This document shows positions 1-57,058 of a stretch of DNA of 57,058 nt, piece after piece. The stretch is from a virus. The notes beneath the pieces are model-generated. The model searched no databases and was not told where the DNA came from. It saw only the letters and a list, made by a program, of their open reading frames with translations. How positions within the stretch are numbered: the stretch's first letter is position 1; the number at the start of each line of letters is the position of its first letter. A program made the position numbers and the translations under genes. The DNA lies in the IMG/VR virus record IMGVR_UViG_3300033146_005660, positions 1-57,058 of that record; one strand, written 5' to 3'.

Positions 1-210
1 GGCAACCTAATGCGTTAGCCGGTCTTGCACCGGTCCCTTCGCCATGTTGAGAGACAAGATTCTCTCCGGAGGCTCCATCACCTCGGCAGAAAAAGATGGG
101 TTCCGCGAAGAACTAAAACTAAGGGTTTCCCCGGGCCATAAATCCGGGGGGAGTTGGCCTCTCCCGAAAAAGGCTGCGTTATCTGCACGCGACGTCCTCT
201 GATGTCAAAC
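1..210 (+). other. Gene-free, hairpin-rich leader
   Basis: I see no gene with a credible ribosome binding site here. The stretch is almost entirely made of small inverted repeats: CCGGT/ACCGG at 19-33, GAGAGA/TCTCTC at 49-66, CCCCGG/CCGGGG at 129-149, GGGAG/CTCCC at 149-165, and an outer GCTGCGTT/AACGCAGC pair enclosing GACGTC/GATGTC from about 173 to 216. It resembles the structured RNA further right and is probably the end of a structured transcript that begins before the window. No known RNA family was recognised. Confidence 0.4.
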
Positions 211-267
211 GCAGCGTAATACCACGGGGAAGCACCGTGGCGCGCTCACCGGCGCGGACAATTGGTA

Positions 268-315
268 GTGCAACGCGACTCAGGGTCGCCATGCTGGTTC
301 AACTCCAGGTTGCAC
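268..315 (+). ncRNA. D-armless tRNA-like element, copy 1
   Basis: A 7-bp acceptor-like stem (GTGCAAC with GTTGCAC) encloses an anticodon-like hairpin (GCGA, loop CTCAGGG with T33 and a CAG triplet in the anticodon position, TCGC) and a T arm (CTGG, loop TTCAACT, CCAG). The conserved D-loop sequence AATTGGTAG lies directly upstream, but no normal 5-prime acceptor strand can be paired with the 3-prime end, so a standard cloverleaf does not form. It is either a decayed tRNA-Leu or a deliberate tRNA mimic. The T loop and the seven paired bases are seen; function is inferred. Confidence 0.45.
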
Positions 316-372
316 GCAGCGTAATACCACGGGGAAGCACCGTGGCGCGCTCACCGGCGCGGACAATTGGTA

Positions 373-420
373 GTGCAACGCGACTCAGGGTCGCCATGCT
401 GGTTCAACTCCAGGTTGCAC
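373..420 (+). ncRNA. D-armless tRNA-like element, copy 2
   Basis: Identical to the copy 105 bp upstream: 7-bp acceptor-like stem, hairpin with the 7-nt loop CTCAGGG, T arm with loop TTCAACT. It is the last structured element before the first protein gene, about 100 bp upstream of that start. Confidence 0.45.
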
Positions 421-524
421 GATAGAGGCCGAGCACATGGCAAGACGTTTGTTGTGTGCTCGTTGTCGCCCGAAAGGGCACGGTGGCCGTGACGTGTACG
501 GTCGTTCATCATACAGGAGGTGTG

Positions 525-725
525 ATGAGATATGAAATGGCTTCGCGGATGGTCGAAGCCATTTTCCAGGGCCGTCTCTGGACGGCGAAAGGTCAACGAG
601 ACCTTCGCCGCATCCTAGAGGCGGCCCGCCGGGAACGGCGGGAATTCGTAAATGAGTTCCCGCCGGATGAGCTCGACGAGCTCATCGAAGGCGCGGCGAG
701 CGCTCTCAGCGTTGTAAACGCTTAG
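525..725 (+). CDS. Small charged protein of unknown function (66 aa)
   Basis: Not recognised. The start is chosen because AGGAGG at 515-520 sits just before ATG 525; the longer frame opens at 456 without such a site. The product is rich in Arg and Glu and should be mostly helical (RRILEAARRERREFVNEF). The start codon lies in the 3-prime arm of a TCATCA/TGATGA hairpin whose loop holds the Shine-Dalgarno sequence. The last codons and the stop lie inside a large perfect inverted repeat (695-735). First of a series of small hairpin-rich genes in the left module. Confidence 0.6.
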   Translation: MRYEMASRMVEAIFQGRLWTAKGQRDLRRILEAARRERREFVNEFPPDELDELIEGAASALSVVNA

Positions 726-735
726 AGCGCTCGCC
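695..735. other. Perfect inverted repeat over a stop codon
   Basis: GGCGAGCGCTCT pairs with AGAGCGCTCGCC, and inside it AGCGTT pairs with AACGCT around a 3-nt loop. The 12+6 bp stem spans the 3-prime end and stop codon of the 66-aa gene. No T tract follows, so it is not a standard terminator; it could stabilise or help process the 3-prime end of the message. Confidence 0.7.
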
Positions 736-784
736 GGGTTCATCCGGCCGTCACTCCCCGGTGACGTTAAACCATATGGGGCCC

Positions 785-920
785 CGATCCGGGTGCAGGG
801 TTTGGCAACCCTGGATAGGATGGGCGTACAGCGCCCTGAGCACACAGGTGGCATCGAGAGATGTCACCGGGGGTGTCTCAGATGAGGTGCGATAGCACCG
901 CGGGAGTCCCCCGCACGGTA
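785..920 (+). ncRNA. Structured RNA element, copy C (core only)
   Basis: Shares its core with the elements at 2110 and 3008: a 9-bp stem capped by the GNRA loop GAGA (847-868), GGTGC/GCACC (886-899) and GCGGG-AGTCC-CCCGC (900-914), then ACGG. Upstream, CAGGGTT/AACCCTG and GGGCG/CGCCC hairpins replace the first domain of the other copies. The stems differ in sequence between copies while staying paired, and the loop AGTCC is invariant. No terminator follows. Family not recognised. Confidence 0.55.
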
Positions 921-1020
921 GCCTATACCGGTCACGGAAACATAGGGAAGGCAATTAGATAGCCTTCGCAGGGGCCCGAAGTGGAGCATCGACGGATGTA
1001 AAGCTCCGGGTTCCTGTAGG

Positions 1021-1066
1021 TTCCACTGTGGTCTTAACGGAGGTTCGATTCCTCCGGTGGAAATCA
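1021..1066 (+). ncRNA. tRNA-like minihelix (acceptor plus T arm)
   Basis: TTCCACT (1021-1027) pairs with GGTGGAA (1056-1062) over 7 bp. Enclosed are an 11-nt linker GTGGTCTTAAC and a perfect 5-bp T arm with the canonical loop TTCGATT (GGAGG/CCTCC). A single base plus TCA follows, where a tRNA would carry its discriminator and CCA. No D arm or anticodon arm is present. A second version at 2374 keeps the same design with compensating changes, which argues that the fold is selected. Known biochemistry shows such minihelices can be substrates for RNase P; that role here is inference. Confidence 0.55.
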
Positions 1067-1068
1067 AA

Positions 1069-1129
1069 GGTGCCGCTGCTTCTGAGGCAGTGCTCCGGGT
1101 AGCACCCGGACGAGAGTCAGGCTCGCACC
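1069..1129 (+). ncRNA. Cloverleaf-like structure
   Basis: GGTGC (1069-1073) pairs with GCACC (1125-1129) and closes three hairpins: CTGC/GCAG with a 7-nt loop, TCCGG/CCGGA with loop GTAGCAC, and CGAG/CTCG with a 7-nt loop. The layout looks like a small tRNA, but the third loop lacks the TTCRA consensus and the acceptor has only 5 bp, so I do not call a tRNA. It follows the minihelix at 1021 directly. Confidence 0.3.
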
Positions 1130-1390
1130 ATGACCGTCGTACAGAGTGTTGCTGTACGTGCCTGACCAGTATCGAGGGCAACCGGGCCCCCCTGAGCGGC
1201 AAATCGCCGCTATCGAGCAAGTCCCCCGCGACACAGGGGACATCCGGTAGGGAGAGCACTCTCCCGACCTCGCTCTTAGGAGCGGGATGAGGCCATTGTG
1301 GCCGAAAACTCGACGACGGTGCCGTTGCTCCGCTGTCGTTGAGTCACTGGGCACCCCAAGCAGATAGGGGTGCTCGATGAGCAACAGAAA
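1130..1390 (+). other. Gene-free hairpin-rich stretch
   Basis: No gene is supported. It contains more small inverted repeats (for example GGGAGAG/CTCTCCC near 1249-1264 and CTCGACGAC with GTCGTTGAG near 1307-1341). It leads into the Shine-Dalgarno hairpin of the next gene. Confidence 0.35.
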
Positions 1391-1411
1391 GGAGGCCTCA
1401 TGAAGGCTTCC
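1391..1411 (+). promoter_or_regulatory. Start-codon hairpin sequestering the ribosome binding site
   Basis: GGAGGCCT (1391-1398) pairs with AGGCTTCC (1404-1411) over 8 bp with one G-U, leaving CATGA in the loop. The Shine-Dalgarno GGAGG is buried in the stem and the ATG is presented in the loop. The gene at 5668 has a closely similar hairpin, so this is probably a shared translational control device. Confidence 0.55.
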
Positions 1412-1594
1412 AAGAATTTCCGTCGCCTGGACGGAGTGGGCTTCGCCGATCTCGGCGAAGCCCACTCCGTCCACGGGCGCGTCTCGGCGAAGGAGCCGAG
1501 ACGCGCCCGTGGGCATCAGCGGTCTCTCCCCTCGTGGGAGAGGCCGCTGTCGTCACTCGGTGACGCCCTCCGCGAGGCGGGCGTCACCAAGTAG
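1400..1594 (+). CDS. Hypothetical protein encoded by four consecutive hairpins (64 aa)
   Basis: Not recognised. ATG 1400 is chosen for the GGAGG 5-9 bases upstream. The message is extraordinary: four perfect or near-perfect stems follow one another, 22 bp (1428-1449 with 1452-1473), 18 bp (1471-1488 with 1495-1512), 14 bp (1517-1530 with 1536-1549) and 10 bp (1559-1568 with 1579-1588, capped by an inner GCGA tetraloop). The peptide has no clear domain. Either it is a real small protein whose gene is selected for RNA structure, or a structured RNA with an incidental frame; the ribosome binding site favours translation. Confidence 0.5.
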   Translation: MKASKNFRRLDGVGFADLGEAHSVHGRVSAKEPRRARGHQRSLPSWERPLSSLGDALREAGVTK

Positions 1595-1724
1595 CGACGG
1601 ACGAGCAGTAGCGCCATGACGCTGCTCGTCCACAACATCATGGCCCTTCAGTCGTTGGGGATCAACGACCTCCACCGTGCGGAGTAGAGCACGATAGAGC
1701 GCGAACGTGAGTTCGTGAACTCTT
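1595..1724 (+). other. Short intergenic stretch with hairpins
   Basis: Contains GGACGAGCAG/CTGCTCGTCC, GTCGTTG/CAACGAC and CGAAC/GTTCG capped by the GNRA loop GTGA. A 15-codon frame (1640-1687) has no ribosome binding site and is not called. Confidence 0.3.
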
Positions 1725-1790
1725 AACGTCGCTCACAGGGCGCACCGTTGTACGTTACAGGCGTACGAGGACGGGGCTCTGTGGGACCTT
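1725..1790 (+). repeat. 66-bp leader repeat, copy 1
   Basis: Identical to 2464-2529. Each copy lies just upstream of the ribosome binding site of a different protein gene. It folds: CTCACAG pairs with CTGTGGG (outer 7 bp) and TTGTACG/CGTACGA encloses the 7-nt loop TTACAGG. Candidate 5-prime UTR control or processing element, or the site of a promoter. Confidence 0.7.
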
Positions 1791-1807
1791 TACTGAAGGG
1801 AGGGCCT

Positions 1808-2095
1808 ATGGCCCGCCGCTGCGCGACGAAGCGCAGCTCCTTTCGTCGTCAGCTGGCGGCGAAACGCCTCAACGGTCTCATGGAAGACCGCGAGGCGGTC
1901 TACGCCGCCAGTAGCTGGCTGTCCCGCCAGGCGGTAATGTCGCCTGGCGGGCGCACCCGGTCGGCGGCGGAATCCGCAGCGTTCAGAACGGAGAACGCTG
2001 CGGAGTTCCGCCGCCTGAGGGTGCAGGCTGCAAAGCTGGAGAGGGAAATCTCAAACGCGCTGTTTGAGATCTCCCTCCTGGCCGGCAGCCGGTAG
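1808..2095 (+). CDS. Basic helical protein of unknown function (95 aa)
   Basis: Not recognised. ATG 1808 follows GAAGGGAGGG; the start codon sits in the loop of a GGGCC-TAT-GGCCC hairpin. The product is Arg-rich and helical, with a likely coiled-coil C-terminal half (FRRLRVQAAKLEREISNAL). The coding sequence contains an 11-bp perfect stem (1923-1951), a 21-bp stem with one bulge (1963-1983 with 1994-2015) and a 15-bp stem with one mismatch (2041-2077). The 66-bp leader repeat lies just upstream. Confidence 0.55.
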   Translation: MARRCATKRSSFRRQLAAKRLNGLMEDREAVYAASSWLSRQAVMSPGGRTRSAAESAAFRTENAAEFRRLRVQAAKLEREISNALFEISLLAGSR

Positions 2096-2109
2096 CCGGC
2101 AGACGGCGG

Positions 2110-2339
2110 GACCCCTACGCCCGAGAGGGTGTAACTGCTGTGGATCGTAGATTCACAGCGGCGTAGGGGCGTATGGCACTAACGTAAGTGCTCGGCAAAC
2201 TACTGTCGTGAGCTGACAGGGAGCATCGAGAGGTGTTCCTGGGGCAGTGTAGAGTCAGGTGTTGTCACACCGCGGGAGTCCCCCGCACGGGCCATCCACC
2301 CGTCGACGAGAACTGGAGAGGGTCAACCAGATTGACCGG
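2110..2339 (+). ncRNA. Structured RNA element, copy A
   Basis: Domain order: a 10-bp stem CCCCTACGCC/GGCGTAGGGG (2112-2169) around an invariant CGAGAGGGTGTAACT segment and a 10-bp inner hairpin; a GCACT/AGTGC hairpin; CTGTC-GTGAGCT-GACAG; a GNRA hairpin (2221-2238, loop GAGA); GGTGT/ACACC; GCGGG-AGTCC-CCCGC; GGTCAA-CCAGA-TTGACC. Copy B at 3008 keeps every stem with different base pairs while loops are conserved, the signature of a selected RNA fold. A Rho-independent terminator follows directly. It lacks the RNase P, tmRNA, SRP and group I core motifs I know. Confidence 0.65.
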
Positions 2340-2376
2340 CGTCCCCGTACGAACTGTACGTGCGGGGACGTTTTTT
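2340..2376 (+). terminator. Rho-independent terminator after element A
   Basis: CGTCCCCG (2340-2347) pairs with CGGGGACG (2363-2370), followed by six T. The loop contains GAACTGTACG, also present in the terminator of element B. The T tract overlaps the 5-prime strand of the next minihelix. Confidence 0.85.
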
Positions 2377-2419
2377 CGCTGTGGTCTTGACGGAGGTTCG
2401 ATTCCTTCGGCGGAAATCA
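2374..2419 (+). ncRNA. tRNA-like minihelix, second version
   Basis: TTTCGCT (2374-2380) pairs with GGCGGAA (2409-2415); the linker is GTGGTCTTGAC and the T arm is GGAGG-TTCGATT-CCTTC. Compared with 1021, the A-T pair at acceptor position 5 becomes G-C and other changes keep pairing through G-U. A plus TCA again follows. The 5-prime strand lies in the T tract of the preceding terminator, so termination and minihelix formation would compete. Confidence 0.55.
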
Positions 2420-2463
2420 TCCCGGCCGCAGTAGTGCGGCAACGGAGCTATCCGTGAATAGCA

Positions 2464-2529
2464 AACGTCGCTCACAGGGCGCACCGTTGTACGTTACAGG
2501 CGTACGAGGACGGGGCTCTGTGGGACCTT
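2464..2529 (+). repeat. 66-bp leader repeat, copy 2
   Basis: Exact copy of 1725-1790, placed 39 bp before the ATG of the 140-aa gene. Flanks of the two copies differ, so the conserved block itself is the unit. Confidence 0.7.
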
Positions 2530-2567
2530 CGACGGCTCGCTCTCAAAGGAGCGGGCAGGAGACAAGC

Positions 2568-2990
2568 ATGACCATCAAGGTCATCGCCGAATCTCACGTC
2601 GACCACGGGATCGCCAAACCGGCGCTTCAGTGGCTCCTCGATCGGTTCGCCGATCGTGACGGTTTCTTCATTGAGACCGTGGAGCTACCGGAAGAGCTGG
2701 GGATGGTTCCTTGTGGGTTGCACGGACCGCTGATGGGTGATGAGCCCATCGCCGAGTCCGAAGTGACCTACAAGGCTCGTGGGGAGCGAGGGTACCCCTC
2801 TCGCCTAGCGGATCGTCCCGCGCGCCAAGTGCGCACGGTGACCGTCATCGCTGGGCCCGATGGGGACGAGCCCTGCGTGTTGTACACGGCCTTTGGTGGG
2901 CCGTTGACACCGCAGGAGCCCGGTGATCCGAGCTGTAAGGACTTGAAAGAGTCCCAGCAGTTCTGGTCAACCCACGCGCTTTCCGCGTAG
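2568..2990 (+). CDS. Hypothetical protein (140 aa)
   Basis: Not assigned to a family. ATG 2568 is preceded by AGGAG with good spacing; a longer frame from 2454 would run through the leader repeat and is rejected. The C-terminal half (VIAGPDGDEPCVLYTAFGGP, then QEPGD and QFWSTHALS) looks like a compact conserved domain rather than a random frame. The gene lies between structured RNA copies A and B. It has fewer hairpins than its neighbours but includes CGATCGG-TTCG-CCGATCG, a UUCG-capped stem (2639-2656). Confidence 0.65.
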   Translation: MTIKVIAESHVDHGIAKPALQWLLDRFADRDGFFIETVELPEELGMVPCGLHGPLMGDEPIAESEVTYKARGERGYPSRLADRPARQVRTVTVIAGPDGDEPCVLYTAFGGPLTPQEPGDPSCKDLKESQQFWSTHALSA

Positions 2991-3007
2991 GTTCTCCGGA
3001 CCGACGG

Positions 3008-3254
3008 TTCCCTACGCCCGAGAGGGTGTAACTGCTTCGAGTCATAGACTCTAAGCGGCGTAGGGGCGTATAGCACTAACGTAAAGTGCTCGGCAGTCTG
3101 CTGTCGTGAGCTGACAGAGCTTACCGTGAGGTAAGTTCGGGGCAGTGCAGAGAAGAGGTGCAAAGGGTAGCCAATCCCGAAAGCACCGCAGGAGTCCCCT
3201 GCGCGGAGCAACTCTCCGGTCTTTGGAAAGAGTGAGGTTAACCAGATTGACCGG
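3008..3254 (+). ncRNA. Structured RNA element, copy B
   Basis: Same order of stems as copy A: CCCTACGCC/GGCGTAGGG (3010-3065) around the invariant CGAGAGGGTGTAACT; inner hairpin GCTTCGAGTC/GACTCTAAGC; GCACT/AGTGC; CTGTC-GTGAGCT-GACAG; a GNRA hairpin (loop GTGA, 3118-3137); GGTGC/GCACC enlarged by an insert; GCAGG-AGTCC-CCTGC; GGTTAA-CCAGA-TTGACC. Compensatory differences from copy A occur in at least four stems. Confidence 0.65.
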
Positions 3255-3293
3255 CGCCCCCATGCGAACTGTACGCACGGGGGCGTTTTTTTT
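3255..3293 (+). terminator. Rho-independent terminator after element B
   Basis: CGCCCCC (3255-3261) pairs with GGGGGCG (3279-3285), with an inner TGCG/CGCA stem, followed by eight T. Same architecture and loop sequence as the terminator at 2340. Confidence 0.88.
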
Positions 3294-3379
3294 AATGTCC
3301 AGGAGTACCCGGGCCTGGAGCTCTGCTTGCAGAGAATAGTACGGGATTATGATAACCACCCACGGGAAGGAGAAACACC

Positions 3380-3433
3380 ATGGGTGACGTTGTCAAAGAG
3401 GCCGTTCGGATCATTATCCGGACGGGCTCGTAG
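3380..3433 (+). CDS. Candidate 17-residue peptide
   Basis: ATG 3380 follows GGAAGGAG at a good distance and encodes MGDVVKEAVRIIIRTGS before TAG. The message forms a CCGTTCGGAT/ATCCGGACGG hairpin. It could be a leader peptide for the tandem hairpins downstream rather than a functional protein. Confidence 0.35.
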   Translation: MGDVVKEAVRIIIRTGS

Positions 3434-3510
3434 AGACTTCCCGCGCCGAGCGGTCAACAATCGGCGCGGGTAGAGACTTCCCGCGCCGAGCGGTCAACAA
3501 TCGGCGCGGG
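3431..3510 (+). repeat. Two tandem 40-bp hairpin units
   Basis: 3431-3470 and 3471-3510 are identical. Each holds CCCGCGCCGA paired with TCGGCGCGGG (10 bp) around an 11-nt loop and starts with TAGAGACTT. It overlaps the stop codon of the 17-residue frame. Confidence 0.9.
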
Positions 3511-3515
3511 AACTC

Positions 3516-3583
3516 GTCTGCAGTCCAGGAGACCCTGAGCGTGCTGTTGCGCGAGCAGGTGAGGTTCGACACCTTATGCGGAC
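3516..3583 (+). ncRNA. tRNA-like element of 68 nt
   Basis: GTCTGCA (3516-3522) pairs with TGCGGAC (3577-3583), 7 bp with one G-U, and the T arm is TGAGG-TTCGACA-CCTTA with a canonical T loop. Between them lie a CAGG/CCTG hairpin and a CGTGC-TGTT-GCGCG hairpin. Neither makes a normal D or anticodon loop, so a codon assignment is not possible. Only the top half of a tRNA is preserved, as in the minihelices at 1021 and 2374. Confidence 0.45.
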
Positions 3584-3675
3584 ATTGTGTGCTCCACGGT
3601 GGAGTACATATTAACCAGGGTGCCCTTGGGTGCCCGTATTTGAGCCCGGATTAGATTCGGGCGAAGGAGGACATC

Positions 3676-5553
3676 ATGTCCAATCTTCAAACTTCCGCGC
3701 GCACCAACACCAACACCACCGCCAGCGCCAGCGCCGCGACGGCGGCGTTCCTGTTAGAGATGGCCGAGGAGTGGGGCTCGGCCAACCCGCGAGCGGTCGC
3801 GAGGTGGTCTAGGCCCCTCGCGGCCCCCGAGGTCGATCGGCCCAAGAGGCCGATGACAGAAAGGAGGTACGTCGCGGCCGTCCGCGACGTCCTCCGAAAT
3901 CTCCGCCGCGATGCGGAGTTCTCGGGGGACGACGCAAAGGCCGGTTATTACGACGGCCTGGCGGGCGAGGACGCCAGGCTGATCATCGGCCTGGGCCTCA
4001 ACCACATCCGGCCCCTTGACTGGGGTCGGATGGATCGGCGAGTCGACGGGGCGCTCGCCGAGTGGCATCGGCTGATGCCCCGATCTGGGGTTGTTGGGTC
4101 GACCAACAACCTCGACCCCGAGTTCTTATTTGCCCTCTACAGGGCGAAATGGACGCGGGGACTCCCGACGCCCGTCGGGGAGAAGCATTGGATTGACCTC
4201 GGGTCGGTCCAGTGGTTCCTCCAGAGGGCGTTCCGCCAACGCGACTGGCGGACCTTCCTCTGGATCTGGCGGAATCCAGAGGAGGCGGCGTTCGTCGGAG
4301 ACCGTTCCTACGGGAACCTCCGGCGAGTCGCCAAGGGCGGCCTCCGCATGAGGTGGGCAATCCGCTTCATGCGGAACCGCGCTCGGCACGAGCACGGTGG
4401 ATGCACCTCCTGGCTACAGAGCCAGGAGGTGCACTGGGAGGCCACCCTGGAGGAAATCCAGAGGGCCAGGGAGGCCCTCTGGGTCGAACTTGCTCGCCTT
4501 CTGCGTGGCGACGACTTCTGGGAGGTCGTCGCGCCAAAGAAGGCGACGTGGATCCGCTACCACCGGCGGATCCCAACCGGCGAACTCGGAGACTTCCTCG
4601 TCCGGGAGGTCCCCAAGTCGGAGATCAAGAACCTCGTGTGGAAGAAGTTCCACGAGGTGTTCCGGCATCTCCAAGACTTGGGGCTCCACCTGGAGGACGC
4701 CGCTAAGGGAGCCATTGCGCTCATCGGCGTCTTCGGTCCACGTTGGAAGACGTGGCTCCAGAGAATGGAGGCTCGGCACGTTGGCGCTCACAACGCCACG
4801 TACTGGCTCCCTGCGGCCACGCAGCCCGATCTGGGCGCGTGGTTGCTGCGTCACCTGGAGACCAACCAGGAGACGCTCCGGCTTGTGGTGAGCCGGTGGG
4901 AGGACCTCTCGGACGAGGACAGGAAACTCCCCACTGCGAAGATCGTCGCCGTGATCCGTGCGTCTGCGTACGGAAGCGAGGCGAGCCTCAACCGCGCTCT
5001 TGCCGAAGAGTGCGGCCGGTGGGGAGTCTCCAAGGAGAGGTTCTCGAAGTACGTTCGAAAGTACTCCGGGAGCCTCTCAGGCCTCAAGGAGGAGACCGTC
5101 CCTGGCTTTCCGCCGGTCAAGGACGGTGAGCTCACCGCATACCGTCTGGCGCGCGGTGATGTTCGGGGGCTTTTCCTCGGCGAGCACACGAACTGCTGTC
5201 AGTCCGTGGGAAACGTTGCCAAGTCATGCGCTTGGCACGGTGCCACGGGCCGCGACGGCGGGTTCGTGGTCGTCGAGCGCCAAGGCCAGATTGTGGCTCA
5301 GAGCTACGTCTGGCGCGACGGAGCTCACCTGGTGTTCGACTCGCTCGAATGCCTTGGTGAGCGGAAGAAGTTCCGCCCGATCATGCTGGCGGCGGCCAGG
5401 GAGATGGTCGGGCGACTCGGCGTCGGAGGCGTGTACGCCGGCGACGGATACGGCACGTCGGATGAACGGATTCGGAATCCGTTCATCCACAAGGCGATGT
5501 ACAGTGCGGACTCGGAGATGGTCCGCCTTGTCGCTGGAAAGGCGGTGAAATAA
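3676..5553 (+). CDS. Large hairpin-rich gene; protein with C-terminal CCQ/QSYVWR domain (625 aa)
   Basis: Function unknown. ATG 3676 follows AAGGAGGACATC and lies in a small GGACA-TCA-TGTCC hairpin. After a Ser/Thr/Asn/Ala-rich N-terminus (NTNTTASASA), the C-terminal 170 residues have a conserved-looking core: LGEHTNCCQSVG, a Cys-x-x-His, then QIVAQSYVWR and LVFDSLE. The pattern vaguely recalls PcfJ-like or GNAT-like domains of phages and plasmids; that is a guess. The coding sequence carries many stems, including 14 bp at 4402-4433, 9 bp at 4089-4111, 10 bp near 4259-4286 and 13 bp at 5461-5487. Confidence 0.75.
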   Translation: MSNLQTSARTNTNTTASASAATAAFLLEMAEEWGSANPRAVARWSRPLAAPEVDRPKRPMTERRYVAAVRDVLRNLRRDAEFSGDDAKAGYYDGLAGEDARLIIGLGLNHIRPLDWGRMDRRVDGALAEWHRLMPRSGVVGSTNNLDPEFLFALYRAKWTRGLPTPVGEKHWIDLGSVQWFLQRAFRQRDWRTFLWIWRNPEEAAFVGDRSYGNLRRVAKGGLRMRWAIRFMRNRARHEHGGCTSWLQSQEVHWEATLEEIQRAREALWVELARLLRGDDFWEVVAPKKATWIRYHRRIPTGELGDFLVREVPKSEIKNLVWKKFHEVFRHLQDLGLHLEDAAKGAIALIGVFGPRWKTWLQRMEARHVGAHNATYWLPAATQPDLGAWLLRHLETNQETLRLVVSRWEDLSDEDRKLPTAKIVAVIRASAYGSEASLNRALAEECGRWGVSKERFSKYVRKYSGSLSGLKEETVPGFPPVKDGELTAYRLARGDVRGLFLGEHTNCCQSVGNVAKSCAWHGATGRDGGFVVVERQGQIVAQSYVWRDGAHLVFDSLECLGERKKFRPIMLAAAREMVGRLGVGGVYAGDGYGTSDERIRNPFIHKAMYSADSEMVRLVAGKAVK

Positions 5554-5657
5554 TTAACCTGGAGCATCGATACCAGCACTGCTCCCGTTCATATACAACC
5601 GCGTTCCGAGCACAGAGCTGCACGGTCCGGAACGCAAACTCGCATGTGCAGCAGAAA
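5554..5657 (+). other. Short structured leader
   Basis: GCGTTCCG (5601-5608) pairs with CGGAACGC (5628-5635), and GCTGCAC with GTGCAGC just beside it, so two folds compete. No gene. Confidence 0.35.
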
Positions 5658-5676
5658 GGAGGCCCACATGGCTTCC
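5658..5676 (+). promoter_or_regulatory. Start-codon hairpin of the 233-aa gene
   Basis: GGAGGCC (5658-5664) pairs with GGCTTCC (5670-5676) around the loop CACAT. The Shine-Dalgarno is in the stem and the start codon at the loop edge. Nearly the same device as at 1391-1411, also preceded by CAGAAA. Confidence 0.55.
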
Positions 5677-6369
5677 AAAACAGGAGGGGGGCTCAAGCCC
5701 CTCCCCGGCGTTGGCGTTAAGGCGCCGCGCCGGAACAAGCCTCGCGAGCGCGCGATGGCGAGCGAAGTGCGCTCGCGAGGCAATGCCTTGCCCGGGGAAA
5801 CCCGATCCCGCATGACGGGATTCCCCGGGCTTGTTGGGGCTCGAGTCGACTTCGAGCCCCAACTCATCGTCGCCGTCGGGGCGGCGGGTTCTGGACGACT
5901 GGCGTGGACGAACGCCGTCGTCGGGACCTGGCCGTCCCGACGGGAAGACTCTCGGGGCGCGTTGATCGTGGCGCGCCCCACAGATTTCTTCTCCGCGGAG
6001 GGCATCAAATACTCCGGGGAGAAGATGCGCGAGGCAGGCCAGTGGGCCTTGCGCGCAGTGATCGAGGGCGCGCGAGTCGGCCGCGACGTCCTCGCCGACG
6101 GTGGGACGGGAGCGTTCTCCGCGCTCTCGCCCATCGTTGAGATCGGCCTCGCGTATGGCCTGTCCATACGCGTGGTCATCTTCGTCTCTGACGTCCGCAC
6201 GTGCTCGTCCCGCGTGCGGACGTCAGATCGGGTCCTCGACCGCCAAGTGCGGCGTGTCGAGCGCCTTGTGGAGACCTGGCCAGGCTTCTGGCCAACTCCC
6301 GAGGTCCTCGACGTCCGCGAAGGCGGCGAGGACCTGAGACGCCTCCAGCAGTGGGGCGTCGACATCTAA
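5668..6369 (+). CDS. P-loop kinase-like protein, N4BP2L1-type, modified Walker A (233 aa)
   Basis: After a basic, low-complexity N-terminal 60 residues, the sequence LIVAVGAAGSGRLAW resembles a Walker A loop with Arg-Leu in place of Lys-Ser/Thr. It is followed by a DFF motif, an AxxWALRAVIEGA helix and a D-x-G stretch, in the order seen in N4BP2L1-like AAA_33 kinases. Loss of the Walker lysine suggests weak or no ATP hydrolysis. A complete relative is encoded at 10523. The gene has stems of 13 bp (5739-5781), 12 bp (5833-5863) and 15 bp (6187-6227). It is the last gene of the hairpin-rich module. Confidence 0.6.
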   Translation: MASKTGGGLKPLPGVGVKAPRRNKPRERAMASEVRSRGNALPGETRSRMTGFPGLVGARVDFEPQLIVAVGAAGSGRLAWTNAVVGTWPSRREDSRGALIVARPTDFFSAEGIKYSGEKMREAGQWALRAVIEGARVGRDVLADGGTGAFSALSPIVEIGLAYGLSIRVVIFVSDVRTCSSRVRTSDRVLDRQVRRVERLVETWPGFWPTPEVLDVREGGEDLRRLQQWGVDI

Positions 6370-6421
6370 GCTGTTCACTCCGCCAGCCCACCGGAGTCTA
6401 AATATAGTGGGCAACCCACCG

Positions 6422-6454
6422 GGCGAGCACCATCCAAGGTGTTCGCCTTTTTTT
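6422..6454 (+). terminator. Strong Rho-independent terminator closing the left module
   Basis: GGCGAGCACC pairs with GGTGTTCGCC around ATCCAA, followed by seven T. The density of coding hairpins falls abruptly downstream. Confidence 0.9.
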
Positions 6455-6490
6455 ACTATCGGAGAAAGATACCGATCAAGGAGAACGACC

Positions 6491-6922
6491 ATGAACAACG
6501 CCAAGTCCTTCAAGCTCAAAGAGTTCAAGGTGGGCTGGCGAAACAACCCTTTGGTCATAAACGCCTGGGGTGGCGGGCACACGCATGAGACGGACCCCAC
6601 ACGCAAGGGGTGGCGCATCCAACCGGTCAAGGAGAACCGAAAGGGAGCCATTCTTTTCGGTCGGCCCGGGAAGCTCGGATGCTTTTCCGTGGTCTCCCTG
6701 TCGGATGGCGAGCTCGATGTCGCCATGTACGACGGGAAGCCCGAGGACGTTGCGGATTACCTGCGAACCGGACAGCACTGTGAAGGTTCGTGGGACCCCG
6801 ACTACCACGAGGCAAAGAACATCTCCGGATGGGCTATTGAGTTCGTCCAGGAGATCGAGAGCCGTGAGAAAAACGGATGGTTCGAGGACGTAGACATCAA
6901 TAATCATTGCGCACTTGTTTAG
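6491..6922 (+). CDS. Hypothetical protein (143 aa)
   Basis: Not recognised. ATG 6491 follows AAGGAG; an upstream in-frame ATG (6407) precedes the terminator and is rejected. The product is soluble, with a likely beta-rich middle (GAILFGRPGKLGCFSVVSL) and an acidic C-terminal half. It is the first gene after the module terminator and shows no hairpin enrichment. Confidence 0.7.
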   Translation: MNNAKSFKLKEFKVGWRNNPLVINAWGGGHTHETDPTRKGWRIQPVKENRKGAILFGRPGKLGCFSVVSLSDGELDVAMYDGKPEDVADYLRTGQHCEGSWDPDYHEAKNISGWAIEFVQEIESREKNGWFEDVDINNHCALV

Positions 6923-6946
6923 CCATCATCAATTCGCATTAAATAT

Positions 6947-6955
6947 GGCATAAGA
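6947..6955 (+). promoter_or_regulatory. GGCATAAGA motif, candidate phage promoter
   Basis: GGCATAAGA followed by TATCTATAG. The same motif occurs before plus-strand units at 17463, 21426, 29504 and 39247. It lies about 160 bp before the GTG of the 174-aa gene. Confidence 0.5.
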
Positions 6956-6991
6956 TATCTATAGAAAACAAATACTTACATACGATTTAAG

Positions 6992-7023
6992 AATCAATAC
7001 AAATCAATACAAATCAATCAATA
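6992..7023 (+). repeat. Short tandem repeat, 10-bp period
   Basis: AATCAATACA occurs twice in a row, then AATCAATCAATAG. It lies in an AT-rich leader between the promoter-like motif and the next gene. The 191-bp gap 6923-7113 holds nothing else I can identify. Confidence 0.6.
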
Positions 7024-7113
7024 GATTATCAGCTCCATGGCAACCGGGCCCATGGGTCAACGCTGAACTTTGCCCGGAATGCACCCACTTAGATTGGGTG
7101 ACAAGGAGACGTT

Positions 7114-7638
7114 GTGGAAAAGAACGTCAAGACAGTTATGGAGATCGGAATCGGCATCCTCACGGACGACTCTGCAAACATGGAGTCCGTTAAGAACCTA
7201 AGGGACTCTTCAAGCAGGCTAACCACGGACTGGCCATGGGACTGTTCGGTCTACCTCTCCGAAATGATGAGATCCATCGAGCTCCTATTGGCACTCGTGT
7301 TCGATGAACACGGAGAAGACCGAGACAATGATGTCACTGTCATTGTCTCGAAATCGTTCGATGCCATGGCCATACGCGCCGCCGCCAGTTTCCTCGTTGC
7401 CAACGCGCGCCGCCAAGGGTTCTCGGGGAAGAATGTCGATCACGCTGAAAAGGTGATCGCCATGTCGAACACAATCATCAGCGGAGCCAAGTTGATTAGC
7501 ATCGAAGCGGAAAAGGAGGGGGTTTCCACGAGATGGTCCGAACTCGGAAGCTGGAAGAAAAAGTTCCTCGACTTCTCCAACTCCCCCCACGAGGAGCTCC
7601 GAAAATTCAGCAAGCTCCTGAAAGGAGAACGGAAATGA
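7114..7638 (+). CDS. Hypothetical helical protein (174 aa)
   Basis: Not recognised. GTG 7114 is the start, with AAGGAG 9-12 bases upstream. Predicted mostly helical, soluble, no motif seen. The stop overlaps the ATG of the next gene (ATGA), indicating translational coupling with the MYG1-like protein. Confidence 0.75.
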   Translation: MEKNVKTVMEIGIGILTDDSANMESVKNLRDSSSRLTTDWPWDCSVYLSEMMRSIELLLALVFDEHGEDRDNDVTVIVSKSFDAMAIRAAASFLVANARRQGFSGKNVDHAEKVIAMSNTIISGAKLISIEAEKEGVSTRWSELGSWKKKFLDFSNSPHEELRKFSKLLKGERK

Positions 7639-8474
7639 AACGCATTATCACACATGGTCGCAAGGCTCACCGTGATGACTTCCTGGCCGTGGCGCTCGCC
7701 CTGGCCATCTACGGGGTCATGCCGGTTTTCCGCCGGGACCCCACGGAAGAGGAGCTGGACGACCCCGAGGTTCTCGTGCTCGATGTCGGGGGACAACACA
7801 ACCCTGAACGCAACAACTTCGACCACCACCAATTCCACAAGTCGCACGAGCCCGAGTGCGCGCTCTCCCTGTTCGTGCGCGCACAAGACCTCGAGGACGA
7901 CTTCAAGCTGAGGCCCTGGTGGGAGTTCACCGTGGTCAAGGATGCCCAGGGTCCCAGAGCGGCAGCGAAGACTTTGGGTCTGGATTCCCTGCACGTGGGT
8001 CTCCAGAGTCCTGTGGAGAGCATCCTGCTTCATATGTTCTCCGGGAAGACATGGCTCAGCATCGAAATCACGGAGCTTATGAAAATGTTTGGCAAAGAGC
8101 TCCTCGAGTACACCAAACGGTACGCTCAAGATTACCGCGAGGTCCGTAGCCTCGTGGATATCCAGGAGATCGGAGGGGAGAAAACATTGGTAGCTCATAG
8201 GAGCACGGGGGGAACAATGAACGGTATCCTCGGGAGATACCATGAGCTCGAGCATCCCGACGCAGTGCTCAGCATATCCCCGAGCCCCGATAAAGGTGCC
8301 TCGTGGGCCATCTACCGGTTCGACAGAGCAGATGTCGATCTCTCTCATCTTGAGGGAAATAGCGATATCAAGTTTGCCCACCGAAGTGGGCATCTGGCTA
8401 TTCTCAGGAACGGCCTAAAACTTCAACGAGCCATCGATCTCGCCGAGCTCGCCATCATCTGGGATCGACAATGA
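7635..8474 (+). CDS. MYG1/UPF0160-like metal-dependent hydrolase (279 aa)
   Basis: The N-terminus reads ITHGRKAHRDDFLAVAL, matching the H-x-x-x-x-H-x-D-D opening of the MYG1 family, then VLVLDVGGQHNP and FDHHQ, the family's VVDVGG and DHHQ motifs. MYG1 proteins belong to the DHH-like phosphoesterases and act as 3-prime to 5-prime RNA exonucleases in eukaryotes. Length (279) is a little short of the usual 300-350. It overlaps both neighbours by 4 bp. Family assignment is from motifs; an RNA-degrading role in the phage is inference. Confidence 0.75.
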   Translation: MKRIITHGRKAHRDDFLAVALALAIYGVMPVFRRDPTEEELDDPEVLVLDVGGQHNPERNNFDHHQFHKSHEPECALSLFVRAQDLEDDFKLRPWWEFTVVKDAQGPRAAAKTLGLDSLHVGLQSPVESILLHMFSGKTWLSIEITELMKMFGKELLEYTKRYAQDYREVRSLVDIQEIGGEKTLVAHRSTGGTMNGILGRYHELEHPDAVLSISPSPDKGASWAIYRFDRADVDLSHLEGNSDIKFAHRSGHLAILRNGLKLQRAIDLAELAIIWDRQ

Positions 8475-9691
8475 ACCCGGAGCGACGGCGACGAGAGTAC
8501 GGAAATGCTCACGTGGCATGGTTACACACGGATACCATGTCACTACCGCTTCTCACCGCGTTCATCGGTGAGAAGAACAAGGAAATTTCCCCCCTGCAAC
8601 TCAAGGAGGTTCTCAGGGGGCAACCTCCAAGCGTTCCGGGAGACAAGTTCCTCTGGCAGATATCCATGCTCGTCGAGCACGAGAACCAGACAGAGGAATT
8701 TCTGGAGAGCGAAAACTCCACTTTCTGGAGCACCATGTTCCAGTCTGTCTTGACAGCCCTGGGTAGCACCTTGGCCGCAAGTGACACCCCGAAGTCCATG
8801 CTTAACCACGTGGCGGCCATGCATGTTCACAACACGCACATGAACTACATGGTTCGCAAGAGCGGCGGGCAGACGTTCATGCTCTCCCAGGGTCTCACTG
8901 ACCGACTCATGCTCACGGACGTCGGGCACGCCGACGTAGCGGACGTCCACCTTCCGTTCGACGCCTTTATCCTCCAGATTCCCCGGGGGATGTTCCAAAT
9001 CCGCGACGAGCGAACAGAAGAGCACGAGGTTGATTCGGTTCTGGTCTGCAAAGGCCATAGGCTCGACGGAGAGCGAAAGATCTCACTCCTCATTGGCGGC
9101 GCAGAAAACGAGAACAGCGTAAACATCGGGGATGAGGCCGTGTTCTACTCAAACGTTCTCATGGACAGCGGGACAATCCACGAGAACATTGAGAGGGGTA
9201 TCGACGAGTTCCAGGACGTCCCAGGTAACTACACAGCAGAGGAGGTTCTCAAAAACCTGAGGTCCGGTGAGGTCTCCGGACCGGACTCGTACAGGAAGAT
9301 CGTGAACTTCGTACTCGCCTCCATCCTGTACATCACGGATTTCCCCGAGGACCGCAAGAGGTACCTCGGAGACGAAATTGAAGCACTTGAAGAACGCCTG
9401 AAAAGAAAAGGCGGGAAGGGAAGAAAGAACGCGAAGGCAAAGCTTCGCAGGCTCCAGAGAAAATCCCACGCAGTGCAAATCGTGGGTGCGGACATCGAGG
9501 TGGACTCAAAAATGACGGAGGCTGCCCGTGAGTCCGTTCGTGAAATTAAGGTGTCCTCGTACGTTCGGGGACACCGGAAAATGCAACCCTACGGTCCAGA
9601 GCGTTCATTCAGGAAACCGATCTGGGTCCAACCATACTGGCGCAACCTCGGCAATGAGCCGGTGAAGCGTCCATATCACGTCCAAAAGTAG
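8471..9691 (+). CDS. AcrVA2-like family protein (406 aa)
   Basis: The central HLPFDAFILQIP and the C-terminal YVRGHRKMQPYG plus KPIWVQPYWRN match the layout of the widespread AcrVA2-like family, whose founding member blocks Cas12a biosynthesis; most relatives have unknown roles. A charged linker (EALEERLKRKGGKGRKNAK) precedes the C-terminal domain. It overlaps the MYG1-like gene by 4 bp. The family link is from remembered motif layout; an anti-CRISPR function is only a hypothesis. Confidence 0.5.
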   Translation: MNPERRRREYGNAHVAWLHTDTMSLPLLTAFIGEKNKEISPLQLKEVLRGQPPSVPGDKFLWQISMLVEHENQTEEFLESENSTFWSTMFQSVLTALGSTLAASDTPKSMLNHVAAMHVHNTHMNYMVRKSGGQTFMLSQGLTDRLMLTDVGHADVADVHLPFDAFILQIPRGMFQIRDERTEEHEVDSVLVCKGHRLDGERKISLLIGGAENENSVNIGDEAVFYSNVLMDSGTIHENIERGIDEFQDVPGNYTAEEVLKNLRSGEVSGPDSYRKIVNFVLASILYITDFPEDRKRYLGDEIEALEERLKRKGGKGRKNAKAKLRRLQRKSHAVQIVGADIEVDSKMTEAARESVREIKVSSYVRGHRKMQPYGPERSFRKPIWVQPYWRNLGNEPVKRPYHVQK

Positions 9692-9701
9692 GAGAAAAAC
9701 C

Positions 9702-10522
<821 letters not shown>

Positions 10523-10523
<1 letters not shown>

Positions 10524-10963
10524 TGGAGGTCATTATCCTCATGGGCATACGGGGTTCCGGGAAAACATCGTATGCCCAATCAAAGTTTCCCAAACACCTA
10601 AGGTGTTCCGCAGACGAGTGGTTCACTGACCGGCACGGAAAGTACAAGTTCCTCGAAGACCAGTTGCCCATCGCGAATGGGTACTGCTTCAGGAAATACT
10701 CACTGTCCGTGGGCCGAATGGATCTCGTTGTTGACAATCCAAACACCCGCCTATGGGAGGTTTCCCCGTACATCGCGTTGGCCGAGAGCTACTCGACCTT
10801 CGTGAAAGTCGTGTTCCTCGATGTCCCCCTGGAGCTTGCGCTGAAAAAAGCGGCGCATCTCCCAGAGCAGATCATCCGGGACCAACACGAACAAATACAA
10901 CAGTCCGTGGACGCATGGCCCGCGGAATTTCCGACACTCGAAATGGTGTCAACAGGAGAATGA
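10523..10963 (+). CDS. P-loop kinase, N4BP2L1/AAA_33 type (146 aa)
   Basis: A perfect Walker A (GIRGSGKTS, residues 8-16) is followed by CSADEWF, the D-x-W/F-F element of polynucleotide-kinase-like AAA_33 proteins, and VVDNPNTRLWEV, matching the family's DNTN-x-R segment. Probably an ATP-dependent kinase acting on nucleic acid ends or a small substrate. Single domain, usual length. The related protein at 5668 has lost the Walker lysine. Confidence 0.75.
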
Positions 10964-10964
10964 A

Positions 10965-11348
10965 ATGCCAAAAACAAACACAAACACAGACAAAAAATCT
11001 CTCGTCGCCTCGCTGCTCGGGGCATCATTGCTCGCCCTCGGTGCATCCGTCTACGGCATCTACCGCCTTAAGAAGGACAACGAGAAGCAGGTGAAGAAGT
11101 TCGTCAAGGACTACGACCGGCTCAGCGATGAACTCTCGCGGGTGGACATGGGGCGCAACGAGCTCCGCGACGAAGTCCGGGACCTCCGACATTTGCTCGA
11201 CAACGAGCGCCACCTGACCATAGGGGAATTGACAGACAAGATGTCGAACCTCGTTCTCCAGATGGAAGTGGAGAACGAGGTCTCCGAGAAGCGTCAAAAG
11301 GTCAAGGGCAAGATCTTGGAGTTCGTCTCCAAGATGAGCACCAAGTAG
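10965..11348 (+). CDS. Membrane-anchored coiled-coil protein (127 aa)
   Basis: N-terminal polar tail with NTNTDKK, one transmembrane segment (about residues 13-32), then a long charged coiled coil. It could be an inner-membrane anchor or spanin-like protein; nothing decides this. ATG 10965 follows AGGAG. It is the last gene of this plus-strand operon, before the convergent terminator. Confidence 0.7.
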   Translation: MPKTNTNTDKKSLVASLLGASLLALGASVYGIYRLKKDNEKQVKKFVKDYDRLSDELSRVDMGRNELRDEVRDLRHLLDNERHLTIGELTDKMSNLVLQMEVENEVSEKRQKVKGKILEFVSKMSTK

Positions 11349-11370
11349 ACAGCTAGACCACGTCCTACAT

Positions 11371-11404
11371 GAAGAGCGTTAACCACACGCTCTTCTTTAG
11401 CTAT
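11371..11404. terminator. Convergent-junction terminator with TTTAGCTAT
   Basis: GAAGAGCGT pairs with ACGCTCTTC around TAACCAC, followed by TTTAGCTAT (11396-11404), which ends at the stop of the minus-strand terminase gene. The same TTTAGCTAT closes the other three convergent junctions. Confidence 0.75.
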
Positions 11405-13110
11405 CAGTATCTCCCTTGGGAAATCATCCCCGCCAAGCGAGAGTAGATCTGAGAGTGCATGGCGTCATCGGGCTGGTCGATGGGGTGATCGTAATACATG
11501 GTCTTCTGGCGCTCGTTGTAGTCGATGTACACGCCAAGCGTGTCCTTTGCGAACCTCGCGTACTCCTCCCATCTCGCGTACATGATCTGTTGATGCTTGA
11601 GGGCATCGATGTAGTTAGAGATCGCCATGGAACGGTTGACCTTGAAGTTGAAGGCCAGGTCGTCCCATTTGATGCGCTCGCGCATCTTCCCCACGTAGTT
11701 GAATTCCATCACGCGCTGACGACCAAGCTTATTGATCAGATGGCTATTCATCCCCCAGCCATGACCATAGTCGACGCCCAAGATTTTCACGTTGAACCGG
11801 TGGAACAGGCGAACGATGTCCTCCTTGACGAACTCCGGGTCAATCTCGGCCCCCTCATACTTTTTGATAAAAAACGGCCAGAAGAGGTCTTCATCGAGAA
11901 AAGTCCCGATCGTTAGGACCGTGAAGGATGCATGCCGCTTCTTCCCCCCGACAACCTTGCCCTCGGACCGACCCTCTCCCCAGTCGACACCGCCAAAGTT
12001 GTCACGTCCGAGGAGCTCGCGGTACGGCTCGAGAATAAGGTGCTCCGAGTCGATTCCGCTCTTCTTGTTGATAGGCCAGCAGCACTGCATGATTTCCGTC
12101 TGAGTAACAGGCTTCGATGCTTGGTCGTGGCTCTCCCCGAGGACCTCGTTATAAAAGACGGCTGGAGGCCAGTTGTCTCGCTTCCAGACAATGTCCTTTT
12201 TCCAGCGATCCCCGCCTTGCTTCCAGGGGACCATAAGCTGCGTAACATGGAATCCCGTGTACTCACCGCCCGGGTTGGTGACCACCCATCGACCTTCTTC
12301 GGGATGAATCCTGTTGCCGCACTTTCCGCAGATAAGTCCATCGTTCCCGATGTTATCGAGGCCCAGGACGTTCCAGTGGATTGGTGTGTGCATATTGCAG
12401 GGAATGGCCCACTCCATCTGGGTCGACCACTGCCAATACTCCTCGATGGTGTTGTCCAGCGTCTTGGGCGTTCCCGCGTAGAGTTCGTATGCGTACTCAG
12501 AGAAGCTCAGAGACTCCGCAATGACTTTGACGTTGTCCTTGAGTATGTCCTGTATCTCATCCAGGTAAAGCCTGTCAGCGGGGATACCACGCGCTCTGTC
12601 AGCGGACAGGAAGGCATAACGGAGGAAAATGTGCGCGGCGTTCGTGAACGTCTTCTCGTAGACCTGGTCAATGCACTTCTTGTCCGTGAAGTGGTCGTGA
12701 ACGATCGGAGAGTCATTGATAGTCGGCGTCAGCTTCTCATTGGAAAACTGGCGGGTCTGCATTGAGCTCGGGCTCACATACAAGGTCCTGAATGCCTCGT
12801 AGACAATGGACTCGGCCACCATGAGGTTGGCCAACGTGGTCGACTTGGCTACCTGCCTTCCACACTTGAGGATGGTGAGCTGCGTGCTCGAGTCATAGAC
12901 GGGGAGGAAGAACCTGTGCTGATCTAATCTTAAAGGCTTCCTACGGTGCACCAGGAGGGCCTGAGCCACGCTTGACCTTGTAGCGCTGATGATCGTCTTC
13001 TTCTTCCCCTTGTGCCTCCCAGTCCCGTGTATGACCTTCCTGCGAGCAGGAAACTTCCTCCCATCATCTTTTTTGTCAAATTCGGACTGATCTTGTAAAC
13101 TCATTTCCAT
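11404..13110 (-). CDS. terL: Terminase large subunit (568 aa)
   Basis: The DNA-packaging ATPase/nuclease. Walker A is GRQVAKST (residues 84-91), with Ala where most P-loops have Gly, a common terminase variant. Walker B with catalytic Glu is LYLDE (181-185). The RNase H-like nuclease domain shows GGVDWGEG (D376), ILGVDYGHG (D447) and a late acidic QPDDAMH. Cys238, Cys261 and Cys264 suggest a small zinc-binding insert between the two domains. Full family length. ATG 13110 is used; ATG 13104 is an alternative. It is the last gene of its minus-strand unit. Confidence 0.92.
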   Translation of the reverse strand: MEMSLQDQSEFDKKDDGRKFPARRKVIHGTGRHKGKKKTIISATRSSVAQALLVHRRKPLRLDQHRFFLPVYDSSTQLTILKCGRQVAKSTTLANLMVAESIVYEAFRTLYVSPSSMQTRQFSNEKLTPTINDSPIVHDHFTDKKCIDQVYEKTFTNAAHIFLRYAFLSADRARGIPADRLYLDEIQDILKDNVKVIAESLSFSEYAYELYAGTPKTLDNTIEEYWQWSTQMEWAIPCNMHTPIHWNVLGLDNIGNDGLICGKCGNRIHPEEGRWVVTNPGGEYTGFHVTQLMVPWKQGGDRWKKDIVWKRDNWPPAVFYNEVLGESHDQASKPVTQTEIMQCCWPINKKSGIDSEHLILEPYRELLGRDNFGGVDWGEGRSEGKVVGGKKRHASFTVLTIGTFLDEDLFWPFFIKKYEGAEIDPEFVKEDIVRLFHRFNVKILGVDYGHGWGMNSHLINKLGRQRVMEFNYVGKMRERIKWDDLAFNFKVNRSMAISNYIDALKHQQIMYARWEEYARFAKDTLGVYIDYNERQKTMYYDHPIDQPDDAMHSQIYSRLAGMISQGRY

Positions 13111-13367
13111 TACTTTCCGTTTTTTTTTGTAATGTAGCTACGTCAAAAAATATATAAGCCTTCCAGTCTCAGATCTTTTCCACAGACACTCTCTCTCGTA
13201 GAAAACGCTCAGAAAACCAAACCTTATATATTTTTTTGATTTTCGTTGAAATCATTGAACAACTACATATTCCGACATGTAGCATATGTGTTCCATCTTA
13301 CCTAAAAAGAGATGAAAGCAAGTGCTCACAACAGTAAAAAGTGAATACCCCCTAAAGTGGTATACTT
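13111..13367. other. AT-rich intergenic region with opposed TATATAAG motifs
   Basis: A 257-bp AT-rich gap. A minus-strand TATATAAGG preceded by a run of A (13222-13237) points at the terminase gene. A plus-strand AAAAAATATATAAG (13145-13158) points the other way. Both resemble the CATAAGA motif of the plus-strand units. No gene is seen. Confidence 0.45.
13222..13237 (-). promoter_or_regulatory. Candidate promoter of the terminase gene
   Basis: Read on the minus strand: a run of seven A followed by TATATAAGG, about 110 bp before the terminase start. Similar in layout to the other ATAAG-containing candidate promoters. No mapped transcript start supports it. Confidence 0.35.
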
Positions 13368-14219
13368 TCAGTTCTCGGTGTCGGATAGTTCTTCCAATGT
13401 GGGGAACTGTGGTTCTGTAAAGTCGAACCGTAACTGCAACTCCTCATCGAGATCCATGTCCGAGTCATTGGTGAACCGAACCTTCTTCTCTCCGGCAACC
13501 ATGGCCATGGTCGCCCATCGTTGAGCCATTGGGTCCATTAGCGGGACGTCGACGAGGTTCTTGAACTTGTAGTAAGAGCTCACCATGATGTCGTTCAGGA
13601 TGGCCTCGTAGCTGATCGACGGGGTAACCCCTAACGTTTGCTCAATGAACTCCCTGGAGCCCCCCTCGCGCCCTATGAGGAGCTTGTTTCGCTCCTCCGG
13701 GGATACCCCCCTAAGAAGACCCCTCCAGTCCCGTGGGCTCATCTTCTTGAAGTTGAAGAAGTAGGCCTGCCCCCGCGTTATGACATCATGGTCGATCACC
13801 CGGCTGAATCTGGTGAGAAACGTTGACACGATGTCATCGTGGTCAAAGTCCCTCATCAGCAACAAGGACATGGCTGTCCGGTAGCGTGGGTCTGAGAAGA
13901 TATCAAACGCGTCTTGAAGCGCCTTTGAATCAGTCGTGAGGACCCTGTGGGATGTTTTTATGAACTCCGGCTGGAGCTCCCACATCTCCCTGATTCCGTG
14001 GGATTCGGTCCAGTCGATGAAAGCCTTCTTGGAAGCTATCTTGTCTGACTTGGATTTGAAGTAGGATCGAACGGCGGGGGGAAGGTTTCCGGAGAAGAGA
14101 TTCTTGGACAGAAGTTCATTCTCTGTTAGTTCCGGAAGTCCAAGGCTTTGTAGTGTCCCGTTGACATCGGCCTTTCTCGTAATGAGAAACGATATGAACA
14201 GGTCGTATGGGTAACGCAT
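13368..14219 (-). CDS. Hypothetical protein upstream of terminase (283 aa)
   Basis: Not recognised. Predicted soluble and helical, with an acidic C-terminus (SDMDLDEEL). Its place just upstream of the terminase would fit a packaging or head-completion role, but no motif supports this. The ribosome binding site is weak. Confidence 0.75.
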   Translation of the reverse strand: MRYPYDLFISFLITRKADVNGTLQSLGLPELTENELLSKNLFSGNLPPAVRSYFKSKSDKIASKKAFIDWTESHGIREMWELQPEFIKTSHRVLTTDSKALQDAFDIFSDPRYRTAMSLLLMRDFDHDDIVSTFLTRFSRVIDHDVITRGQAYFFNFKKMSPRDWRGLLRGVSPEERNKLLIGREGGSREFIEQTLGVTPSISYEAILNDIMVSSYYKFKNLVDVPLMDPMAQRWATMAMVAGEKKVRFTNDSDMDLDEELQLRFDFTEPQFPTLEELSDTEN

Positions 14220-14244
14220 AGTAAGAATATTTTACCATATTCTA

Positions 14245-16275
14245 CTAGTTGTCCACCCGGTCCATATGAAGTCCAATTCTCTTCAGTCCATCGATCACCT
14301 TGACGATCTCCCTGATGGCCGTCTTAGAAGAGCTTTCAGGGATATTGTTCATTCCGAGTCGTGAGGCAATCAGAAGCTTCGACAGGGCGCTCACCGTGCT
14401 CTTAAGTTTTGGTATGTACTTGATGAGCTTTCCTACGTTCTCCGGGTTGATGAAACCGAGGGAGAGAATGGCGTCAACCGTGTCGGCATCATCGAGGGCG
14501 GATGCCTCCTTGACCAGGTTTACACGGAGCGACCTGACGGCTTTGTCGAAAAGGGATGGTCCCTTCTCCGAGGCCACCTTGGGGAACTCAAGGCCGTGGA
14601 CTCTTCGAGTTCCGTTCTGCGGGATATCCAGGACATCGCCAATCCTTCCAAGGGGACAACCGAATGAGGCGAGAACGAACTTTGCGTCCTCGATACCGAG
14701 AGCATCGAAATCCATCTCAACGCCATTGACGGATTTGTAGGCGTCGAGTCCAGCGGCCTTAAAGATATACGACCCGTTGCTCTTCATGACACTCAGGGGA
14801 TTTGCACTCATTCTCCCAGATGCGAACTTGGCATGCTCGTCGGCCGATGTCGCAATAGCCTTCTCCGGGAAGAGCTCGATGAACTTCATCTTTTGCGGGA
14901 CCACGTAGATATTGGACACCGTGGGCATGGTCTTGGTGTCCTTGATCTTCGTGATGCCCTCGGCGACCGGGGAGAATGTGATCGCCGCGTCATTCCCCTT
15001 GAAGTCCTTGATCTTCAGGACCTCGTTGCTTTCCCCGAACACCGTGGATGCGATGACCCTGAAGGGCTCCGTGGACAACGCTTGGCCTTTATCGTTGATG
15101 TGCACGAGGATGCCCATCTTGCCGGGCTCCGGGCGAGTTTTGGGGAGTTCAAACTCGTCATCAGGCTGTGGCATACCAAAGATGTCCGGCTTGATCGAGG
15201 ACATGGAGCGACCCGCAAACACTTTGATGCTCGAGGGTTTTCCATCAAGCGTCACCACGTTCGGGAACACGAAACCCGTGCTTGACACGCCACCTGCATC
15301 ACGGACCTTGTAGAGACCGAACTTCTTTGCACTCACGGGGGCGAACTGGTCTTCTTTCGTGTCGAATAGGAGAACTTCCCCGTGAAGCCCAAGGCGGGTC
15401 TTAACGTCCGTGCTCCGCTTCTCGTCAGTCTTCTCGGATGGATGCTTGAGCATCACCTCCCCGTTATGATCAACGCGGCTCACGGCGTTCTGCTCAGCGT
15501 CCGCTGGTCCGACAACCGAGGCCACGAATTGGCGCATTGTCGGACGGTTCACGGTGCTCATGACCGGGTCGTACACGCCCTCGGGGTTTCCGAGGATGTT
15601 GTACTGGTTCCTCCCGAGCTTGCGAACCTGGATGACTGATTTTTTGGACGGACGACCCTTGGGCTTATCCTTTCCGGCAATCTTAGAGAGCGCGCTGAAG
15701 ACGTGGTACGTGCCGTTCCGGTGAGACGAGGCAAGAATCTCTTCTGAGCCCGCTGTCTTCCTGAACTCGTCAGCGTCGTCACTCCAGATGCTTGTCACGA
15801 TCTGTTGAAGAATTGAGTGATCATCGGAGGACTGGACATATCGCCCGCCGGCCATAGGGGGGAGCGTGCTGTTGTTTGATCCGGCGCCAAACGACGATGC
15901 CCCGTCCGTTCTCGAGATGAGCTCCTCGGAAATCCCTCCCCCTGAAAAGATCTCGGAGATCGTATTAGAGTTCAATGGGTACGCGTGGGCTCCGGACAGA
16001 ACGGTATCCAGCGGAGCAAGGTGCCACTGCTTAATGATCACAGGGATACCCACGGAGTCCTTTCCGGACCTGAGAACAACGGAGCCGACCCCATACCCCT
16101 TGCTGTCGTCGACCTTCTGCCAGTGGATCGATGGCTTGACGCCGAGCTCCACGGGGAGAACGGACGCGAGGATCCCGAGAATCTGCTCATCCCATTCGTT
16201 CACGTTGTCCGATAGCTTGTGATGGTGGGATTGTTGGAACGTCTGGTCTGTCGAAAAGATAATCTCAATGCCCAT
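14245..16275 (-). CDS. Large structural-type protein of unknown role (676 aa)
   Basis: Not recognised. Beta-rich, Gly/Ser-rich N-terminal half, then a long region without motifs and a helical C-terminal 100 residues. Size and position between the terminase and a baseplate-like gene suggest a virion protein. An AGGAG site precedes ATG 16275. Confidence 0.75.
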   Translation of the reverse strand: MGIEIIFSTDQTFQQSHHHKLSDNVNEWDEQILGILASVLPVELGVKPSIHWQKVDDSKGYGVGSVVLRSGKDSVGIPVIIKQWHLAPLDTVLSGAHAYPLNSNTISEIFSGGGISEELISRTDGASSFGAGSNNSTLPPMAGGRYVQSSDDHSILQQIVTSIWSDDADEFRKTAGSEEILASSHRNGTYHVFSALSKIAGKDKPKGRPSKKSVIQVRKLGRNQYNILGNPEGVYDPVMSTVNRPTMRQFVASVVGPADAEQNAVSRVDHNGEVMLKHPSEKTDEKRSTDVKTRLGLHGEVLLFDTKEDQFAPVSAKKFGLYKVRDAGGVSSTGFVFPNVVTLDGKPSSIKVFAGRSMSSIKPDIFGMPQPDDEFELPKTRPEPGKMGILVHINDKGQALSTEPFRVIASTVFGESNEVLKIKDFKGNDAAITFSPVAEGITKIKDTKTMPTVSNIYVVPQKMKFIELFPEKAIATSADEHAKFASGRMSANPLSVMKSNGSYIFKAAGLDAYKSVNGVEMDFDALGIEDAKFVLASFGCPLGRIGDVLDIPQNGTRRVHGLEFPKVASEKGPSLFDKAVRSLRVNLVKEASALDDADTVDAILSLGFINPENVGKLIKYIPKLKSTVSALSKLLIASRLGMNNIPESSSKTAIREIVKVIDGLKRIGLHMDRVDN

Positions 16276-16283
16276 GATGGCTC

Positions 16284-17444
16284 CTATTCAATAACTGCAG
16301 CCGGGATCGGCGTCGTCTTTTGTGTGGAAAAGAAATCTGAGAGGATGGCCTCTTTGATGGGTCCCATTGGCGTAAGGAAGGTTGTTTGCGCCGCCGTGAG
16401 GCTTGCAATGGACTTTCCTAGTACGGCAGCTACGGGGGCTCCTGCGGCCGTCATGGCGTTCGCAAGAATCAATATGGCTGCATTGTTCTGTGGTGGAGTT
16501 GGTGTCGCTGCTGCACTAGTTGCTCCGCCCCCCGCTGCTGTAAGTGCTGCCGTGTACGCCGTGAGTGCTGTCCTGATGGATGTCATTTCCTGGATGAGCT
16601 GCTTTGTGAGCGCAACAAGCTTGTTTCCGAGGACGACTGGTTCATCCGACATGTCACCGAAGTTGATGCTATGAACATTGTCAACATACCAGTTTCCGGA
16701 CTCATCGATATCCCAGGAGAACTCTCGAGTTCCCGTTGCCACGCCACCGGCCGTAACGAGCTTTTCTACCGCGAACCTATGGACCGTGGACCCGTCAACC
16801 TTTCCGTTTTTGACAACAACTTCCGTTCTTGACGGACCCACCTTGTTTTTGAATGTCTCTTCCGTGAGAGCATCCATGTTAACGCCGGCCTTTGTGGCCG
16901 TCCTTCCCGATTCTATACGATATGCATCAGTGAACGCTAGAAGGGTCTGGCTTTTTTGAATGATTCTCTCACCGTGCGGGTGGAGCGTGATTCCCGTAGC
17001 CCCCGTCGATCTGATGCGCACCACGCCCCCTCGTGTCACGGTAACCTCTCCGGTGACCGTGTCGTCATCAAGGGAATGCGGCCTCAGTTGGGCATCGCCC
17101 TCCGTTCCGATCGTTGTGGACTTGTCGTTCTCGGGTTCCCCGTCGTCCTTCCACGCATCTGTTACGGGGCGAACTCTTCCGAGGAGATACCCTTCGGCGT
17201 TGTACACGACGACAAACACGGCGATCCCCTTGGGGAACACGCTCTCTCCAACGCTTGAGACAGCCCTGCACGCAATAATTCTGTTGTCGTGAAGGGCAAC
17301 CTTGTAGTTCCCGTTCTTCATGACCTGACGGATCACGCCCTCTCCGACGTAGATTCCATCCTCTTTGTACAGGTCGGACATGATAACCGACGGGCTCTCC
17401 GAGTGACTCATATCCCCGAATAACGGGCTCTCCGACATGCTCAT
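16284..17444 (-). CDS. Baseplate/spike-like protein with OB-fold N-terminus (386 aa)
   Basis: Residues about 30-100 (EGVIRQVMKNGNYKVAL then GIAVFVVVYNAEGYLLG) look like the small beta-barrel of gp5/VgrG-type baseplate hub proteins. The C-terminal third is Ala/Thr-rich and helical. This would place it at the cell-puncturing end of the tail; the assignment is by fold resemblance only. A divergent gene starts 73 bp away across a candidate promoter. Confidence 0.5.
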   Translation of the reverse strand: MSMSESPLFGDMSHSESPSVIMSDLYKEDGIYVGEGVIRQVMKNGNYKVALHDNRIIACRAVSSVGESVFPKGIAVFVVVYNAEGYLLGRVRPVTDAWKDDGEPENDKSTTIGTEGDAQLRPHSLDDDTVTGEVTVTRGGVVRIRSTGATGITLHPHGERIIQKSQTLLAFTDAYRIESGRTATKAGVNMDALTEETFKNKVGPSRTEVVVKNGKVDGSTVHRFAVEKLVTAGGVATGTREFSWDIDESGNWYVDNVHSINFGDMSDEPVVLGNKLVALTKQLIQEMTSIRTALTAYTAALTAAGGGATSAAATPTPPQNNAAILILANAMTAAGAPVAAVLGKSIASLTAAQTTFLTPMGPIKEAILSDFFSTQKTTPIPAAVIE

Positions 17445-17462
17445 GTCTTGGGTCCTTTTTGT

Positions 17463-17471
17463 GCCATAAGA
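17463..17471 (+). promoter_or_regulatory. GCCATAAGA motif, candidate phage promoter
   Basis: GCCATAAGA then GAACTATTGTA, in the divergent gap 46 bp before ATG 17517, preceded by a T run. Member of the five-site set. Confidence 0.55.
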
Positions 17472-17516
17472 GAACTATTGTAGGGCGCATTTAGCGCAAA
17501 ATCTAAAGGAGAAGTC

Positions 17517-18545
17517 ATGCAAGGCATTTTAGCACCTGTGGCAGAGTTAGTCAGTGACCAGAGGGAGACGATTGAGGTCGAGGTTGAGAGCGACAGTCTC
17601 ATACCGAGCTTTACCGAGGATGCCGGAGATAGGAAGTTCTGGTTGACGTATGGGGACGACACGTATCCCGTCCTCAAAAAAGGATGGACAAGCTGGTCCT
17701 CCAAAGTCCTCAGACCCGAGTCGAGCAAGGGCAAAGAAAGAAGTCAATGGAGTGACGGGACCATTAGGAAGTTCCTGGACATGACACCCGTTGACCAGGC
17801 CAACAAAGTTGTTCGATCATGGTGGGAGGGGATGCCCCCAGAGACTTGGCATCTCATTAAGTATGTTGACAATGGATCGCGGGGAGACATCAGGTTCGTG
17901 GGAAGCAAGTCATATAAGCTATTTACGAACAAGATGTTCCTTGAGTCGCTGGATGCGGCAAACCTGTCAGACATGATTATTCGCCACAACTCAATTGGCG
18001 AAAACGGTCTCTCACTCCGCGTCACGGAAAAGAAATCCATGTTTCCAGGAAAGGTTGACAAGGATGAGCAGAACGGAAGCTATGAGATATCGATCAGACA
18101 CCTAATCTATGATCTCATCTGCACCAATGGTCTCATGATTATGTTCGGGAAGAACAACATGATTCGACAACGACACATCAACTTTGACATCAACAAGCTC
18201 TACGAGAAGATCGGTGCAGTGTCGGAGGGTTTGGCAAAGTTTCATGAGCTGTCGATGAAGATATTGGATGACATTATTCACATGGTTCCGATGTCAATCC
18301 ACGAAGTCGATGCGGTCATGAGCATGCTTGAGAAAAAGTACGGGGCGACAAAGAGTTTCGTCAATAAAATCTCAGAATCCCTCAAAGATGGACCAAAGAA
18401 TGTCTGGTCACTCATTTCCGACATCACGTACGCGGCAAGAAATCTTCCACTGGTGGATCGAATGCGGTATGAATCCAACGCTGGAAAAATCATGTTCGAC
18501 ATTGCGAAACGAACGCATCACAAGTTCTTGAAGGCGAGGGAATAA
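17517..18545 (+). CDS. DUF932-like phage/plasmid protein (342 aa)
   Basis: The segment IRHLIYDLICTNGLMIMF followed by a basic helix resembles the core of DUF932 proteins, found in phages and plasmids and of unknown biochemical role. Length is typical. AAAGGAG precedes ATG 17517. It is the first gene of a plus-strand unit with two SSBs, suggesting a role near DNA metabolism. Assignment is moderate. Confidence 0.55.
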   Translation: MQGILAPVAELVSDQRETIEVEVESDSLIPSFTEDAGDRKFWLTYGDDTYPVLKKGWTSWSSKVLRPESSKGKERSQWSDGTIRKFLDMTPVDQANKVVRSWWEGMPPETWHLIKYVDNGSRGDIRFVGSKSYKLFTNKMFLESLDAANLSDMIIRHNSIGENGLSLRVTEKKSMFPGKVDKDEQNGSYEISIRHLIYDLICTNGLMIMFGKNNMIRQRHINFDINKLYEKIGAVSEGLAKFHELSMKILDDIIHMVPMSIHEVDAVMSMLEKKYGATKSFVNKISESLKDGPKNVWSLISDITYAARNLPLVDRMRYESNAGKIMFDIAKRTHHKFLKARE

Positions 18546-18907
18546 TGTCAGACGGCGTGAACAAGGTCATTCTCCTTGGAAACCTTGGAGGTGACCCAGA
18601 GCTCCGTGAGACCAAGAGCGGAATATCTGTCTGCAACTTCAGGGTTGCCACGAACACAAGACACGGGCGAGACGACAAGAGGAGGACCCACACCGAGTGG
18701 CATAGCGTCGTCGCCTGGGGAAGAATTGCGGAAATGTGCGCCGAAGACCTCGTTTCGGGGTCCAAGGTCTATATTGATGGGCATCTCCAGACCAAGAAAT
18801 GGGAAGACAAAAGTGGGTCTGTGAGATTCAAAACAGAGGTTGTCGTGGACACGGTTGTGTTCCTTGACGATCACAGAAACTCAGAGGAGAAAGACGATGT
18901 TGAATAA
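18545..18907 (+). CDS. ssb: Single-stranded DNA-binding protein, tail-less paralogue (120 aa)
   Basis: An OB-fold SSB: VILLGNLGGDPELRETKSG, then WHSVVAWGR and YIDGHLQTKKWED are family signatures. It lacks the acidic DDxxPF tail that recruits partner proteins in bacterial SSBs and ends in EEKDDVE. The start overlaps the previous stop (TAATG), and its 3-prime end overlaps the second SSB gene by 11 bp. Confidence 0.9.
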   Translation: MSDGVNKVILLGNLGGDPELRETKSGISVCNFRVATNTRHGRDDKRRTHTEWHSVVAWGRIAEMCAEDLVSGSKVYIDGHLQTKKWEDKSGSVRFKTEVVVDTVVFLDDHRNSEEKDDVE

Positions 18908-19292
18908 GGTTCAGTTGATCGGAAATCTTGGTGCGGACCCGGAACTCAGGTCCACCGCAAGGGGAACCTCGGTGTGCAACGTCAACCTGGCGACGAGCCG
19001 CGTCTGGTACGACGACGACAAGGAGAAGCACGAGGAGACCGAGTGGCACAAGATCGTGATCTGGGGGAAACAGGCGGAGACTGTGAACCAGTACATGTCC
19101 AAGGGCTCCAAGATGTACGTTGAGGGTCGTCTGCAGACGCGCAAGTGGGAGGACAAAGAAGGAAATAACCGGTACACGACGGAGATCGTGGCGGAGCGTA
19201 CGCTGTTCTTGGATTCCAAGGGCTCCGGAGGAGGCGGTTCCAAATCCCGCGACACCCCGCCGCCCATTGGCGATGATCAACTCCCCTTCTAG
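18897..19292 (+). CDS. ssb: Single-stranded DNA-binding protein with acidic tip (131 aa)
   Basis: A second SSB: VQLIGNLGADPELRSTARG, WHKIVIWGKQAE and YVEGRLQTRKWED. After a Gly/Ser linker it ends in DDQLPF, the partner-recruiting tip. ATG 18897 follows GGAG inside the upstream SSB gene. The two proteins are clear paralogues, and only this one keeps the tip. A 14-bp hairpin follows. Confidence 0.93.
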   Translation: MLNKVQLIGNLGADPELRSTARGTSVCNVNLATSRVWYDDDKEKHEETEWHKIVIWGKQAETVNQYMSKGSKMYVEGRLQTRKWEDKEGNNRYTTEIVAERTLFLDSKGSGGGGSKSRDTPPPIGDDQLPF

Positions 19293-19300
19293 GTGACGCG

Positions 19301-19336
19301 GTGAGCAGGGGAGGTTGATACGCCTCCCCTGCTCAC
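19301..19336 (+). terminator. 14-bp hairpin after the SSB genes
   Basis: GTGAGCAGGGGAGG pairs perfectly with CCTCCCCTGCTCAC around 8 nt. No T tract follows, so it may protect or attenuate rather than terminate. Confidence 0.6.
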
Positions 19337-19350
19337 TATGGAGTTTATAC

Positions 19351-19695
19351 ATGTACAGGAAAAACGATCTCAATTATACAGACAAGGTGTCTGATATACT
19401 TGGTACTGTAAAAGACACCAACATGATGGTGAGGCATAATCACATCCTCACGCCAGTGTTTGATCTTATAAAATGGACCGTAACCGGTGCCATGGGTGCT
19501 TCCGTTGTGGTGTTTTTGATCATGTCCATCGAAAGGTGCAACTTAAAGAGCGTCCAAGAATGCGCATACAAGTGCTCAAAGATATCCTCCAAGAAGGGAT
19601 CTCCATATCGCGTCATGTTGATAAACGAATCCAGGAGGGGTTGCTGGTGTAGGTCTGACAACAAGAGCGAGACCATATTGCCCGAGGAGAATTGA
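19351..19695 (+). CDS. Small single-pass membrane protein (114 aa)
   Basis: Not recognised. One transmembrane segment about residues 47-65 (TVTGAMGASVVVFLIM) is followed by a Cys-rich C-terminal part with six cysteines, consistent with disulphides or metal binding outside the membrane. ATG 19351 follows GGAG; an in-frame ATG at 19315 lies inside the hairpin and is rejected. Confidence 0.65.
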   Translation: MYRKNDLNYTDKVSDILGTVKDTNMMVRHNHILTPVFDLIKWTVTGAMGASVVVFLIMSIERCNLKSVQECAYKCSKISSKKGSPYRVMLINESRRGCWCRSDNKSETILPEEN

Positions 19696-19700
19696 TCAAG

Positions 19701-20585
19701 ATGGGAAGCCAATCAAAGATATCCTGGACGGACGCCACATGGAATACTGTTCGAGGTTGCTCCAAGGTTAGCAGGGGCTGCGAGAATTGCTACGCGGCGA
19801 GAATAGCCCACCGGTTCTCCGGTGAGGGCCAGCCGTACCATGGATACGTCAAGGATGAGATAGCCTGGGGAAAGCCGTATCCAACATGGAGTGGTCTGGT
19901 GTCTCCGATTGAGGACAAGCTTGAGGAGCCCCTCCGGTGGAAGCGTCCGAGAATGGTGTTCGTGAACAGCATGTCCGACACGTTTCATCCAAACGTTCCG
20001 TTCGTGTTCGTCGACAAGATAATGGACACGATCCGCCGGAGCCCCGCACACACGTTCCAGGTACTCACCAAGCGCGCGGACAGGATGCGTCACTATTTCG
20101 CGAGCAGGCCGAATATCCCGGACAACCTATGGATCGGTGTGACCGCGGAGGACAATGACACGTACGAAAGGAGAGTTCCGTTTCTCATGGAGATCGAGGC
20201 TCCCGTGAAATTCGTATCCATGGAGCCCCTCCTTGGTCTGATCGACATGGACAGATCTCAGATGAGGCCGGACTGGGTGATTGTTGGCGGTGAGTCCGGA
20301 CCGCACGCGCGTCCCATGCACCCGGACTGGGCAATAGGCGTTCTGAAGTCATGCAATCTCATGGGCATCCCTTTCTTTTTCAAGCAATGGGGCGCCTGGA
20401 AGCCAGTCGACTGGGATCCAGACAATCCGAGCCCGTCAAAGGCCAATGAGCGATATGTCAGCATTAAGGGCGGTAGCGGGTTTCACGGTTCAAGGGTTGT
20501 CAAGGTCGCAAAGTCCACTCCAAAGAAGAACGGGAACTGCTTGATTCTAGGAAAAACATACGAAGAGTTTCCAAGGGGAAAATAA
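19701..20585 (+). CDS. Phage Gp37/Gp68 family protein, DUF5131 (294 aa)
   Basis: ISWTDATWNTVRGCSKVSRGC, then ENCYAARIA, is the three-Cys signature of the Gp37/Gp68 family, relatives of radical-SAM proteins predicted to bind a metal cluster. SDTFHPNVPF, VLTKRADRM, WIGVTAE and WVIVGGESG further match the family. No three-Cys-motif partner gene is seen beside it. ATG 19701 has better spacing to GAGGAG than the overlapping TTG at 19692. Confidence 0.88.
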   Translation: MGSQSKISWTDATWNTVRGCSKVSRGCENCYAARIAHRFSGEGQPYHGYVKDEIAWGKPYPTWSGLVSPIEDKLEEPLRWKRPRMVFVNSMSDTFHPNVPFVFVDKIMDTIRRSPAHTFQVLTKRADRMRHYFASRPNIPDNLWIGVTAEDNDTYERRVPFLMEIEAPVKFVSMEPLLGLIDMDRSQMRPDWVIVGGESGPHARPMHPDWAIGVLKSCNLMGIPFFFKQWGAWKPVDWDPDNPSPSKANERYVSIKGGSGFHGSRVVKVAKSTPKKNGNCLILGKTYEEFPRGK

Positions 20586-20980
20586 TGGCTGCACCATCAC
20601 GAAGAAGTTTGAACAACGAAAAGGTATGCGAGAACTGCGGAAAAACCTTCTTGGCCAAGACGGCAATAACGCGGTTTTGCTACGATGACCGATGTCTCCG
20701 GGATCGAAACGCAAAACGGAAGAAGGTGTTCAAGGATGGCCTCCTTGCTCCGGCTCCGGCGAAGATGAAGATGAAGAAAAGAGATCTCAAGGAGTGGAAC
20801 AAGAACTTTCCGATTGGCACCCGTGTCATTCTAACGAAGGACACGGGAGAAGAGGTCCAGACGGTAATTCGGTCCAAGGGATGGCTGCTGGGGAATGGAA
20901 TGCCGCTTGTTCTCGTGGATGGGATTCGCGGAGGATACTCAATTTCGAGGATTAGGAAGGACAATCAGAATGCAAGTTAA
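20585..20980 (+). CDS. Small zinc-ribbon protein (131 aa)
   Basis: The N-terminus has CENCGKTF then RFCYDDRC, a four-cysteine zinc finger, followed by a basic linker and a small beta domain (GTRVILTKDTGEEVQTVI). Likely nucleic-acid binding; role unknown. The start overlaps the previous stop (TAATGG). Confidence 0.7.
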   Translation: MAAPSRRSLNNEKVCENCGKTFLAKTAITRFCYDDRCLRDRNAKRKKVFKDGLLAPAPAKMKMKKRDLKEWNKNFPIGTRVILTKDTGEEVQTVIRSKGWLLGNGMPLVLVDGIRGGYSISRIRKDNQNAS

Positions 20981-21419
20981 GCTCAAGAAGGGTATCCCCC
21001 AAAAGTCCTATGGGCGAATGTCCTACAGGAAGCTCAGGGAGAGGGCATCGCAACAGCTTGCCAGCCTCTCGATGCAGCTTCGAGATCTCGTTCTCAAGGA
21101 CGGTCCCATGGAGGAAGAGGACATCGATGAGAACCTGAGAACCGGGAAGTTCCGGAACAGCATGTTCGTCCACGACGGGTTTACCGTGATGTTCACCGTG
21201 GAGAACCACGGGACAAGCGCGTACCAACACCTCTCGGTGTCCAGGAAAGAGCGGTATCCGTCATGGGACGAAATCGTGCTCTTCAGGTCGCTATTCTTCG
21301 AGGACGACGACGAGATCGTTCAGGTGATTCCAAAGGAAAGCGATTACGTGAACGTCCACGACAACTGCTTTCACATGTGGCTCGACATCTCGGGGCCACA
21401 CATGACCTGGCTGAGCTGA
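20970..21419 (+). CDS. DUF7694-like protein (149 aa)
   Basis: The C-terminal half (RYPSWDEIVLFRSLFF, VIPKESDYVNVHDNC, HMW) matches a conserved phage domain I recall as DUF7694, function unknown. ATG 20970 overlaps the upstream gene by 11 bp. Confidence 0.65.
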   Translation: MQVKLKKGIPQKSYGRMSYRKLRERASQQLASLSMQLRDLVLKDGPMEEEDIDENLRTGKFRNSMFVHDGFTVMFTVENHGTSAYQHLSVSRKERYPSWDEIVLFRSLFFEDDDEIVQVIPKESDYVNVHDNCFHMWLDISGPHMTWLS

Positions 21420-21425
21420 AAACTG

Positions 21426-21434
21426 GGCATAAGA
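21426..21434 (+). promoter_or_regulatory. GGCATAAGA motif, candidate promoter of a short transcript
   Basis: GGCATAAGA then GAAGTATGTATGG. A hairpin terminator follows only about 140 bp downstream, and no well-supported gene lies between. Confidence 0.5.
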
Positions 21435-21439
21435 GAAGT

Positions 21440-21605
21440 ATGTATGGGCGGTTTATCCACCACAGTGCACTTGCTAGGACTGTTGTGAATGACCGGACTA
21501 TCACCTTGGTGATGGCCGCCCTGAAGAAGAGGCAGGACCCCTCTTCGGGAACGCCATCGTCAAGGCCTACACGAGGGGGGTTATCCCCCTCTGTGTTTTA
21601 GCTAT
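21440..21605 (+). ncRNA. Candidate small RNA between promoter motif and terminator
   Basis: The stretch from the candidate promoter to GAGGGGG-GTTAT-CCCCCTC plus TGTGTTTTAGCTAT (21573-21605) would make a transcript of about 160 nt. A 53-codon frame starts at 21440 but has no ribosome binding site and would be leaderless, so a regulatory RNA antisense to the end of the minus-strand 243-aa gene is more likely. Confidence 0.35.
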
Positions 21606-22298
21606 GCGATCCCTGCCAAGGTGCATCATGGACTTGACGGACTCGTTCTTGCGCGCCAGGACGTCCATGGCCCGACCAATGCGTGTTTTCGACCCGGACA
21701 GGACGGGGTCCGCAACGTGCTGTCGGACATACTTGAGCTGCTTGATCACCGGGGCGTGCGGCCCTAAGTAGCGCGCGCCCGCGCCGATCAGACCCCCCGT
21801 TATGGCACCGGCTGCGATGGCTTTGACGGGGATATTCTTCCGACGACCCTTACCTGACTTGTATCCCTGGTATCCCCCGGCGACGGCTCCCATGTACGGC
21901 GCAGCCTTCAGGGACCCGGAGACCGCCGTGTCAGCGGCAGACAGGGCTTTGAATGGATGCGTAGCCCGGAGGACAGGAACCTTCTCCATCGTGCTACGGA
22001 CGGTCTGACCATACTTCCTGCCCACATCGTACATGTAGACGGCACTCGGGCTGATGACGGTCCCTATGGCCGTGGAGGCAACGGGTCCGATGGATTTGCC
22101 GGTCACGCCATGGCGGAATCCCGTGCTCATCATTTCGTCACCGGCGCGCGCGAGGAACTCTTTGACCTTCGGCGGGGACAGTCTCGTATTGATGAGAATG
22201 TGTCCCACGGCATTCGCCGTGAGTTTTCCGCCCAAGAACGCGAGGACGCCGGCCGTCTTTTGAAGTTCGTTGGCAAATCCGTTGAGAAAGTTGTTCAT
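21567..22298 (-). CDS. Tagged glycine-rich membrane-active-type protein (243 aa)
   Basis: It starts MNNFLNGFANELQK, the N-terminal tag shared with three proteins at 30.9-32.5 kb. Hydrophobic Gly/Ala stretches (APYMGAVAGGYQGYKSG, AIAAGAITGGLIGAG) resemble glycine zippers. Overall basic. A virion or ejected protein is a reasonable inference; no known family. It follows the metalloprotease with no gap. Confidence 0.65.
   Translation of the reverse strand: MNNFLNGFANELQKTAGVLAFLGGKLTANAVGHILINTRLSPPKVKEFLARAGDEMMSTGFRHGVTGKSIGPVASTAIGTVISPSAVYMYDVGRKYGQTVRSTMEKVPVLRATHPFKALSAADTAVSGSLKAAPYMGAVAGGYQGYKSGKGRRKNIPVKAIAAGAITGGLIGAGARYLGPHAPVIKQLKYVRQHVADPVLSGSKTRIGRAMDVLARKNESVKSMMHLGRDRIAKTQRGITPLV
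21573..21605. terminator. Convergent-junction terminator with TTTAGCTAT
   Basis: GAGGGGG pairs with CCCCCTC, then TGTGTTTTAGCTAT. It lies inside the last codons of the minus-strand gene. Second member of the junction set. Confidence 0.7.
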
Positions 22299-23258
22299 CT
22301 AAAGCTTCCTTGTCCCCAGACCGTTGAGTTCCCCGAGCATGTCCTGGTAGAACTTTCTCTTCGATGGGGGTGCCTGCGGTTCCGTCCCAGGTTTTCCTAT
22401 TTTACTCGTCTTGGGCTTGGGCGGCGAGGTGATCCAGCTCGATCTGGCGCTCTTGACCTTGGATCCCACGGCCTTCTTGGACGCCGTCTTCTCCTGCTTC
22501 TTCTCAGCGTAGTCCTTGACGGCTTTGGCTATCATGGGTGCCGTGAGCGCTGGAATGGCGCTGACCACGTAGGTCATGAACGCCGGCAACAGCGTGGCCA
22601 TGGATTTGATCGCCGCACGGTTTCCCTCGATCGCCCTGATTGCCCTTGTTCCATGGATTGACGCCCTGGCCTCCTCGAGAACGTCCGGAATATGAGGAGC
22701 CACCGAAACGAGAGGGGCATACTTGCTCACCGTGTCGTTATCCGACATGGCCATCCCGATTCCCGTTCCCATAAAGGCCGGTCTCGCCACGTCCCTTGCT
22801 TTGACGAGCGTGGACAGCGTGGAGATTGGCGATGGAACGTTGTGTCCAACCTCGTGGGCAATTGTCGCCGGGTTCCCGGAGCTCAGGAATATCCTTGGCT
22901 TGACGCGTTCGGCGAACTCCGATGTTTCCTTTCCGAAGATTTTCGGGTGGCCTTTCAGCGTCTCAATGGTTTGCCTTGGTATCGTGAGCGACTCTCCGCC
23001 AACTACCGTACTGACATGCGGGACATTCAGATACTCCTCGTATTGAAGCTTTCTCGCGAGGGCCTCAAAATCAACGGAGCCAAGCCATCTCCCGATGTCT
23101 TTTTTATCGTAAGATCCATGAATCGAATCGATGATATTTGAGAGGGGATCTATGATTGCCCTGGAGGCCCCTGTCTCGCTGGTGGCAACCCCGGACAGCG
23201 CTCCGTACATTCTCGGAAGCTGAGACCTGTTGATGTCAGAATTCTCATTGTCGCCCAT
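22299..23258 (-). CDS. Putative zinc metalloprotease, HExxH type (319 aa)
   Basis: TIAHEVGHN (HEVGH at about residues 134-138) is a zinc-protease signature, and EEARASIHGTRAI about 60 residues later could supply the third ligand, as in other HEVGH metallopeptidases. Two hydrophobic helices follow, then a basic Lys/Pro/Ser-rich tail. Candidate prohead or virion protease, or an ejected effector. It overlaps the RNA polymerase stop by 1 bp (TGATGG). Confidence 0.65.
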   Translation of the reverse strand: MGDNENSDINRSQLPRMYGALSGVATSETGASRAIIDPLSNIIDSIHGSYDKKDIGRWLGSVDFEALARKLQYEEYLNVPHVSTVVGGESLTIPRQTIETLKGHPKIFGKETSEFAERVKPRIFLSSGNPATIAHEVGHNVPSPISTLSTLVKARDVARPAFMGTGIGMAMSDNDTVSKYAPLVSVAPHIPDVLEEARASIHGTRAIRAIEGNRAAIKSMATLLPAFMTYVVSAIPALTAPMIAKAVKDYAEKKQEKTASKKAVGSKVKSARSSWITSPPKPKTSKIGKPGTEPQAPPSKRKFYQDMLGELNGLGTRKL

Positions 23259-26200
23259 CAGTATCTGCCCTTCTCTCCGGTTCCGAATTCAGCGCCATAT
23301 GCAAATGCGGGGACAGGGGAGTATCCGTGAATGTCCGACGTCCAGCCTTCTCCGGCGCCCTGCTGGATTGCCCTAGCAATGTGACCATATCCTAGCTGTG
23401 CCATCCAGTCTTTACTGAGAAGCGGAACCTGCTTGATTCCCTCCATGAACGGCTTGTGGACGATGGGCTCCGGGCCGATATGAACCTCGGTGTGACCAAG
23501 ATTCTTGAGGATATCAGCTACCCTCTTGGTGATCTCGGTTCCCTTTTTGACCGGGCCATAGGACCTGTGAAGTGTTTTCCCAAGGGCTTCACCGAGACCA
23601 ACTCGCCCGAGCGCCTTCTTGTTAAAAGACTCTGCAAGTGAATAGGGGATCACGTCTCCGAGGGTATAGGGGGAGCTCCCACCGTCGACAACTCTCGTTG
23701 TGTTCGAGACGGACTGAACGACTGTCTCGACGTTCTTCTTCAAGATGTTGAACCCCGTGTCCTTGTACGCCGAAACGATCTCGTCAACGAGGTACTTCTG
23801 TGCCGGAAGCATTCCCTTGAGGTCCACGAGCTCCCGGGGCTGAATGATTCCATCGGAGATCGGGTCTCCTTTTTTGATGGTTGAGCCGATCTTTACCTTG
23901 AGGGAGTTTCCCGGGGAAACAAAGTGCTTGGTTGATCCAATGAACACGTTTTTTCCGCCGGTCATGGCGTTTTCTATCGAGGTAACTTTTCCGTCATGGA
24001 GTGAAAGCGTCGCCTTGCCGGCGATAATCTTCGGCATCTTGATCAGTTTGTCGATCTTCTCGAAGCCCGTGACGTTCTTCGAGCCACTGACGCCACCGGA
24101 ATGCATGGTGTTCAGCGTCATCTGGGTCAGAGGCTCAGTCATCGACTGACCGGCGATGGCCCCGATGTTCGTACCGAGCTCAGGGAACTTGCCCGTGCTG
24201 TCCAGGCCATAACAGGATGAGCACACGCCATCGGACAGACCGCAGGTGAGCGGCGATGAACACTTGACCTTCTTGACCTTGTGCTTCCTGAACGTGGTCA
24301 CCATGTTAGGCGTGACGATGTCTCCCTGGCGGGCAAGGACCTTTCCTCTGGACTTGACGTCCTGAACGAGGACGCGGTCGTTTACGTTCGAGTCGTTGAT
24401 GTCGAAATCAAGTCCATTGTCCGTGTTGCACTTTTCCTGGGTGACAACAGATCGAACCACGGTGGCCATGAGGTCTTTGTTGAACTCGCCAGGCTTCGAG
24501 GTCTGTAGCTGCTTGTCGACAACGCCCTTGCGCGCACCGTACAGGCTGTTCCAGTAATCAGGGAGAGACATTCCCGTCGAGAAAGACCCCTCGATGGCTA
24601 TGGGAAGCGTGTTCCCGTTGACATCGTCGACGAGCAGCGGTGCGCTGACAATTTGCTTGAGCTGATTCATATCCCCGCGGGCACCGGATTGGACCATCTT
24701 GTACAGGTTGTTCCCCTGCTCCCCGAGGTCATGAGCAATCATCACTTTGAGCTTTTTGTCGACTTCCCGGTAAAGCTTCACCTTCTTGTCGTCGCTCATA
24801 TTCTTGGATGCACGACGCGCATCGTCCAGGAGCTTCTGTCTTCCCTTGATGACCGGCTGAACGTCGTCGATGCTCACCGTGAACCCCCGGGCAAACGCAT
24901 GCTCATTTCCGAGCTCCGTGAGCTTGTCAACGGTGTTCGCGTATTCTGCGGGGTTGTCGTTGGCGATCTCCGTGAGAAGCTTCTTGATCCCCGATTTATC
25001 AAGGAGACCGCTTCGACCGCGGTATTTCTCCGGGAGAACCGCGTCGATCAACATCCTTCCCGCCGTGGTGTTTTTCCCGGCGACCCTGACCATATCCTGG
25101 ATGTCGATGTCACCCTTCTCGAGTGATGTGCTCAGGGCCTCCGCGTTCTTGAAACTCTTCTTTGTCCTTTTCCCGCTCTTGCTCAGGAAGTAAAGACCTA
25201 TGGAGGATTCCTGTGACGGTGCCATCATGATCGCACCGGTACCTGGGTTGAACAGGTTGCGGGACGGCAACATCTTCTTGGCTTCTTCGACTGCCTTTGG
25301 CATGATGGGAACGTGTACGTGCATAGTGTCCCCGTCAAAGTCCGCATTGAAGCCCTTAACAATGAGCGGTGGAATCTTTATAGCCTTCCCGGCTATGAGC
25401 TTGGGGTTGAATGCCATTACATTGAACTTGTGAAGTGATGGAGCTCTATTCAGGAAGATGGGACGCTTGGCCATAACGGCTTCAAGGGCCTTGCGTGCCA
25501 CGAAGCTCTGGTTCTCGATTTCCTTGTCTGCGTCCGTCGCCTTGTAGCCCTGACCCACGAGCTCGCGCATCACGAATGGTTGGAATATGGTCCACGCCAT
25601 CTTCTCGGGAATCCCCGCCTCGTCGATTCCAAGCTTGGGCTCGGGAATGATCGTCCCGCGACCCACGAGATCCTGTTCCCGGCGAAGCACATGTTTCTGG
25701 AAGAAACCCGTCTTCGATCCTGCCCCCGCGTTTCCCTTGATCTCCTCAATGATCCCCCTGGGGCGTCTCTTCTTCGGATAGTACGTGATTGGATTCGACG
25801 AGATACCAGCAACGGCGGCCGCGCCCCTGTAGAGGTCTCTGCGTAGATCACTCTTGGCGTCCTCGGGCATGTACTCGAGCTTGTTGAAGGATCTAAGCTT
25901 ATCGCTGACGAGCCCAAGATCTCTGTACAGGAAGTTCACGGGAGACGTGTGGAGGTTCCCGTCGGGAAGCGCGTAAATAGGCCGGAAGGCCGGGGGAAGC
26001 ACGGGGACTCGATTTAGGATGTATGCATTCTGCGGTTTCAGGTTGAGCTTCTTGAGCGCCTCAAGGTAGCGGATGCCCTTGTTGGCGTTGTTGACCGTGG
26101 TCATCGACTTGGACTTGCGTGCCGATGTCTTGAAGGTCCTCATGGACTTTTCAACATCGAGCTCGGTCAGAAGCCTCAGGAAAGCATTCCCTCCCGTGAG

Positions 26201-29200
26201 TCCCTTCTCTTCGTTGATGTCCCCCTGCTCGTCGACGAACATCGAACCGTTCGTGATCCCATCGAATGTCTTCTTGTTGATGCCCAACAGTGATCGAACG
26301 GGCGCCTCGAACACGGGGTTAACGATGGGCTCCGCGAGCTCGATGTGAGACCACTTGGTTCCCCTGAGGCCCCCCGTTATGGTCTTGTCCATGAGGCCAC
26401 CACGGAGTTCCGCGAGGTCCTTGGCTCTCACGAACTGAGGATTCTTGATCTCCCCGTTGCTGAGCTTGGAGATCTCCTTGTCCGTCATGGGCGCTAGTGT
26501 GAGCTCGCTGCCGCTTTGCTTGACGTCGACGCCCGCGGCCTTCATGTACGAAATGAACTTGTTGTAGGCGAACGTTGGTTTCGGTGGAGGAAGGATGTCC
26601 CCGGTTTTCAGAGCGTACCAGAAGTCATCGTTTCTCGTTGCCTTGTGGGTCGCCATCTCCCGGAGGTTGTGACGAGCACCATGGGCGAGCATCGAGTAGA
26701 ACATGAGGAGGTCGACGGCTTTCGCCCCGGGCTCCCCGCCCTTGACGGGTTCATTGGTCGACTGGTTGTATTTCCATCCAGCACCCGCACCGCGGGCACT
26801 GAACTGGCTCTTCGCCTGCTTTTCGAGCTTCAGAACATACGTTTCTCCAACGGCGACCTGACCGAGCGACTTTCCGGACAGTGGGTCAAGGAGCTCCTCG
26901 GTGCCCTTCATTCCATTCTTCTTCAGGAGGTCCTTGATGGTCTTCGTGTAGTTTTCGTTCGAGAAGTTGTTGACGACGTACGTTGAGCCCGTCTTTTTGG
27001 CAACCTTCCCCGCGGCGTTCTCGAGAACCTGGCCAATGTTCATTCTCGTCACGATGCCATGCGGGTTGTACATGATGTCGACGGGGGTCCCGTCCTTCTC
27101 ATGTGGCGCCTGATCGACGGGAATGATCTTTGTGACAATCCCTTTGTTTCCGTAGCGTCCAACGAGCTTGTCACCAATTTTTGCTGGCTCCTCGGTGCGA
27201 ATGTAGACCTTGGTGTGCTTTCCCTTTCGGACGACGTCGACAACGCGCCCCTTGGTATCGCCTTCCCATTTGATGCTGTCGTCTTTCCAGGGTCGCATGA
27301 GGGAACGAGCGAGCTTGCCGAACACGATGTTCTCAGGGTCGATCTCGTCCTTCCGAAGCTTGGTGATCACGGGGTCACCTGGATTCAGAAGGGTACCCTT
27401 CTTGACGACACCGTCTTCACCGAGCTTGGAAACCTGGTCCTTTTTGTAGGCGTTCGGGTAGTGGGCTACGAACTTCTTCTTGTTTAAGACGGCTCTGTCG
27501 GACTCGGTCGCTGAGTCGATGTGCATGTGCTCCGACGTCAGTTTCTTGGCCGCCTCGTCGGTGATGACAATGCCGTCCTCGAAATTGTACCCCTTGTAGG
27601 GGATGTACGCTGTTCTCAGGTTCTTCCCGAGCGCGAGGACCCCGTCGTCCGTGAAGTTGGTGTCCGCGAGAACCTGCCCCTTCTTGACGATGTCCCCCTC
27701 CTTGATCTTTACGATCGAGTCGATGAAGGACTTCTGGTTCAAGGGGAAGTTATCGTACAGGTTGATTGTGTGTTTTGTACCCATATTGTCTTTGACGACA
27801 ATATGGTTTTTGGTGACCTTGCTGATGACACCTTTGGTTGGGGACCTGAAGGCAAATGCATCACCGAGGAGTCCCTCGAATGTTGTGTTTCCGCCCACTC
27901 GGGATTGCACGAGTGGTTTCTCCCGGTGCTTCAGGGACACAGCTTGTTCGGCGAGCTTTGAGGCGATGAGCGTTCGACCACCGTTGTTGTTCTGGATGAA
28001 CGGCGTGAGGTTCGTGGCCATCGAGAACACCTGCTTGGGGGATTGCAACGTGTAGTCAACGTCTTTTGCTTTGACGGTGACCGTTTTGTTGCCCTTCCCG
28101 AGGGCAATGATCTCCTTGGGGTCCTTCCATTTTTTTGCACGAGCATCGTATTGCCCCGGGAAGGCCACTACGGAATCAGCGAACTGCGCTGGGTCAATCT
28201 TTTCAAGGTCTCCGGTTCGCACGTTGATTGCCCGGGTGAGCAGTGTCTTGTCCTTGGAGTCCACGCCGACCGGAAGATGATAGACGATTCCAACCTTGTC
28301 GCTCTCCGGCGTGTGGACGGGGTCCACGAACCCAAGATGCGATGGATGAACGTTTCGCATGTCATCGGTGATCGTGTGCCTGTCGTTGATTCCCCCGGGT
28401 CCCATGATGGTCAGGAGTGTCGACGAGTTGTACATGTCCAGAGGGTTCAATTGTTTCGGAAGCTGATGGAGTTCCGGGAGGGCAAACACGGACTCGATAT
28501 GCGGTCCGATGACCGTTGAGTTGATGACTTCGTCAACGCCCTCTCTGGCACTCGAGTTCAGGTTGTTCGCGATCGTCTTCTTGATTTTCCCGCTGAATTC
28601 CCCCATGGAGAGACGTTCTTCAACGAGGTCCTGGATCGTCCGGTACTCCTTGAACTCGAGCGAGTTGCGATCGTGAGGCTCCTCCTCGCCCTTCATGACG
28701 TTGAGGAGTCTCCCTGACAGGTCGGCAAGGAACTGGCCAGTCATCTTGTTGTACTTGCCGCCCACGGTTCTGTCGTTGACCTTGGGGTCCATCTTCGTGC
28801 GCTCAACGAACTCCCTGATGTCCTTGGCGGCAGATTCCCCATCGGAATACGATTTCCCGGTCACAGACTTCGCAAAGCTCTTCAGGGAGCCCGCGAACTC
28901 CGAGGACTTCATCTGCTTGTTCGCCTCCAGAACGCCCTGGCCCCACTTCTTGGCCAAGAGGGAGTCGGATACCCCGAGGGCGCTGAGTATCGGGTAGAGG
29001 CGCTGCTTGGCCTGCCCGACGTTGATACGGAAGACGCCAGTCTCCTGGTTGGCTGTCATGCCAATCTGACCCGAGTAGCCTTTGGCGAGGTTGATTTGCC
29101 CCTTGACCAGTCCGTTCTGGGACTTGACCGTGTAGCCGGCAGGACGGAGCCGTAGCTGGTTGGCGATCTGGTGCTCGCTGCCCTTGATGATGTAGGAGAA

Positions 29201-29494
29201 CCTCGGGGTGAGCTTGGGGAGCGTGGCGAGACGGACTTTTTTCTTTTCGGAGACGACCTTCCCGTTCTTGTCCTTGATCTTGAATGAACCGTAAATGGGG
29301 ATCCCCCACGTGCGGTCCCCGACCTTCACCTTCCTCTGCGCGTTGTAATCCTCGACATCAAGATTGTCGTCGGCCCAAATGCTTGCGAGCTCCAAGGTCT
29401 TGTCCCGTCCATGAACGGGAAACAGGCCCTTGATGGACTTCACGGTTGTCTCGGATAACTCTTTTGACTGCTTCTCAATATTGAAATTATCCAT
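23258..29494 (-). CDS. DNA-directed RNA polymerase, fused beta and beta-prime (2078 aa)
   Basis: A single chain with both large catalytic subunits. Beta signatures: GYNFEDGIVI (about 633), GDKLVGRYGNKG (about 780), PHGIVTRMNIGQ (about 810). Beta-prime signatures: GRGTIIPEP, LNRAPSLHKF, the catalytic NADFDGD (1383-1389) with all three Asp, GARKGVVDK before the trigger loop, the CSSPLTC...CSSC zinc site (about 1745-1760) and GQSMTEPLTQMTLNTMHSGG (about 1780-1800). At 2078 residues it is about 670 shorter than E. coli beta plus beta-prime. No alpha, omega or sigma gene is visible here. Confidence 0.95.
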   Translation of the reverse strand: MDNFNIEKQSKELSETTVKSIKGLFPVHGRDKTLELASIWADDNLDVEDYNAQRKVKVGDRTWGIPIYGSFKIKDKNGKVVSEKKKVRLATLPKLTPRFSYIIKGSEHQIANQLRLRPAGYTVKSQNGLVKGQINLAKGYSGQIGMTANQETGVFRINVGQAKQRLYPILSALGVSDSLLAKKWGQGVLEANKQMKSSEFAGSLKSFAKSVTGKSYSDGESAAKDIREFVERTKMDPKVNDRTVGGKYNKMTGQFLADLSGRLLNVMKGEEEPHDRNSLEFKEYRTIQDLVEERLSMGEFSGKIKKTIANNLNSSAREGVDEVINSTVIGPHIESVFALPELHQLPKQLNPLDMYNSSTLLTIMGPGGINDRHTITDDMRNVHPSHLGFVDPVHTPESDKVGIVYHLPVGVDSKDKTLLTRAINVRTGDLEKIDPAQFADSVVAFPGQYDARAKKWKDPKEIIALGKGNKTVTVKAKDVDYTLQSPKQVFSMATNLTPFIQNNNGGRTLIASKLAEQAVSLKHREKPLVQSRVGGNTTFEGLLGDAFAFRSPTKGVISKVTKNHIVVKDNMGTKHTINLYDNFPLNQKSFIDSIVKIKEGDIVKKGQVLADTNFTDDGVLALGKNLRTAYIPYKGYNFEDGIVITDEAAKKLTSEHMHIDSATESDRAVLNKKKFVAHYPNAYKKDQVSKLGEDGVVKKGTLLNPGDPVITKLRKDEIDPENIVFGKLARSLMRPWKDDSIKWEGDTKGRVVDVVRKGKHTKVYIRTEEPAKIGDKLVGRYGNKGIVTKIIPVDQAPHEKDGTPVDIMYNPHGIVTRMNIGQVLENAAGKVAKKTGSTYVVNNFSNENYTKTIKDLLKKNGMKGTEELLDPLSGKSLGQVAVGETYVLKLEKQAKSQFSARGAGAGWKYNQSTNEPVKGGEPGAKAVDLLMFYSMLAHGARHNLREMATHKATRNDDFWYALKTGDILPPPKPTFAYNKFISYMKAAGVDVKQSGSELTLAPMTDKEISKLSNGEIKNPQFVRAKDLAELRGGLMDKTITGGLRGTKWSHIELAEPIVNPVFEAPVRSLLGINKKTFDGITNGSMFVDEQGDINEEKGLTGGNAFLRLLTELDVEKSMRTFKTSARKSKSMTTVNNANKGIRYLEALKKLNLKPQNAYILNRVPVLPPAFRPIYALPDGNLHTSPVNFLYRDLGLVSDKLRSFNKLEYMPEDAKSDLRRDLYRGAAAVAGISSNPITYYPKKRRPRGIIEEIKGNAGAGSKTGFFQKHVLRREQDLVGRGTIIPEPKLGIDEAGIPEKMAWTIFQPFVMRELVGQGYKATDADKEIENQSFVARKALEAVMAKRPIFLNRAPSLHKFNVMAFNPKLIAGKAIKIPPLIVKGFNADFDGDTMHVHVPIMPKAVEEAKKMLPSRNLFNPGTGAIMMAPSQESSIGLYFLSKSGKRTKKSFKNAEALSTSLEKGDIDIQDMVRVAGKNTTAGRMLIDAVLPEKYRGRSGLLDKSGIKKLLTEIANDNPAEYANTVDKLTELGNEHAFARGFTVSIDDVQPVIKGRQKLLDDARRASKNMSDDKKVKLYREVDKKLKVMIAHDLGEQGNNLYKMVQSGARGDMNQLKQIVSAPLLVDDVNGNTLPIAIEGSFSTGMSLPDYWNSLYGARKGVVDKQLQTSKPGEFNKDLMATVVRSVVTQEKCNTDNGLDFDINDSNVNDRVLVQDVKSRGKVLARQGDIVTPNMVTTFRKHKVKKVKCSSPLTCGLSDGVCSSCYGLDSTGKFPELGTNIGAIAGQSMTEPLTQMTLNTMHSGGVSGSKNVTGFEKIDKLIKMPKIIAGKATLSLHDGKVTSIENAMTGGKNVFIGSTKHFVSPGNSLKVKIGSTIKKGDPISDGIIQPRELVDLKGMLPAQKYLVDEIVSAYKDTGFNILKKNVETVVQSVSNTTRVVDGGSSPYTLGDVIPYSLAESFNKKALGRVGLGEALGKTLHRSYGPVKKGTEITKRVADILKNLGHTEVHIGPEPIVHKPFMEGIKQVPLLSKDWMAQLGYGHIARAIQQGAGEGWTSDIHGYSPVPAFAYGAEFGTGEKGRY

Positions 29495-29503
29495 GATTTT
29501 CTT

Positions 29504-29512
29504 GGCATAAGA
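29504..29512 (+). promoter_or_regulatory. GGCATAAGA motif, candidate phage promoter
   Basis: GGCATAAGA then GGATTGTAAG, 37 bp before ATG 29549 and divergent from the RNA polymerase gene. Confidence 0.55.
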
Positions 29513-29548
29513 GGATTGTAAGAGAACAACCTAACCATGGAGATAATC

Positions 29549-29683
29549 ATGGCCACAGGACTCGAGACCGTCTCCGACCTTGAGTCGAGAGACGATTTGT
29601 TCGACGACGACTTCGATCCCCATTGGGGGGAAGAGGACGACGAAGAACCAGAGCAAGAAACTCAAGAATCCGAGGACGATTAG
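29549..29683 (+). CDS. Very acidic small protein (44 aa)
   Basis: ATG 29549 follows GGAG. The product (MATGLETVSDLES, then DDLFDDDFDP, GEEDDEEPEQ) has about 20 acidic residues and few basic ones, so it may mimic DNA or bind a basic partner. It is the first gene after a candidate promoter, followed by an 11-bp hairpin. Its neighbour, the phage RNA polymerase, is a possible partner; that is speculation. Confidence 0.65.
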   Translation: MATGLETVSDLESRDDLFDDDFDPHWGEEDDEEPEQETQESEDD

Positions 29684-29690
29684 TTCTCAC

Positions 29691-29720
29691 CCCCTGGCAG
29701 GTCCTCCTTCCTGCCAGGGG
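29691..29720 (+). terminator. 11-bp hairpin after the acidic protein gene
   Basis: CCCCTGGCAGG pairs with CCTGCCAGGGG around 8 nt, followed by GCAACTTATTTTA. The T run is weak, so termination may be partial. Confidence 0.6.
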
Positions 29721-29749
29721 GCAACTTATTTTACACTGAGAGGAGCGGT

Positions 29750-29998
29750 ATGAGAACGTTCATCGACAGACTCATCTTATTTATGAGAGAGATCGTTCTC
29801 TTCGGAATGGATGCATTCATGGTCGCGGCCTCCCGTGAAGTCGCCAGAAGATTCTGGGAACGACTGTCAGGGAGAGGCGGGGCCATCGCAGCCATTTCCG
29901 AGGAGAGTGCCTCCGAGGGGAGGAAATCCGTTGTCTACTCGACATCAACGTCGGGCGGACAGAGGGAGCTTCCCTTCCTCGATGAATACAGGGACTGA
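29750..29998 (+). CDS. Small hypothetical protein (82 aa)
   Basis: ATG 29750 follows GAGAGGAG. The N-terminal 40 residues form an amphipathic or weakly hydrophobic helix (LILFMREIVLFGMDAFMV); the rest is polar. Not recognised. Confidence 0.6.
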   Translation: MRTFIDRLILFMREIVLFGMDAFMVAASREVARRFWERLSGRGGAIAAISEESASEGRKSVVYSTSTSGGQRELPFLDEYRD

Positions 29999-30027
29999 TA
30001 CGAGAACCGATACAAATACTGTAGAGG

Positions 30028-30056
30028 GGGAGTTTAGAACTCCCTTTTTTAGCTAT
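30028..30056. terminator. Convergent-junction terminator with TTTAGCTAT
   Basis: GGGAGTT pairs with AACTCCC around TAG, then TTTTTTAGCTAT. It ends at the stop of the minus-strand membrane protein gene. Third member of the set. Confidence 0.8.
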
Positions 30057-30517
30057 CGAGACACCTGGTCGGCGATCACGTACCCGGCAAAGGACGCCGT
30101 GACAACGACGGCCACCCCCCAGGCAATGTAGCTACCCCACTTGGGTTTTGCGATCTCGAGCTGAAGACGCCGGTCGGATTCGATGAGCTGTTTGGTGAGC
30201 TGATCGAGCCTCTTGGACAGCGTGTCCTTGCTGTTCTTCTCGAGCTCCGCGGCCTCTGTCATGTGCTCAACGGATGACCTCAACAGGAACACCTTGTCCA
30301 CGAGGAGCGGGATCTTCTGGCGGAGGAGCAGGAGCTCCGAGTCCGCCTTGTACAAGAGCTTGACCTGCTCGAGATCGTATGTGCATGCCCTGTGGTCTCC
30401 GCAAAGCTCGACCTTACACTTGGGAACCGCCCTGGGTTCATACTTGGGCTCCGCGCTCACGCGGGGTGCCAGGAGCAGAAGGAGCAGGCTAAATGTCGTC
30501 CCAGCCGCTAATCGCAT
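30053..30517 (-). CDS. Secreted/C-tail-anchored coiled-coil protein, possible lysis protein (154 aa)
   Basis: The start at 30517 follows AAGGAGG. A signal peptide (MRLAAGTTFSLLLLLLAP, cleavage near VSA-EP) precedes a short Cys-containing segment, a long coiled coil and a C-terminal transmembrane helix (YIAWGVAVVVTASFAGYVIA). A periplasmic coiled coil anchored at its C-terminus recalls unimolecular spanins, but no lipobox Cys is seen. It overlaps the upstream gene by 29 bp. Confidence 0.55.
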   Translation of the reverse strand: MRLAAGTTFSLLLLLLAPRVSAEPKYEPRAVPKCKVELCGDHRACTYDLEQVKLLYKADSELLLLRQKIPLLVDKVFLLRSSVEHMTEAAELEKNSKDTLSKRLDQLTKQLIESDRRLQLEIAKPKWGSYIAWGVAVVVTASFAGYVIADQVSR

Positions 30518-30884
30518 CGATGGCCTCCTTATCCTTCTGGTGGACCTTCTCAAGCTCCTCGATTTTCCCGTCGATGACGGCAATCTTGTTCTTGGACCTC
30601 GAGACGTCGAGCTTGAGTTCCGAGACCAGTTCATCGTTTTTTTCCACCTTGGAGGTGGCCACCTTGTTGGCGATCTCCAGGGATCTCACGTTCTTTTCGT
30701 GGCGGAGCTTCGCGAGCTCCCTAGACCTCCGGCTGGAGATCCAGGCGAACACGAACATGCCAACCAGGGAGACAAGGAAGAGCACAACCCCCGTTATGGC
30801 CCCGATGTGGCTGTCCTTGCCGTTCTTCTCTTTCTTCTTCGCCGAGAAAGACTTGAGGCTCTCAAGGAGTTTGGAGGGTTCCAT
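30489..30884 (-). CDS. Inner-membrane coiled-coil protein, possible i-spanin-like (131 aa)
   Basis: A basic cytoplasmic N-terminus of about 25 residues, one transmembrane helix (GAITGVVLFLVSLVGMFVFA), then a charged coiled coil. The embedded overlap with the next gene is the arrangement of many Rz/Rz1 pairs, though here both products are coiled coils. Lysis is a hypothesis. The start overlaps the upstream stop (TAATGG). Confidence 0.55.
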   Translation of the reverse strand: MEPSKLLESLKSFSAKKKEKNGKDSHIGAITGVVLFLVSLVGMFVFAWISSRRSRELAKLRHEKNVRSLEIANKVATSKVEKNDELVSELKLDVSRSKNKIAVIDGKIEELEKVHQKDKEAIDAISGWDDI

Positions 30885-31390
30885 TAGATAGCGCCAAGAC
30901 TCGAACCGGACAGGCCGCCAATGGCAGCCCCTCTGAGAATGCGACCGATCAGAGCCTCAAGGTCGTTGTGGTCATTGTCGGACGTTCCCGCTGCGATAGA
31001 CCCGCCGGCAATTGCTCCCGTGATGGCACCAGGGGCAACAAACGTCGACAATGTGGGTCGTATCTTTGGATCGTTAAAGCTTACGAACTTTGCGGCCCCT
31101 CCCGAGATCCCCGACGCGATGGCACCGCCAATCCCGCTACCAAGAAGGGCGCCCTTGGCCGCTCCGCGAATAGGATTTTCCCCATCCTTGGCTGCTCCAA
31201 TCGTGCCACCAATGATCCCACCAATGGCTGCGCCGGGAATACCAGATTCGAGGGCAACCGCCGTGGCGTTGACAGCGTTTGGCACCCTCTCGAAGGTATT
31301 CCAGGTTTTTTCAAGGTGGTCCATTGTCTCGCCGAGAAGCCCGCTGACCTTCTCGAGCTCATCACTGAATCCGTTGAGAAAATGGTTCAT
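30884..31390 (-). CDS. Tagged glycine-zipper protein (168 aa)
   Basis: It starts MNHFLNGFSDELEKVSG, the shared tag. The middle is strongly Gly/Ala/Ile-rich (GIPGAAIGGIIGGTIGAA, GSGIGGAIASGISGGA), resembling glycine-zipper membrane proteins. ATG 31390 overlaps the stop of the upstream tagged gene. The first 51 bp are identical to those of the upstream gene. A virion or ejected membrane-active protein is inferred. Confidence 0.65.
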   Translation of the reverse strand: MNHFLNGFSDELEKVSGLLGETMDHLEKTWNTFERVPNAVNATAVALESGIPGAAIGGIIGGTIGAAKDGENPIRGAAKGALLGSGIGGAIASGISGGAAKFVSFNDPKIRPTLSTFVAPGAITGAIAGGSIAAGTSDNDHNDLEALIGRILRGAAIGGLSGSSLGAI

Positions 31391-31917
31391 TATTCCCCTG
31401 CCCTTTTGGCGCCTCTGCGCCATGCCTTGCTGTTTTCTCTTCTGTAGTAACGTGGTAGATATTTTTCTTGCATTCTCTGCATATAATATGGTTCTTGGAA
31501 TATATCAGTTTCCTTTGAATAACCTCTCTTTAATCTCCCGTGAACATCGAATTTGCTGAACCTTCTGTAGCCTTCTTTTATATCTCGACGTCTGACATCT
31601 TTACTCCCAATTCTCCGCCTGTCAGCACGAAGTGGGCGATGCGCTTTCTCGGCATCATTCTTGATTCTCTTTCTGTGACTGCCAAACAGATGTTTTGTCT
31701 CATCTCGTGTTGCAGTGAACTCCTCGGACTTAATTTTGCCGGGCTTGGTGATGCGCCTCTTGATGACCCCAGGACGCCTCCATGCACGTTCCTCGGCGCG
31801 TTCAACGACCTTCTTTGCCTTGGACGCAACACCAGATCTACGAACAAGTTTTGCGACATCTTTGAGTCCGCTGACCTTCTCGAGCTCATCACTGAATCCG
31901 TTGAGAAAATGGTTCAT
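31390..31917 (-). CDS. Tagged, highly basic protein (175 aa)
   Basis: Tag MNHFLNGFSDELEKVSG, then an Arg/Lys-rich body (RRPGVIKRRITKPGKIKSEE, RRRDIKEGYRRF) and a C-terminus rich in Tyr and Arg. Strong positive charge suggests binding to packaged DNA. Start 31917 is chosen because the tag begins there; the frame opens 33 bp earlier without a better site. Confidence 0.65.
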   Translation of the reverse strand: MNHFLNGFSDELEKVSGLKDVAKLVRRSGVASKAKKVVERAEERAWRRPGVIKRRITKPGKIKSEEFTATRDETKHLFGSHRKRIKNDAEKAHRPLRADRRRIGSKDVRRRDIKEGYRRFSKFDVHGRLKRGYSKETDIFQEPYYMQRMQEKYLPRYYRRENSKAWRRGAKRAGE

Positions 31918-31921
31918 TGCC

Positions 31922-32533
31922 CTACCCTTTGTGCTTCTGCGCCCGACCAAGGAGATCCATGAGCTCCCGTTCGGACTTCATGAGCTTCTTGCTACCCGCA
32001 AGGCGGCCGGCGAGACCGCGGCTGCCAACACCCCTTCGTGCCATTTGAATCGCCAGGGGAACGCCAGCACCGCCGACGCCAACACCGGCGCCAGCGACAG
32101 CACCTGCGAGATGTCCAACTCCCGGCGTCATCGCTCCGATCATGCCACCTGAAATAGCGCCTTCGGCTCCCAGGACAGGAGCTGCAATTGCTGGATATTT
32201 GTTCCAACCAAGCAACCTGGAAATCGGGAACTTGCGTTTGTCGAGGCCCCGGAACTTCCCGGCCTTCGCGTCGGACACGATCTTCTTGACCGTCTCGCGG
32301 ACGGCCGCACGGCTTGTCCCTTGCTGGGCAGCAAGAAGCTTCTCGAGAACCCTTCGGTCACTGCGCTTCAGAGAGCCCTTGAGGAGCCTTCCGGAGAGAC
32401 CTCGGCTCTCAATGTACCTGGGGAGTCCTCCGAGCATCATGGGGTTGTACCTGGACGTCATTGCCCGTGAAATAGAATTGAACTTACCGATCTTCTCGAG
32501 CTCGTCAGAAAATCCGTTGAGGAAGTAGCTCAT
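31922..32533 (-). CDS. Tagged glycine-rich protein (203 aa)
   Basis: Tag MSYFLNGFSDELEKIG, a basic helical region, then a long Gly/Ala-rich hydrophobic segment (IAAPVLGAEGAISGGMIGAM, then HLAGAVAGAGVGVGGAG). Third of three consecutive tagged genes, and the most diverged copy of the tag among them. Function unknown. Confidence 0.65.
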   Translation of the reverse strand: MSYFLNGFSDELEKIGKFNSISRAMTSRYNPMMLGGLPRYIESRGLSGRLLKGSLKRSDRRVLEKLLAAQQGTSRAAVRETVKKIVSDAKAGKFRGLDKRKFPISRLLGWNKYPAIAAPVLGAEGAISGGMIGAMTPGVGHLAGAVAGAGVGVGGAGVPLAIQMARRGVGSRGLAGRLAGSKKLMKSERELMDLLGRAQKHKG

Positions 32534-32559
32534 TGGTCTCTCTCTCTCTCGAGGGTTGT

Positions 32560-33096
32560 TTAGGAGTGCGCTTTGCCGAGGATACCGCGTTTGACGAAGT
32601 CATTCGCGAAGGCCATGAACGGACCAGAGGTCAGGACGGCAATGGCAGCCTCCCAGCTCACTCCCCCACCGAACTTGGCGAGCAACATGGCGGCCATGCT
32701 CATGACGCCCACGGTGATGTACGCCCAGCGTCGACCCATCTTCTTGAAGAGCTTCAGGAGCTTCAGGATGAACATGATCAACCAGATGATTCCCGCGCTC
32801 ATGAGCCACCAGTTTTTGGCCTGGCCGGAACGGAACGTGCTCTTTGCCAGATCGACGGCCCCCGTGATGTCCTTGGGGACGCTTGAGGGGAGCGACGTGG
32901 GGGCAACCTTGACCTTCGGGTTCTTGACCGTGACCTTGGACGTTGCCTTGACGTCCTTTGCGGGCTTCGCGACAGCGGGCTTCGCGACAGCGGGCTTCGC
33001 GACCTTTGTCGCCGGTTTGACAACGGGCTCCGAGAGAGCAGGCGTTGCCCACCCGGTTATGGCCATGGCGATCACTGCGATGTAAAAACGTTTCAT
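32560..33096 (-). CDS. Exported multi-helix membrane protein, holin-like (178 aa)
   Basis: A signal peptide (MKRFYIAVIAMAITGW, cleavage near ALS-EP), a Lys/Pro/Ala repeat segment (KPAVAKPAVAKPAKD), then two or three transmembrane helices (WWLMSAGIIWLIMFILKLL, YITVGVMSMAAMLLA, AIAVLTSGPFMAFA). It resembles holin-type proteins of large phages; exact family uncertain. ATG 33096 has better spacing to AGGAG than ATG 33102. Confidence 0.55.
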   Translation of the reverse strand: MKRFYIAVIAMAITGWATPALSEPVVKPATKVAKPAVAKPAVAKPAKDVKATSKVTVKNPKVKVAPTSLPSSVPKDITGAVDLAKSTFRSGQAKNWWLMSAGIIWLIMFILKLLKLFKKMGRRWAYITVGVMSMAAMLLAKFGGGVSWEAAIAVLTSGPFMAFANDFVKRGILGKAHS

Positions 33097-33109
33097 CTTC
33101 ATTCTCCTG

Positions 33110-33412
33110 TTATTTGTGAAAAGATCCCTCTGGCGGGTCTGTCTCTCTGTCTTCTTTGTCCCACCAGGATACCACAATGAACCACTGATCGGTCCTGACC
33201 GATGAGCCGTCCTCTTCACGCACCTCAGTGGTTTCCGTGAGGTCGTGAATGTTCTCAATCGTAATACCGCTTCCGCGCATGTTCGACTTCGTTCGAAGAC
33301 TCTCGTACTTGATTCGATCCTCGTTGTGGGAAATATTGAACTTCTTGATATGAAAAGTTCCCAGGAACACACCCGGCGTCGGAATACGCAGGGGGCTTAC
33401 TTTTGCTGCCAT
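33110..33412 (-). CDS. Hypothetical protein (100 aa)
   Basis: Not recognised. Beta-rich, soluble, with a polar C-terminus. It sits between the portal and holin-like genes in a tightly packed unit. Confidence 0.65.
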   Translation of the reverse strand: MAAKVSPLRIPTPGVFLGTFHIKKFNISHNEDRIKYESLRTKSNMRGSGITIENIHDLTETTEVREEDGSSVRTDQWFIVVSWWDKEDRETDPPEGSFHK

Positions 33413-33421
33413 CGTATTTTC

Positions 33422-35422
33422 CTAGACTGGAGAGTTTTCTCTTCGTGGTGGTAGTTTCTCAGGAAGAGGCTTCATGGCGTCAGCCGCCGCACCACCTGGT
33501 GGTGTCATCCCGATGTATTGCATGACCACGCGGTGCATGTTCGGCATTCGCGACTGGAGATCGGCCATAACGGAGGACCTCTGCTGCGGGCCCATGCCCA
33601 TGAGCTTGGTGGCCCAGCGCTTTGCGATCTTGTCCACGTCCAAGCTCACCACGTTCGCTTGCTGTGATGTCGCTTGCGCATCTTGAGGAACCTGGTCATT
33701 GGTGCTCTGAGCTGAGGCCTGTTGGGCCATTTCACGTTCCGCGCCCTGCTGCCCCTGTTGAGGTGGCTGGCCGCCCTGCTGCTCCTGGGGCTGTCCTGGT
33801 CCCTGCTGACCCTGGGGTTGACCCTGGGGTTGACCTTGTTGCTGCCCTTGCTGTTGCTGTTCCTGGGTCTGGACGCCGCTGGCGTTGAGCTGCTCTTGCA
33901 TCTGCTGCTGAGCCTTCGCCTGAGCCTCCTGCGCCTTCACCTGATACTTTGCGGAGGCAATCTGAGACTCGCCCTGGGCCTGGGCCTGCGCCTTCATCTG
34001 GAGCTCCTGAAGCTCCATCTGTTGTTCGATCTCGGAACGAATGATCTTCTGCTCCTTGTCGTGATCGAAACCGAGCTCCGTGAGCAATGTCTTTGTCGAG
34101 ATCTTTTGTGCGGCGTTGAGCTGGATGACAAGCTGCTTTCGCTGCACGTCATCCGCCATCTTGAATTCGGTGAACTTGAGGTCAATGTTCGGGATGTTGA
34201 ACTGGGTGACAATGTGCTTCTTGACGAAGTTGACGAACCGCATCAACAGCCGTCGGTACATCAGAAAATGGTTCTCAAGGGTTCGCAGGGAAATGCTCGA
34301 ACCACTCCAGCTCAGGCCACCAAACACGAACTCGATGGGAACCCCCATGCCTCCCGTGACCTCTTTGTTGGTGATCTCTATCTCCGGTCCTAGCATGAGC
34401 GCCCGACCGTCACCGCCGAGCCTCTCGAAGCCCAGGGGTACGGGAACCACGGAGATGTAGTTCGGGTCCGTCTTCCACTTGCCGATTTCCCCCTGAATCC
34501 TCTCGGACCAGGTGTGGAGGTTGACGTGTTGGTACGGGTCCTGGCTCGAGTTGCTCTGGGGGAAGATGAACTCCAGGGGCAAGATGCGCTGGAGGGCAAT
34601 GGCTTCCTGGGCACGCCTGAGGACATATAGATAAAAAAGACGCTTCATGGAGTGCAAGATCAAGGGTTTCCCCCACCCCTGGTCCTGCTCGGCGAGCGTT
34701 GGCCTCTTGAAGTGAAAGAGGTTCTTTTTGCTGAGGATGATGTCCTTGTTTTCCTTGACCGCCTTGATGAAGATCCACGGCGTATCCGCGACGATGTCAC
34801 TCTTTCCCTGCTGAATGGACCTTCGAACCTTGTTGGGGACCCTATAACGGTATTTCGATCGTCCGGTCATCGGGTGGAATTGGATGTCTATATTCTTCGG
34901 GTCCCATCGGATGAAGTTCATCTCGTTGATGTTCTTCACCGGAACATCATGGACCTTCCCCTGGACCTGCTCCTTGCAGGATGGGCATGAGTAGTTGAAT
35001 GCGTAGTTTTTGAACTTGTACTTGATGCTCTTGACATCACACTTGTGACCGCATTCCGGGCATTCGAGGATGCGCTTGAACGGCATGTTGATGGAGATGA
35101 AAGCGTTGCCGAACGTGAAAAAGTCGAGACCAATCTCTATCAAGAACGGCTTGATATCCAACGTCTCCTCAAGGATGTCTTTCCACTTGTTCCGAACGTT
35201 CTCATCCTCGTCGTTGTACACAAAGTCCGTGACCGGATACTCGGCGATCTTGTAGACAACGGAGCCAATCAACGGGTCCGTGTAAAAAAAGTATGCACAC
35301 CACTTGAGGAGTTCCTTAACGGTCGGCGGCATGTAGCTTTGTGCTACGTCAAAGAACGGGGACGGATAGATGAGCCCCCTTCTCCGGTCGTGACCGCCTT
35401 GGGGCGTTGTGGGATCTGCCAT
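33422..35422 (-). CDS. Portal protein with inserted zinc ribbon (666 aa)
   Basis: The overall plan matches phage portals: an N-terminal region with YTDPLIGSVVYKIAEYP, a central part with NFIRWDPKNIDIQ and GKPLILHSMKRLFYL, then GLSWSGSSISLRTLENHF and a long helical stem. An unusual insert at about residues 118-155 carries CPECGHKC and CPSC, a four-cysteine zinc ribbon. The C-terminal 150 residues are a Gln/Pro/Gly-rich low-complexity tail. It would form the dodecameric ring at the packaging vertex. Confidence 0.8.
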   Translation of the reverse strand: MADPTTPQGGHDRRRGLIYPSPFFDVAQSYMPPTVKELLKWCAYFFYTDPLIGSVVYKIAEYPVTDFVYNDEDENVRNKWKDILEETLDIKPFLIEIGLDFFTFGNAFISINMPFKRILECPECGHKCDVKSIKYKFKNYAFNYSCPSCKEQVQGKVHDVPVKNINEMNFIRWDPKNIDIQFHPMTGRSKYRYRVPNKVRRSIQQGKSDIVADTPWIFIKAVKENKDIILSKKNLFHFKRPTLAEQDQGWGKPLILHSMKRLFYLYVLRRAQEAIALQRILPLEFIFPQSNSSQDPYQHVNLHTWSERIQGEIGKWKTDPNYISVVPVPLGFERLGGDGRALMLGPEIEITNKEVTGGMGVPIEFVFGGLSWSGSSISLRTLENHFLMYRRLLMRFVNFVKKHIVTQFNIPNIDLKFTEFKMADDVQRKQLVIQLNAAQKISTKTLLTELGFDHDKEQKIIRSEIEQQMELQELQMKAQAQAQGESQIASAKYQVKAQEAQAKAQQQMQEQLNASGVQTQEQQQQGQQQGQPQGQPQGQQGPGQPQEQQGGQPPQQGQQGAEREMAQQASAQSTNDQVPQDAQATSQQANVVSLDVDKIAKRWATKLMGMGPQQRSSVMADLQSRMPNMHRVVMQYIGMTPPGGAAADAMKPLPEKLPPRRENSPV

Positions 35423-35437
35423 AATGTGTTCCCGTTC

Positions 35438-36994
35438 TTAGATGATGGGCTTGTCCATGACCGCTCTCTGGGTCACGAACGCGCCGCCGGCGTACATGTA
35501 GATTTTTCGTTTTTCTGCAGGGGACAAGGCGTCCCATCCGCCGCTCGACCACTTGTCATGAATGGAGCCCAGGGATGGCTTGTTGGCGATGTCACCGGGT
35601 GTCGTGCCCTTCGGGGGACTCTGGGGGTCCCTGTGCGGCGGCGGGGTTCCCGGATTCTTCTGGTTCTGGATTCCCTTGGGATCGTACTTTGCCGACTCTC
35701 CCGCCGAAGCAGCGTTTCCGCTCTGACCCTTTGCGGCCTTGCGGGCTCCAACGTCTTTTTGTTCCTCGATGGTTTTCAGGATACTCTTGCCGTCTCGGCG
35801 TATTCTCTGGTTGTTGTAGCCGCGCGTGTGCTCCATGATCGCCTTATGTTCCGGCATGGAATGAGCTTTAGCGGCAGCTTCAGACTGGGTCATTGTCGGC
35901 GTTCCAGACGACCGACCCGCTTCTGCTTCACCCCGTGCTTCACTCATGTTGCTTTTCGGAACGTTTGATTTTTGCGTACTTTTATTCGGTTGAGGCGTGT
36001 TTGTCGTCTCATCGACCTTCGGCTTCGGTGGTGCCTTGGTCTCGATTTTTCTGGTCCCCCCATGCTCACCGTACATCTTATGGAGCTTGCCAGTATGTCT
36101 TTCCTCGATACGCTTGAGGTCCGCGATGTTCTTCTCGGTCGCCTCGGCCTGTGCACCAAGGCGAATTCGTCGGGGATCCGTATTGCTCAGGGGTGCGAGC
36201 TTTTTGTTGATCTTCGCCAGCTCCGCCTCGTTCCTGGCGATACCCGCCTGCGCGCGACTTACAGAACGCGTGACATCCCGGGCGATCGGTGCGTTGTAAC
36301 GACCTTTGATCTGGCGACCAATGGAGCCAACGCCTGTCTTTATGCCGTGAAAAAATCCACCTTCTCTCCCTGATTTTCGTCCTTCCCTGATTGCGCGACG
36401 AACACCAGATCCTACCGGTGTGCGCCCATGGACTTTGAGTGCTCTGATGTGCGAATAATTTTTCGAGGCACCGTTGGCGCCGACTTCAATATCTCTCAGT
36501 CTTTTGAGTTTACTTCCGGAGATTGAAGAAACTCGGGCGCCTGTCCGGAAACCGCTTGCAAGACTCCCAACGCCCTTGCCAATCCTCTTTAGGCCCGTGA
36601 GCGCCCGTCCAATCGCAGAGACGTTGACCGCTTCTTTGCCGAACGATGGATTCAGGAGGTCAGCGGAGATGGAGTCCGTAAGCAACTGAACCTGACTGTC
36701 ATCCTGGGGTTCCGTGGCGTTGATGTAGGCCACGGCGACCTTGGTCATCCCTGCAGGCTCGTTCTCGGCCATGACCGCCATGGACTCCAAGAGGCCCTCG
36801 TAGGAATCGGCGCTCTGAATGTCAGACGCAGTCTTCTCGAGGTCCCCGGGGCGCTCGTTGATGATCAAGTACGCGAGCTTCTCGTGAAACGAGAACTCAG
36901 CAAGGTCCCTCTCGTTGTTGACAGGAAGCACGTCAGAGAAGAACGTCTCGCTCTCCTCTTCAACCAGATATCTGAAAGCCCCTAGCTTACCCAT
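35438..36994 (-). CDS. Head-region protein with basic central part (518 aa)
   Basis: Not recognised. An acidic helical N-terminus (VEEESETFFSDVLP) is followed by a Gly/Arg/Lys-rich region (GSGVRRAIREGRKSGREGG), a coiled coil, a long polar Ser/Pro/Gly-rich segment and a C-terminal helix (YMYAGGAFVTQRAVM). Next to the portal, it may be an internal or scaffold-type head protein. It overlaps the upstream zinc-ribbon gene by 13 bp. Confidence 0.65.
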   Translation of the reverse strand: MGKLGAFRYLVEEESETFFSDVLPVNNERDLAEFSFHEKLAYLIINERPGDLEKTASDIQSADSYEGLLESMAVMAENEPAGMTKVAVAYINATEPQDDSQVQLLTDSISADLLNPSFGKEAVNVSAIGRALTGLKRIGKGVGSLASGFRTGARVSSISGSKLKRLRDIEVGANGASKNYSHIRALKVHGRTPVGSGVRRAIREGRKSGREGGFFHGIKTGVGSIGRQIKGRYNAPIARDVTRSVSRAQAGIARNEAELAKINKKLAPLSNTDPRRIRLGAQAEATEKNIADLKRIEERHTGKLHKMYGEHGGTRKIETKAPPKPKVDETTNTPQPNKSTQKSNVPKSNMSEARGEAEAGRSSGTPTMTQSEAAAKAHSMPEHKAIMEHTRGYNNQRIRRDGKSILKTIEEQKDVGARKAAKGQSGNAASAGESAKYDPKGIQNQKNPGTPPPHRDPQSPPKGTTPGDIANKPSLGSIHDKWSSGGWDALSPAEKRKIYMYAGGAFVTQRAVMDKPII

Positions 36995-37191
36995 TTCGGA
37001 CCTCTTCCTCTTCCGCGCGTTGGATCGAGCTCGTAGATGCGGTCTGCGTCCTTGTCGAGCTTCTTCATGGCCTCATTCAGGAGGTTATCACGCGAGTTCA
37101 GTGCGGACACGTAGATGTTCCTTGCGCAATCCAGGCAAACCGGTGGAACGCCGACAATGACGCCATCCTTACCGCAAATGCTGCACTTCAT
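36982..37191 (-). CDS. Small zinc-ribbon protein (69 aa)
   Basis: CSICGKDG, then CLDCARN, forms a four-cysteine zinc site, followed by a helix and a basic tail (RGRGRGPKW). Probably nucleic-acid or protein binding. It overlaps both neighbours. Confidence 0.7.
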   Translation of the reverse strand: MKCSICGKDGVIVGVPPVCLDCARNIYVSALNSRDNLLNEAMKKLDKDADRIYELDPTRGRGRGPKWVS

Positions 37192-38051
37192 TTTTTAGCC
37201 CTGAGGAGCTCCTTCTTTACCCGAAGGTACTCTTGGATGACCAGCATTCTCGAGACATAGACCTGAACGGGGTCTTCCTCGTTGAGCTTCGCATCCGACA
37301 GGTCTGCGTTCTTGTCCTTAATCACCTTCCAGGCCGCTGAGAAGTCCGGAACGGTCTCGACGGTCTGATTCTGCTTGTCAACGAGAGACTGCACGGGACC
37401 GAACCAGTTTGATGGCGCGTAGACAATCCCGTTCGACAGACACACGGATGCAATGTACCCGAGCACCTCGTCGGAGAACTTGACTGGATCGATATCCCTG
37501 GAGGCGTTGATTTTCTTGAGAATCTCGATTGTGAACGCGGTCTCGTGGGGGTCGAGAGGTTGCATTTGCCCGAACACGGGGACGGTGTCGTTCAGCGCCC
37601 GCCCAACGTTCTCGAACGTCGTCCAATCCTTCCACGGGAAGTCCGTAGAGAGCGCCACGGAGAGCGCTTGGACCTTGTTCTTGTTCACCTCGCTGATAGC
37701 CCCAACGTCTTGGCGGACAGCCTGCCATAACGTTTCGGGGAGCCATTCGGTCCAGTCGTCGTCGTACAAGGATTTCAGGTAGGCCAAGAGCGCTAGGGGG
37801 TGAATGTCGTCCCTGGAAAACGTATTGCTTGGAACCTCGATGACCGTGGACTTTGTTGAGTTCAGGACCTTTCGCGTACGGACGGGTTCCCGGGGCTGCC
37901 CCTCCTGCTCCTCGACTGGAGCCTGCGCAGCCTGCTCCTCAAGCGTGTCAAGGCTATCAGGCCTCTCCACCTCGAGCGCAGCAATGCTCTCAGGGCTCAG
38001 CTCGGAGCCCTTGAACATGCCCTCCAGGAACAGCCTGTCCGCGGCGTTCAA
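37188..38051 (-). CDS. Hypothetical head-region protein (287 aa)
   Basis: Not recognised. An acidic, Gln/Glu-rich N-terminal 60 residues are followed by a folded helical domain (HPLALLAYLKSLYDDDW onward). The start overlaps the preceding stop (ATGA). Its place in the portal cluster suggests a virion assembly role. Confidence 0.7.
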   Translation of the reverse strand: MNAADRLFLEGMFKGSELSPESIAALEVERPDSLDTLEEQAAQAPVEEQEGQPREPVRTRKVLNSTKSTVIEVPSNTFSRDDIHPLALLAYLKSLYDDDWTEWLPETLWQAVRQDVGAISEVNKNKVQALSVALSTDFPWKDWTTFENVGRALNDTVPVFGQMQPLDPHETAFTIEILKKINASRDIDPVKFSDEVLGYIASVCLSNGIVYAPSNWFGPVQSLVDKQNQTVETVPDFSAAWKVIKDKNADLSDAKLNEEDPVQVYVSRMLVIQEYLRVKKELLRAKK

Positions 38052-39163
38052 ATCTGACCCTTGGCAATCTGCTTGACGACCACCTTGTCGGGGTCCGGAA
38101 GGCTATTGAAGATCTCGATAGCGTGCGCCTTGAACTGATTCTGGAACGCCTCGCCGAAGTGACTTCGAAGCTTGTCGGAGTTCGCGGCACTCTTGAGGTC
38201 ATCCCCCGTTATGGTCTCCCCGTCAACGTCCTCGTTCCACATGGCCGTCTTCTGGGGGGCCATCGAGCTCTCCCATGGGTCCGTGATGTGCTTTCCGTAT
38301 TGTCCATCGAGACCCGCTTGCTTGTCGAACTCGTAGAGGGCGCTCGCGAACGTGTCGGGGTCCGTGCTCTCCGCGAGTTCCGCGAGCTTGTCGAGAACGC
38401 CAAGAGCCTCGTTGCTTCCATCGAGGAGGGTTCGTCGTTCGTTCAGGTGATAGGAGAGACCCTGGTTCCATCCACCGGATGCCCATTTCTGGAGATACGA
38501 AGTGTCGAGGTCGACATTGAGCTCGCCGGCGCGGCGAATTACGTTCTCGGCGAACATGTGCCGGTGTTCCGGGGACAGGTCACGTGCGTACTTCTTGAAG
38601 TACGAGGCTGCGATCTTCACATGACTTTCATCGGGCATTCCATACTTCCGAATGGTCTCGCCCTCGTTGTCGAGCAATAGCGCGTACTGGTCATCCGGAA
38701 CCTCCATACGCGCGCTGATGTCCCGAGAAGCCTCTTTGGTCATCTCGAGCTCTGCGTACTTCTCGTACTCGTTCCTGACGCCCTCTTCGACGATATTGCT
38801 GAAGAAGCCATTGGCAGCATACTTGGAGATCGCCGGATCGGCCTCGATCTCGTAGGCATCGCAGGCCTCTCTGATGTGCGTCGCGGCGCATACCCGTTCG
38901 GCGGCCGACAGGTTCTCGTTGGCCTCCTCGAAGTACATCGAGGCCAACTTGATATGCGCCTCGTCGTGAAGCGGAAACTTGCGAATTTTCCCCGCTGTCT
39001 TCGTGATGACAACGAGAGCAAAATCCTCGTCCAAGAGATCGTTCACCTGCCCAGGGGACAGGACTTCGGCGCTCCTCCATGGTCCGAGATCTTGGGCCAT
39101 CTTCTTCAGATAGCGCCTGTCAGAGTCATCGTAGAAATCAACAACGTGTCCAGGAATCGGCAT
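38048..39163 (-). CDS. Virion-type protein with duplicated domain (371 aa)
   Basis: Contains two diverged copies of an about 58-residue helical unit: FPLHDEAHIKLASMYF to ISKYAANGF, and YGMPDESHVKIAASYF to LQKWASGGW. Both read as (H/P)DE(A/S)H(I/V)K(L/I)A then a helix pair. No family recognised. First gene of its minus-strand unit, divergent from the plus-strand pair at 39.3 kb. Confidence 0.7.
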   Translation of the reverse strand: MPIPGHVVDFYDDSDRRYLKKMAQDLGPWRSAEVLSPGQVNDLLDEDFALVVITKTAGKIRKFPLHDEAHIKLASMYFEEANENLSAAERVCAATHIREACDAYEIEADPAISKYAANGFFSNIVEEGVRNEYEKYAELEMTKEASRDISARMEVPDDQYALLLDNEGETIRKYGMPDESHVKIAASYFKKYARDLSPEHRHMFAENVIRRAGELNVDLDTSYLQKWASGGWNQGLSYHLNERRTLLDGSNEALGVLDKLAELAESTDPDTFASALYEFDKQAGLDGQYGKHITDPWESSMAPQKTAMWNEDVDGETITGDDLKSAANSDKLRSHFGEAFQNQFKAHAIEIFNSLPDPDKVVVKQIAKGQI

Positions 39164-39246
39164 GTTTCACCTCTTGCGGATGCGATGAGGGTATCAAGTT
39201 TGAACCATAAACGTCAAGCATTTCGCGCGTTTTTACGGGTTTTTTG

Positions 39247-39255
39247 GGCATAAGA
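39247..39255 (+). promoter_or_regulatory. GGCATAAGA motif, candidate phage promoter
   Basis: A T-rich run then GGGCATAAGATAAGTACTG, 59 bp before ATG 39314, in a divergent gap. Fifth member of the set. Confidence 0.55.
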
Positions 39256-39313
39256 TAAGTACTGAAAAACATCAAGATATTGTAGATTTCAAACGAAAGG
39301 AGAAATAACACAA

Positions 39314-39577
39314 ATGATAAAAGCTGAGCTGAACCACCGGGAGGAGTTCAGCGAGTACATAGAAAGACTCCCGTACTTCGATGAGACTGACATGCTCGAC
39401 GAAGTGAAGAACATAGAAGAGGGCGGCCAGACGCCTCGGTCAAAAATCTGGCCCTACGTTGCCGCGGGTGCCGCCGGCTTCGTAGTGCACTGGGCGATTT
39501 CGTTCACTGCAAGACAAATTACAAGCGGAACCAAAAACGCGCTGGGAAGCGCAGCACTCCCGAGACTGGGAGTGTAA
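39314..39577 (+). CDS. Small single-pass membrane protein (87 aa)
   Basis: A polar acidic N-terminal 45 residues, then one hydrophobic helix (IWPYVAAGAAGFVVHWAISF). ATG 39314 is preceded by AAAGGAGA at a somewhat long distance. Paired with the next small membrane gene. Confidence 0.65.
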   Translation: MIKAELNHREEFSEYIERLPYFDETDMLDEVKNIEEGGQTPRSKIWPYVAAGAAGFVVHWAISFTARQITSGTKNALGSAALPRLGV

Positions 39578-39587
39578 GGAGGAAATC

Positions 39588-39857
39588 ATGTCTAACGCCA
39601 ACGCCAACGCCAACAACGCCGCCACCGCCAACAACGCCCCCGAGAAAAAGGGGTGGCTGAAACGAAATCAGACCGCCATCATAACCGGCGCCGCGGGAGC
39701 GGCTGCCGGTTATGGGGCGAAGATGGCAGTGGATCATTTCGCCAAGGAGGCAGCTGACACTGCCGCCATGGCGATCGCCAGGGGAAACCTGGCGGTCTTC
39801 GCCGAGGGCGCCAGGGGCGCCATCGAAGCCGGAAAGGTTCCGTCGTTTAAGTTCTAG
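39588..39857 (+). CDS. Small Asn/Ala-rich membrane-associated protein (89 aa)
   Basis: The N-terminus is a low-complexity Asn-Ala run (NANANANNAATANN) encoded by AACGCC repeats, then a basic patch (KKGWLKRNQ) and a Gly/Ala-rich hydrophobic segment (AIITGAAGAAAGYGAKMAV). The Asn/Thr-rich start resembles the NTNT starts of the proteins at 3676 and 10965. ATG 39588 follows AAGGAGG. Confidence 0.65.
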   Translation: MSNANANANNAATANNAPEKKGWLKRNQTAIITGAAGAAAGYGAKMAVDHFAKEAADTAAMAIARGNLAVFAEGARGAIEAGKVPSFKF

Positions 39858-39863
39858 ACGTTT

Positions 39864-39923
39864 CCCCCGGTTCCATCCCATTGCGGGGTGGGACCGGGGG
39901 CGTCCATGATGTCCTTTAGCTAT
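39864..39923. terminator. Convergent-junction terminator with TTTAGCTAT
   Basis: A 16-bp stem (CCCCCGGTTCCATCCC with GGGGTGGGACCGGGGG, two G-U pairs), then a short spacer and CCTTTAGCTAT. Fourth member of the junction set. Confidence 0.7.
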
Positions 39924-39945
39924 TGAAGAATGTCCGTGAGACACA

Positions 39946-40503
39946 TCAGAGGAGCGTGGTAATCTCAGCGCTTGCGCTGTCAGGAACAGTGATCTCCGCG
40001 TCGAGATTGATTTTGGGAATGACAATGTGAACCACGGCCTCCCGAATGACATCGATCTCCCAGTAGCCGTTGTCGTCTGTGAACGCCTCGACGGGCACCG
40101 AGGTCACGCCATCCGTTCCCACGAATTGGCCTTCCTTGGTCTTCTTCACATTGTCGATGAACACCTGAACCTGGGCCTCGGTCTCGGGGTCCCCGTTGGC
40201 CATCAGCACCGTCCCGTGAAGAACGCAGATTGACGGAAGGGGCGGTCCGGCCTGCTTGGAGACCGTGAACGCCGACAGGTTTCCCGCACCATCGAATGCC
40301 CGAATCTTGTACCAGTGGACCGCGGTCCCCGTGGGGTCCTCCCAGTAGAACCGTCCGATCGACGTGTCGAACACCGCGGGGTCCGTCAGGTCATGATCAA
40401 CGAGGACCTGTTGCGTGAAGTTGATGTTGTCATCGGCCCTCCACACTTGATATCCGTCGACACCCGTATCTTCGTTTGGGAGCCATGTAAGCTTGATGGT
40501 CAT
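39946..40503 (-). CDS. Tail-associated protein, Fn3 plus regulatory-like beta domain (185 aa)
   Basis: Residues 1-85 read like a fibronectin type III domain (LTWLPNEDTGVDGYQVW, then WYKIRAFDGAGNLS). The rest is a carboxypeptidase-regulatory-like beta sandwich (LHGTVLMANGDP, FTDDNGYWEIDVI) that also forms the C-terminus of the protein at 53343. Both are common in tail fibres and may bind surface carbohydrate. The start overlaps the upstream stop. Confidence 0.65.
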   Translation of the reverse strand: MTIKLTWLPNEDTGVDGYQVWRADDNINFTQQVLVDHDLTDPAVFDTSIGRFYWEDPTGTAVHWYKIRAFDGAGNLSAFTVSKQAGPPLPSICVLHGTVLMANGDPETEAQVQVFIDNVKKTKEGQFVGTDGVTSVPVEAFTDDNGYWEIDVIREAVVHIVIPKINLDAEITVPDSASAEITTLL

Positions 40504-40814
40504 GGGGTGTCCTCAACGACGAGTCCATGCGGTGGAAAAAGACCCAGCTCCTCGACGACGAGCGACATGGGTTTCCGGAGTTCCGCGTGTCCCTCAACGA
40601 AGAGACCACGCGGAGTCGACATTGTAGCAAGAACTGCATCCACGGAGAACCCCGATGGACTTGCAGGAAGAACGGAGCCGGAAACCTCGAACCCGCCGGG
40701 CCTCCCAAGAAGGAGCTCGACATCGAACTTCAAGATTGGGCAAAACGGGTTCGGTGGCGTAGGCCGTGAACCGCGTCCGCAGAGAACCCCCTTGGTCGCC
40801 AGGCAGAGTGTCAC
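40500..40814 (-). CDS. Small hypothetical protein (104 aa)
   Basis: Not recognised. Hydrophobic beta-rich sequence without motifs. Kept because it is coupled by 4-bp overlaps on both sides (40500-40503 and 40811-40814) and fills the only gap in the operon. Confidence 0.5.
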   Translation of the reverse strand: MTLCLATKGVLCGRGSRPTPPNPFCPILKFDVELLLGRPGGFEVSGSVLPASPSGFSVDAVLATMSTPRGLFVEGHAELRKPMSLVVEELGLFPPHGLVVEDTP

Positions 40815-41539
40815 TCTCTGGTCACTTTGTAGGTCTTGGCCAAACCGTCCAACGGGGCGGCTTCAGGCTCGGTAACGATGTTGAATGAGGCAAGTTCCCC
40901 TTCCCCGGCGCCACCGTCGGTTGCGAGGTCGGTGTCACCCTTGGTTGGAAAGATTCGGATCCGTCCGGCAACGAGAAGCCCCTGGGCGTTGTACGAGGTT
41001 CCGTCGAGGAAAAAATTATTCTGGACAAGACCAAGAATAAGAGAAAGGGCCCCAGAAGTAGGGCTATCGTTTGGAGTGCCTGTGCCAGTAATCCCCAGGA
41101 CAGCCTTGAGTTCTGTTCTCTCGTTTTGTGTGAAGTCCGGGATGTCATCGACGTACGACCCTACTTTGACCTCCCCAATCAAGGGAAGATTGCTTGCCTC
41201 GCCCCCGGGGGGCTGATCTACGGTAAATTCGTATATATCATCGTCTTCAGGGTTCGTCACGGACATGGTGTCAAACCCGTTGACGTGATCAACGGTGTTC
41301 AGCTTGTATTCCCCAGGGCATCGAATGGGATCAATTTCCGACAGGGCCTGCTCGAGCTGCGAGACCGACGATGGCGTCTTGAATGAGTTGTCCGACCAAT
41401 CGTACATCGCATTGTCAGATTGCCGCCGGATTTTCAAAAGAATATTAGATCCTCCTGATAGGGGATCTCCGTGGATGTCGAGAACAAGAACCTCAACAGG
41501 CTCTTTGCCGCCCGTCTGTATTCTTGACGGTCCGGTCAT
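40811..41539 (-). CDS. Tail/baseplate-type protein (242 aa)
   Basis: The N-terminal about 115 residues share a module with the protein at 53343: IRRQSDNAMYD and CPGEYKL here, IRRVSDSAFYD and LPGLYGYEF there. C-terminal part is unassigned. Probably a structural adaptor or fibre protein. Confidence 0.6.
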   Translation of the reverse strand: MTGPSRIQTGGKEPVEVLVLDIHGDPLSGGSNILLKIRRQSDNAMYDWSDNSFKTPSSVSQLEQALSEIDPIRCPGEYKLNTVDHVNGFDTMSVTNPEDDDIYEFTVDQPPGGEASNLPLIGEVKVGSYVDDIPDFTQNERTELKAVLGITGTGTPNDSPTSGALSLILGLVQNNFFLDGTSYNAQGLLVAGRIRIFPTKGDTDLATDGGAGEGELASFNIVTEPEAAPLDGLAKTYKVTRE

Positions 41540-41883
41540 TATTCGGCCAGTTTGACGGCGACCGCAGGGTATCCTTGGCCGGTAACTTTTTTAGCCTTGC
41601 TCATGGCGATCTCTCTCCGCTTATTGACCTGCCTCTTTCGATACGAGGCGATGTCGGAGATGGCCATGGCCTGCTCATGCTTGTATCCGCTTGACAGACC
41701 CTCTTGGGCCGCCTGAGCAATCTCGATTTGTTCCGGAGTGCAGATTCCGTTGACTACCAAGAGGTTCGCAAGTCTTTGCTCGATGCTTGAATTCTCCTGC
41801 TCGTCAATGGCGTTGCATAATTGCTTATTGGTGATGGCTCCCATTTTTACTAGAACCTCACCAAGGGTTGATCTGCTCATCAC
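41539..41883 (-). CDS. Protein with MshEN/GspE-N-like repeats (114 aa)
   Basis: Two repeats in the first 75 residues (LGEVLVKMGAITNKQLCNAI, then LANLLVVNGICTPEQIEIA) match the N-terminal domain of type II secretion and type IV pilus ATPases (MshEN). The ATPase part is absent. In some hosts this domain binds cyclic di-GMP. It could be a tail adaptor of bacterial origin. Confidence 0.6.
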   Translation of the reverse strand: MMSRSTLGEVLVKMGAITNKQLCNAIDEQENSSIEQRLANLLVVNGICTPEQIEIAQAAQEGLSSGYKHEQAMAISDIASYRKRQVNKRREIAMSKAKKVTGQGYPAVAVKLAE

Positions 41884-42131
41884 ATTCTCCTGTCGAGAGT
41901 CTTTTCTAACATCTCGATGGACTTTGCGTGGTTGATGTCGGCGCGTATCGACTCGTTTGAGAGCTCGATAAGCTTCTCCGAAAGCTTATCGTTCCTTGAA
42001 CGTTCCTCGGCAATAGATTTGCCATGAGACCTCCTATCGAGCACGTACAAGATAACGAAAATGGCCGCAACGAGAAATCCCCCACCATACTGAGCGAGAG
42101 CCCCGACAGTCTTAACAAGGGCTGTTTCCAT
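41880..42131 (-). CDS. Small membrane coiled-coil protein (83 aa)
   Basis: One transmembrane helix (GGGFLVAAIFVILYVLD) near the N-terminus, then a charged coiled coil. It overlaps the downstream gene by 4 bp. Possibly lysis-related or virion-anchoring. Confidence 0.6.
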   Translation of the reverse strand: METALVKTVGALAQYGGGFLVAAIFVILYVLDRRSHGKSIAEERSRNDKLSEKLIELSNESIRADINHAKSIEMLEKTLDRRM

Positions 42132-42146
42132 AAGGGGTTCGTCTTT

Positions 42147-42431
42147 CTATCTAAGGGAGTCGATGTAATCGACGTCATGGATCACATTCCAGCAAAGTTT
42201 TAATTCAGCATCGTATAGCGCGTCGATGTCCTCTCTGCTTATGCTTTTAATGTCATCAAGGCTCATACCTCTCGATCCTGCAATCTCTTTAACAAGATCG
42301 ATCTGGGTTTCCATTCTCTTGTCAAGGTTGTCGATCATTGGGCATCTCTGGTAGCATCTCCTGAGGTATTTTATTCGTCCCTCGACATCAGGTGGCGGAA
42401 CGCACCTCAGCGATGCAAACTCGCTAGTCAT
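42147..42431 (-). CDS. Small hypothetical protein (94 aa)
   Basis: Not recognised. The start at 42431 overlaps the upstream stop (AATGACTAG). Contains three cysteines in the first half (RCVPPPD, RRCYQRC) and a helical C-terminus. Confidence 0.55.
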   Translation of the reverse strand: MTSEFASLRCVPPPDVEGRIKYLRRCYQRCPMIDNLDKRMETQIDLVKEIAGSRGMSLDDIKSISREDIDALYDAELKLCWNVIHDVDYIDSLR

Positions 42432-42951
42432 TGTCAACACCAACGACCTTGAAAGCACTCGCCTTGCCTATGATCTTGAACAAATCCCCTGGAGATGTGG
42501 TTTCTGGATCGATATCCGTAACATACGGAGATCCGGCTTCCTGAAGAAATCTCACAACGGCCTCTGAACACATGAGCTTCTTGGGTGTTCTCGAGGGCCG
42601 CAACGTGAATTTCGACGATATCCATTTGGACACCCACCTCTTTATTCCGGAAAGACCGGCACTGAACCAATCATACCGCTTGCCAATACTTTTGGCCATA
42701 CTGCGTAAGGGGGCAGACATGTCGAGATCGGTCTCGAATTCTGCTACGAGTATGTTTTCCGAGATCCATCGGTGCCATGGTCTGATCTCGTATCCCCACC
42801 ATTCGGCCTGCATGACCATCTTCATCTCAAGCGTCTCGTCATAGAACGATATCCAGGCATGACTGCATCGCGCTCCAGTCACCCAGCGTATGACTCGGCT
42901 CATGAATTTCCCGGTCGTCGAGAATCCAACAGTTATGGCAATTTTATCCAT
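42424..42951 (-). CDS. Permuted papain-like (YiiX/NlpC-P60 type) enzyme (175 aa)
   Basis: Opening IAITVGFSTTGKFMSRVIRW, then CSHAWI with the conserved His, and a later MCSEAVVRFL with the likely catalytic Cys, in the His-first order of permuted NlpC/P60 (YiiX/YebB) enzymes. It could cleave peptides, amides or thioesters. Start 42951 overlaps the stop of the DUF5661-like gene. It lies among tail genes, so it may be delivered with the virion. Confidence 0.65.
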   Translation of the reverse strand: MDKIAITVGFSTTGKFMSRVIRWVTGARCSHAWISFYDETLEMKMVMQAEWWGYEIRPWHRWISENILVAEFETDLDMSAPLRSMAKSIGKRYDWFSAGLSGIKRWVSKWISSKFTLRPSRTPKKLMCSEAVVRFLQEAGSPYVTDIDPETTSPGDLFKIIGKASAFKVVGVDND

Positions 42952-43225
42952 TGGGCAGGTTCCCTGAAATCTTTGCGATCTCTTCGTGGAATCCGACGAG
43001 AAACGAGTTTTTCTCGAGACGATTTTCCATCTTCTCAAGGGCGGTGTAGTAGCTCGGGTGCTCCTCGAGGTGGTCTTTTGCGATTTCCTTGGCTGTCCTT
43101 TTGGACGATGTGTGCTCGCGCTCGACACGAATCCCCCGTCGAAGCTGTTTACGAGGATATTGACCGTCAGGCTTGCCATCAGCAAGGCCGCCCATGATAG
43201 CCTCCGGCCTTTTCCTCAAGATCAT
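42944..43225 (-). CDS. DUF5661-like protein ending in the phage tag motif (93 aa)
   Basis: GGLADGKPD, KQLRRGIRVEREHT, AKEIAKDHLEEHPSYY match DUF5661, a small helical domain of unknown function. The C-terminal tail NSFLVGFHEEIAKISG resembles the N-terminal tag FLNGFSDELEKVSG of four other proteins. Start 43225 overlaps the upstream stop (ATGA); an internal ATG at 43195 is an alternative. Confidence 0.65.
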   Translation of the reverse strand: MILRKRPEAIMGGLADGKPDGQYPRKQLRRGIRVEREHTSSKRTAKEIAKDHLEEHPSYYTALEKMENRLEKNSFLVGFHEEIAKISGNLPNG

Positions 43226-43512
43226 TTGGATCGTCCTTTTGACCATCGACCAACAAGAGCACCTGTAATCCATCCTATCCCATTCGATATAGGGTCGACC
43301 ACCCATGCATTGAGATCGCACTCAACAACAACCCATGCGTCTGTAAAATGACGTTGGAGGAAATACTCAACGCCCTCCCAGCCGTAGGACATCCCCACCC
43401 AAAGAAGAACATGGATCCACCACCTGGGTTCCCACTTGGAGTGAATCACCGATGCCAAGAAAAGAAAAAACGCAACATGTGGAAGAATCCACCAATCGAA
43501 TACGGAACTCAC
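43222..43512 (-). CDS. Small multi-pass membrane protein (96 aa)
   Basis: Trp-rich with two or three hydrophobic segments (ILPHVAFFLFLASVI, WIHVLLWVGMSYGW, ISNGIGWITGALVG). Not recognised. Coupled by 4-bp overlaps on both sides. Confidence 0.6.
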   Translation of the reverse strand: MSSVFDWWILPHVAFFLFLASVIHSKWEPRWWIHVLLWVGMSYGWEGVEYFLQRHFTDAWVVVECDLNAWVVDPISNGIGWITGALVGRWSKGRSK

Positions 43513-44282
43513 ACTTCCACCTCGGCGTAGACAGCAAAATGATCTGAGAGATCGTACATCCTCATCACGGCGGTTCGGTTACATGTGACATCCGTTGATG
43601 CCATAATGTAATCCATTCTCCCCTCGGCCTGATCGCTTGACCTCTTGTTGGACTTGTCCAGTGTGTAACCGGGGTCGGTCGACTCCTCTCGGTATAGGTC
43701 CCTGAGGTCCATGAGTCTCATCATTCGAAGATACTCGGCCGTCGGAGTTCCGGGATCTTCTTCTGCGAGAATGTTCATGTCCCCCATAACGAGGGTTGGG
43801 TATGGCTGGTAGGATGAGACAGCAGCAAGCTTGGATACCTGCTTTCGTCTGATCTCGCTGTATTCCCCCTCGTCCCCGTAGTCAGCCTGCAGGTGCGTAT
43901 TCAGCACGTAGATGATGTCACCCTGGACATCTATCGTCACGCCAACCACGCCCTTCTGCGCCAAGGAATCTGCGCCCGAGCTATTCAGGTAGGGGACAAA
44001 CCTTTGGGAGTTTACCGGGTACTTGGATGCCAGGAATAACCCGCTGTCTTGGCGAATACTCCATGGTACATCCCCTTTGTCCACGATGTACCCGTAGGTC
44101 ATCGACAGATAATGGAAAAGTGCATCGCGAATGTCCTCGTCGAACACCTCCTGGAGACACACGATGTCAGGGTCGAGCTCGACGATTGCCTCGGAGATTC
44201 CCTTGGCCCGGAGAAGATCGCTGGACCCCCCGCCTATTGGACCGGGAAGCATCTTCACGTTCCATGTGAGAACGCTAATCAT
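43509..44282 (-). CDS. EEP-fold hydrolase, neutral sphingomyelinase-like (257 aa)
   Basis: ISVLTWNVKMLPGP, DPDIVCLQEVFD, NTHLQADYGD, VMGDMNI and LSDHFAVYAEV are the ordered motifs of the endonuclease/exonuclease/phosphatase superfamily, with catalytic Asn, Glu, His/Asp, Asp-x-Asn and the final Asp-His. The NTHLQA and WNVxxLP forms point to the neutral sphingomyelinase branch, not DNase. No signal peptide. Start 44282 overlaps the upstream stop (ATGA). A virion-borne phosphodiesterase acting on envelope lipid is possible. Confidence 0.75.
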   Translation of the reverse strand: MISVLTWNVKMLPGPIGGGSSDLLRAKGISEAIVELDPDIVCLQEVFDEDIRDALFHYLSMTYGYIVDKGDVPWSIRQDSGLFLASKYPVNSQRFVPYLNSSGADSLAQKGVVGVTIDVQGDIIYVLNTHLQADYGDEGEYSEIRRKQVSKLAAVSSYQPYPTLVMGDMNILAEEDPGTPTAEYLRMMRLMDLRDLYREESTDPGYTLDKSNKRSSDQAEGRMDYIMASTDVTCNRTAVMRMYDLSDHFAVYAEVEV

Positions 44283-45388
44283 GGTGTCACGTAGTCCGGG
44301 TCGTCTACTTCCCGGCAATAGCACGTGACGGTCCCGAACTCCCCGTCAACGGGAATGTCCCGGTGGATAGACACGCGGAGTTCAGCCTGCAAGGACGACG
44401 GCAGGGGCTTGTTTGAAAGGTAATCAAACGGGAATACAGACGCAGGATAGCGGAGCCCTCGTTTGGTTCCACCGATGGCCTGCACGGTGCCCGTTCCTCT
44501 GTTTCCTTCATTGAGGAAGTCCTTCATGTGCTTGTAGATAACCGTCTCACCTGGGATCGGCATCCAACTGTACACGGGATGATTAATCCATGGTGCAAAC
44601 TTAATGTCCTCAATCATGATAATGCCCTGAGAAAACTGGATTTCCGTGTCGGAGATAAGAAGAGTCTTCCCCGGAGTTGGTCGCATGTACCATGTCGACC
44701 CGTTGGCATAATTGTAGGTAGCAGTGACGACGGCGCTTGCCCCCACGGACCCCATGCCGACATCATGGTCACAGTTGTAGTAGTTTGGCCACGAAAGGGA
44801 TATTTCTCCGTGAACGTAGTCAACAATGTAGTCAACGCCCTCCACCTTTGAAATGCCATCAACCTTCACGTCGACAGTAAATGGTCCATTTGGCCACATG
44901 GCTACATTGTGAACAATGTCGTTTTCTCGTGTGACCCGACCGTGTGTAAGGTCGATCCAATACTTGAAGTCGGAGCGAAAATGAATGCCATCATTCAATG
45001 GACACCCAAGGACCTCGTTGATAACCCGTTTTGAATCTCCATACCAGGTCGTTGGGTCACAGAAGTCATGACTGGCCTTGATGAGCCCGCCACCCGTTGG
45101 CTTGAGGGTCTCCACGGGAATGTTCCCCATGACCGACAAGGGCATCTGCTTGAAATACCCACGAACGAGGTCAATGGCGTCCGTAACCGAAAGGTCGTTG
45201 GTTCCGTCATTGAGGACGTACTTGTCCGTCCCTTTCCCAAGGGCTTCAACAAGCTGGGAGCTTGATCCTATTTGGGAGCTTGACCACGACGTTGCAATAT
45301 CAAATTCGTCGCTTGCCGGAATGGAAATTCCAGGGTCTTGGTCGTCGAGCTTGAGTTCCGATGACGTGAGGTTTTTTAGTAGTCTCAT
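44279..45388 (-). CDS. Tail/baseplate protein (369 aa)
   Basis: Not assigned. Mainly beta, with motifs of tail proteins (GVDYIVDYVHGEISLSWPNY, a common attachment-domain pattern). It follows a small coiled-coil gene and precedes the EEP hydrolase with a 4-bp overlap. Confidence 0.6.
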   Translation of the reverse strand: MRLLKNLTSSELKLDDQDPGISIPASDEFDIATSWSSSQIGSSSQLVEALGKGTDKYVLNDGTNDLSVTDAIDLVRGYFKQMPLSVMGNIPVETLKPTGGGLIKASHDFCDPTTWYGDSKRVINEVLGCPLNDGIHFRSDFKYWIDLTHGRVTRENDIVHNVAMWPNGPFTVDVKVDGISKVEGVDYIVDYVHGEISLSWPNYYNCDHDVGMGSVGASAVVTATYNYANGSTWYMRPTPGKTLLISDTEIQFSQGIIMIEDIKFAPWINHPVYSWMPIPGETVIYKHMKDFLNEGNRGTGTVQAIGGTKRGLRYPASVFPFDYLSNKPLPSSLQAELRVSIHRDIPVDGEFGTVTCYCREVDDPDYVTP

Positions 45389-45399
45389 TGACGTGTGTC

Positions 45400-45603
45400 C
45401 TACGCGCTGAATTTGTTGTTTGTCCTGCCGGGGTGCTCCCAGGCAGACAATCTCTTGTGAGCTAGATCGAGCTGTTTCTCGGACTCCTCGAGCTTCTTTC
45501 TCAGATCGTCAATTTCACCGGACATCTCCGAGGCCGCCCGTATGGTTGCGACGAGCTGACCCTCGGTTACCCACCTACCTGGCCGCATCAGTCGATTCAT
45601 CAC
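45400..45603 (-). CDS. Small coiled-coil protein (67 aa)
   Basis: After a basic start (MNRLMRPGRWVTEGQ), a heptad-rich coiled coil (EIDDLRKKLEESEKQLDLA). The start overlaps the upstream stop by 4 bp. Probably a fibre accessory or chaperone. Confidence 0.6.
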   Translation of the reverse strand: MMNRLMRPGRWVTEGQLVATIRAASEMSGEIDDLRKKLEESEKQLDLAHKRLSAWEHPGRTNNKFSA

Positions 45604-46928
45604 GCTCGACCTCCGATGATTTCAACCCAGTCCAGGTACGTGTACCTATTAGAGCTTCCGCCCGTTGTCTCCTGGTAGAAAGCGACCTCGAGTGAATTGG
45701 ACGGAATGTTCGTTGTGATCGTGGCGACGAGGGTGTCATCGATATAGAACTTCACCTGTCCGGATACGGCCTCAATCCTGTACGTGTGCCAGTTGGAGTC
45801 CGCGGAAACTCCCGTGTCTACCGTTGTATCTGTACCTCCGTCCTTGGCGATGGCCTGCCAGTTACCCGAGGCGCTTCGCGAGAGCATGACGTAGTCGTCG
45901 TTCGACCAATACGCAAGACCAAGCTCCGTGTAGGAGTTTGTCAAATCCGAGCACTTGACACGGGTCTCGAACTCGAAGCCCGAGGACACAGCCAACTGGC
46001 GTCTTCCGCCGAGGTAGAGATCGCAGGATCTTCCGTTAGAGGACCCGGAGCGTATGCGGAGCTGACCACCGATGTAGTTTCCGCTCGGTATGGCCACGGA
46101 GGACCCTGGGCCGCTCGTCGACGTTTTCCAGATGCGATTGTCTATCCGGTATCCCTCGAAGTCGTCCCATAGATAGAACTTGCTCTTGTCCCTTCGAACA
46201 TGGAGGTGAAACTGGTCAACGTCGTCATCCTGGTCACCATCCAGAAGGATATCCAGGTGGGCATCCGACCTCGATCCGCCCACCGTAAGCATCGAAGGGG
46301 AGTGTTTCTCGTTGCCATGGATGGCCGTACCGCCCGTGTCCGATCTCCAGACCCACGGTGCCGAGCTCGCATACTGAATCCATTGAACGCCATCCTCTTT
46401 GTTCGTTGTCGTTAACCCGTCCGCGGGGGAACTGAACGACCACGCCGATTCGTCGTATTCAGCGATCTCGCCATCGTGTCCAACGAAAACGCCAGTCGGA
46501 GTTCCGTAAACAAGAACGCGACAACCGCTATCAGGAGAGCTTGGCGGGCCGGCTTGCACGTGGTCCACAGGCTCGGCCCACGACTTGTTCGACGTCGCAG
46601 CATCGAGCTCTGACCTCTTGACGGGAGGGTCGCCCGGCTCGATAGAGGCCGTAGAGACCGCCGCACTCTCCGAAGGAGAAAGCTCTCCTGCATACATCCC
46701 GGGAGCACTAAAGATCTGTATTCTCCCGCTCTCCGTACTCGTCAGGTGTACCGTCAATGAGTTCAAAGGGTCCGACTTGTCCAGAACGATGCTCTCCACG
46801 TACTCATCGGCAACTTCTGAATCGACAATGACTTGGACGAAAACGCGCCTTCCCTGACTGTGAATCACGTTGACGATGTCGGAGTCAAAGAACTCATGGA
46901 CATACAAAAGGCCTGGTGCAAAAGCCAT
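45600..46928 (-). CDS. Tail protein with C-terminal LamG/ConA-like lectin domain (442 aa)
   Basis: The C-terminal about 190 residues (WDDFEGYRIDNRIWKTST onward, WHTYRIEAVSGQVKFYIDD, YLDWVEI) form a concanavalin A-like jelly roll typical of laminin-G and sugar-binding domains. The N-terminal part is a beta-rich fibre base. Likely a receptor-binding protein. Start 46928 overlaps the upstream stop (TAATGG). Confidence 0.7.
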   Translation of the reverse strand: MAFAPGLLYVHEFFDSDIVNVIHSQGRRVFVQVIVDSEVADEYVESIVLDKSDPLNSLTVHLTSTESGRIQIFSAPGMYAGELSPSESAAVSTASIEPGDPPVKRSELDAATSNKSWAEPVDHVQAGPPSSPDSGCRVLVYGTPTGVFVGHDGEIAEYDESAWSFSSPADGLTTTNKEDGVQWIQYASSAPWVWRSDTGGTAIHGNEKHSPSMLTVGGSRSDAHLDILLDGDQDDDVDQFHLHVRRDKSKFYLWDDFEGYRIDNRIWKTSTSGPGSSVAIPSGNYIGGQLRIRSGSSNGRSCDLYLGGRRQLAVSSGFEFETRVKCSDLTNSYTELGLAYWSNDDYVMLSRSASGNWQAIAKDGGTDTTVDTGVSADSNWHTYRIEAVSGQVKFYIDDTLVATITTNIPSNSLEVAFYQETTGGSSNRYTYLDWVEIIGGRA

Positions 46929-49900
46929 TATGCGTGACCTCCCTGTGTCCACATAACACCAATAACTTCGAAGGATACGACAACCGGGTTAGCGTTGTCG
47001 GGTCCATCGTTGTCCATCTCTAAACGAAGCATCATCATGTCCCCCTCGTAGTAGTCGCTGACATCAAAAGGCCCAAAGGTGAGTTCCTGTAACTTCCCCA
47101 GAACCTGATCAACGTTGAGCTCCGAACTCGTCTGTGCCGCCTTCGCCGTTACAGCCTCCGTATTAGAGAGCGACCGCGCAACAGGCGTCTCTCCGCCAGA
47201 CGGGTCAGCCTCCAAAACACCGGACACCTCTACCGGAAGGAAGCTGCACAGCCAATCAATATCCTGTGCGGTCTTGTCGCCGTAGTACGTAAACTTAATG
47301 TACCAAGGACAGCTCGTGCACACCCCCCTGGGAAGGGAAAACTGAATATAGATCCCGTCACCATTCCCATCAAAACGGCTGTTCTTGACCTTATGTGACC
47401 ACCCATCAGGAGCTGTACCTGATCCCACATTGAAGCTCCCGTTGCTTACGCCGCCTGACTCACCAAACACATTTCCGGCCGCTACAACTGTTTGCGTAAA
47501 TCTGGCAACTCCATGGAGCTCCGTGTGCCCGTCAGACATGATCTCCAGTCTGCTGGGAGATATCTTAAACTGCTCAAATACCGGAGCAGTAGTTAGCGCC
47601 GTCTTGATACGCAGACGCAACCAATAACACTGCGAACCGGATATGGACTTCTTAGTCCACGAGAACACAGAAGGATCCTTGTTTATCCCAAAACGCAGGT
47701 GTTCGAGAGAATTAGCACGGAGGAAGATCTCATTCGCATACCTGTAGTGTTCTTCTACGCTAGTGGCGAACGATCCAATCTCGGTCCAATCCGTCCCATC
47801 CCAATACTCTACGGCAAAGCTATCGTGGGTGTGCCCAGCAGAGACCGCCGCTGCAGTAGTCTGCTTAACCATCAGACCAAACCACTTTAGTCTATCGGCC
47901 CCGTCTGTAAGTACTGAACCTATCAAGATGGAATAGCCTACGCCCGTTCCCTGAAACGTAAAAGTCGATCCTGATGCGCTAGCGGCATCATCCGTCACGC
48001 TGGTTATGTTTCCTCCATCGGCAGTAGAGGACGTGAAGCTATTCGTAGTGAATACCCGCATCCCACGCGTATAAGCATCGCCCTCCCCTAAAGAAGATCT
48101 CCTACCTAGCTCAGGTATTCCTACGTGGAGAGAAGTCTGTACCTCTAGCGCGGAGTTCTCCTCTTCCTCATCCTGCACAACTAAATTTATGTTAGACCAC
48201 CCCAGGGCGTACACTCGATCTTTACGAATCCTCCCGCCATTTATGACGATCTCAGAATTAGCGTCCATTTGTCGAATGTCGAAGGTAGAGGAATTACGGC
48301 ACTCTAAGGACGTGCCAGTTATCTTAGTCCCAGAGTCGTTAACCTGGACGCCGTACGTAACGCCGTCCAGGGTCACTCCCATGAAATAGATCTTTCCTCC
48401 GCTTTGTGCTTCCAGGCCATTGGAACAGTTGGCAGCACCTGAGTTGTGCAGCCACAACTCGCCGTTGTTGGAGTACGCAAAATGCAACGCATAGGATAGC
48501 ATGCCCGACGCATTCACCTTTCCGGTTCCCGCAGCATACAGGGCGTACGTTACCGTACTCTCCGCCTTACAGCTCTCCACGATCAAGTTACCCGAGCCAT
48601 ACATACAGGCAAAGGCCCTATTGACGTTTCTGGCCGTTACACCAGAAACATAGGCAGGACCTACAGACGTGTAGATCCCGCTCGTGTGAAGCGGACCGTC
48701 CACCGTAAGATCGCTCACCCTCGAGTTAGCCACGCACTGGATGTTGTACGTATTCCAGTCCCCAGAAGCCTGGATTACGACGGACTTCTCTTCCACACCC
48801 CTCAACTCAACGTACGACTTCATTACTATGGCGGACTCTACGTACACCCCGGGGTACACCAAGATCGTGTAAGGCTTAGACACCGTTGCGTCTGTTATTG
48901 ACGAGATGGCAGAAACGACGCTAGTGAAATCGGCGACCGTGACTACTTGCGCCGGGGCGCCCGGCGTTCCTCCAACAACGGTCGTTCCACTTCGTCTGAG
49001 AAATTGACCGTCGGAGATGGAACCGAGAGTGAGAAGAGTAGGACCAGAAGTCTCGCGAAGGCCTCTAACATCAGGATCAGGGTAGGTACCACCAAGCTGA
49101 CCAGCAGCAGATCCCGATGGCGGAAACGACGTTGGGAGTTGATGCGCATGGTCAGACCTTGACAGCGTGGACGCCGATCCCTCCTGGTTTGTTCCACCAG
49201 CAGCGAGGGTGATAGGCGCCGCCGTTGTAATATCGTGTTTATGGTCCGCCCTGGCGGCCTCAGACGCTGCTCCGACAGCCGCCGTGGCTTTTGTGACATC
49301 CTGTGGTGCAGAGCTCGTGAGCGGTGTATTTGTCGCGTTGTCGGCAATCCCGTCGAGCTTTGCTCCGTCAACAGAGAGATCGCGCCCATCGACAGTACCC
49401 GATGTGGCAATGTTTCCGGAGTCATCAATAGTGACCGAGGAATCTTGGACAACTTTTCCCGTGGTTCCATCGAACCGTACAACCGCGTTGTCCGTCGAAC
49501 TACCCGGACCCGTGACATCACCCGTCCCCGTTGGATACTGGTACCACGATGTCCCATCGTAGATCCAATGCGATCCGTCGTCCGTCTGAATCGCCTCGTC
49601 GCCCTCCTGCACTGTTAACGCAAGTCGCGCCGCGGCGTCGGCAACAACGTGCACTTCAGGGAGTGCCGATGCAGGTATCTGAGCCGTGGGAACCTTTCCA
49701 GACGCATCCAGGGAGGCCACGCCGTTGGCGGCTCCCTTTTCGGATGACTGGATCGCACCATCGATCTTGGCCTTGTCCGCTGCGCTCGCAAACCCGGCCG
49801 AGGATGTCGTAGCAACAGAGTGGAGAGAACCTCCAGACCTAGATCCGTGGGTAGAATCAGAGACTTCAGACGACGCGTCAAGTCCTGCATAACCGTTGGC

Positions 49901-50206
49901 AGCACCCTTCTCGGTGCGGAGTTGATATTGAGTGTGGTCGTCGTCTAACAGCCCCGAGAGGGTCCCATGATCTACGGACGAGGCATCGACACCAACGGAG
50001 TCCCATGCGGTGTTTCCGGTGTTCCTCTTGTAGAGGATCATGGTGTCCGTTCGAAGGAACAGCTCGTCGGCCTCTGGCGAGGCTGGAAACGATGTGCCAA
50101 ACGGAATGCTAAGAACACCCCCGTTGTCCCTATCGAAGTACCACGCCCCCGTTATGGTCTTGTCTGAGCTGTCCTCGACGTAAACTACGGACACACCTGA
50201 TGTCAT
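46928..50206 (-). CDS. Tail fibre with parallel beta-helix (1092 aa)
   Basis: An N-terminal virion-attachment region contains DHGTLSGLLDDDHTQY, a common phage fibre motif. A middle has repeats of pyocin-fibre type (RADHKHDIT, SRSDHAHQLPTS). A right-handed beta-helix follows (PYTILVYPGVYVESAIV, then many short strand turns), and the C-terminal domain is beta-rich. Likely trimeric and receptor-binding or polysaccharide-degrading. It overlaps the upstream gene by 4 bp. Confidence 0.85.
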   Translation of the reverse strand: MTSGVSVVYVEDSSDKTITGAWYFDRDNGGVLSIPFGTSFPASPEADELFLRTDTMILYKRNTGNTAWDSVGVDASSVDHGTLSGLLDDDHTQYQLRTEKGAANGYAGLDASSEVSDSTHGSRSGGSLHSVATTSSAGFASAADKAKIDGAIQSSEKGAANGVASLDASGKVPTAQIPASALPEVHVVADAAARLALTVQEGDEAIQTDDGSHWIYDGTSWYQYPTGTGDVTGPGSSTDNAVVRFDGTTGKVVQDSSVTIDDSGNIATSGTVDGRDLSVDGAKLDGIADNATNTPLTSSAPQDVTKATAAVGAASEAARADHKHDITTAAPITLAAGGTNQEGSASTLSRSDHAHQLPTSFPPSGSAAGQLGGTYPDPDVRGLRETSGPTLLTLGSISDGQFLRRSGTTVVGGTPGAPAQVVTVADFTSVVSAISSITDATVSKPYTILVYPGVYVESAIVMKSYVELRGVEEKSVVIQASGDWNTYNIQCVANSRVSDLTVDGPLHTSGIYTSVGPAYVSGVTARNVNRAFACMYGSGNLIVESCKAESTVTYALYAAGTGKVNASGMLSYALHFAYSNNGELWLHNSGAANCSNGLEAQSGGKIYFMGVTLDGVTYGVQVNDSGTKITGTSLECRNSSTFDIRQMDANSEIVINGGRIRKDRVYALGWSNINLVVQDEEEENSALEVQTSLHVGIPELGRRSSLGEGDAYTRGMRVFTTNSFTSSTADGGNITSVTDDAASASGSTFTFQGTGVGYSILIGSVLTDGADRLKWFGLMVKQTTAAAVSAGHTHDSFAVEYWDGTDWTEIGSFATSVEEHYRYANEIFLRANSLEHLRFGINKDPSVFSWTKKSISGSQCYWLRLRIKTALTTAPVFEQFKISPSRLEIMSDGHTELHGVARFTQTVVAAGNVFGESGGVSNGSFNVGSGTAPDGWSHKVKNSRFDGNGDGIYIQFSLPRGVCTSCPWYIKFTYYGDKTAQDIDWLCSFLPVEVSGVLEADPSGGETPVARSLSNTEAVTAKAAQTSSELNVDQVLGKLQELTFGPFDVSDYYEGDMMMLRLEMDNDGPDNANPVVVSFEVIGVMWTQGGHA

Positions 50207-50652
50207 GACTTCACCCTGGTAATCGACGACACTCGACGCGAACCACCGATATACGTGAATGTCTCTGTGAGCGTTTGAACAACAGACCCTGAAGCATCAT
50301 ACTGGCGGGTAACGGCCTGTGTAAGCCTTGAGCCGGTGTAGGTCATGGCTATCTCGCGGATCTTCAAAGTCTTAGAGGAATCCGTCCACGTCGTTACGTT
50401 GACGATGCGTCGACCAGACCGAGTGATCTCGTCGTAAGATGACTCGTTTATGTCGTGAACGAGAGTGTCAAGCGTTTCGTGCTCGGGTTCTGTGATTCCG
50501 CTCGAGCTTGCCGTGAGGCTGTGCACCGCACCGTTTATAAACACGACAAGATCGTTGTTGTGCTTCCGGACCTGACCCTCGTTCGAAGGATCTCCCGCTG
50601 TCTCGGGGTCTAAGAAGAGAAGATCTCGTACAGTCTCATCCCTGACACTCAT
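50203..50652 (-). CDS. Tail fibre-associated protein (149 aa)
   Basis: Beta-rich, with a repeated strand pattern (IREIAMTYTGSRLTQAVT, QTLTETFTYIGGSRRVSSIT). N-terminus like other fibre connectors (LLFLDPETAGDPSNEGQV). Coupled to the fibre gene by 4 bp. Probably a connector. Confidence 0.6.
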   Translation of the reverse strand: MSVRDETVRDLLFLDPETAGDPSNEGQVRKHNNDLVVFINGAVHSLTASSSGITEPEHETLDTLVHDINESSYDEITRSGRRIVNVTTWTDSSKTLKIREIAMTYTGSRLTQAVTRQYDASGSVVQTLTETFTYIGGSRRVSSITRVKS

Positions 50653-51264
50653 CTATTTATTGCCGACCTTTCTTGTGCGCGCCTTTTTCTGGACGGCCTT
50701 CTTCTTGGCGGGTTTGGTCGCGGTCTTCGTTGACTTAGCTTCTTCCCGTCGTTCGGAGAGCGATCCATTTGCCATTCTTGCGGCCTCGGCAGCCGTTCTT
50801 GGAATGTCCTCGGGCTCATTGCCGGTCACCTCCGCGTCCTGGGTGCCGTGTTTGTTTTTGACCTTGTCGAGCATGGACATGACGGCCTGAATCTTTTTGG
50901 TCTCCTGATCGCGGACCTTCTTAACAATCTCCATGGCCTCTCTTAGGCCGTCAGACCTTCCGCTCTGAGTGATTGCCTTTTGTTGTTCCACGTCGCTCAA
51001 GTGTGACAGATACTCGCCGACCCGACCAAGGTACTTCTTGACCAGTCCGCGAACCTCCGTGGCCTCCATGCCATCCCGGAAAGATTCGTCATCGTCTGCC
51101 TTTGCTGCAAGGTCCGTCGGAACCTTCCTGGCAGCTTGCTTAAGCGCCGAGGATGCACCAGCAAGTTCGTGCGCCGTCCTCATCGAACCCTCAAGCCTGT
51201 CTTCGATAGAGGCCCCCAGGTTGTTGGCGATCAAATTCTTCATCTGTGATTTTTCGATGTTCAT
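50653..51264 (-). CDS. Helical protein with Lys-rich tail (203 aa)
   Basis: Start 51264 follows GGGAG; the frame opens earlier over the upstream terminator and is rejected there. Mostly helical, ending in a basic tail (KPAKKKAVQKKARTRK). Could bind DNA or act as a chaperone for the fibres. Not recognised. Confidence 0.6.
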   Translation of the reverse strand: MNIEKSQMKNLIANNLGASIEDRLEGSMRTAHELAGASSALKQAARKVPTDLAAKADDDESFRDGMEATEVRGLVKKYLGRVGEYLSHLSDVEQQKAITQSGRSDGLREAMEIVKKVRDQETKKIQAVMSMLDKVKNKHGTQDAEVTGNEPEDIPRTAAEAARMANGSLSERREEAKSTKTATKPAKKKAVQKKARTRKVGNK

Positions 51265-51303
51265 TATTGCTCCCGAGTATGGTTGTTGAGCCCAGATCAT
51301 ATG

Positions 51304-51337
51304 AAAAAGCCCCGCCAACCTCAAGGACTGGCGGGGC
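51304..51337 (-). terminator. Minus-strand Rho-independent terminator
   Basis: Read on the minus strand, GCCCCGCCA pairs with TGGCGGGGC (9 bp) and is followed by five T. It lies after the stop of the 539-aa gene, separating it from the fibre genes. Confidence 0.85.
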
Positions 51338-51372
51338 GGTATTAAACCGGAGAATCCCCGGTACTGCTATCG

Positions 51373-52992
51373 CTAGCTACCCCAGACAATCATGGTAAGC
51401 TGATCTGGGCGGAAGGCGTTTCCACGGAGGCGCATCTCAAACTTGAGCATGCCCTGCGAAGGCGTTGTCCCAGGATACACGTCCTCGTTCGCCGCAGCGT
51501 TCGCCCCGTTTCGAAGAAGCTCGCCGTTCAGGAACACATCCACATCGTCGACAAACGATCCGACACTCGAGTAGTCCGGGAGATCTACATCGAGGTTTCC
51601 AGAGGTCGTGGCGTCAACGTCAGTGTTCGGTGCAACGTTATTCTGTAACGTGGCCGCGCCCTTGGTTCTCGAAGAGTTCTTCTTCGCTTGGACGATGGCG
51701 TTCAAGAGGGAGACCTCACCAAACTCCGTCTCGAAATCGTCCCATTCCACTGTCGTTTCCGACAGCTTAATGGACGATGCTGCCCACGTGGACCCCGTTC
51801 GGTTGGTGTCGTCAAAGAGAACCTCTCCGCCGACCGAATCAACCTTCAAGTCCCCAGATCCACCTGTGGAGACCGTGAGGGCACCGCCACTGTCAATCTG
51901 GTTCGCTGTGACACCCACATTGATGGTCGTTCCCGCAGCGCCCGTGTCAATGCTCATGCCATTCAGGAAGTCGGACGTCACGGCGTCGACATCGAACTCG
52001 TCAACATCGTCCTCGACAGCAACCTTCGACGTTCCACCGGAAGAGCCCTCAATGACCCTGAACAGAATCGCCTCAAGGTCATCGCGAACCGACCACTCGA
52101 GGCCCGCACCCTCGAGATCGAGAGTTGCATTTGAGGTGAGATCAACGGCGGTTGTTCCCTGGTTGTCGTACGCGGTTTGGCGGTCGATAGTCCCAGAACC
52201 GCTACCAACGTCAACGACGGCACCACGGAGGAAGTCTGCCTCGTTGAGATCCTCGAGGCGAACACGCTCGCGCGAGGTGTAGTTGACGGTTTTCCCCTGG
52301 ATGTCCGCGGCGGGACACAGCTCGAGGTCGTCGAATGCAGAGTTCGGGCGCACGAAAGAGATCTGAACGCGGTTGGCCGTTGTCGCCGTTATGGTGCTGC
52401 CATCCGTGGAGCTCTCGGACTGAAAGAGACCCCAGATCTTTCGACCACTCGAAAGGATGGGATCGCCAGTGGAGGCGTCAACGATCTCCATGAGGTTCTT
52501 GGGGTTCAGCGCGTGAGGCCCGGAGACCTCGCTCATTGCGTGCGTTCCGAAGGTTCCACCGTGAGCCGCGAGGACTGTTCCAAGCGTTGTGACGGCGCCA
52601 ATGGCAGCCGTCGTCTGTGAAGGGAGCTCGCCAGCCCCGAGGATGACGAAGTTGTCTGTGGCGCCCACGGAGATGTCGGCTCCAACATTCGTGACGTCCC
52701 TGAGAATCCGCTTCTTCTCGACGGCATGAATCGCGGCGTTTACAGCGTCGATACCGCGCTGGGTTCCCGCTTCAAGGGTCGTGGGCGCCGTGAGGTCGTC
52801 ATACCAGTTCCCAGCCGGGAACGAGGCGCCGTTGCGATTCAGGAAGTTCTGAGCCTGGGACCTCAGGTGATTGAGGTTGTCCTCGATATTTGCAGGGTTC
52901 GTCTCGAAGTTCGCAAGATTTGGCTGCACGGTATCGTCATAGGTTTCCGATTCGCGGAGCTGTGTCTCTTGCCGTAAAAAGCTTCTGCCCAT
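51373..52992 (-). CDS. Large structural protein, tail or decoration type (539 aa)
   Basis: Not assigned. A helical N-terminal 100 residues (NIEDNLNHLRSQAQNFLNR) then long Gly/Ser/Thr/Asp-rich beta regions with repetitive motifs (AVDLTSNATLDLEGAGL, TINVGVTANQIDSGGALT) and a C-terminal domain (VFLNGELLRNGANA) common in phage tail proteins. A strong AAGGAG precedes ATG 52992, and a terminator follows, so it may be expressed at a high level. Confidence 0.65.
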   Translation of the reverse strand: MGRSFLRQETQLRESETYDDTVQPNLANFETNPANIEDNLNHLRSQAQNFLNRNGASFPAGNWYDDLTAPTTLEAGTQRGIDAVNAAIHAVEKKRILRDVTNVGADISVGATDNFVILGAGELPSQTTAAIGAVTTLGTVLAAHGGTFGTHAMSEVSGPHALNPKNLMEIVDASTGDPILSSGRKIWGLFQSESSTDGSTITATTANRVQISFVRPNSAFDDLELCPAADIQGKTVNYTSRERVRLEDLNEADFLRGAVVDVGSGSGTIDRQTAYDNQGTTAVDLTSNATLDLEGAGLEWSVRDDLEAILFRVIEGSSGGTSKVAVEDDVDEFDVDAVTSDFLNGMSIDTGAAGTTINVGVTANQIDSGGALTVSTGGSGDLKVDSVGGEVLFDDTNRTGSTWAASSIKLSETTVEWDDFETEFGEVSLLNAIVQAKKNSSRTKGAATLQNNVAPNTDVDATTSGNLDVDLPDYSSVGSFVDDVDVFLNGELLRNGANAAANEDVYPGTTPSQGMLKFEMRLRGNAFRPDQLTMIVWGS

Positions 52993-53007
52993 CTGTCCTT
53001 CTCCTTG

Positions 53008-53310
53008 CTAGGATGCGATCATGTAATCAGCAGTGATCCGCTCCCATGAGTTTGGTGCAACTGCAAGAACTACAGTATCAAATCCAGCACCAGGGCCGCC
53101 ACTTTCTAACACTGTGAAATCGTCTAATGCCCCCTCGTGGAGTCTCTGGCCGTTTGTGTGAACGCGGATCTTCATTCCGTTGTCGTTGATGAACTTAGCG
53201 AACGATGGAAGCTTGAAGATGGTATTTACGCCGTTTTTCTGTCCTACGAGCTCTACGTCCCATCGAAGCCTGAAAAGTCCTCCAGATGTGGCATGTGATT
53301 GTAGGCGCAT
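53008..53310 (-). CDS. Small structural protein (100 aa)
   Basis: Not recognised. Beta-rich (RLRWDVELVGQKNG, MKIRVHTNGQRLHEG), like small phage tail or head-completion proteins. Immediately upstream of the 539-aa gene. Confidence 0.6.
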   Translation of the reverse strand: MRLQSHATSGGLFRLRWDVELVGQKNGVNTIFKLPSFAKFINDNGMKIRVHTNGQRLHEGALDDFTVLESGGPGAGFDTVVLAVAPNSWERITADYMIAS

Positions 53311-53342
53311 ATCCTATTTCCACCGACAGGCTTTCTGCCGGC

Positions 53343-53969
53343 CTACAGATCTGCAAAGTTTGCCGAGGGAGCATCTGGGATGACGATTTTCCTGTCATAG
53401 CCGAGTGAGGGGATCTGAAGTCTCGCGGTAAGCCCTCGGACAATGCTCATGGAGAATGCCCCGTTTTTGTCCGTGAACGTGTCGACGCGGTCCGTGGTTA
53501 CGCCGGGCTTTGATCCCGTGGTCAAGAGGGTATTCGGGATGATCGAGAGACGAACGGTGTCGTTGACGGCCGGCTGGCCATCGGCCTTGATAGCCGATCC
53601 GTAGAGAAGACACTCATCCAGGGAGCTCGCGGTCCTCATGGGTCCGAAGGCGATTGGGGTGAATTCTGATCGCGGCGTGGCCCCAGGGTTGGTCGTAAGC
53701 ACCTCGAATAGCTCGGACCCCGTTGTGTCCTCGGAATGATCGAATTCGTACCCGTAGAGCCCGGGAAGGTTAACGGAGTCCAGCTCGGCCATGGTTCCCG
53801 TTGCCGGGGTGGCCGTGAACCTGGAACCGGACGCAAGTGAGTCATCGTAGAAGGCACTGTCGGATACACGCCGAATGGTGATCGTTGGCGCTTGACCGGT
53901 AACCCCAACTCCCGCTTCGACGATCCTCATGTAAAGATTTGCCATGGATGCTATGGGGTACCTATCCAT
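53343..53969 (-). CDS. Two-module tail-associated protein (208 aa)
   Basis: The N-terminal module (PTITIRRVSDSAFYD, NLPGLYGYEFDHSE) is related to that of the protein at 40811. The C-terminal module (LLYGSAIKADGQP, DTFTDKNGAFSMSIV, then YDRKIVIPDAPS) is related to that of the protein at 39946. So one protein combines modules found separately 13 kb away. Start 53969 overlaps the upstream gene by 8 bp. Confidence 0.6.
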   Translation of the reverse strand: MDRYPIASMANLYMRIVEAGVGVTGQAPTITIRRVSDSAFYDDSLASGSRFTATPATGTMAELDSVNLPGLYGYEFDHSEDTTGSELFEVLTTNPGATPRSEFTPIAFGPMRTASSLDECLLYGSAIKADGQPAVNDTVRLSIIPNTLLTTGSKPGVTTDRVDTFTDKNGAFSMSIVRGLTARLQIPSLGYDRKIVIPDAPSANFADL

Positions 53970-54366
53970 TCGGAATCACCTTCCTGTTCTCGAAGTCGAG
54001 AACGTAGGAACCATCCTGTACGTCACTCATCGAGACAATGGCCTCGACATGCTTGTCGAACTCCATCTTGAACGCATCCAGCAGGGACCTGGCCGACACG
54101 AGCTCCATGGTTGATTGCTCATGAACTCGACTATCCGATTCGGCGCTCACCGTGAGCTTGCCGATTTTTTCGAATATCCCTCTTGTGGGTTCTTCGTCGG
54201 TCATCGACTTGTCTATTTCTTTCATAAGCTGGAACTTCGTGCTCTTGGCAGAGGATTTGGCATGCTCCGAGATCATATAGAGCTCACCTATCCTCGACGT
54301 GAATGCGTCAACGGCATTTTTCGCGCTAGAGGCTCGTTCCCATGCTGTGTCGATATCGTCGGTCAT
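53962..54366 (-). CDS. Helical coiled-coil protein (134 aa)
   Basis: Not recognised. Nearly all helical (AWERASSAKNAVDAFTSRI onward), ending in a small beta hairpin (DGSYVLDFENRKVIPNG). Possible fibre chaperone or connector. Confidence 0.6.
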   Translation of the reverse strand: MTDDIDTAWERASSAKNAVDAFTSRIGELYMISEHAKSSAKSTKFQLMKEIDKSMTDEEPTRGIFEKIGKLTVSAESDSRVHEQSTMELVSARSLLDAFKMEFDKHVEAIVSMSDVQDGSYVLDFENRKVIPNG

Positions 54367-54370
54367 TGTG

Positions 54371-57058
54371 TTACCTTATGTTGGTTAGTCGTGTTGGCAT
54401 GTGGAAACCGATCTCTATCCCATATATAATAAGATTTGACGAACCACCTGTGTACATGGAAATCCTGTATGTGTTTTGCTGCCTGTCTATTGTTTTGGTT
54501 GGACTTATCGTTGCTGAATATATCGTTCTTGAGCTGCTCGCCGTCGCTGTGATTGTTACGATGAGGTTGGATGCTGGAGCCGCGGCACCGAAGAGGTCGT
54601 TTGAATCGAGTTTAACGATGTCACCGGCTTGCCCTGGGGCCCAGTCGACACGCATCGAATCAATTATGGCTCCGTCCGGAATAATCCCGTTTAACGATTT
54701 GTATGCCGCGCCGGAAGACGATGACGATTCGATATATCTGCCACCGGATTCAACGGTAAACCCGTCAAGCACACCCAATGGATCAACAACAACTACAAGC
54801 CCGTCGGACTGATCAACAAAGTTTCCATGTCCATCAATGCAACCAGCGAGATCGCCGTTCCTTTTAATTGTGGATAGGCCGTACCCGTCCTGGTCATTGT
54901 CGTTTACGCCGAGTTCGATACCACCCCTGTTGTCATATCCCCCGGAGATTACAACGTGCGTTGACCTGTCGTTCTCAACGCCAATCGTTGTTCCCCGGTA
55001 GAAAACAACCGTCCCGGTTTCCGACGAAGCGGCGATGTCCTTTGTTTTTTGATATAAGCGACCAACTTTGATTTTGGTCGATGACACGATTTCTACTATT
55101 CGAAGAATTCCTGAATACGACGTCATCCCGGAAAACACACACAACATGCCGGGTCGAAGGGATATCGTGTTAACGCCCGTCCTGGTAAGAGTGAGCTCGT
55201 CACTTCCATTCACGGAAGATATCGGCTCTCCGGATGCTTGTATTTCCGTCAAGTGCTTGTGGACAGAACCGATGAAATTGATTCTATGCCCGTTTGGACC
55301 ACCAACTGATGCGATTCCCGGCTGATGAGTAACCGCTGCGGGCCATCCGCCAGAGGACTTTGACAATATAGACATGTCGTCAAAGTCGAGAGGAGACAGA
55401 CCCGTAAGATGGTCAGTCTCTGACAGGATTTTGGATGACGAAATGTCCCACCGATTTGACGAACTGCCGAGCTTGTTCTTGTCCGTAAACGGGTGCATAT
55501 CCCCGTCAATGTGGCCCAGCTTGGCTTGATTGAGTTTAATCTTCTGGGCGAACAGCGTAGCAGAGTCACCCCAGTCCGTTATGGAATCAAACGATACGCC
55601 AGAAACGGTCCCGCCATTGTTTGTCCAGACCGGAACGTCGGTAACATTGGAGATGTTCCAGGACATTCTTGATGTCGATCCGGAAACGCGAAGCTTCTCG
55701 AATCCGTGAGATTGTCCTATCTCAACTGGTCCACCGTTGAATTCGCAATCCACAAGGGATGTCCCGTAATCCAACATGATTCCGTACGAGTCTCCGTCGA
55801 GATCGAGAGGAACCGATGCGTCTATCTCGGACGACGCGATTCTTGTTCTTCGACACGACCTGATGGAAAGCCCGGCGCTCGCCGTAGTGGACCTTGCGGA
55901 AACCTTAAGATTAAGATCTGCGGCAAAGATTGCTTCTATGACATTCCTGGACACCCCTCGATTGTCAACGATGTCCACGTTTTGTATGGAACATCCCGTT
56001 GCAAACCACGCGGCCATAGGGAAGGTCATCGACATCACGTCCGCTGAGGCGTCGACGCTAAGGGCAATCTCCGTCTCCGACAGCACTCTGGTTATCACGC
56101 CCTCGCTAACCAATGTTCCGCTGTCGCTTGTCACCGGCTTAGTGCTGGCGTCATCATAGAACATGACAACGTCTCCGGGTCTCGCGCCGCCCGAGATGAA
56201 CTTCGATCCAGAAAATGAATATATCTGGTTCGTAAAATCCGCAGCAGTAAGTGTCATTCCAGCGGAACCGGCAATGCGAAATGCGGGTGACGATGATTCA
56301 ATTCCGACGAGATCGATGTAGCACGAATTTGTTCCGATAATTTGTATTCCACTCCACAGTCTAATTGGATGGGTGACTCTGGAGTATCCTTCTCGAACAA
56401 GAACCTTTCCGCCAATTCCCTTCAACGAGTCAACGGCATCTTGGATCGAGACATATCCACCATGCTCTCCGTCCTCCCCGACAACAACGGCTCCATCCCC
56501 GTTCCCCCAGGGGCGCTTAGAGGTGACCGTGTGGCCTCCAACGTCCAGCACGTTGGACGTTCCTCCCTTGCCGTGCGAAATGGATGAGATGTACGAGTCC
56601 CTCGGGTGAACCAGAGATGCTCCGTTGCCCTCTCCCCCGAGAATTCTCTGGGATGTCCAGCGAGAATGATCAACGGAGGAACCCAAGAGGGCTACGGATT
56701 GAATGCTTCCATCAGCGTCAAGACATGCGTAAAATCCAGACATGCGTAAAATCCGTTGTCGCCATAGCCTACGCCAGTTACGGATACGAGGTTCTTCCTG
56801 GAACCTGATTGAAGATTAAAGGATAAGATGTCTCCGTCTATGGATATACCATTGGACATGATTGTCGGGGAGAACTTGAACGAGTAAACACTCGATCCGC
56901 CTCCCGTCGTGTCCTCGACAACCGTAACAACATGAAGCGACCCGACATCGTCGATCATCGTCGAAAGGGAATGAATCTCATCCACGTGCGCCGGGAGGCT
57001 CATGAGCTGCTCGACCTCGACGGAATCGAAGCCAGTTCGCTCCTTGAGTCCTCTCTCG
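54371..57058 (-). pseudogene. Beta-helix tail spike gene, split by a 17-bp duplication and cut by the window edge
   Basis: Two frames belong to one gene. The upstream part is open through the right edge (KERTGFDSVEVEQL precedes the ATG at 57003) and ends NGFYACLD. The downstream frame (56743-54371, 790 aa) resumes as SGFYACLDADGSIQS. Between them GGATTTTACGCATGTCT is present twice in tandem; removing one copy restores a continuous frame. The long part is a pectate-lyase-like beta-helix (GKVLVREGYSRVTHPIRLW, many short strands) followed by a beta-rich tip. It is a receptor-binding or depolymerase spike that is switched off, phase variable, or misassembled. Confidence 0.75.
56721..56754. repeat. 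17-bp tandem duplication within the spike gene
   Basis: AGACATGCGTAAAATCC at 56721-56737 is repeated exactly at 56738-56754. Seventeen is not a multiple of three, so the second copy breaks the reading frame. Confidence 0.95.

Follow-up and report, generated by a model that had tools for sequence, protein, structure and literature searches.

A hairpin-rich coding island in a double-stranded DNA phage genome, with counterparts in Microcystis phages

The DNA analysed here (the window) comprises positions 1 to 57,058 of IMG/VR virus record IMGVR_UViG_3300033146_005660 and belongs to a large double-stranded (ds) DNA phage with a gpA-type terminase. Six open reading frames (ORFs) lie on its plus strand within positions 525–6369, and this region of about 6 kb, hereafter the island, is where the coding sequence is extraordinarily rich in hairpins; the parts of the island described next are on the same strand. 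The left edge of the island is marked by a 105-nt tandem duplicate (direct repeats, 209–418), each copy of which can be folded by eye as a D-armless tRNA-like element with a GTGCAAC/GTTGCAC acceptor-like stem and anticodon-like and T-like arms; ARAGORN reports no tRNA. The first ORF (66 aa, 525–725) has its ribosome-binding site in the loop of a predicted hairpin, CAUCAUAC-AGGAG-GUGUGAUG, and is followed by a structured non-coding element, A (740–1070), which repeat comparison and folding identify as a diverged copy of elements found farther right. Element A contains a hairpin with a GNRA cap, GGUGGCAUC-GAGA-GAUGUCACC, and has a T-arm-like end (1021–1066). The 64-aa ORF (1400–1594) is made of four hairpins in series and shares the leader CAGAAAGGAGGCC with the ORF that begins at 5668.

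A leader/spacer repeat lies just upstream of the 95-aa ORF (repeat 1714–1790, ORF 1808–2095) and again, with 94% identity, just upstream of the 140-aa ORF (repeat 2453–2529, ORF 2568–2990). The start codon of the 95-aa ORF is inside the loop of GGGCC-UAU-GGCCC, and the 140-aa product has a weak match to phrog_23674, a family of unknown function. Structured non-coding element B (2096–2430) ends in a terminator-like hairpin with T6 (2340–2376) and then a T-arm-like element (2374–2419), and its copy, element C (2993–3300), carries a terminator-like hairpin and T-run at 3255–3291. Two identical 40-nt tandem units (3430–3509), each with a hairpin of about 13 bp, precede the 625-aa ORF (3676–5553), whose product is PcfJ-like and has homologues in phages MaMV-DH01 and MaMV-DC. 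The last ORF (233 aa, 5668–6369), for which no family was found, contains serial stems of 15, 13 and 12 bp, and a terminator-like hairpin followed by T7, read directly from the sequence, closes the island at 6422–6460. Comparison of B with C gives 14 double-compensated and no broken pairs among 81, and in an independent test, in which the fold derived from one copy was tried on the other, there were 10–11 double-compensated pairs vs 0–2 when the alignment was slid. By these computations the spacers are structured RNAs whose stems covary and whose ends resemble intrinsic terminators. No Rfam family reached its gathering score in window positions 1–8000 or in records L030, L034 and L004, and DNA-pattern searches from the spacer elements gave either no match or chance matches without islands.

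All six ORFs fold locally far better than shuffles that preserve both protein and codon usage, with z from -6 to -16: -8.1 for 525–725, -8.2 for 1400–1594, -6.0 for 1808–2095, -6.6 for 2568–2990, -15.7 for 3676–5553 (the strongest signal of the island, -14 to -16 across tests) and -9.4 for 5668–6369. Strong hairpins (-15 to -28 kcal per 60 nt) hold all six start regions, structure is equally pronounced in spacers and genes, and the predicted folds pair 70% of island bases. Against dinucleotide shuffles the folding excess is -18.2 kcal/150 nt, compared with -11.1 in each of the RNA phages MS2 and Qbeta and -1.6, -1.9, -1.8 and -1.7 in the dsDNA phages T4, SPO1, lambda and Arash, respectively. 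Synonymous codons are, by this computation, chosen so that each island ORF folds into serial hairpins, and the hairpin-rich coding of 525–6369 that a sequence-only reading had described is confirmed.

Individual perfect stems were verified as well. The 64-aa ORF, described as stems placed end to end, folds at -150 kcal/mol over its 195 nt and includes the perfect stems of 22 bp (1428–1473) and 18 bp (1471–1512). Perfect 14-bp stems occur in the 625-aa ORF at 4402–4433 and 5460–5488, and the 233-aa ORF has its 15-bp (6187–6227), 13-bp (5739–5781) and 12-bp (5833–5863) stems, all perfect. In the 95-aa ORF the 11-bp stem (1923–1951) was recovered but the claimed 21- and 15-bp stems were not found as perfect ones; a perfect 12-bp stem (1973–2004) and a 16-nt stem at 94% are present there. 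Perfect stems of at least 8 bp number 16 in the 625-aa ORF (shuffle mean 2.2, maximum 6) and nine in the 233-aa ORF (mean 1.1, maximum 4), so the shuffles do not carry them. The structured ORFs 525–725 and 2568–2990, the latter with an excess of folding energy though not of perfect stems, had been missed, as had the structured spacers.

Island GC is 60–65% vs about 55% elsewhere, but the shuffles preserve composition, so that GC is not the cause of the signal, as the sequence-only reading had held. Its other statement, that genes right of 6455 lack the stems, is correct as to a drop but not as to a complete end: a weaker excess persists in the following plus-strand genes (6491–10963, z -1.5 to -6.5; fading edge 6491–11348, outside the core), a faint signal to about 11 kb that had gone unremarked, and the excess reappears in ORFs 29811–30131 and 39588–39857.

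Similar islands occur in cyanophages. In MaMV-DH01 the PcfJ-like gene lies inside a sharply bounded island of structured coding sequence (52.6–65.3 kb), in which z reaches -9.6 and whose flanks are normal, and structured islands are also present in the IMG/VR relatives L029–L034. The PcfJ-like genes of MaMV-DH01 and L030 differ in 204 of 684 codons and yet have equal folding energies, whereas placing the same codon changes at random sites gives weaker folding (z -5.5). Across this Microcystis-phage clade folding energy was held while as many as 30% of codons were replaced. Four-fold degenerate sites vary at least as much at paired as at unpaired positions, so no single fold is conserved, and close Fukuivirus strains yield few covarying pairs after deduplication, not clearly more in the island (9/1610) than in flanks (2/546). 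Homologous islands keep their energy while sequence and individual stems drift. Neither outcome that the sequence-only reading had named as refuting occurred: shuffles lack the stems, and homologues carry stems of their own. MaMV-DH01 also has a terminator-leader cassette, with nine copies in the island and none elsewhere on either strand and with A-U/G-C covariation; the shared Fukuivirus leader hairpin covaries, has a conserved GTGA loop and covers part of the ribosome-binding site. Strict coupling of the island to the PcfJ-like gene is rejected, since in Aphanizomenon phage CL131 the homologue shows mild structure only (z -3.6), with the strongest stretch of that phage about 5 kb away. Early expression is an unlikely cause: the early genes of Ma-LMM01 are gp054–gp063 (PMC5780444), next to its island, but gp062 and gp063 are not structured.

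The 625-aa protein is the sole island protein for which relatives were found, namely those in Microcystis phages (Fukuivirus). It has no PcfJ match in Pfam itself, unlike its CL131 family member, which matches PF14284 weakly (E 0.003, 17.7 bits, below the gathering cut-off of 25). Its C-terminus is perhaps GNAT-like, as Foldseek top matches of the model are mostly GNATs (best E 0.003), at a pLDDT of only 52; the full-length AlphaFold model has pLDDT 38. Scans of IMG/VR with single window proteins (625-aa, 233-aa and terminase) returned no relatives, while an alignment-based scan succeeded. No relative was found in bacterial and archaeal genomes, and Pfam and PHROGs place none of the six ORFs in RNA-dependent RNA polymerase, coat or maturation families. 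Among the genes of the window phage is a fused RNA polymerase of its own.

Does selection act on RNA or on DNA? The inverted repeats could be selected or mutationally driven in the DNA, as cruciforms, single-stranded hairpins or products of quasi-palindrome template-switch correction, with folded mRNA as a by-product. The great length of the perfect Watson-Crick stems (22, 18, 15 and 14 bp), the density of perfect stems of at least 8 bp (7.0/kb vs 0.6–1.4/kb in RNA phages that fold with similar energy) and the strong folding of the antisense strand all suit such an origin. Nevertheless, in both lineages folding is significantly stronger on the sense strand (composition-controlled sense minus antisense excess -3.35 ± 0.85 in the window and -1.36 ± 0.42 in MaMV-DH01), which makes cruciform DNA the less favoured cause. 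The G-U fraction is 0.098 in sense and 0.058 in antisense, an asymmetry that by itself is marginal once composition is controlled. Fukuivirus islands show, in their 8-bp stems, 100 G-U changes against 44 A-C changes (26:21 in flanks; uncorrected for shared ancestry), the spacer hairpins have GNRA loops and covariation, and the signal stays within transcription units that are each equipped with a leader and a terminator. Sense bias together with B/C covariation favours RNA-level selection, and we regard a DNA-level origin as rather improbable. An artefact of base composition, or of a chimeric assembly in which foreign hairpin-rich DNA was fused to a phage contig, is scarcely credible; the higher GC and the island-free nearest kin of the window phage would fit it, but codon- and dinucleotide-preserving shuffles exclude composition, the signal fades over 6.5–11 kb and returns farther along the same contig in plus-strand ORFs at 39.6 kb, and the phenomenon recurs in isolated, completely sequenced Microcystis phages.

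If RNA is the target, the folds might slow or gate ribosomes, perhaps with a common RNA-binding factor on the shared leaders, and so give late, slow or signalled expression. The island-restricted Fukuivirus leader and the hairpins at all six window starts speak for this, but gating of initiation needs structure at the start only and here hairpins span whole ORFs and spacers, nor was a regulator identified; we consider it unlikely, if worth keeping in view. The island RNA might instead be packaged in virions or serve an RNA-dependent activity as template, in the manner of an RNA phage genome. Folding beyond that of MS2 and Qbeta, the tRNA-like and terminator-like ends and the phage's fused polymerase would agree with this, yet no replicase or packaging signal was identified, terminator-like hairpins break the region up into several transcripts, the closest kin of the window phage share the polymerase but have no island, and MaMV-DH01 has the trait with no such polymerase annotated. 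We think this very unlikely, and give as little credence to its extension, a transferable DNA-phage module of RNA-virus-like messages that are either copied as RNA or carried in the virion to be translated at once, and whose dedicated RNA-acting factor is the PcfJ-like/GNAT-like protein.

The explanation we prefer, at about an even chance of being correct, is that the island forms an accessory module with mRNAs under selection for global self-folding, probably as a shield from single-strand-specific RNA attack. Nascent mRNA would fold immediately behind the polymerase and leave few single-stranded stretches; the folded message would live longer and be protected from R-loop formation, from antisense or RNA-guided complexes and from endonucleases specific for single strands. 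Elongating ribosomes would unwind the stems. Foldedness as such, rather than one fixed fold, would be the object of selection. Each gene has its own hairpin leader and there are several terminator-like ends, so the genes may act as insulated cassettes. Against shielding, the perfect stems of 18–22 bp could be RNase III substrates; avoidance of MazF-type ACA sites was not seen (49 vs 55 expected). The earlier interpretation is supported in part, namely in its proposal that the messages are selected for double-stranded structure, for which shuffle z, sense bias, spacer covariation and energy kept through codon turnover all argue.

Among the closest known parallels is GORS (PMC3695492), pervasive folding of coding RNA beyond codon and dinucleotide controls that is maintained by selection and needs no single conserved fold. 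The island likewise folds, on a kilobase scale, well below composition- and codon-matched shuffles, but GORS is defined for RNA genomes and pervades them, whereas here it is a bounded island of about 6 kb in 57 kb of dsDNA, where only transcripts can carry the trait. MS2 and Qbeta (Leviviricetes) resemble it in dense ORF hairpins, about 0.67–0.70 of bases paired and sense-biased G-U pairs; the window differs in its longer perfect stems, greater excess energy, DNA genome and lack of a replicase. The Fukuivirus islands (the gp064–gp067 region of Ma-LMM01, MaMV-DC and MaMV-DH01), of which we found no description as structured in the literature, are similarly multi-gene, with structured coding, terminator-like hairpins between genes and a PcfJ-like protein inside (DH01 and DC), but fold more weakly (-7.5 kcal/150 nt) and have other genes and their own leader motif.

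Recurrence beside one shared protein gene in unrelated Microcystis phages points towards a type of shielded viral message that has not been described before. In a DNA phage, several whole genes appear to have their synonymous sites written for RNA folding, more so than in RNA phages, and a second, unrelated group of phages that can be cultivated shows the trait again. Ma-LMM01 or MaMV-DH01 on Microcystis, as a lytic laboratory system, may thereby make it possible to test why certain viral coding RNAs are pervasively folded, a question of long standing. Folding excess combined with leader-terminator cassettes would provide a signature for finding hidden RNA-level functions of phage genes.

The stems that a sequence-only reading had named in the genes of the island (window 525-6369, plus strand) are largely present, perfect stems of 22, 18, 15, 14, 14, 13, 12, 12, and 11 bp being verified, and the 64-aa ORF at 1400 is predicted to fold into four end-to-end hairpins (-150 kcal/mol per 195 nt). 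That reading also held that such hairpins were unexpected from GC content, and protein and codon usage do not account for them either: when synonymous codons were permuted inside each ORF, which leaves both unchanged, all six ORFs gave folding z scores of -6 to -16 (negative values fold better than shuffled sequences). The spacers match the ORFs in their degree of structure, and the island has 7.0 perfect stems of at least 8 bp per kb vs 0.75 expected. The minus-strand late genes of the window have z mostly between +1 and -4, an excess of about -1 kcal/100 nt. In a whole-window dinucleotide-shuffle scan, mean z is about -5.3 on the plus strand of 1-6000 and near zero beyond about 12 kb, except for small peaks at ~28-30 and 38-40 kb. 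Two small plus-strand ORFs amid the minus-strand late region (39314-39857) are likewise hairpin-rich in their coding sequence (z -2.7 and -6.6). Measured identically in all genomes compared, as the excess per 150 nt relative to dinucleotide shuffles, the island reaches -18.2 kcal, whereas the RNA phages MS2 and Qbeta each reach -11.1, the dsDNA phages T4, SPO1, lambda, and Arash -1.6, -1.9, -1.8, and -1.7, respectively, and the window's own late genes -1.4.

On the best-supported reading, the island forms a module, and its transcripts fold globally as RNA. A DNA-level cause is a rival on which strand asymmetry bears, because Watson-Crick stems fold on both strands; with composition controlled, the sense strand exceeds the antisense by -3.35 +/- 0.85 kcal/150 nt in the window and by -1.36 +/- 0.42 in Microcystis phage MaMV-DH01. 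The G-U fraction (0.098 sense vs 0.058 antisense) is by itself a marginal measure, since shuffles reproduce part of the strand difference. Two copies of one structured spacer RNA (2096-2430 and 2993-3300) covary, with 14 double-compensated and 0 broken among 81 consensus pairs, and the fold of either copy, tried on the other, retains 10-11 double changes vs 0-2 when slid. One spacer hairpin occurs in three copies whose arms differ while pairing and a GNRA loop are kept. Translational pacing via leaders and stems is another rival, as is use of the island RNA as cargo or template. Early expression is an unlikely driver of the folding, since the early genes of Microcystis phage Ma-LMM01, gp054-gp063 (PMC5780444), adjoin its island, yet gp062-gp063 are unstructured.

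T-arm plus acceptor-like minihelices lie at 1021-1066 and 2374-2419 (GGAGGTTCGATTCCTCC), one of them immediately 3' of a terminator-like hairpin. Two exact 105-nt tandem copies at 209-418 could fold tRNA-like, with the D-arm absent and an anticodon-like loop CUCAGGG; ARAGORN called no tRNA in them.

Homologues of the 625-aa PcfJ-like protein are encoded by MaMV-DH01 and MaMV-DC (35% identity across the C-terminal part) and at six IMG/VR loci from that clade. The MaMV-DH01 homologue (z -9.6) lies inside a 52.6-65.3 kb island in which most genes are over-folded; outside it, DNA ligase and further neighbours have z about 0, and the IMG/VR relatives L030 and L032 have equally sharp island edges. 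The PcfJ-like protein is the only one that these islands share with that of the window, and gene order is shuffled within the Fukuivirus clade. A protein of Aphanizomenon phage CL131 (gp131) is weakly related to the MaMV homologue; ~5 kb from it, three genes that lie side by side, gp141-gp143 (5076-6904), are strongly over-folded (z -5 to -7).

Selection on folding is current. Although 204 of the 684 codons of the PcfJ-like gene differ between MaMV-DH01 and L030, each copy has a folding energy of -34.4 kcal/100 nt, where the same codon changes put at random sites predict -31.0 (z -5.5); this test gives z -5.2 for a 1674-aa gene and -6.0 for a 248-aa gene, and no clear signal for a short 171-aa gene. 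Paired four-fold sites evolve no slower than unpaired ones and very close strains have few covarying pairs, which, with energy held despite codon change, is consistent with selection that maintains foldedness while individual stems turn over.

Between many Fukuivirus genes a terminator-like hairpin is followed by a leader, TTCT(A/G)GTGA...GGAG, found nine times in the MaMV-DH01 island and nowhere else on either strand of its 182 kb (shuffled mean 0.25). Its stem alternates as a unit (CTAG/CTAG to CTGG/CCAG and back). These cassettes, in which a covarying hairpin overlies the ribosome-binding site, are confined to the islands (L030 4500-12900; MaMV-DH01 58.7-65.4 kb) and probably form a post-transcriptional regulon.

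The window, found as one IMG/VR record, is probably part of the genome of a large tailed phage. Both its terminase and its single 2078-aa fused beta-beta' RNA polymerase (23258-29494, minus strand; Rpb2 and Rpb1 Pfam domains in order) are nearest to those of Vibrio phage D181, Salmonella phage Arash (180 kb), and two IMG/VR records, G001 and G002; the polymerase relatives are full-length in the latter two and split in D181 and Arash. No comparable island occurs in the Arash genome or in G001/G002, and the island is therefore accessory. On the same strand 3' of it lie an ORF (7533-8474) that over one stretch resembles the MYG1/UPF0160 exonuclease and a polynucleotide-kinase-like AAA protein (10523-10963).

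Pervasive folding of coding RNA, named GORS in RNA viruses (PMC3695492), is also known from RNA phages, but a non-exhaustive search of the open literature turned up no description of a bounded island of over-folded coding sequence in dsDNA phages, and we therefore judge this variant to be new. In these phages, such folding may protect the message against single-strand-specific attack and would thereby prolong its life.
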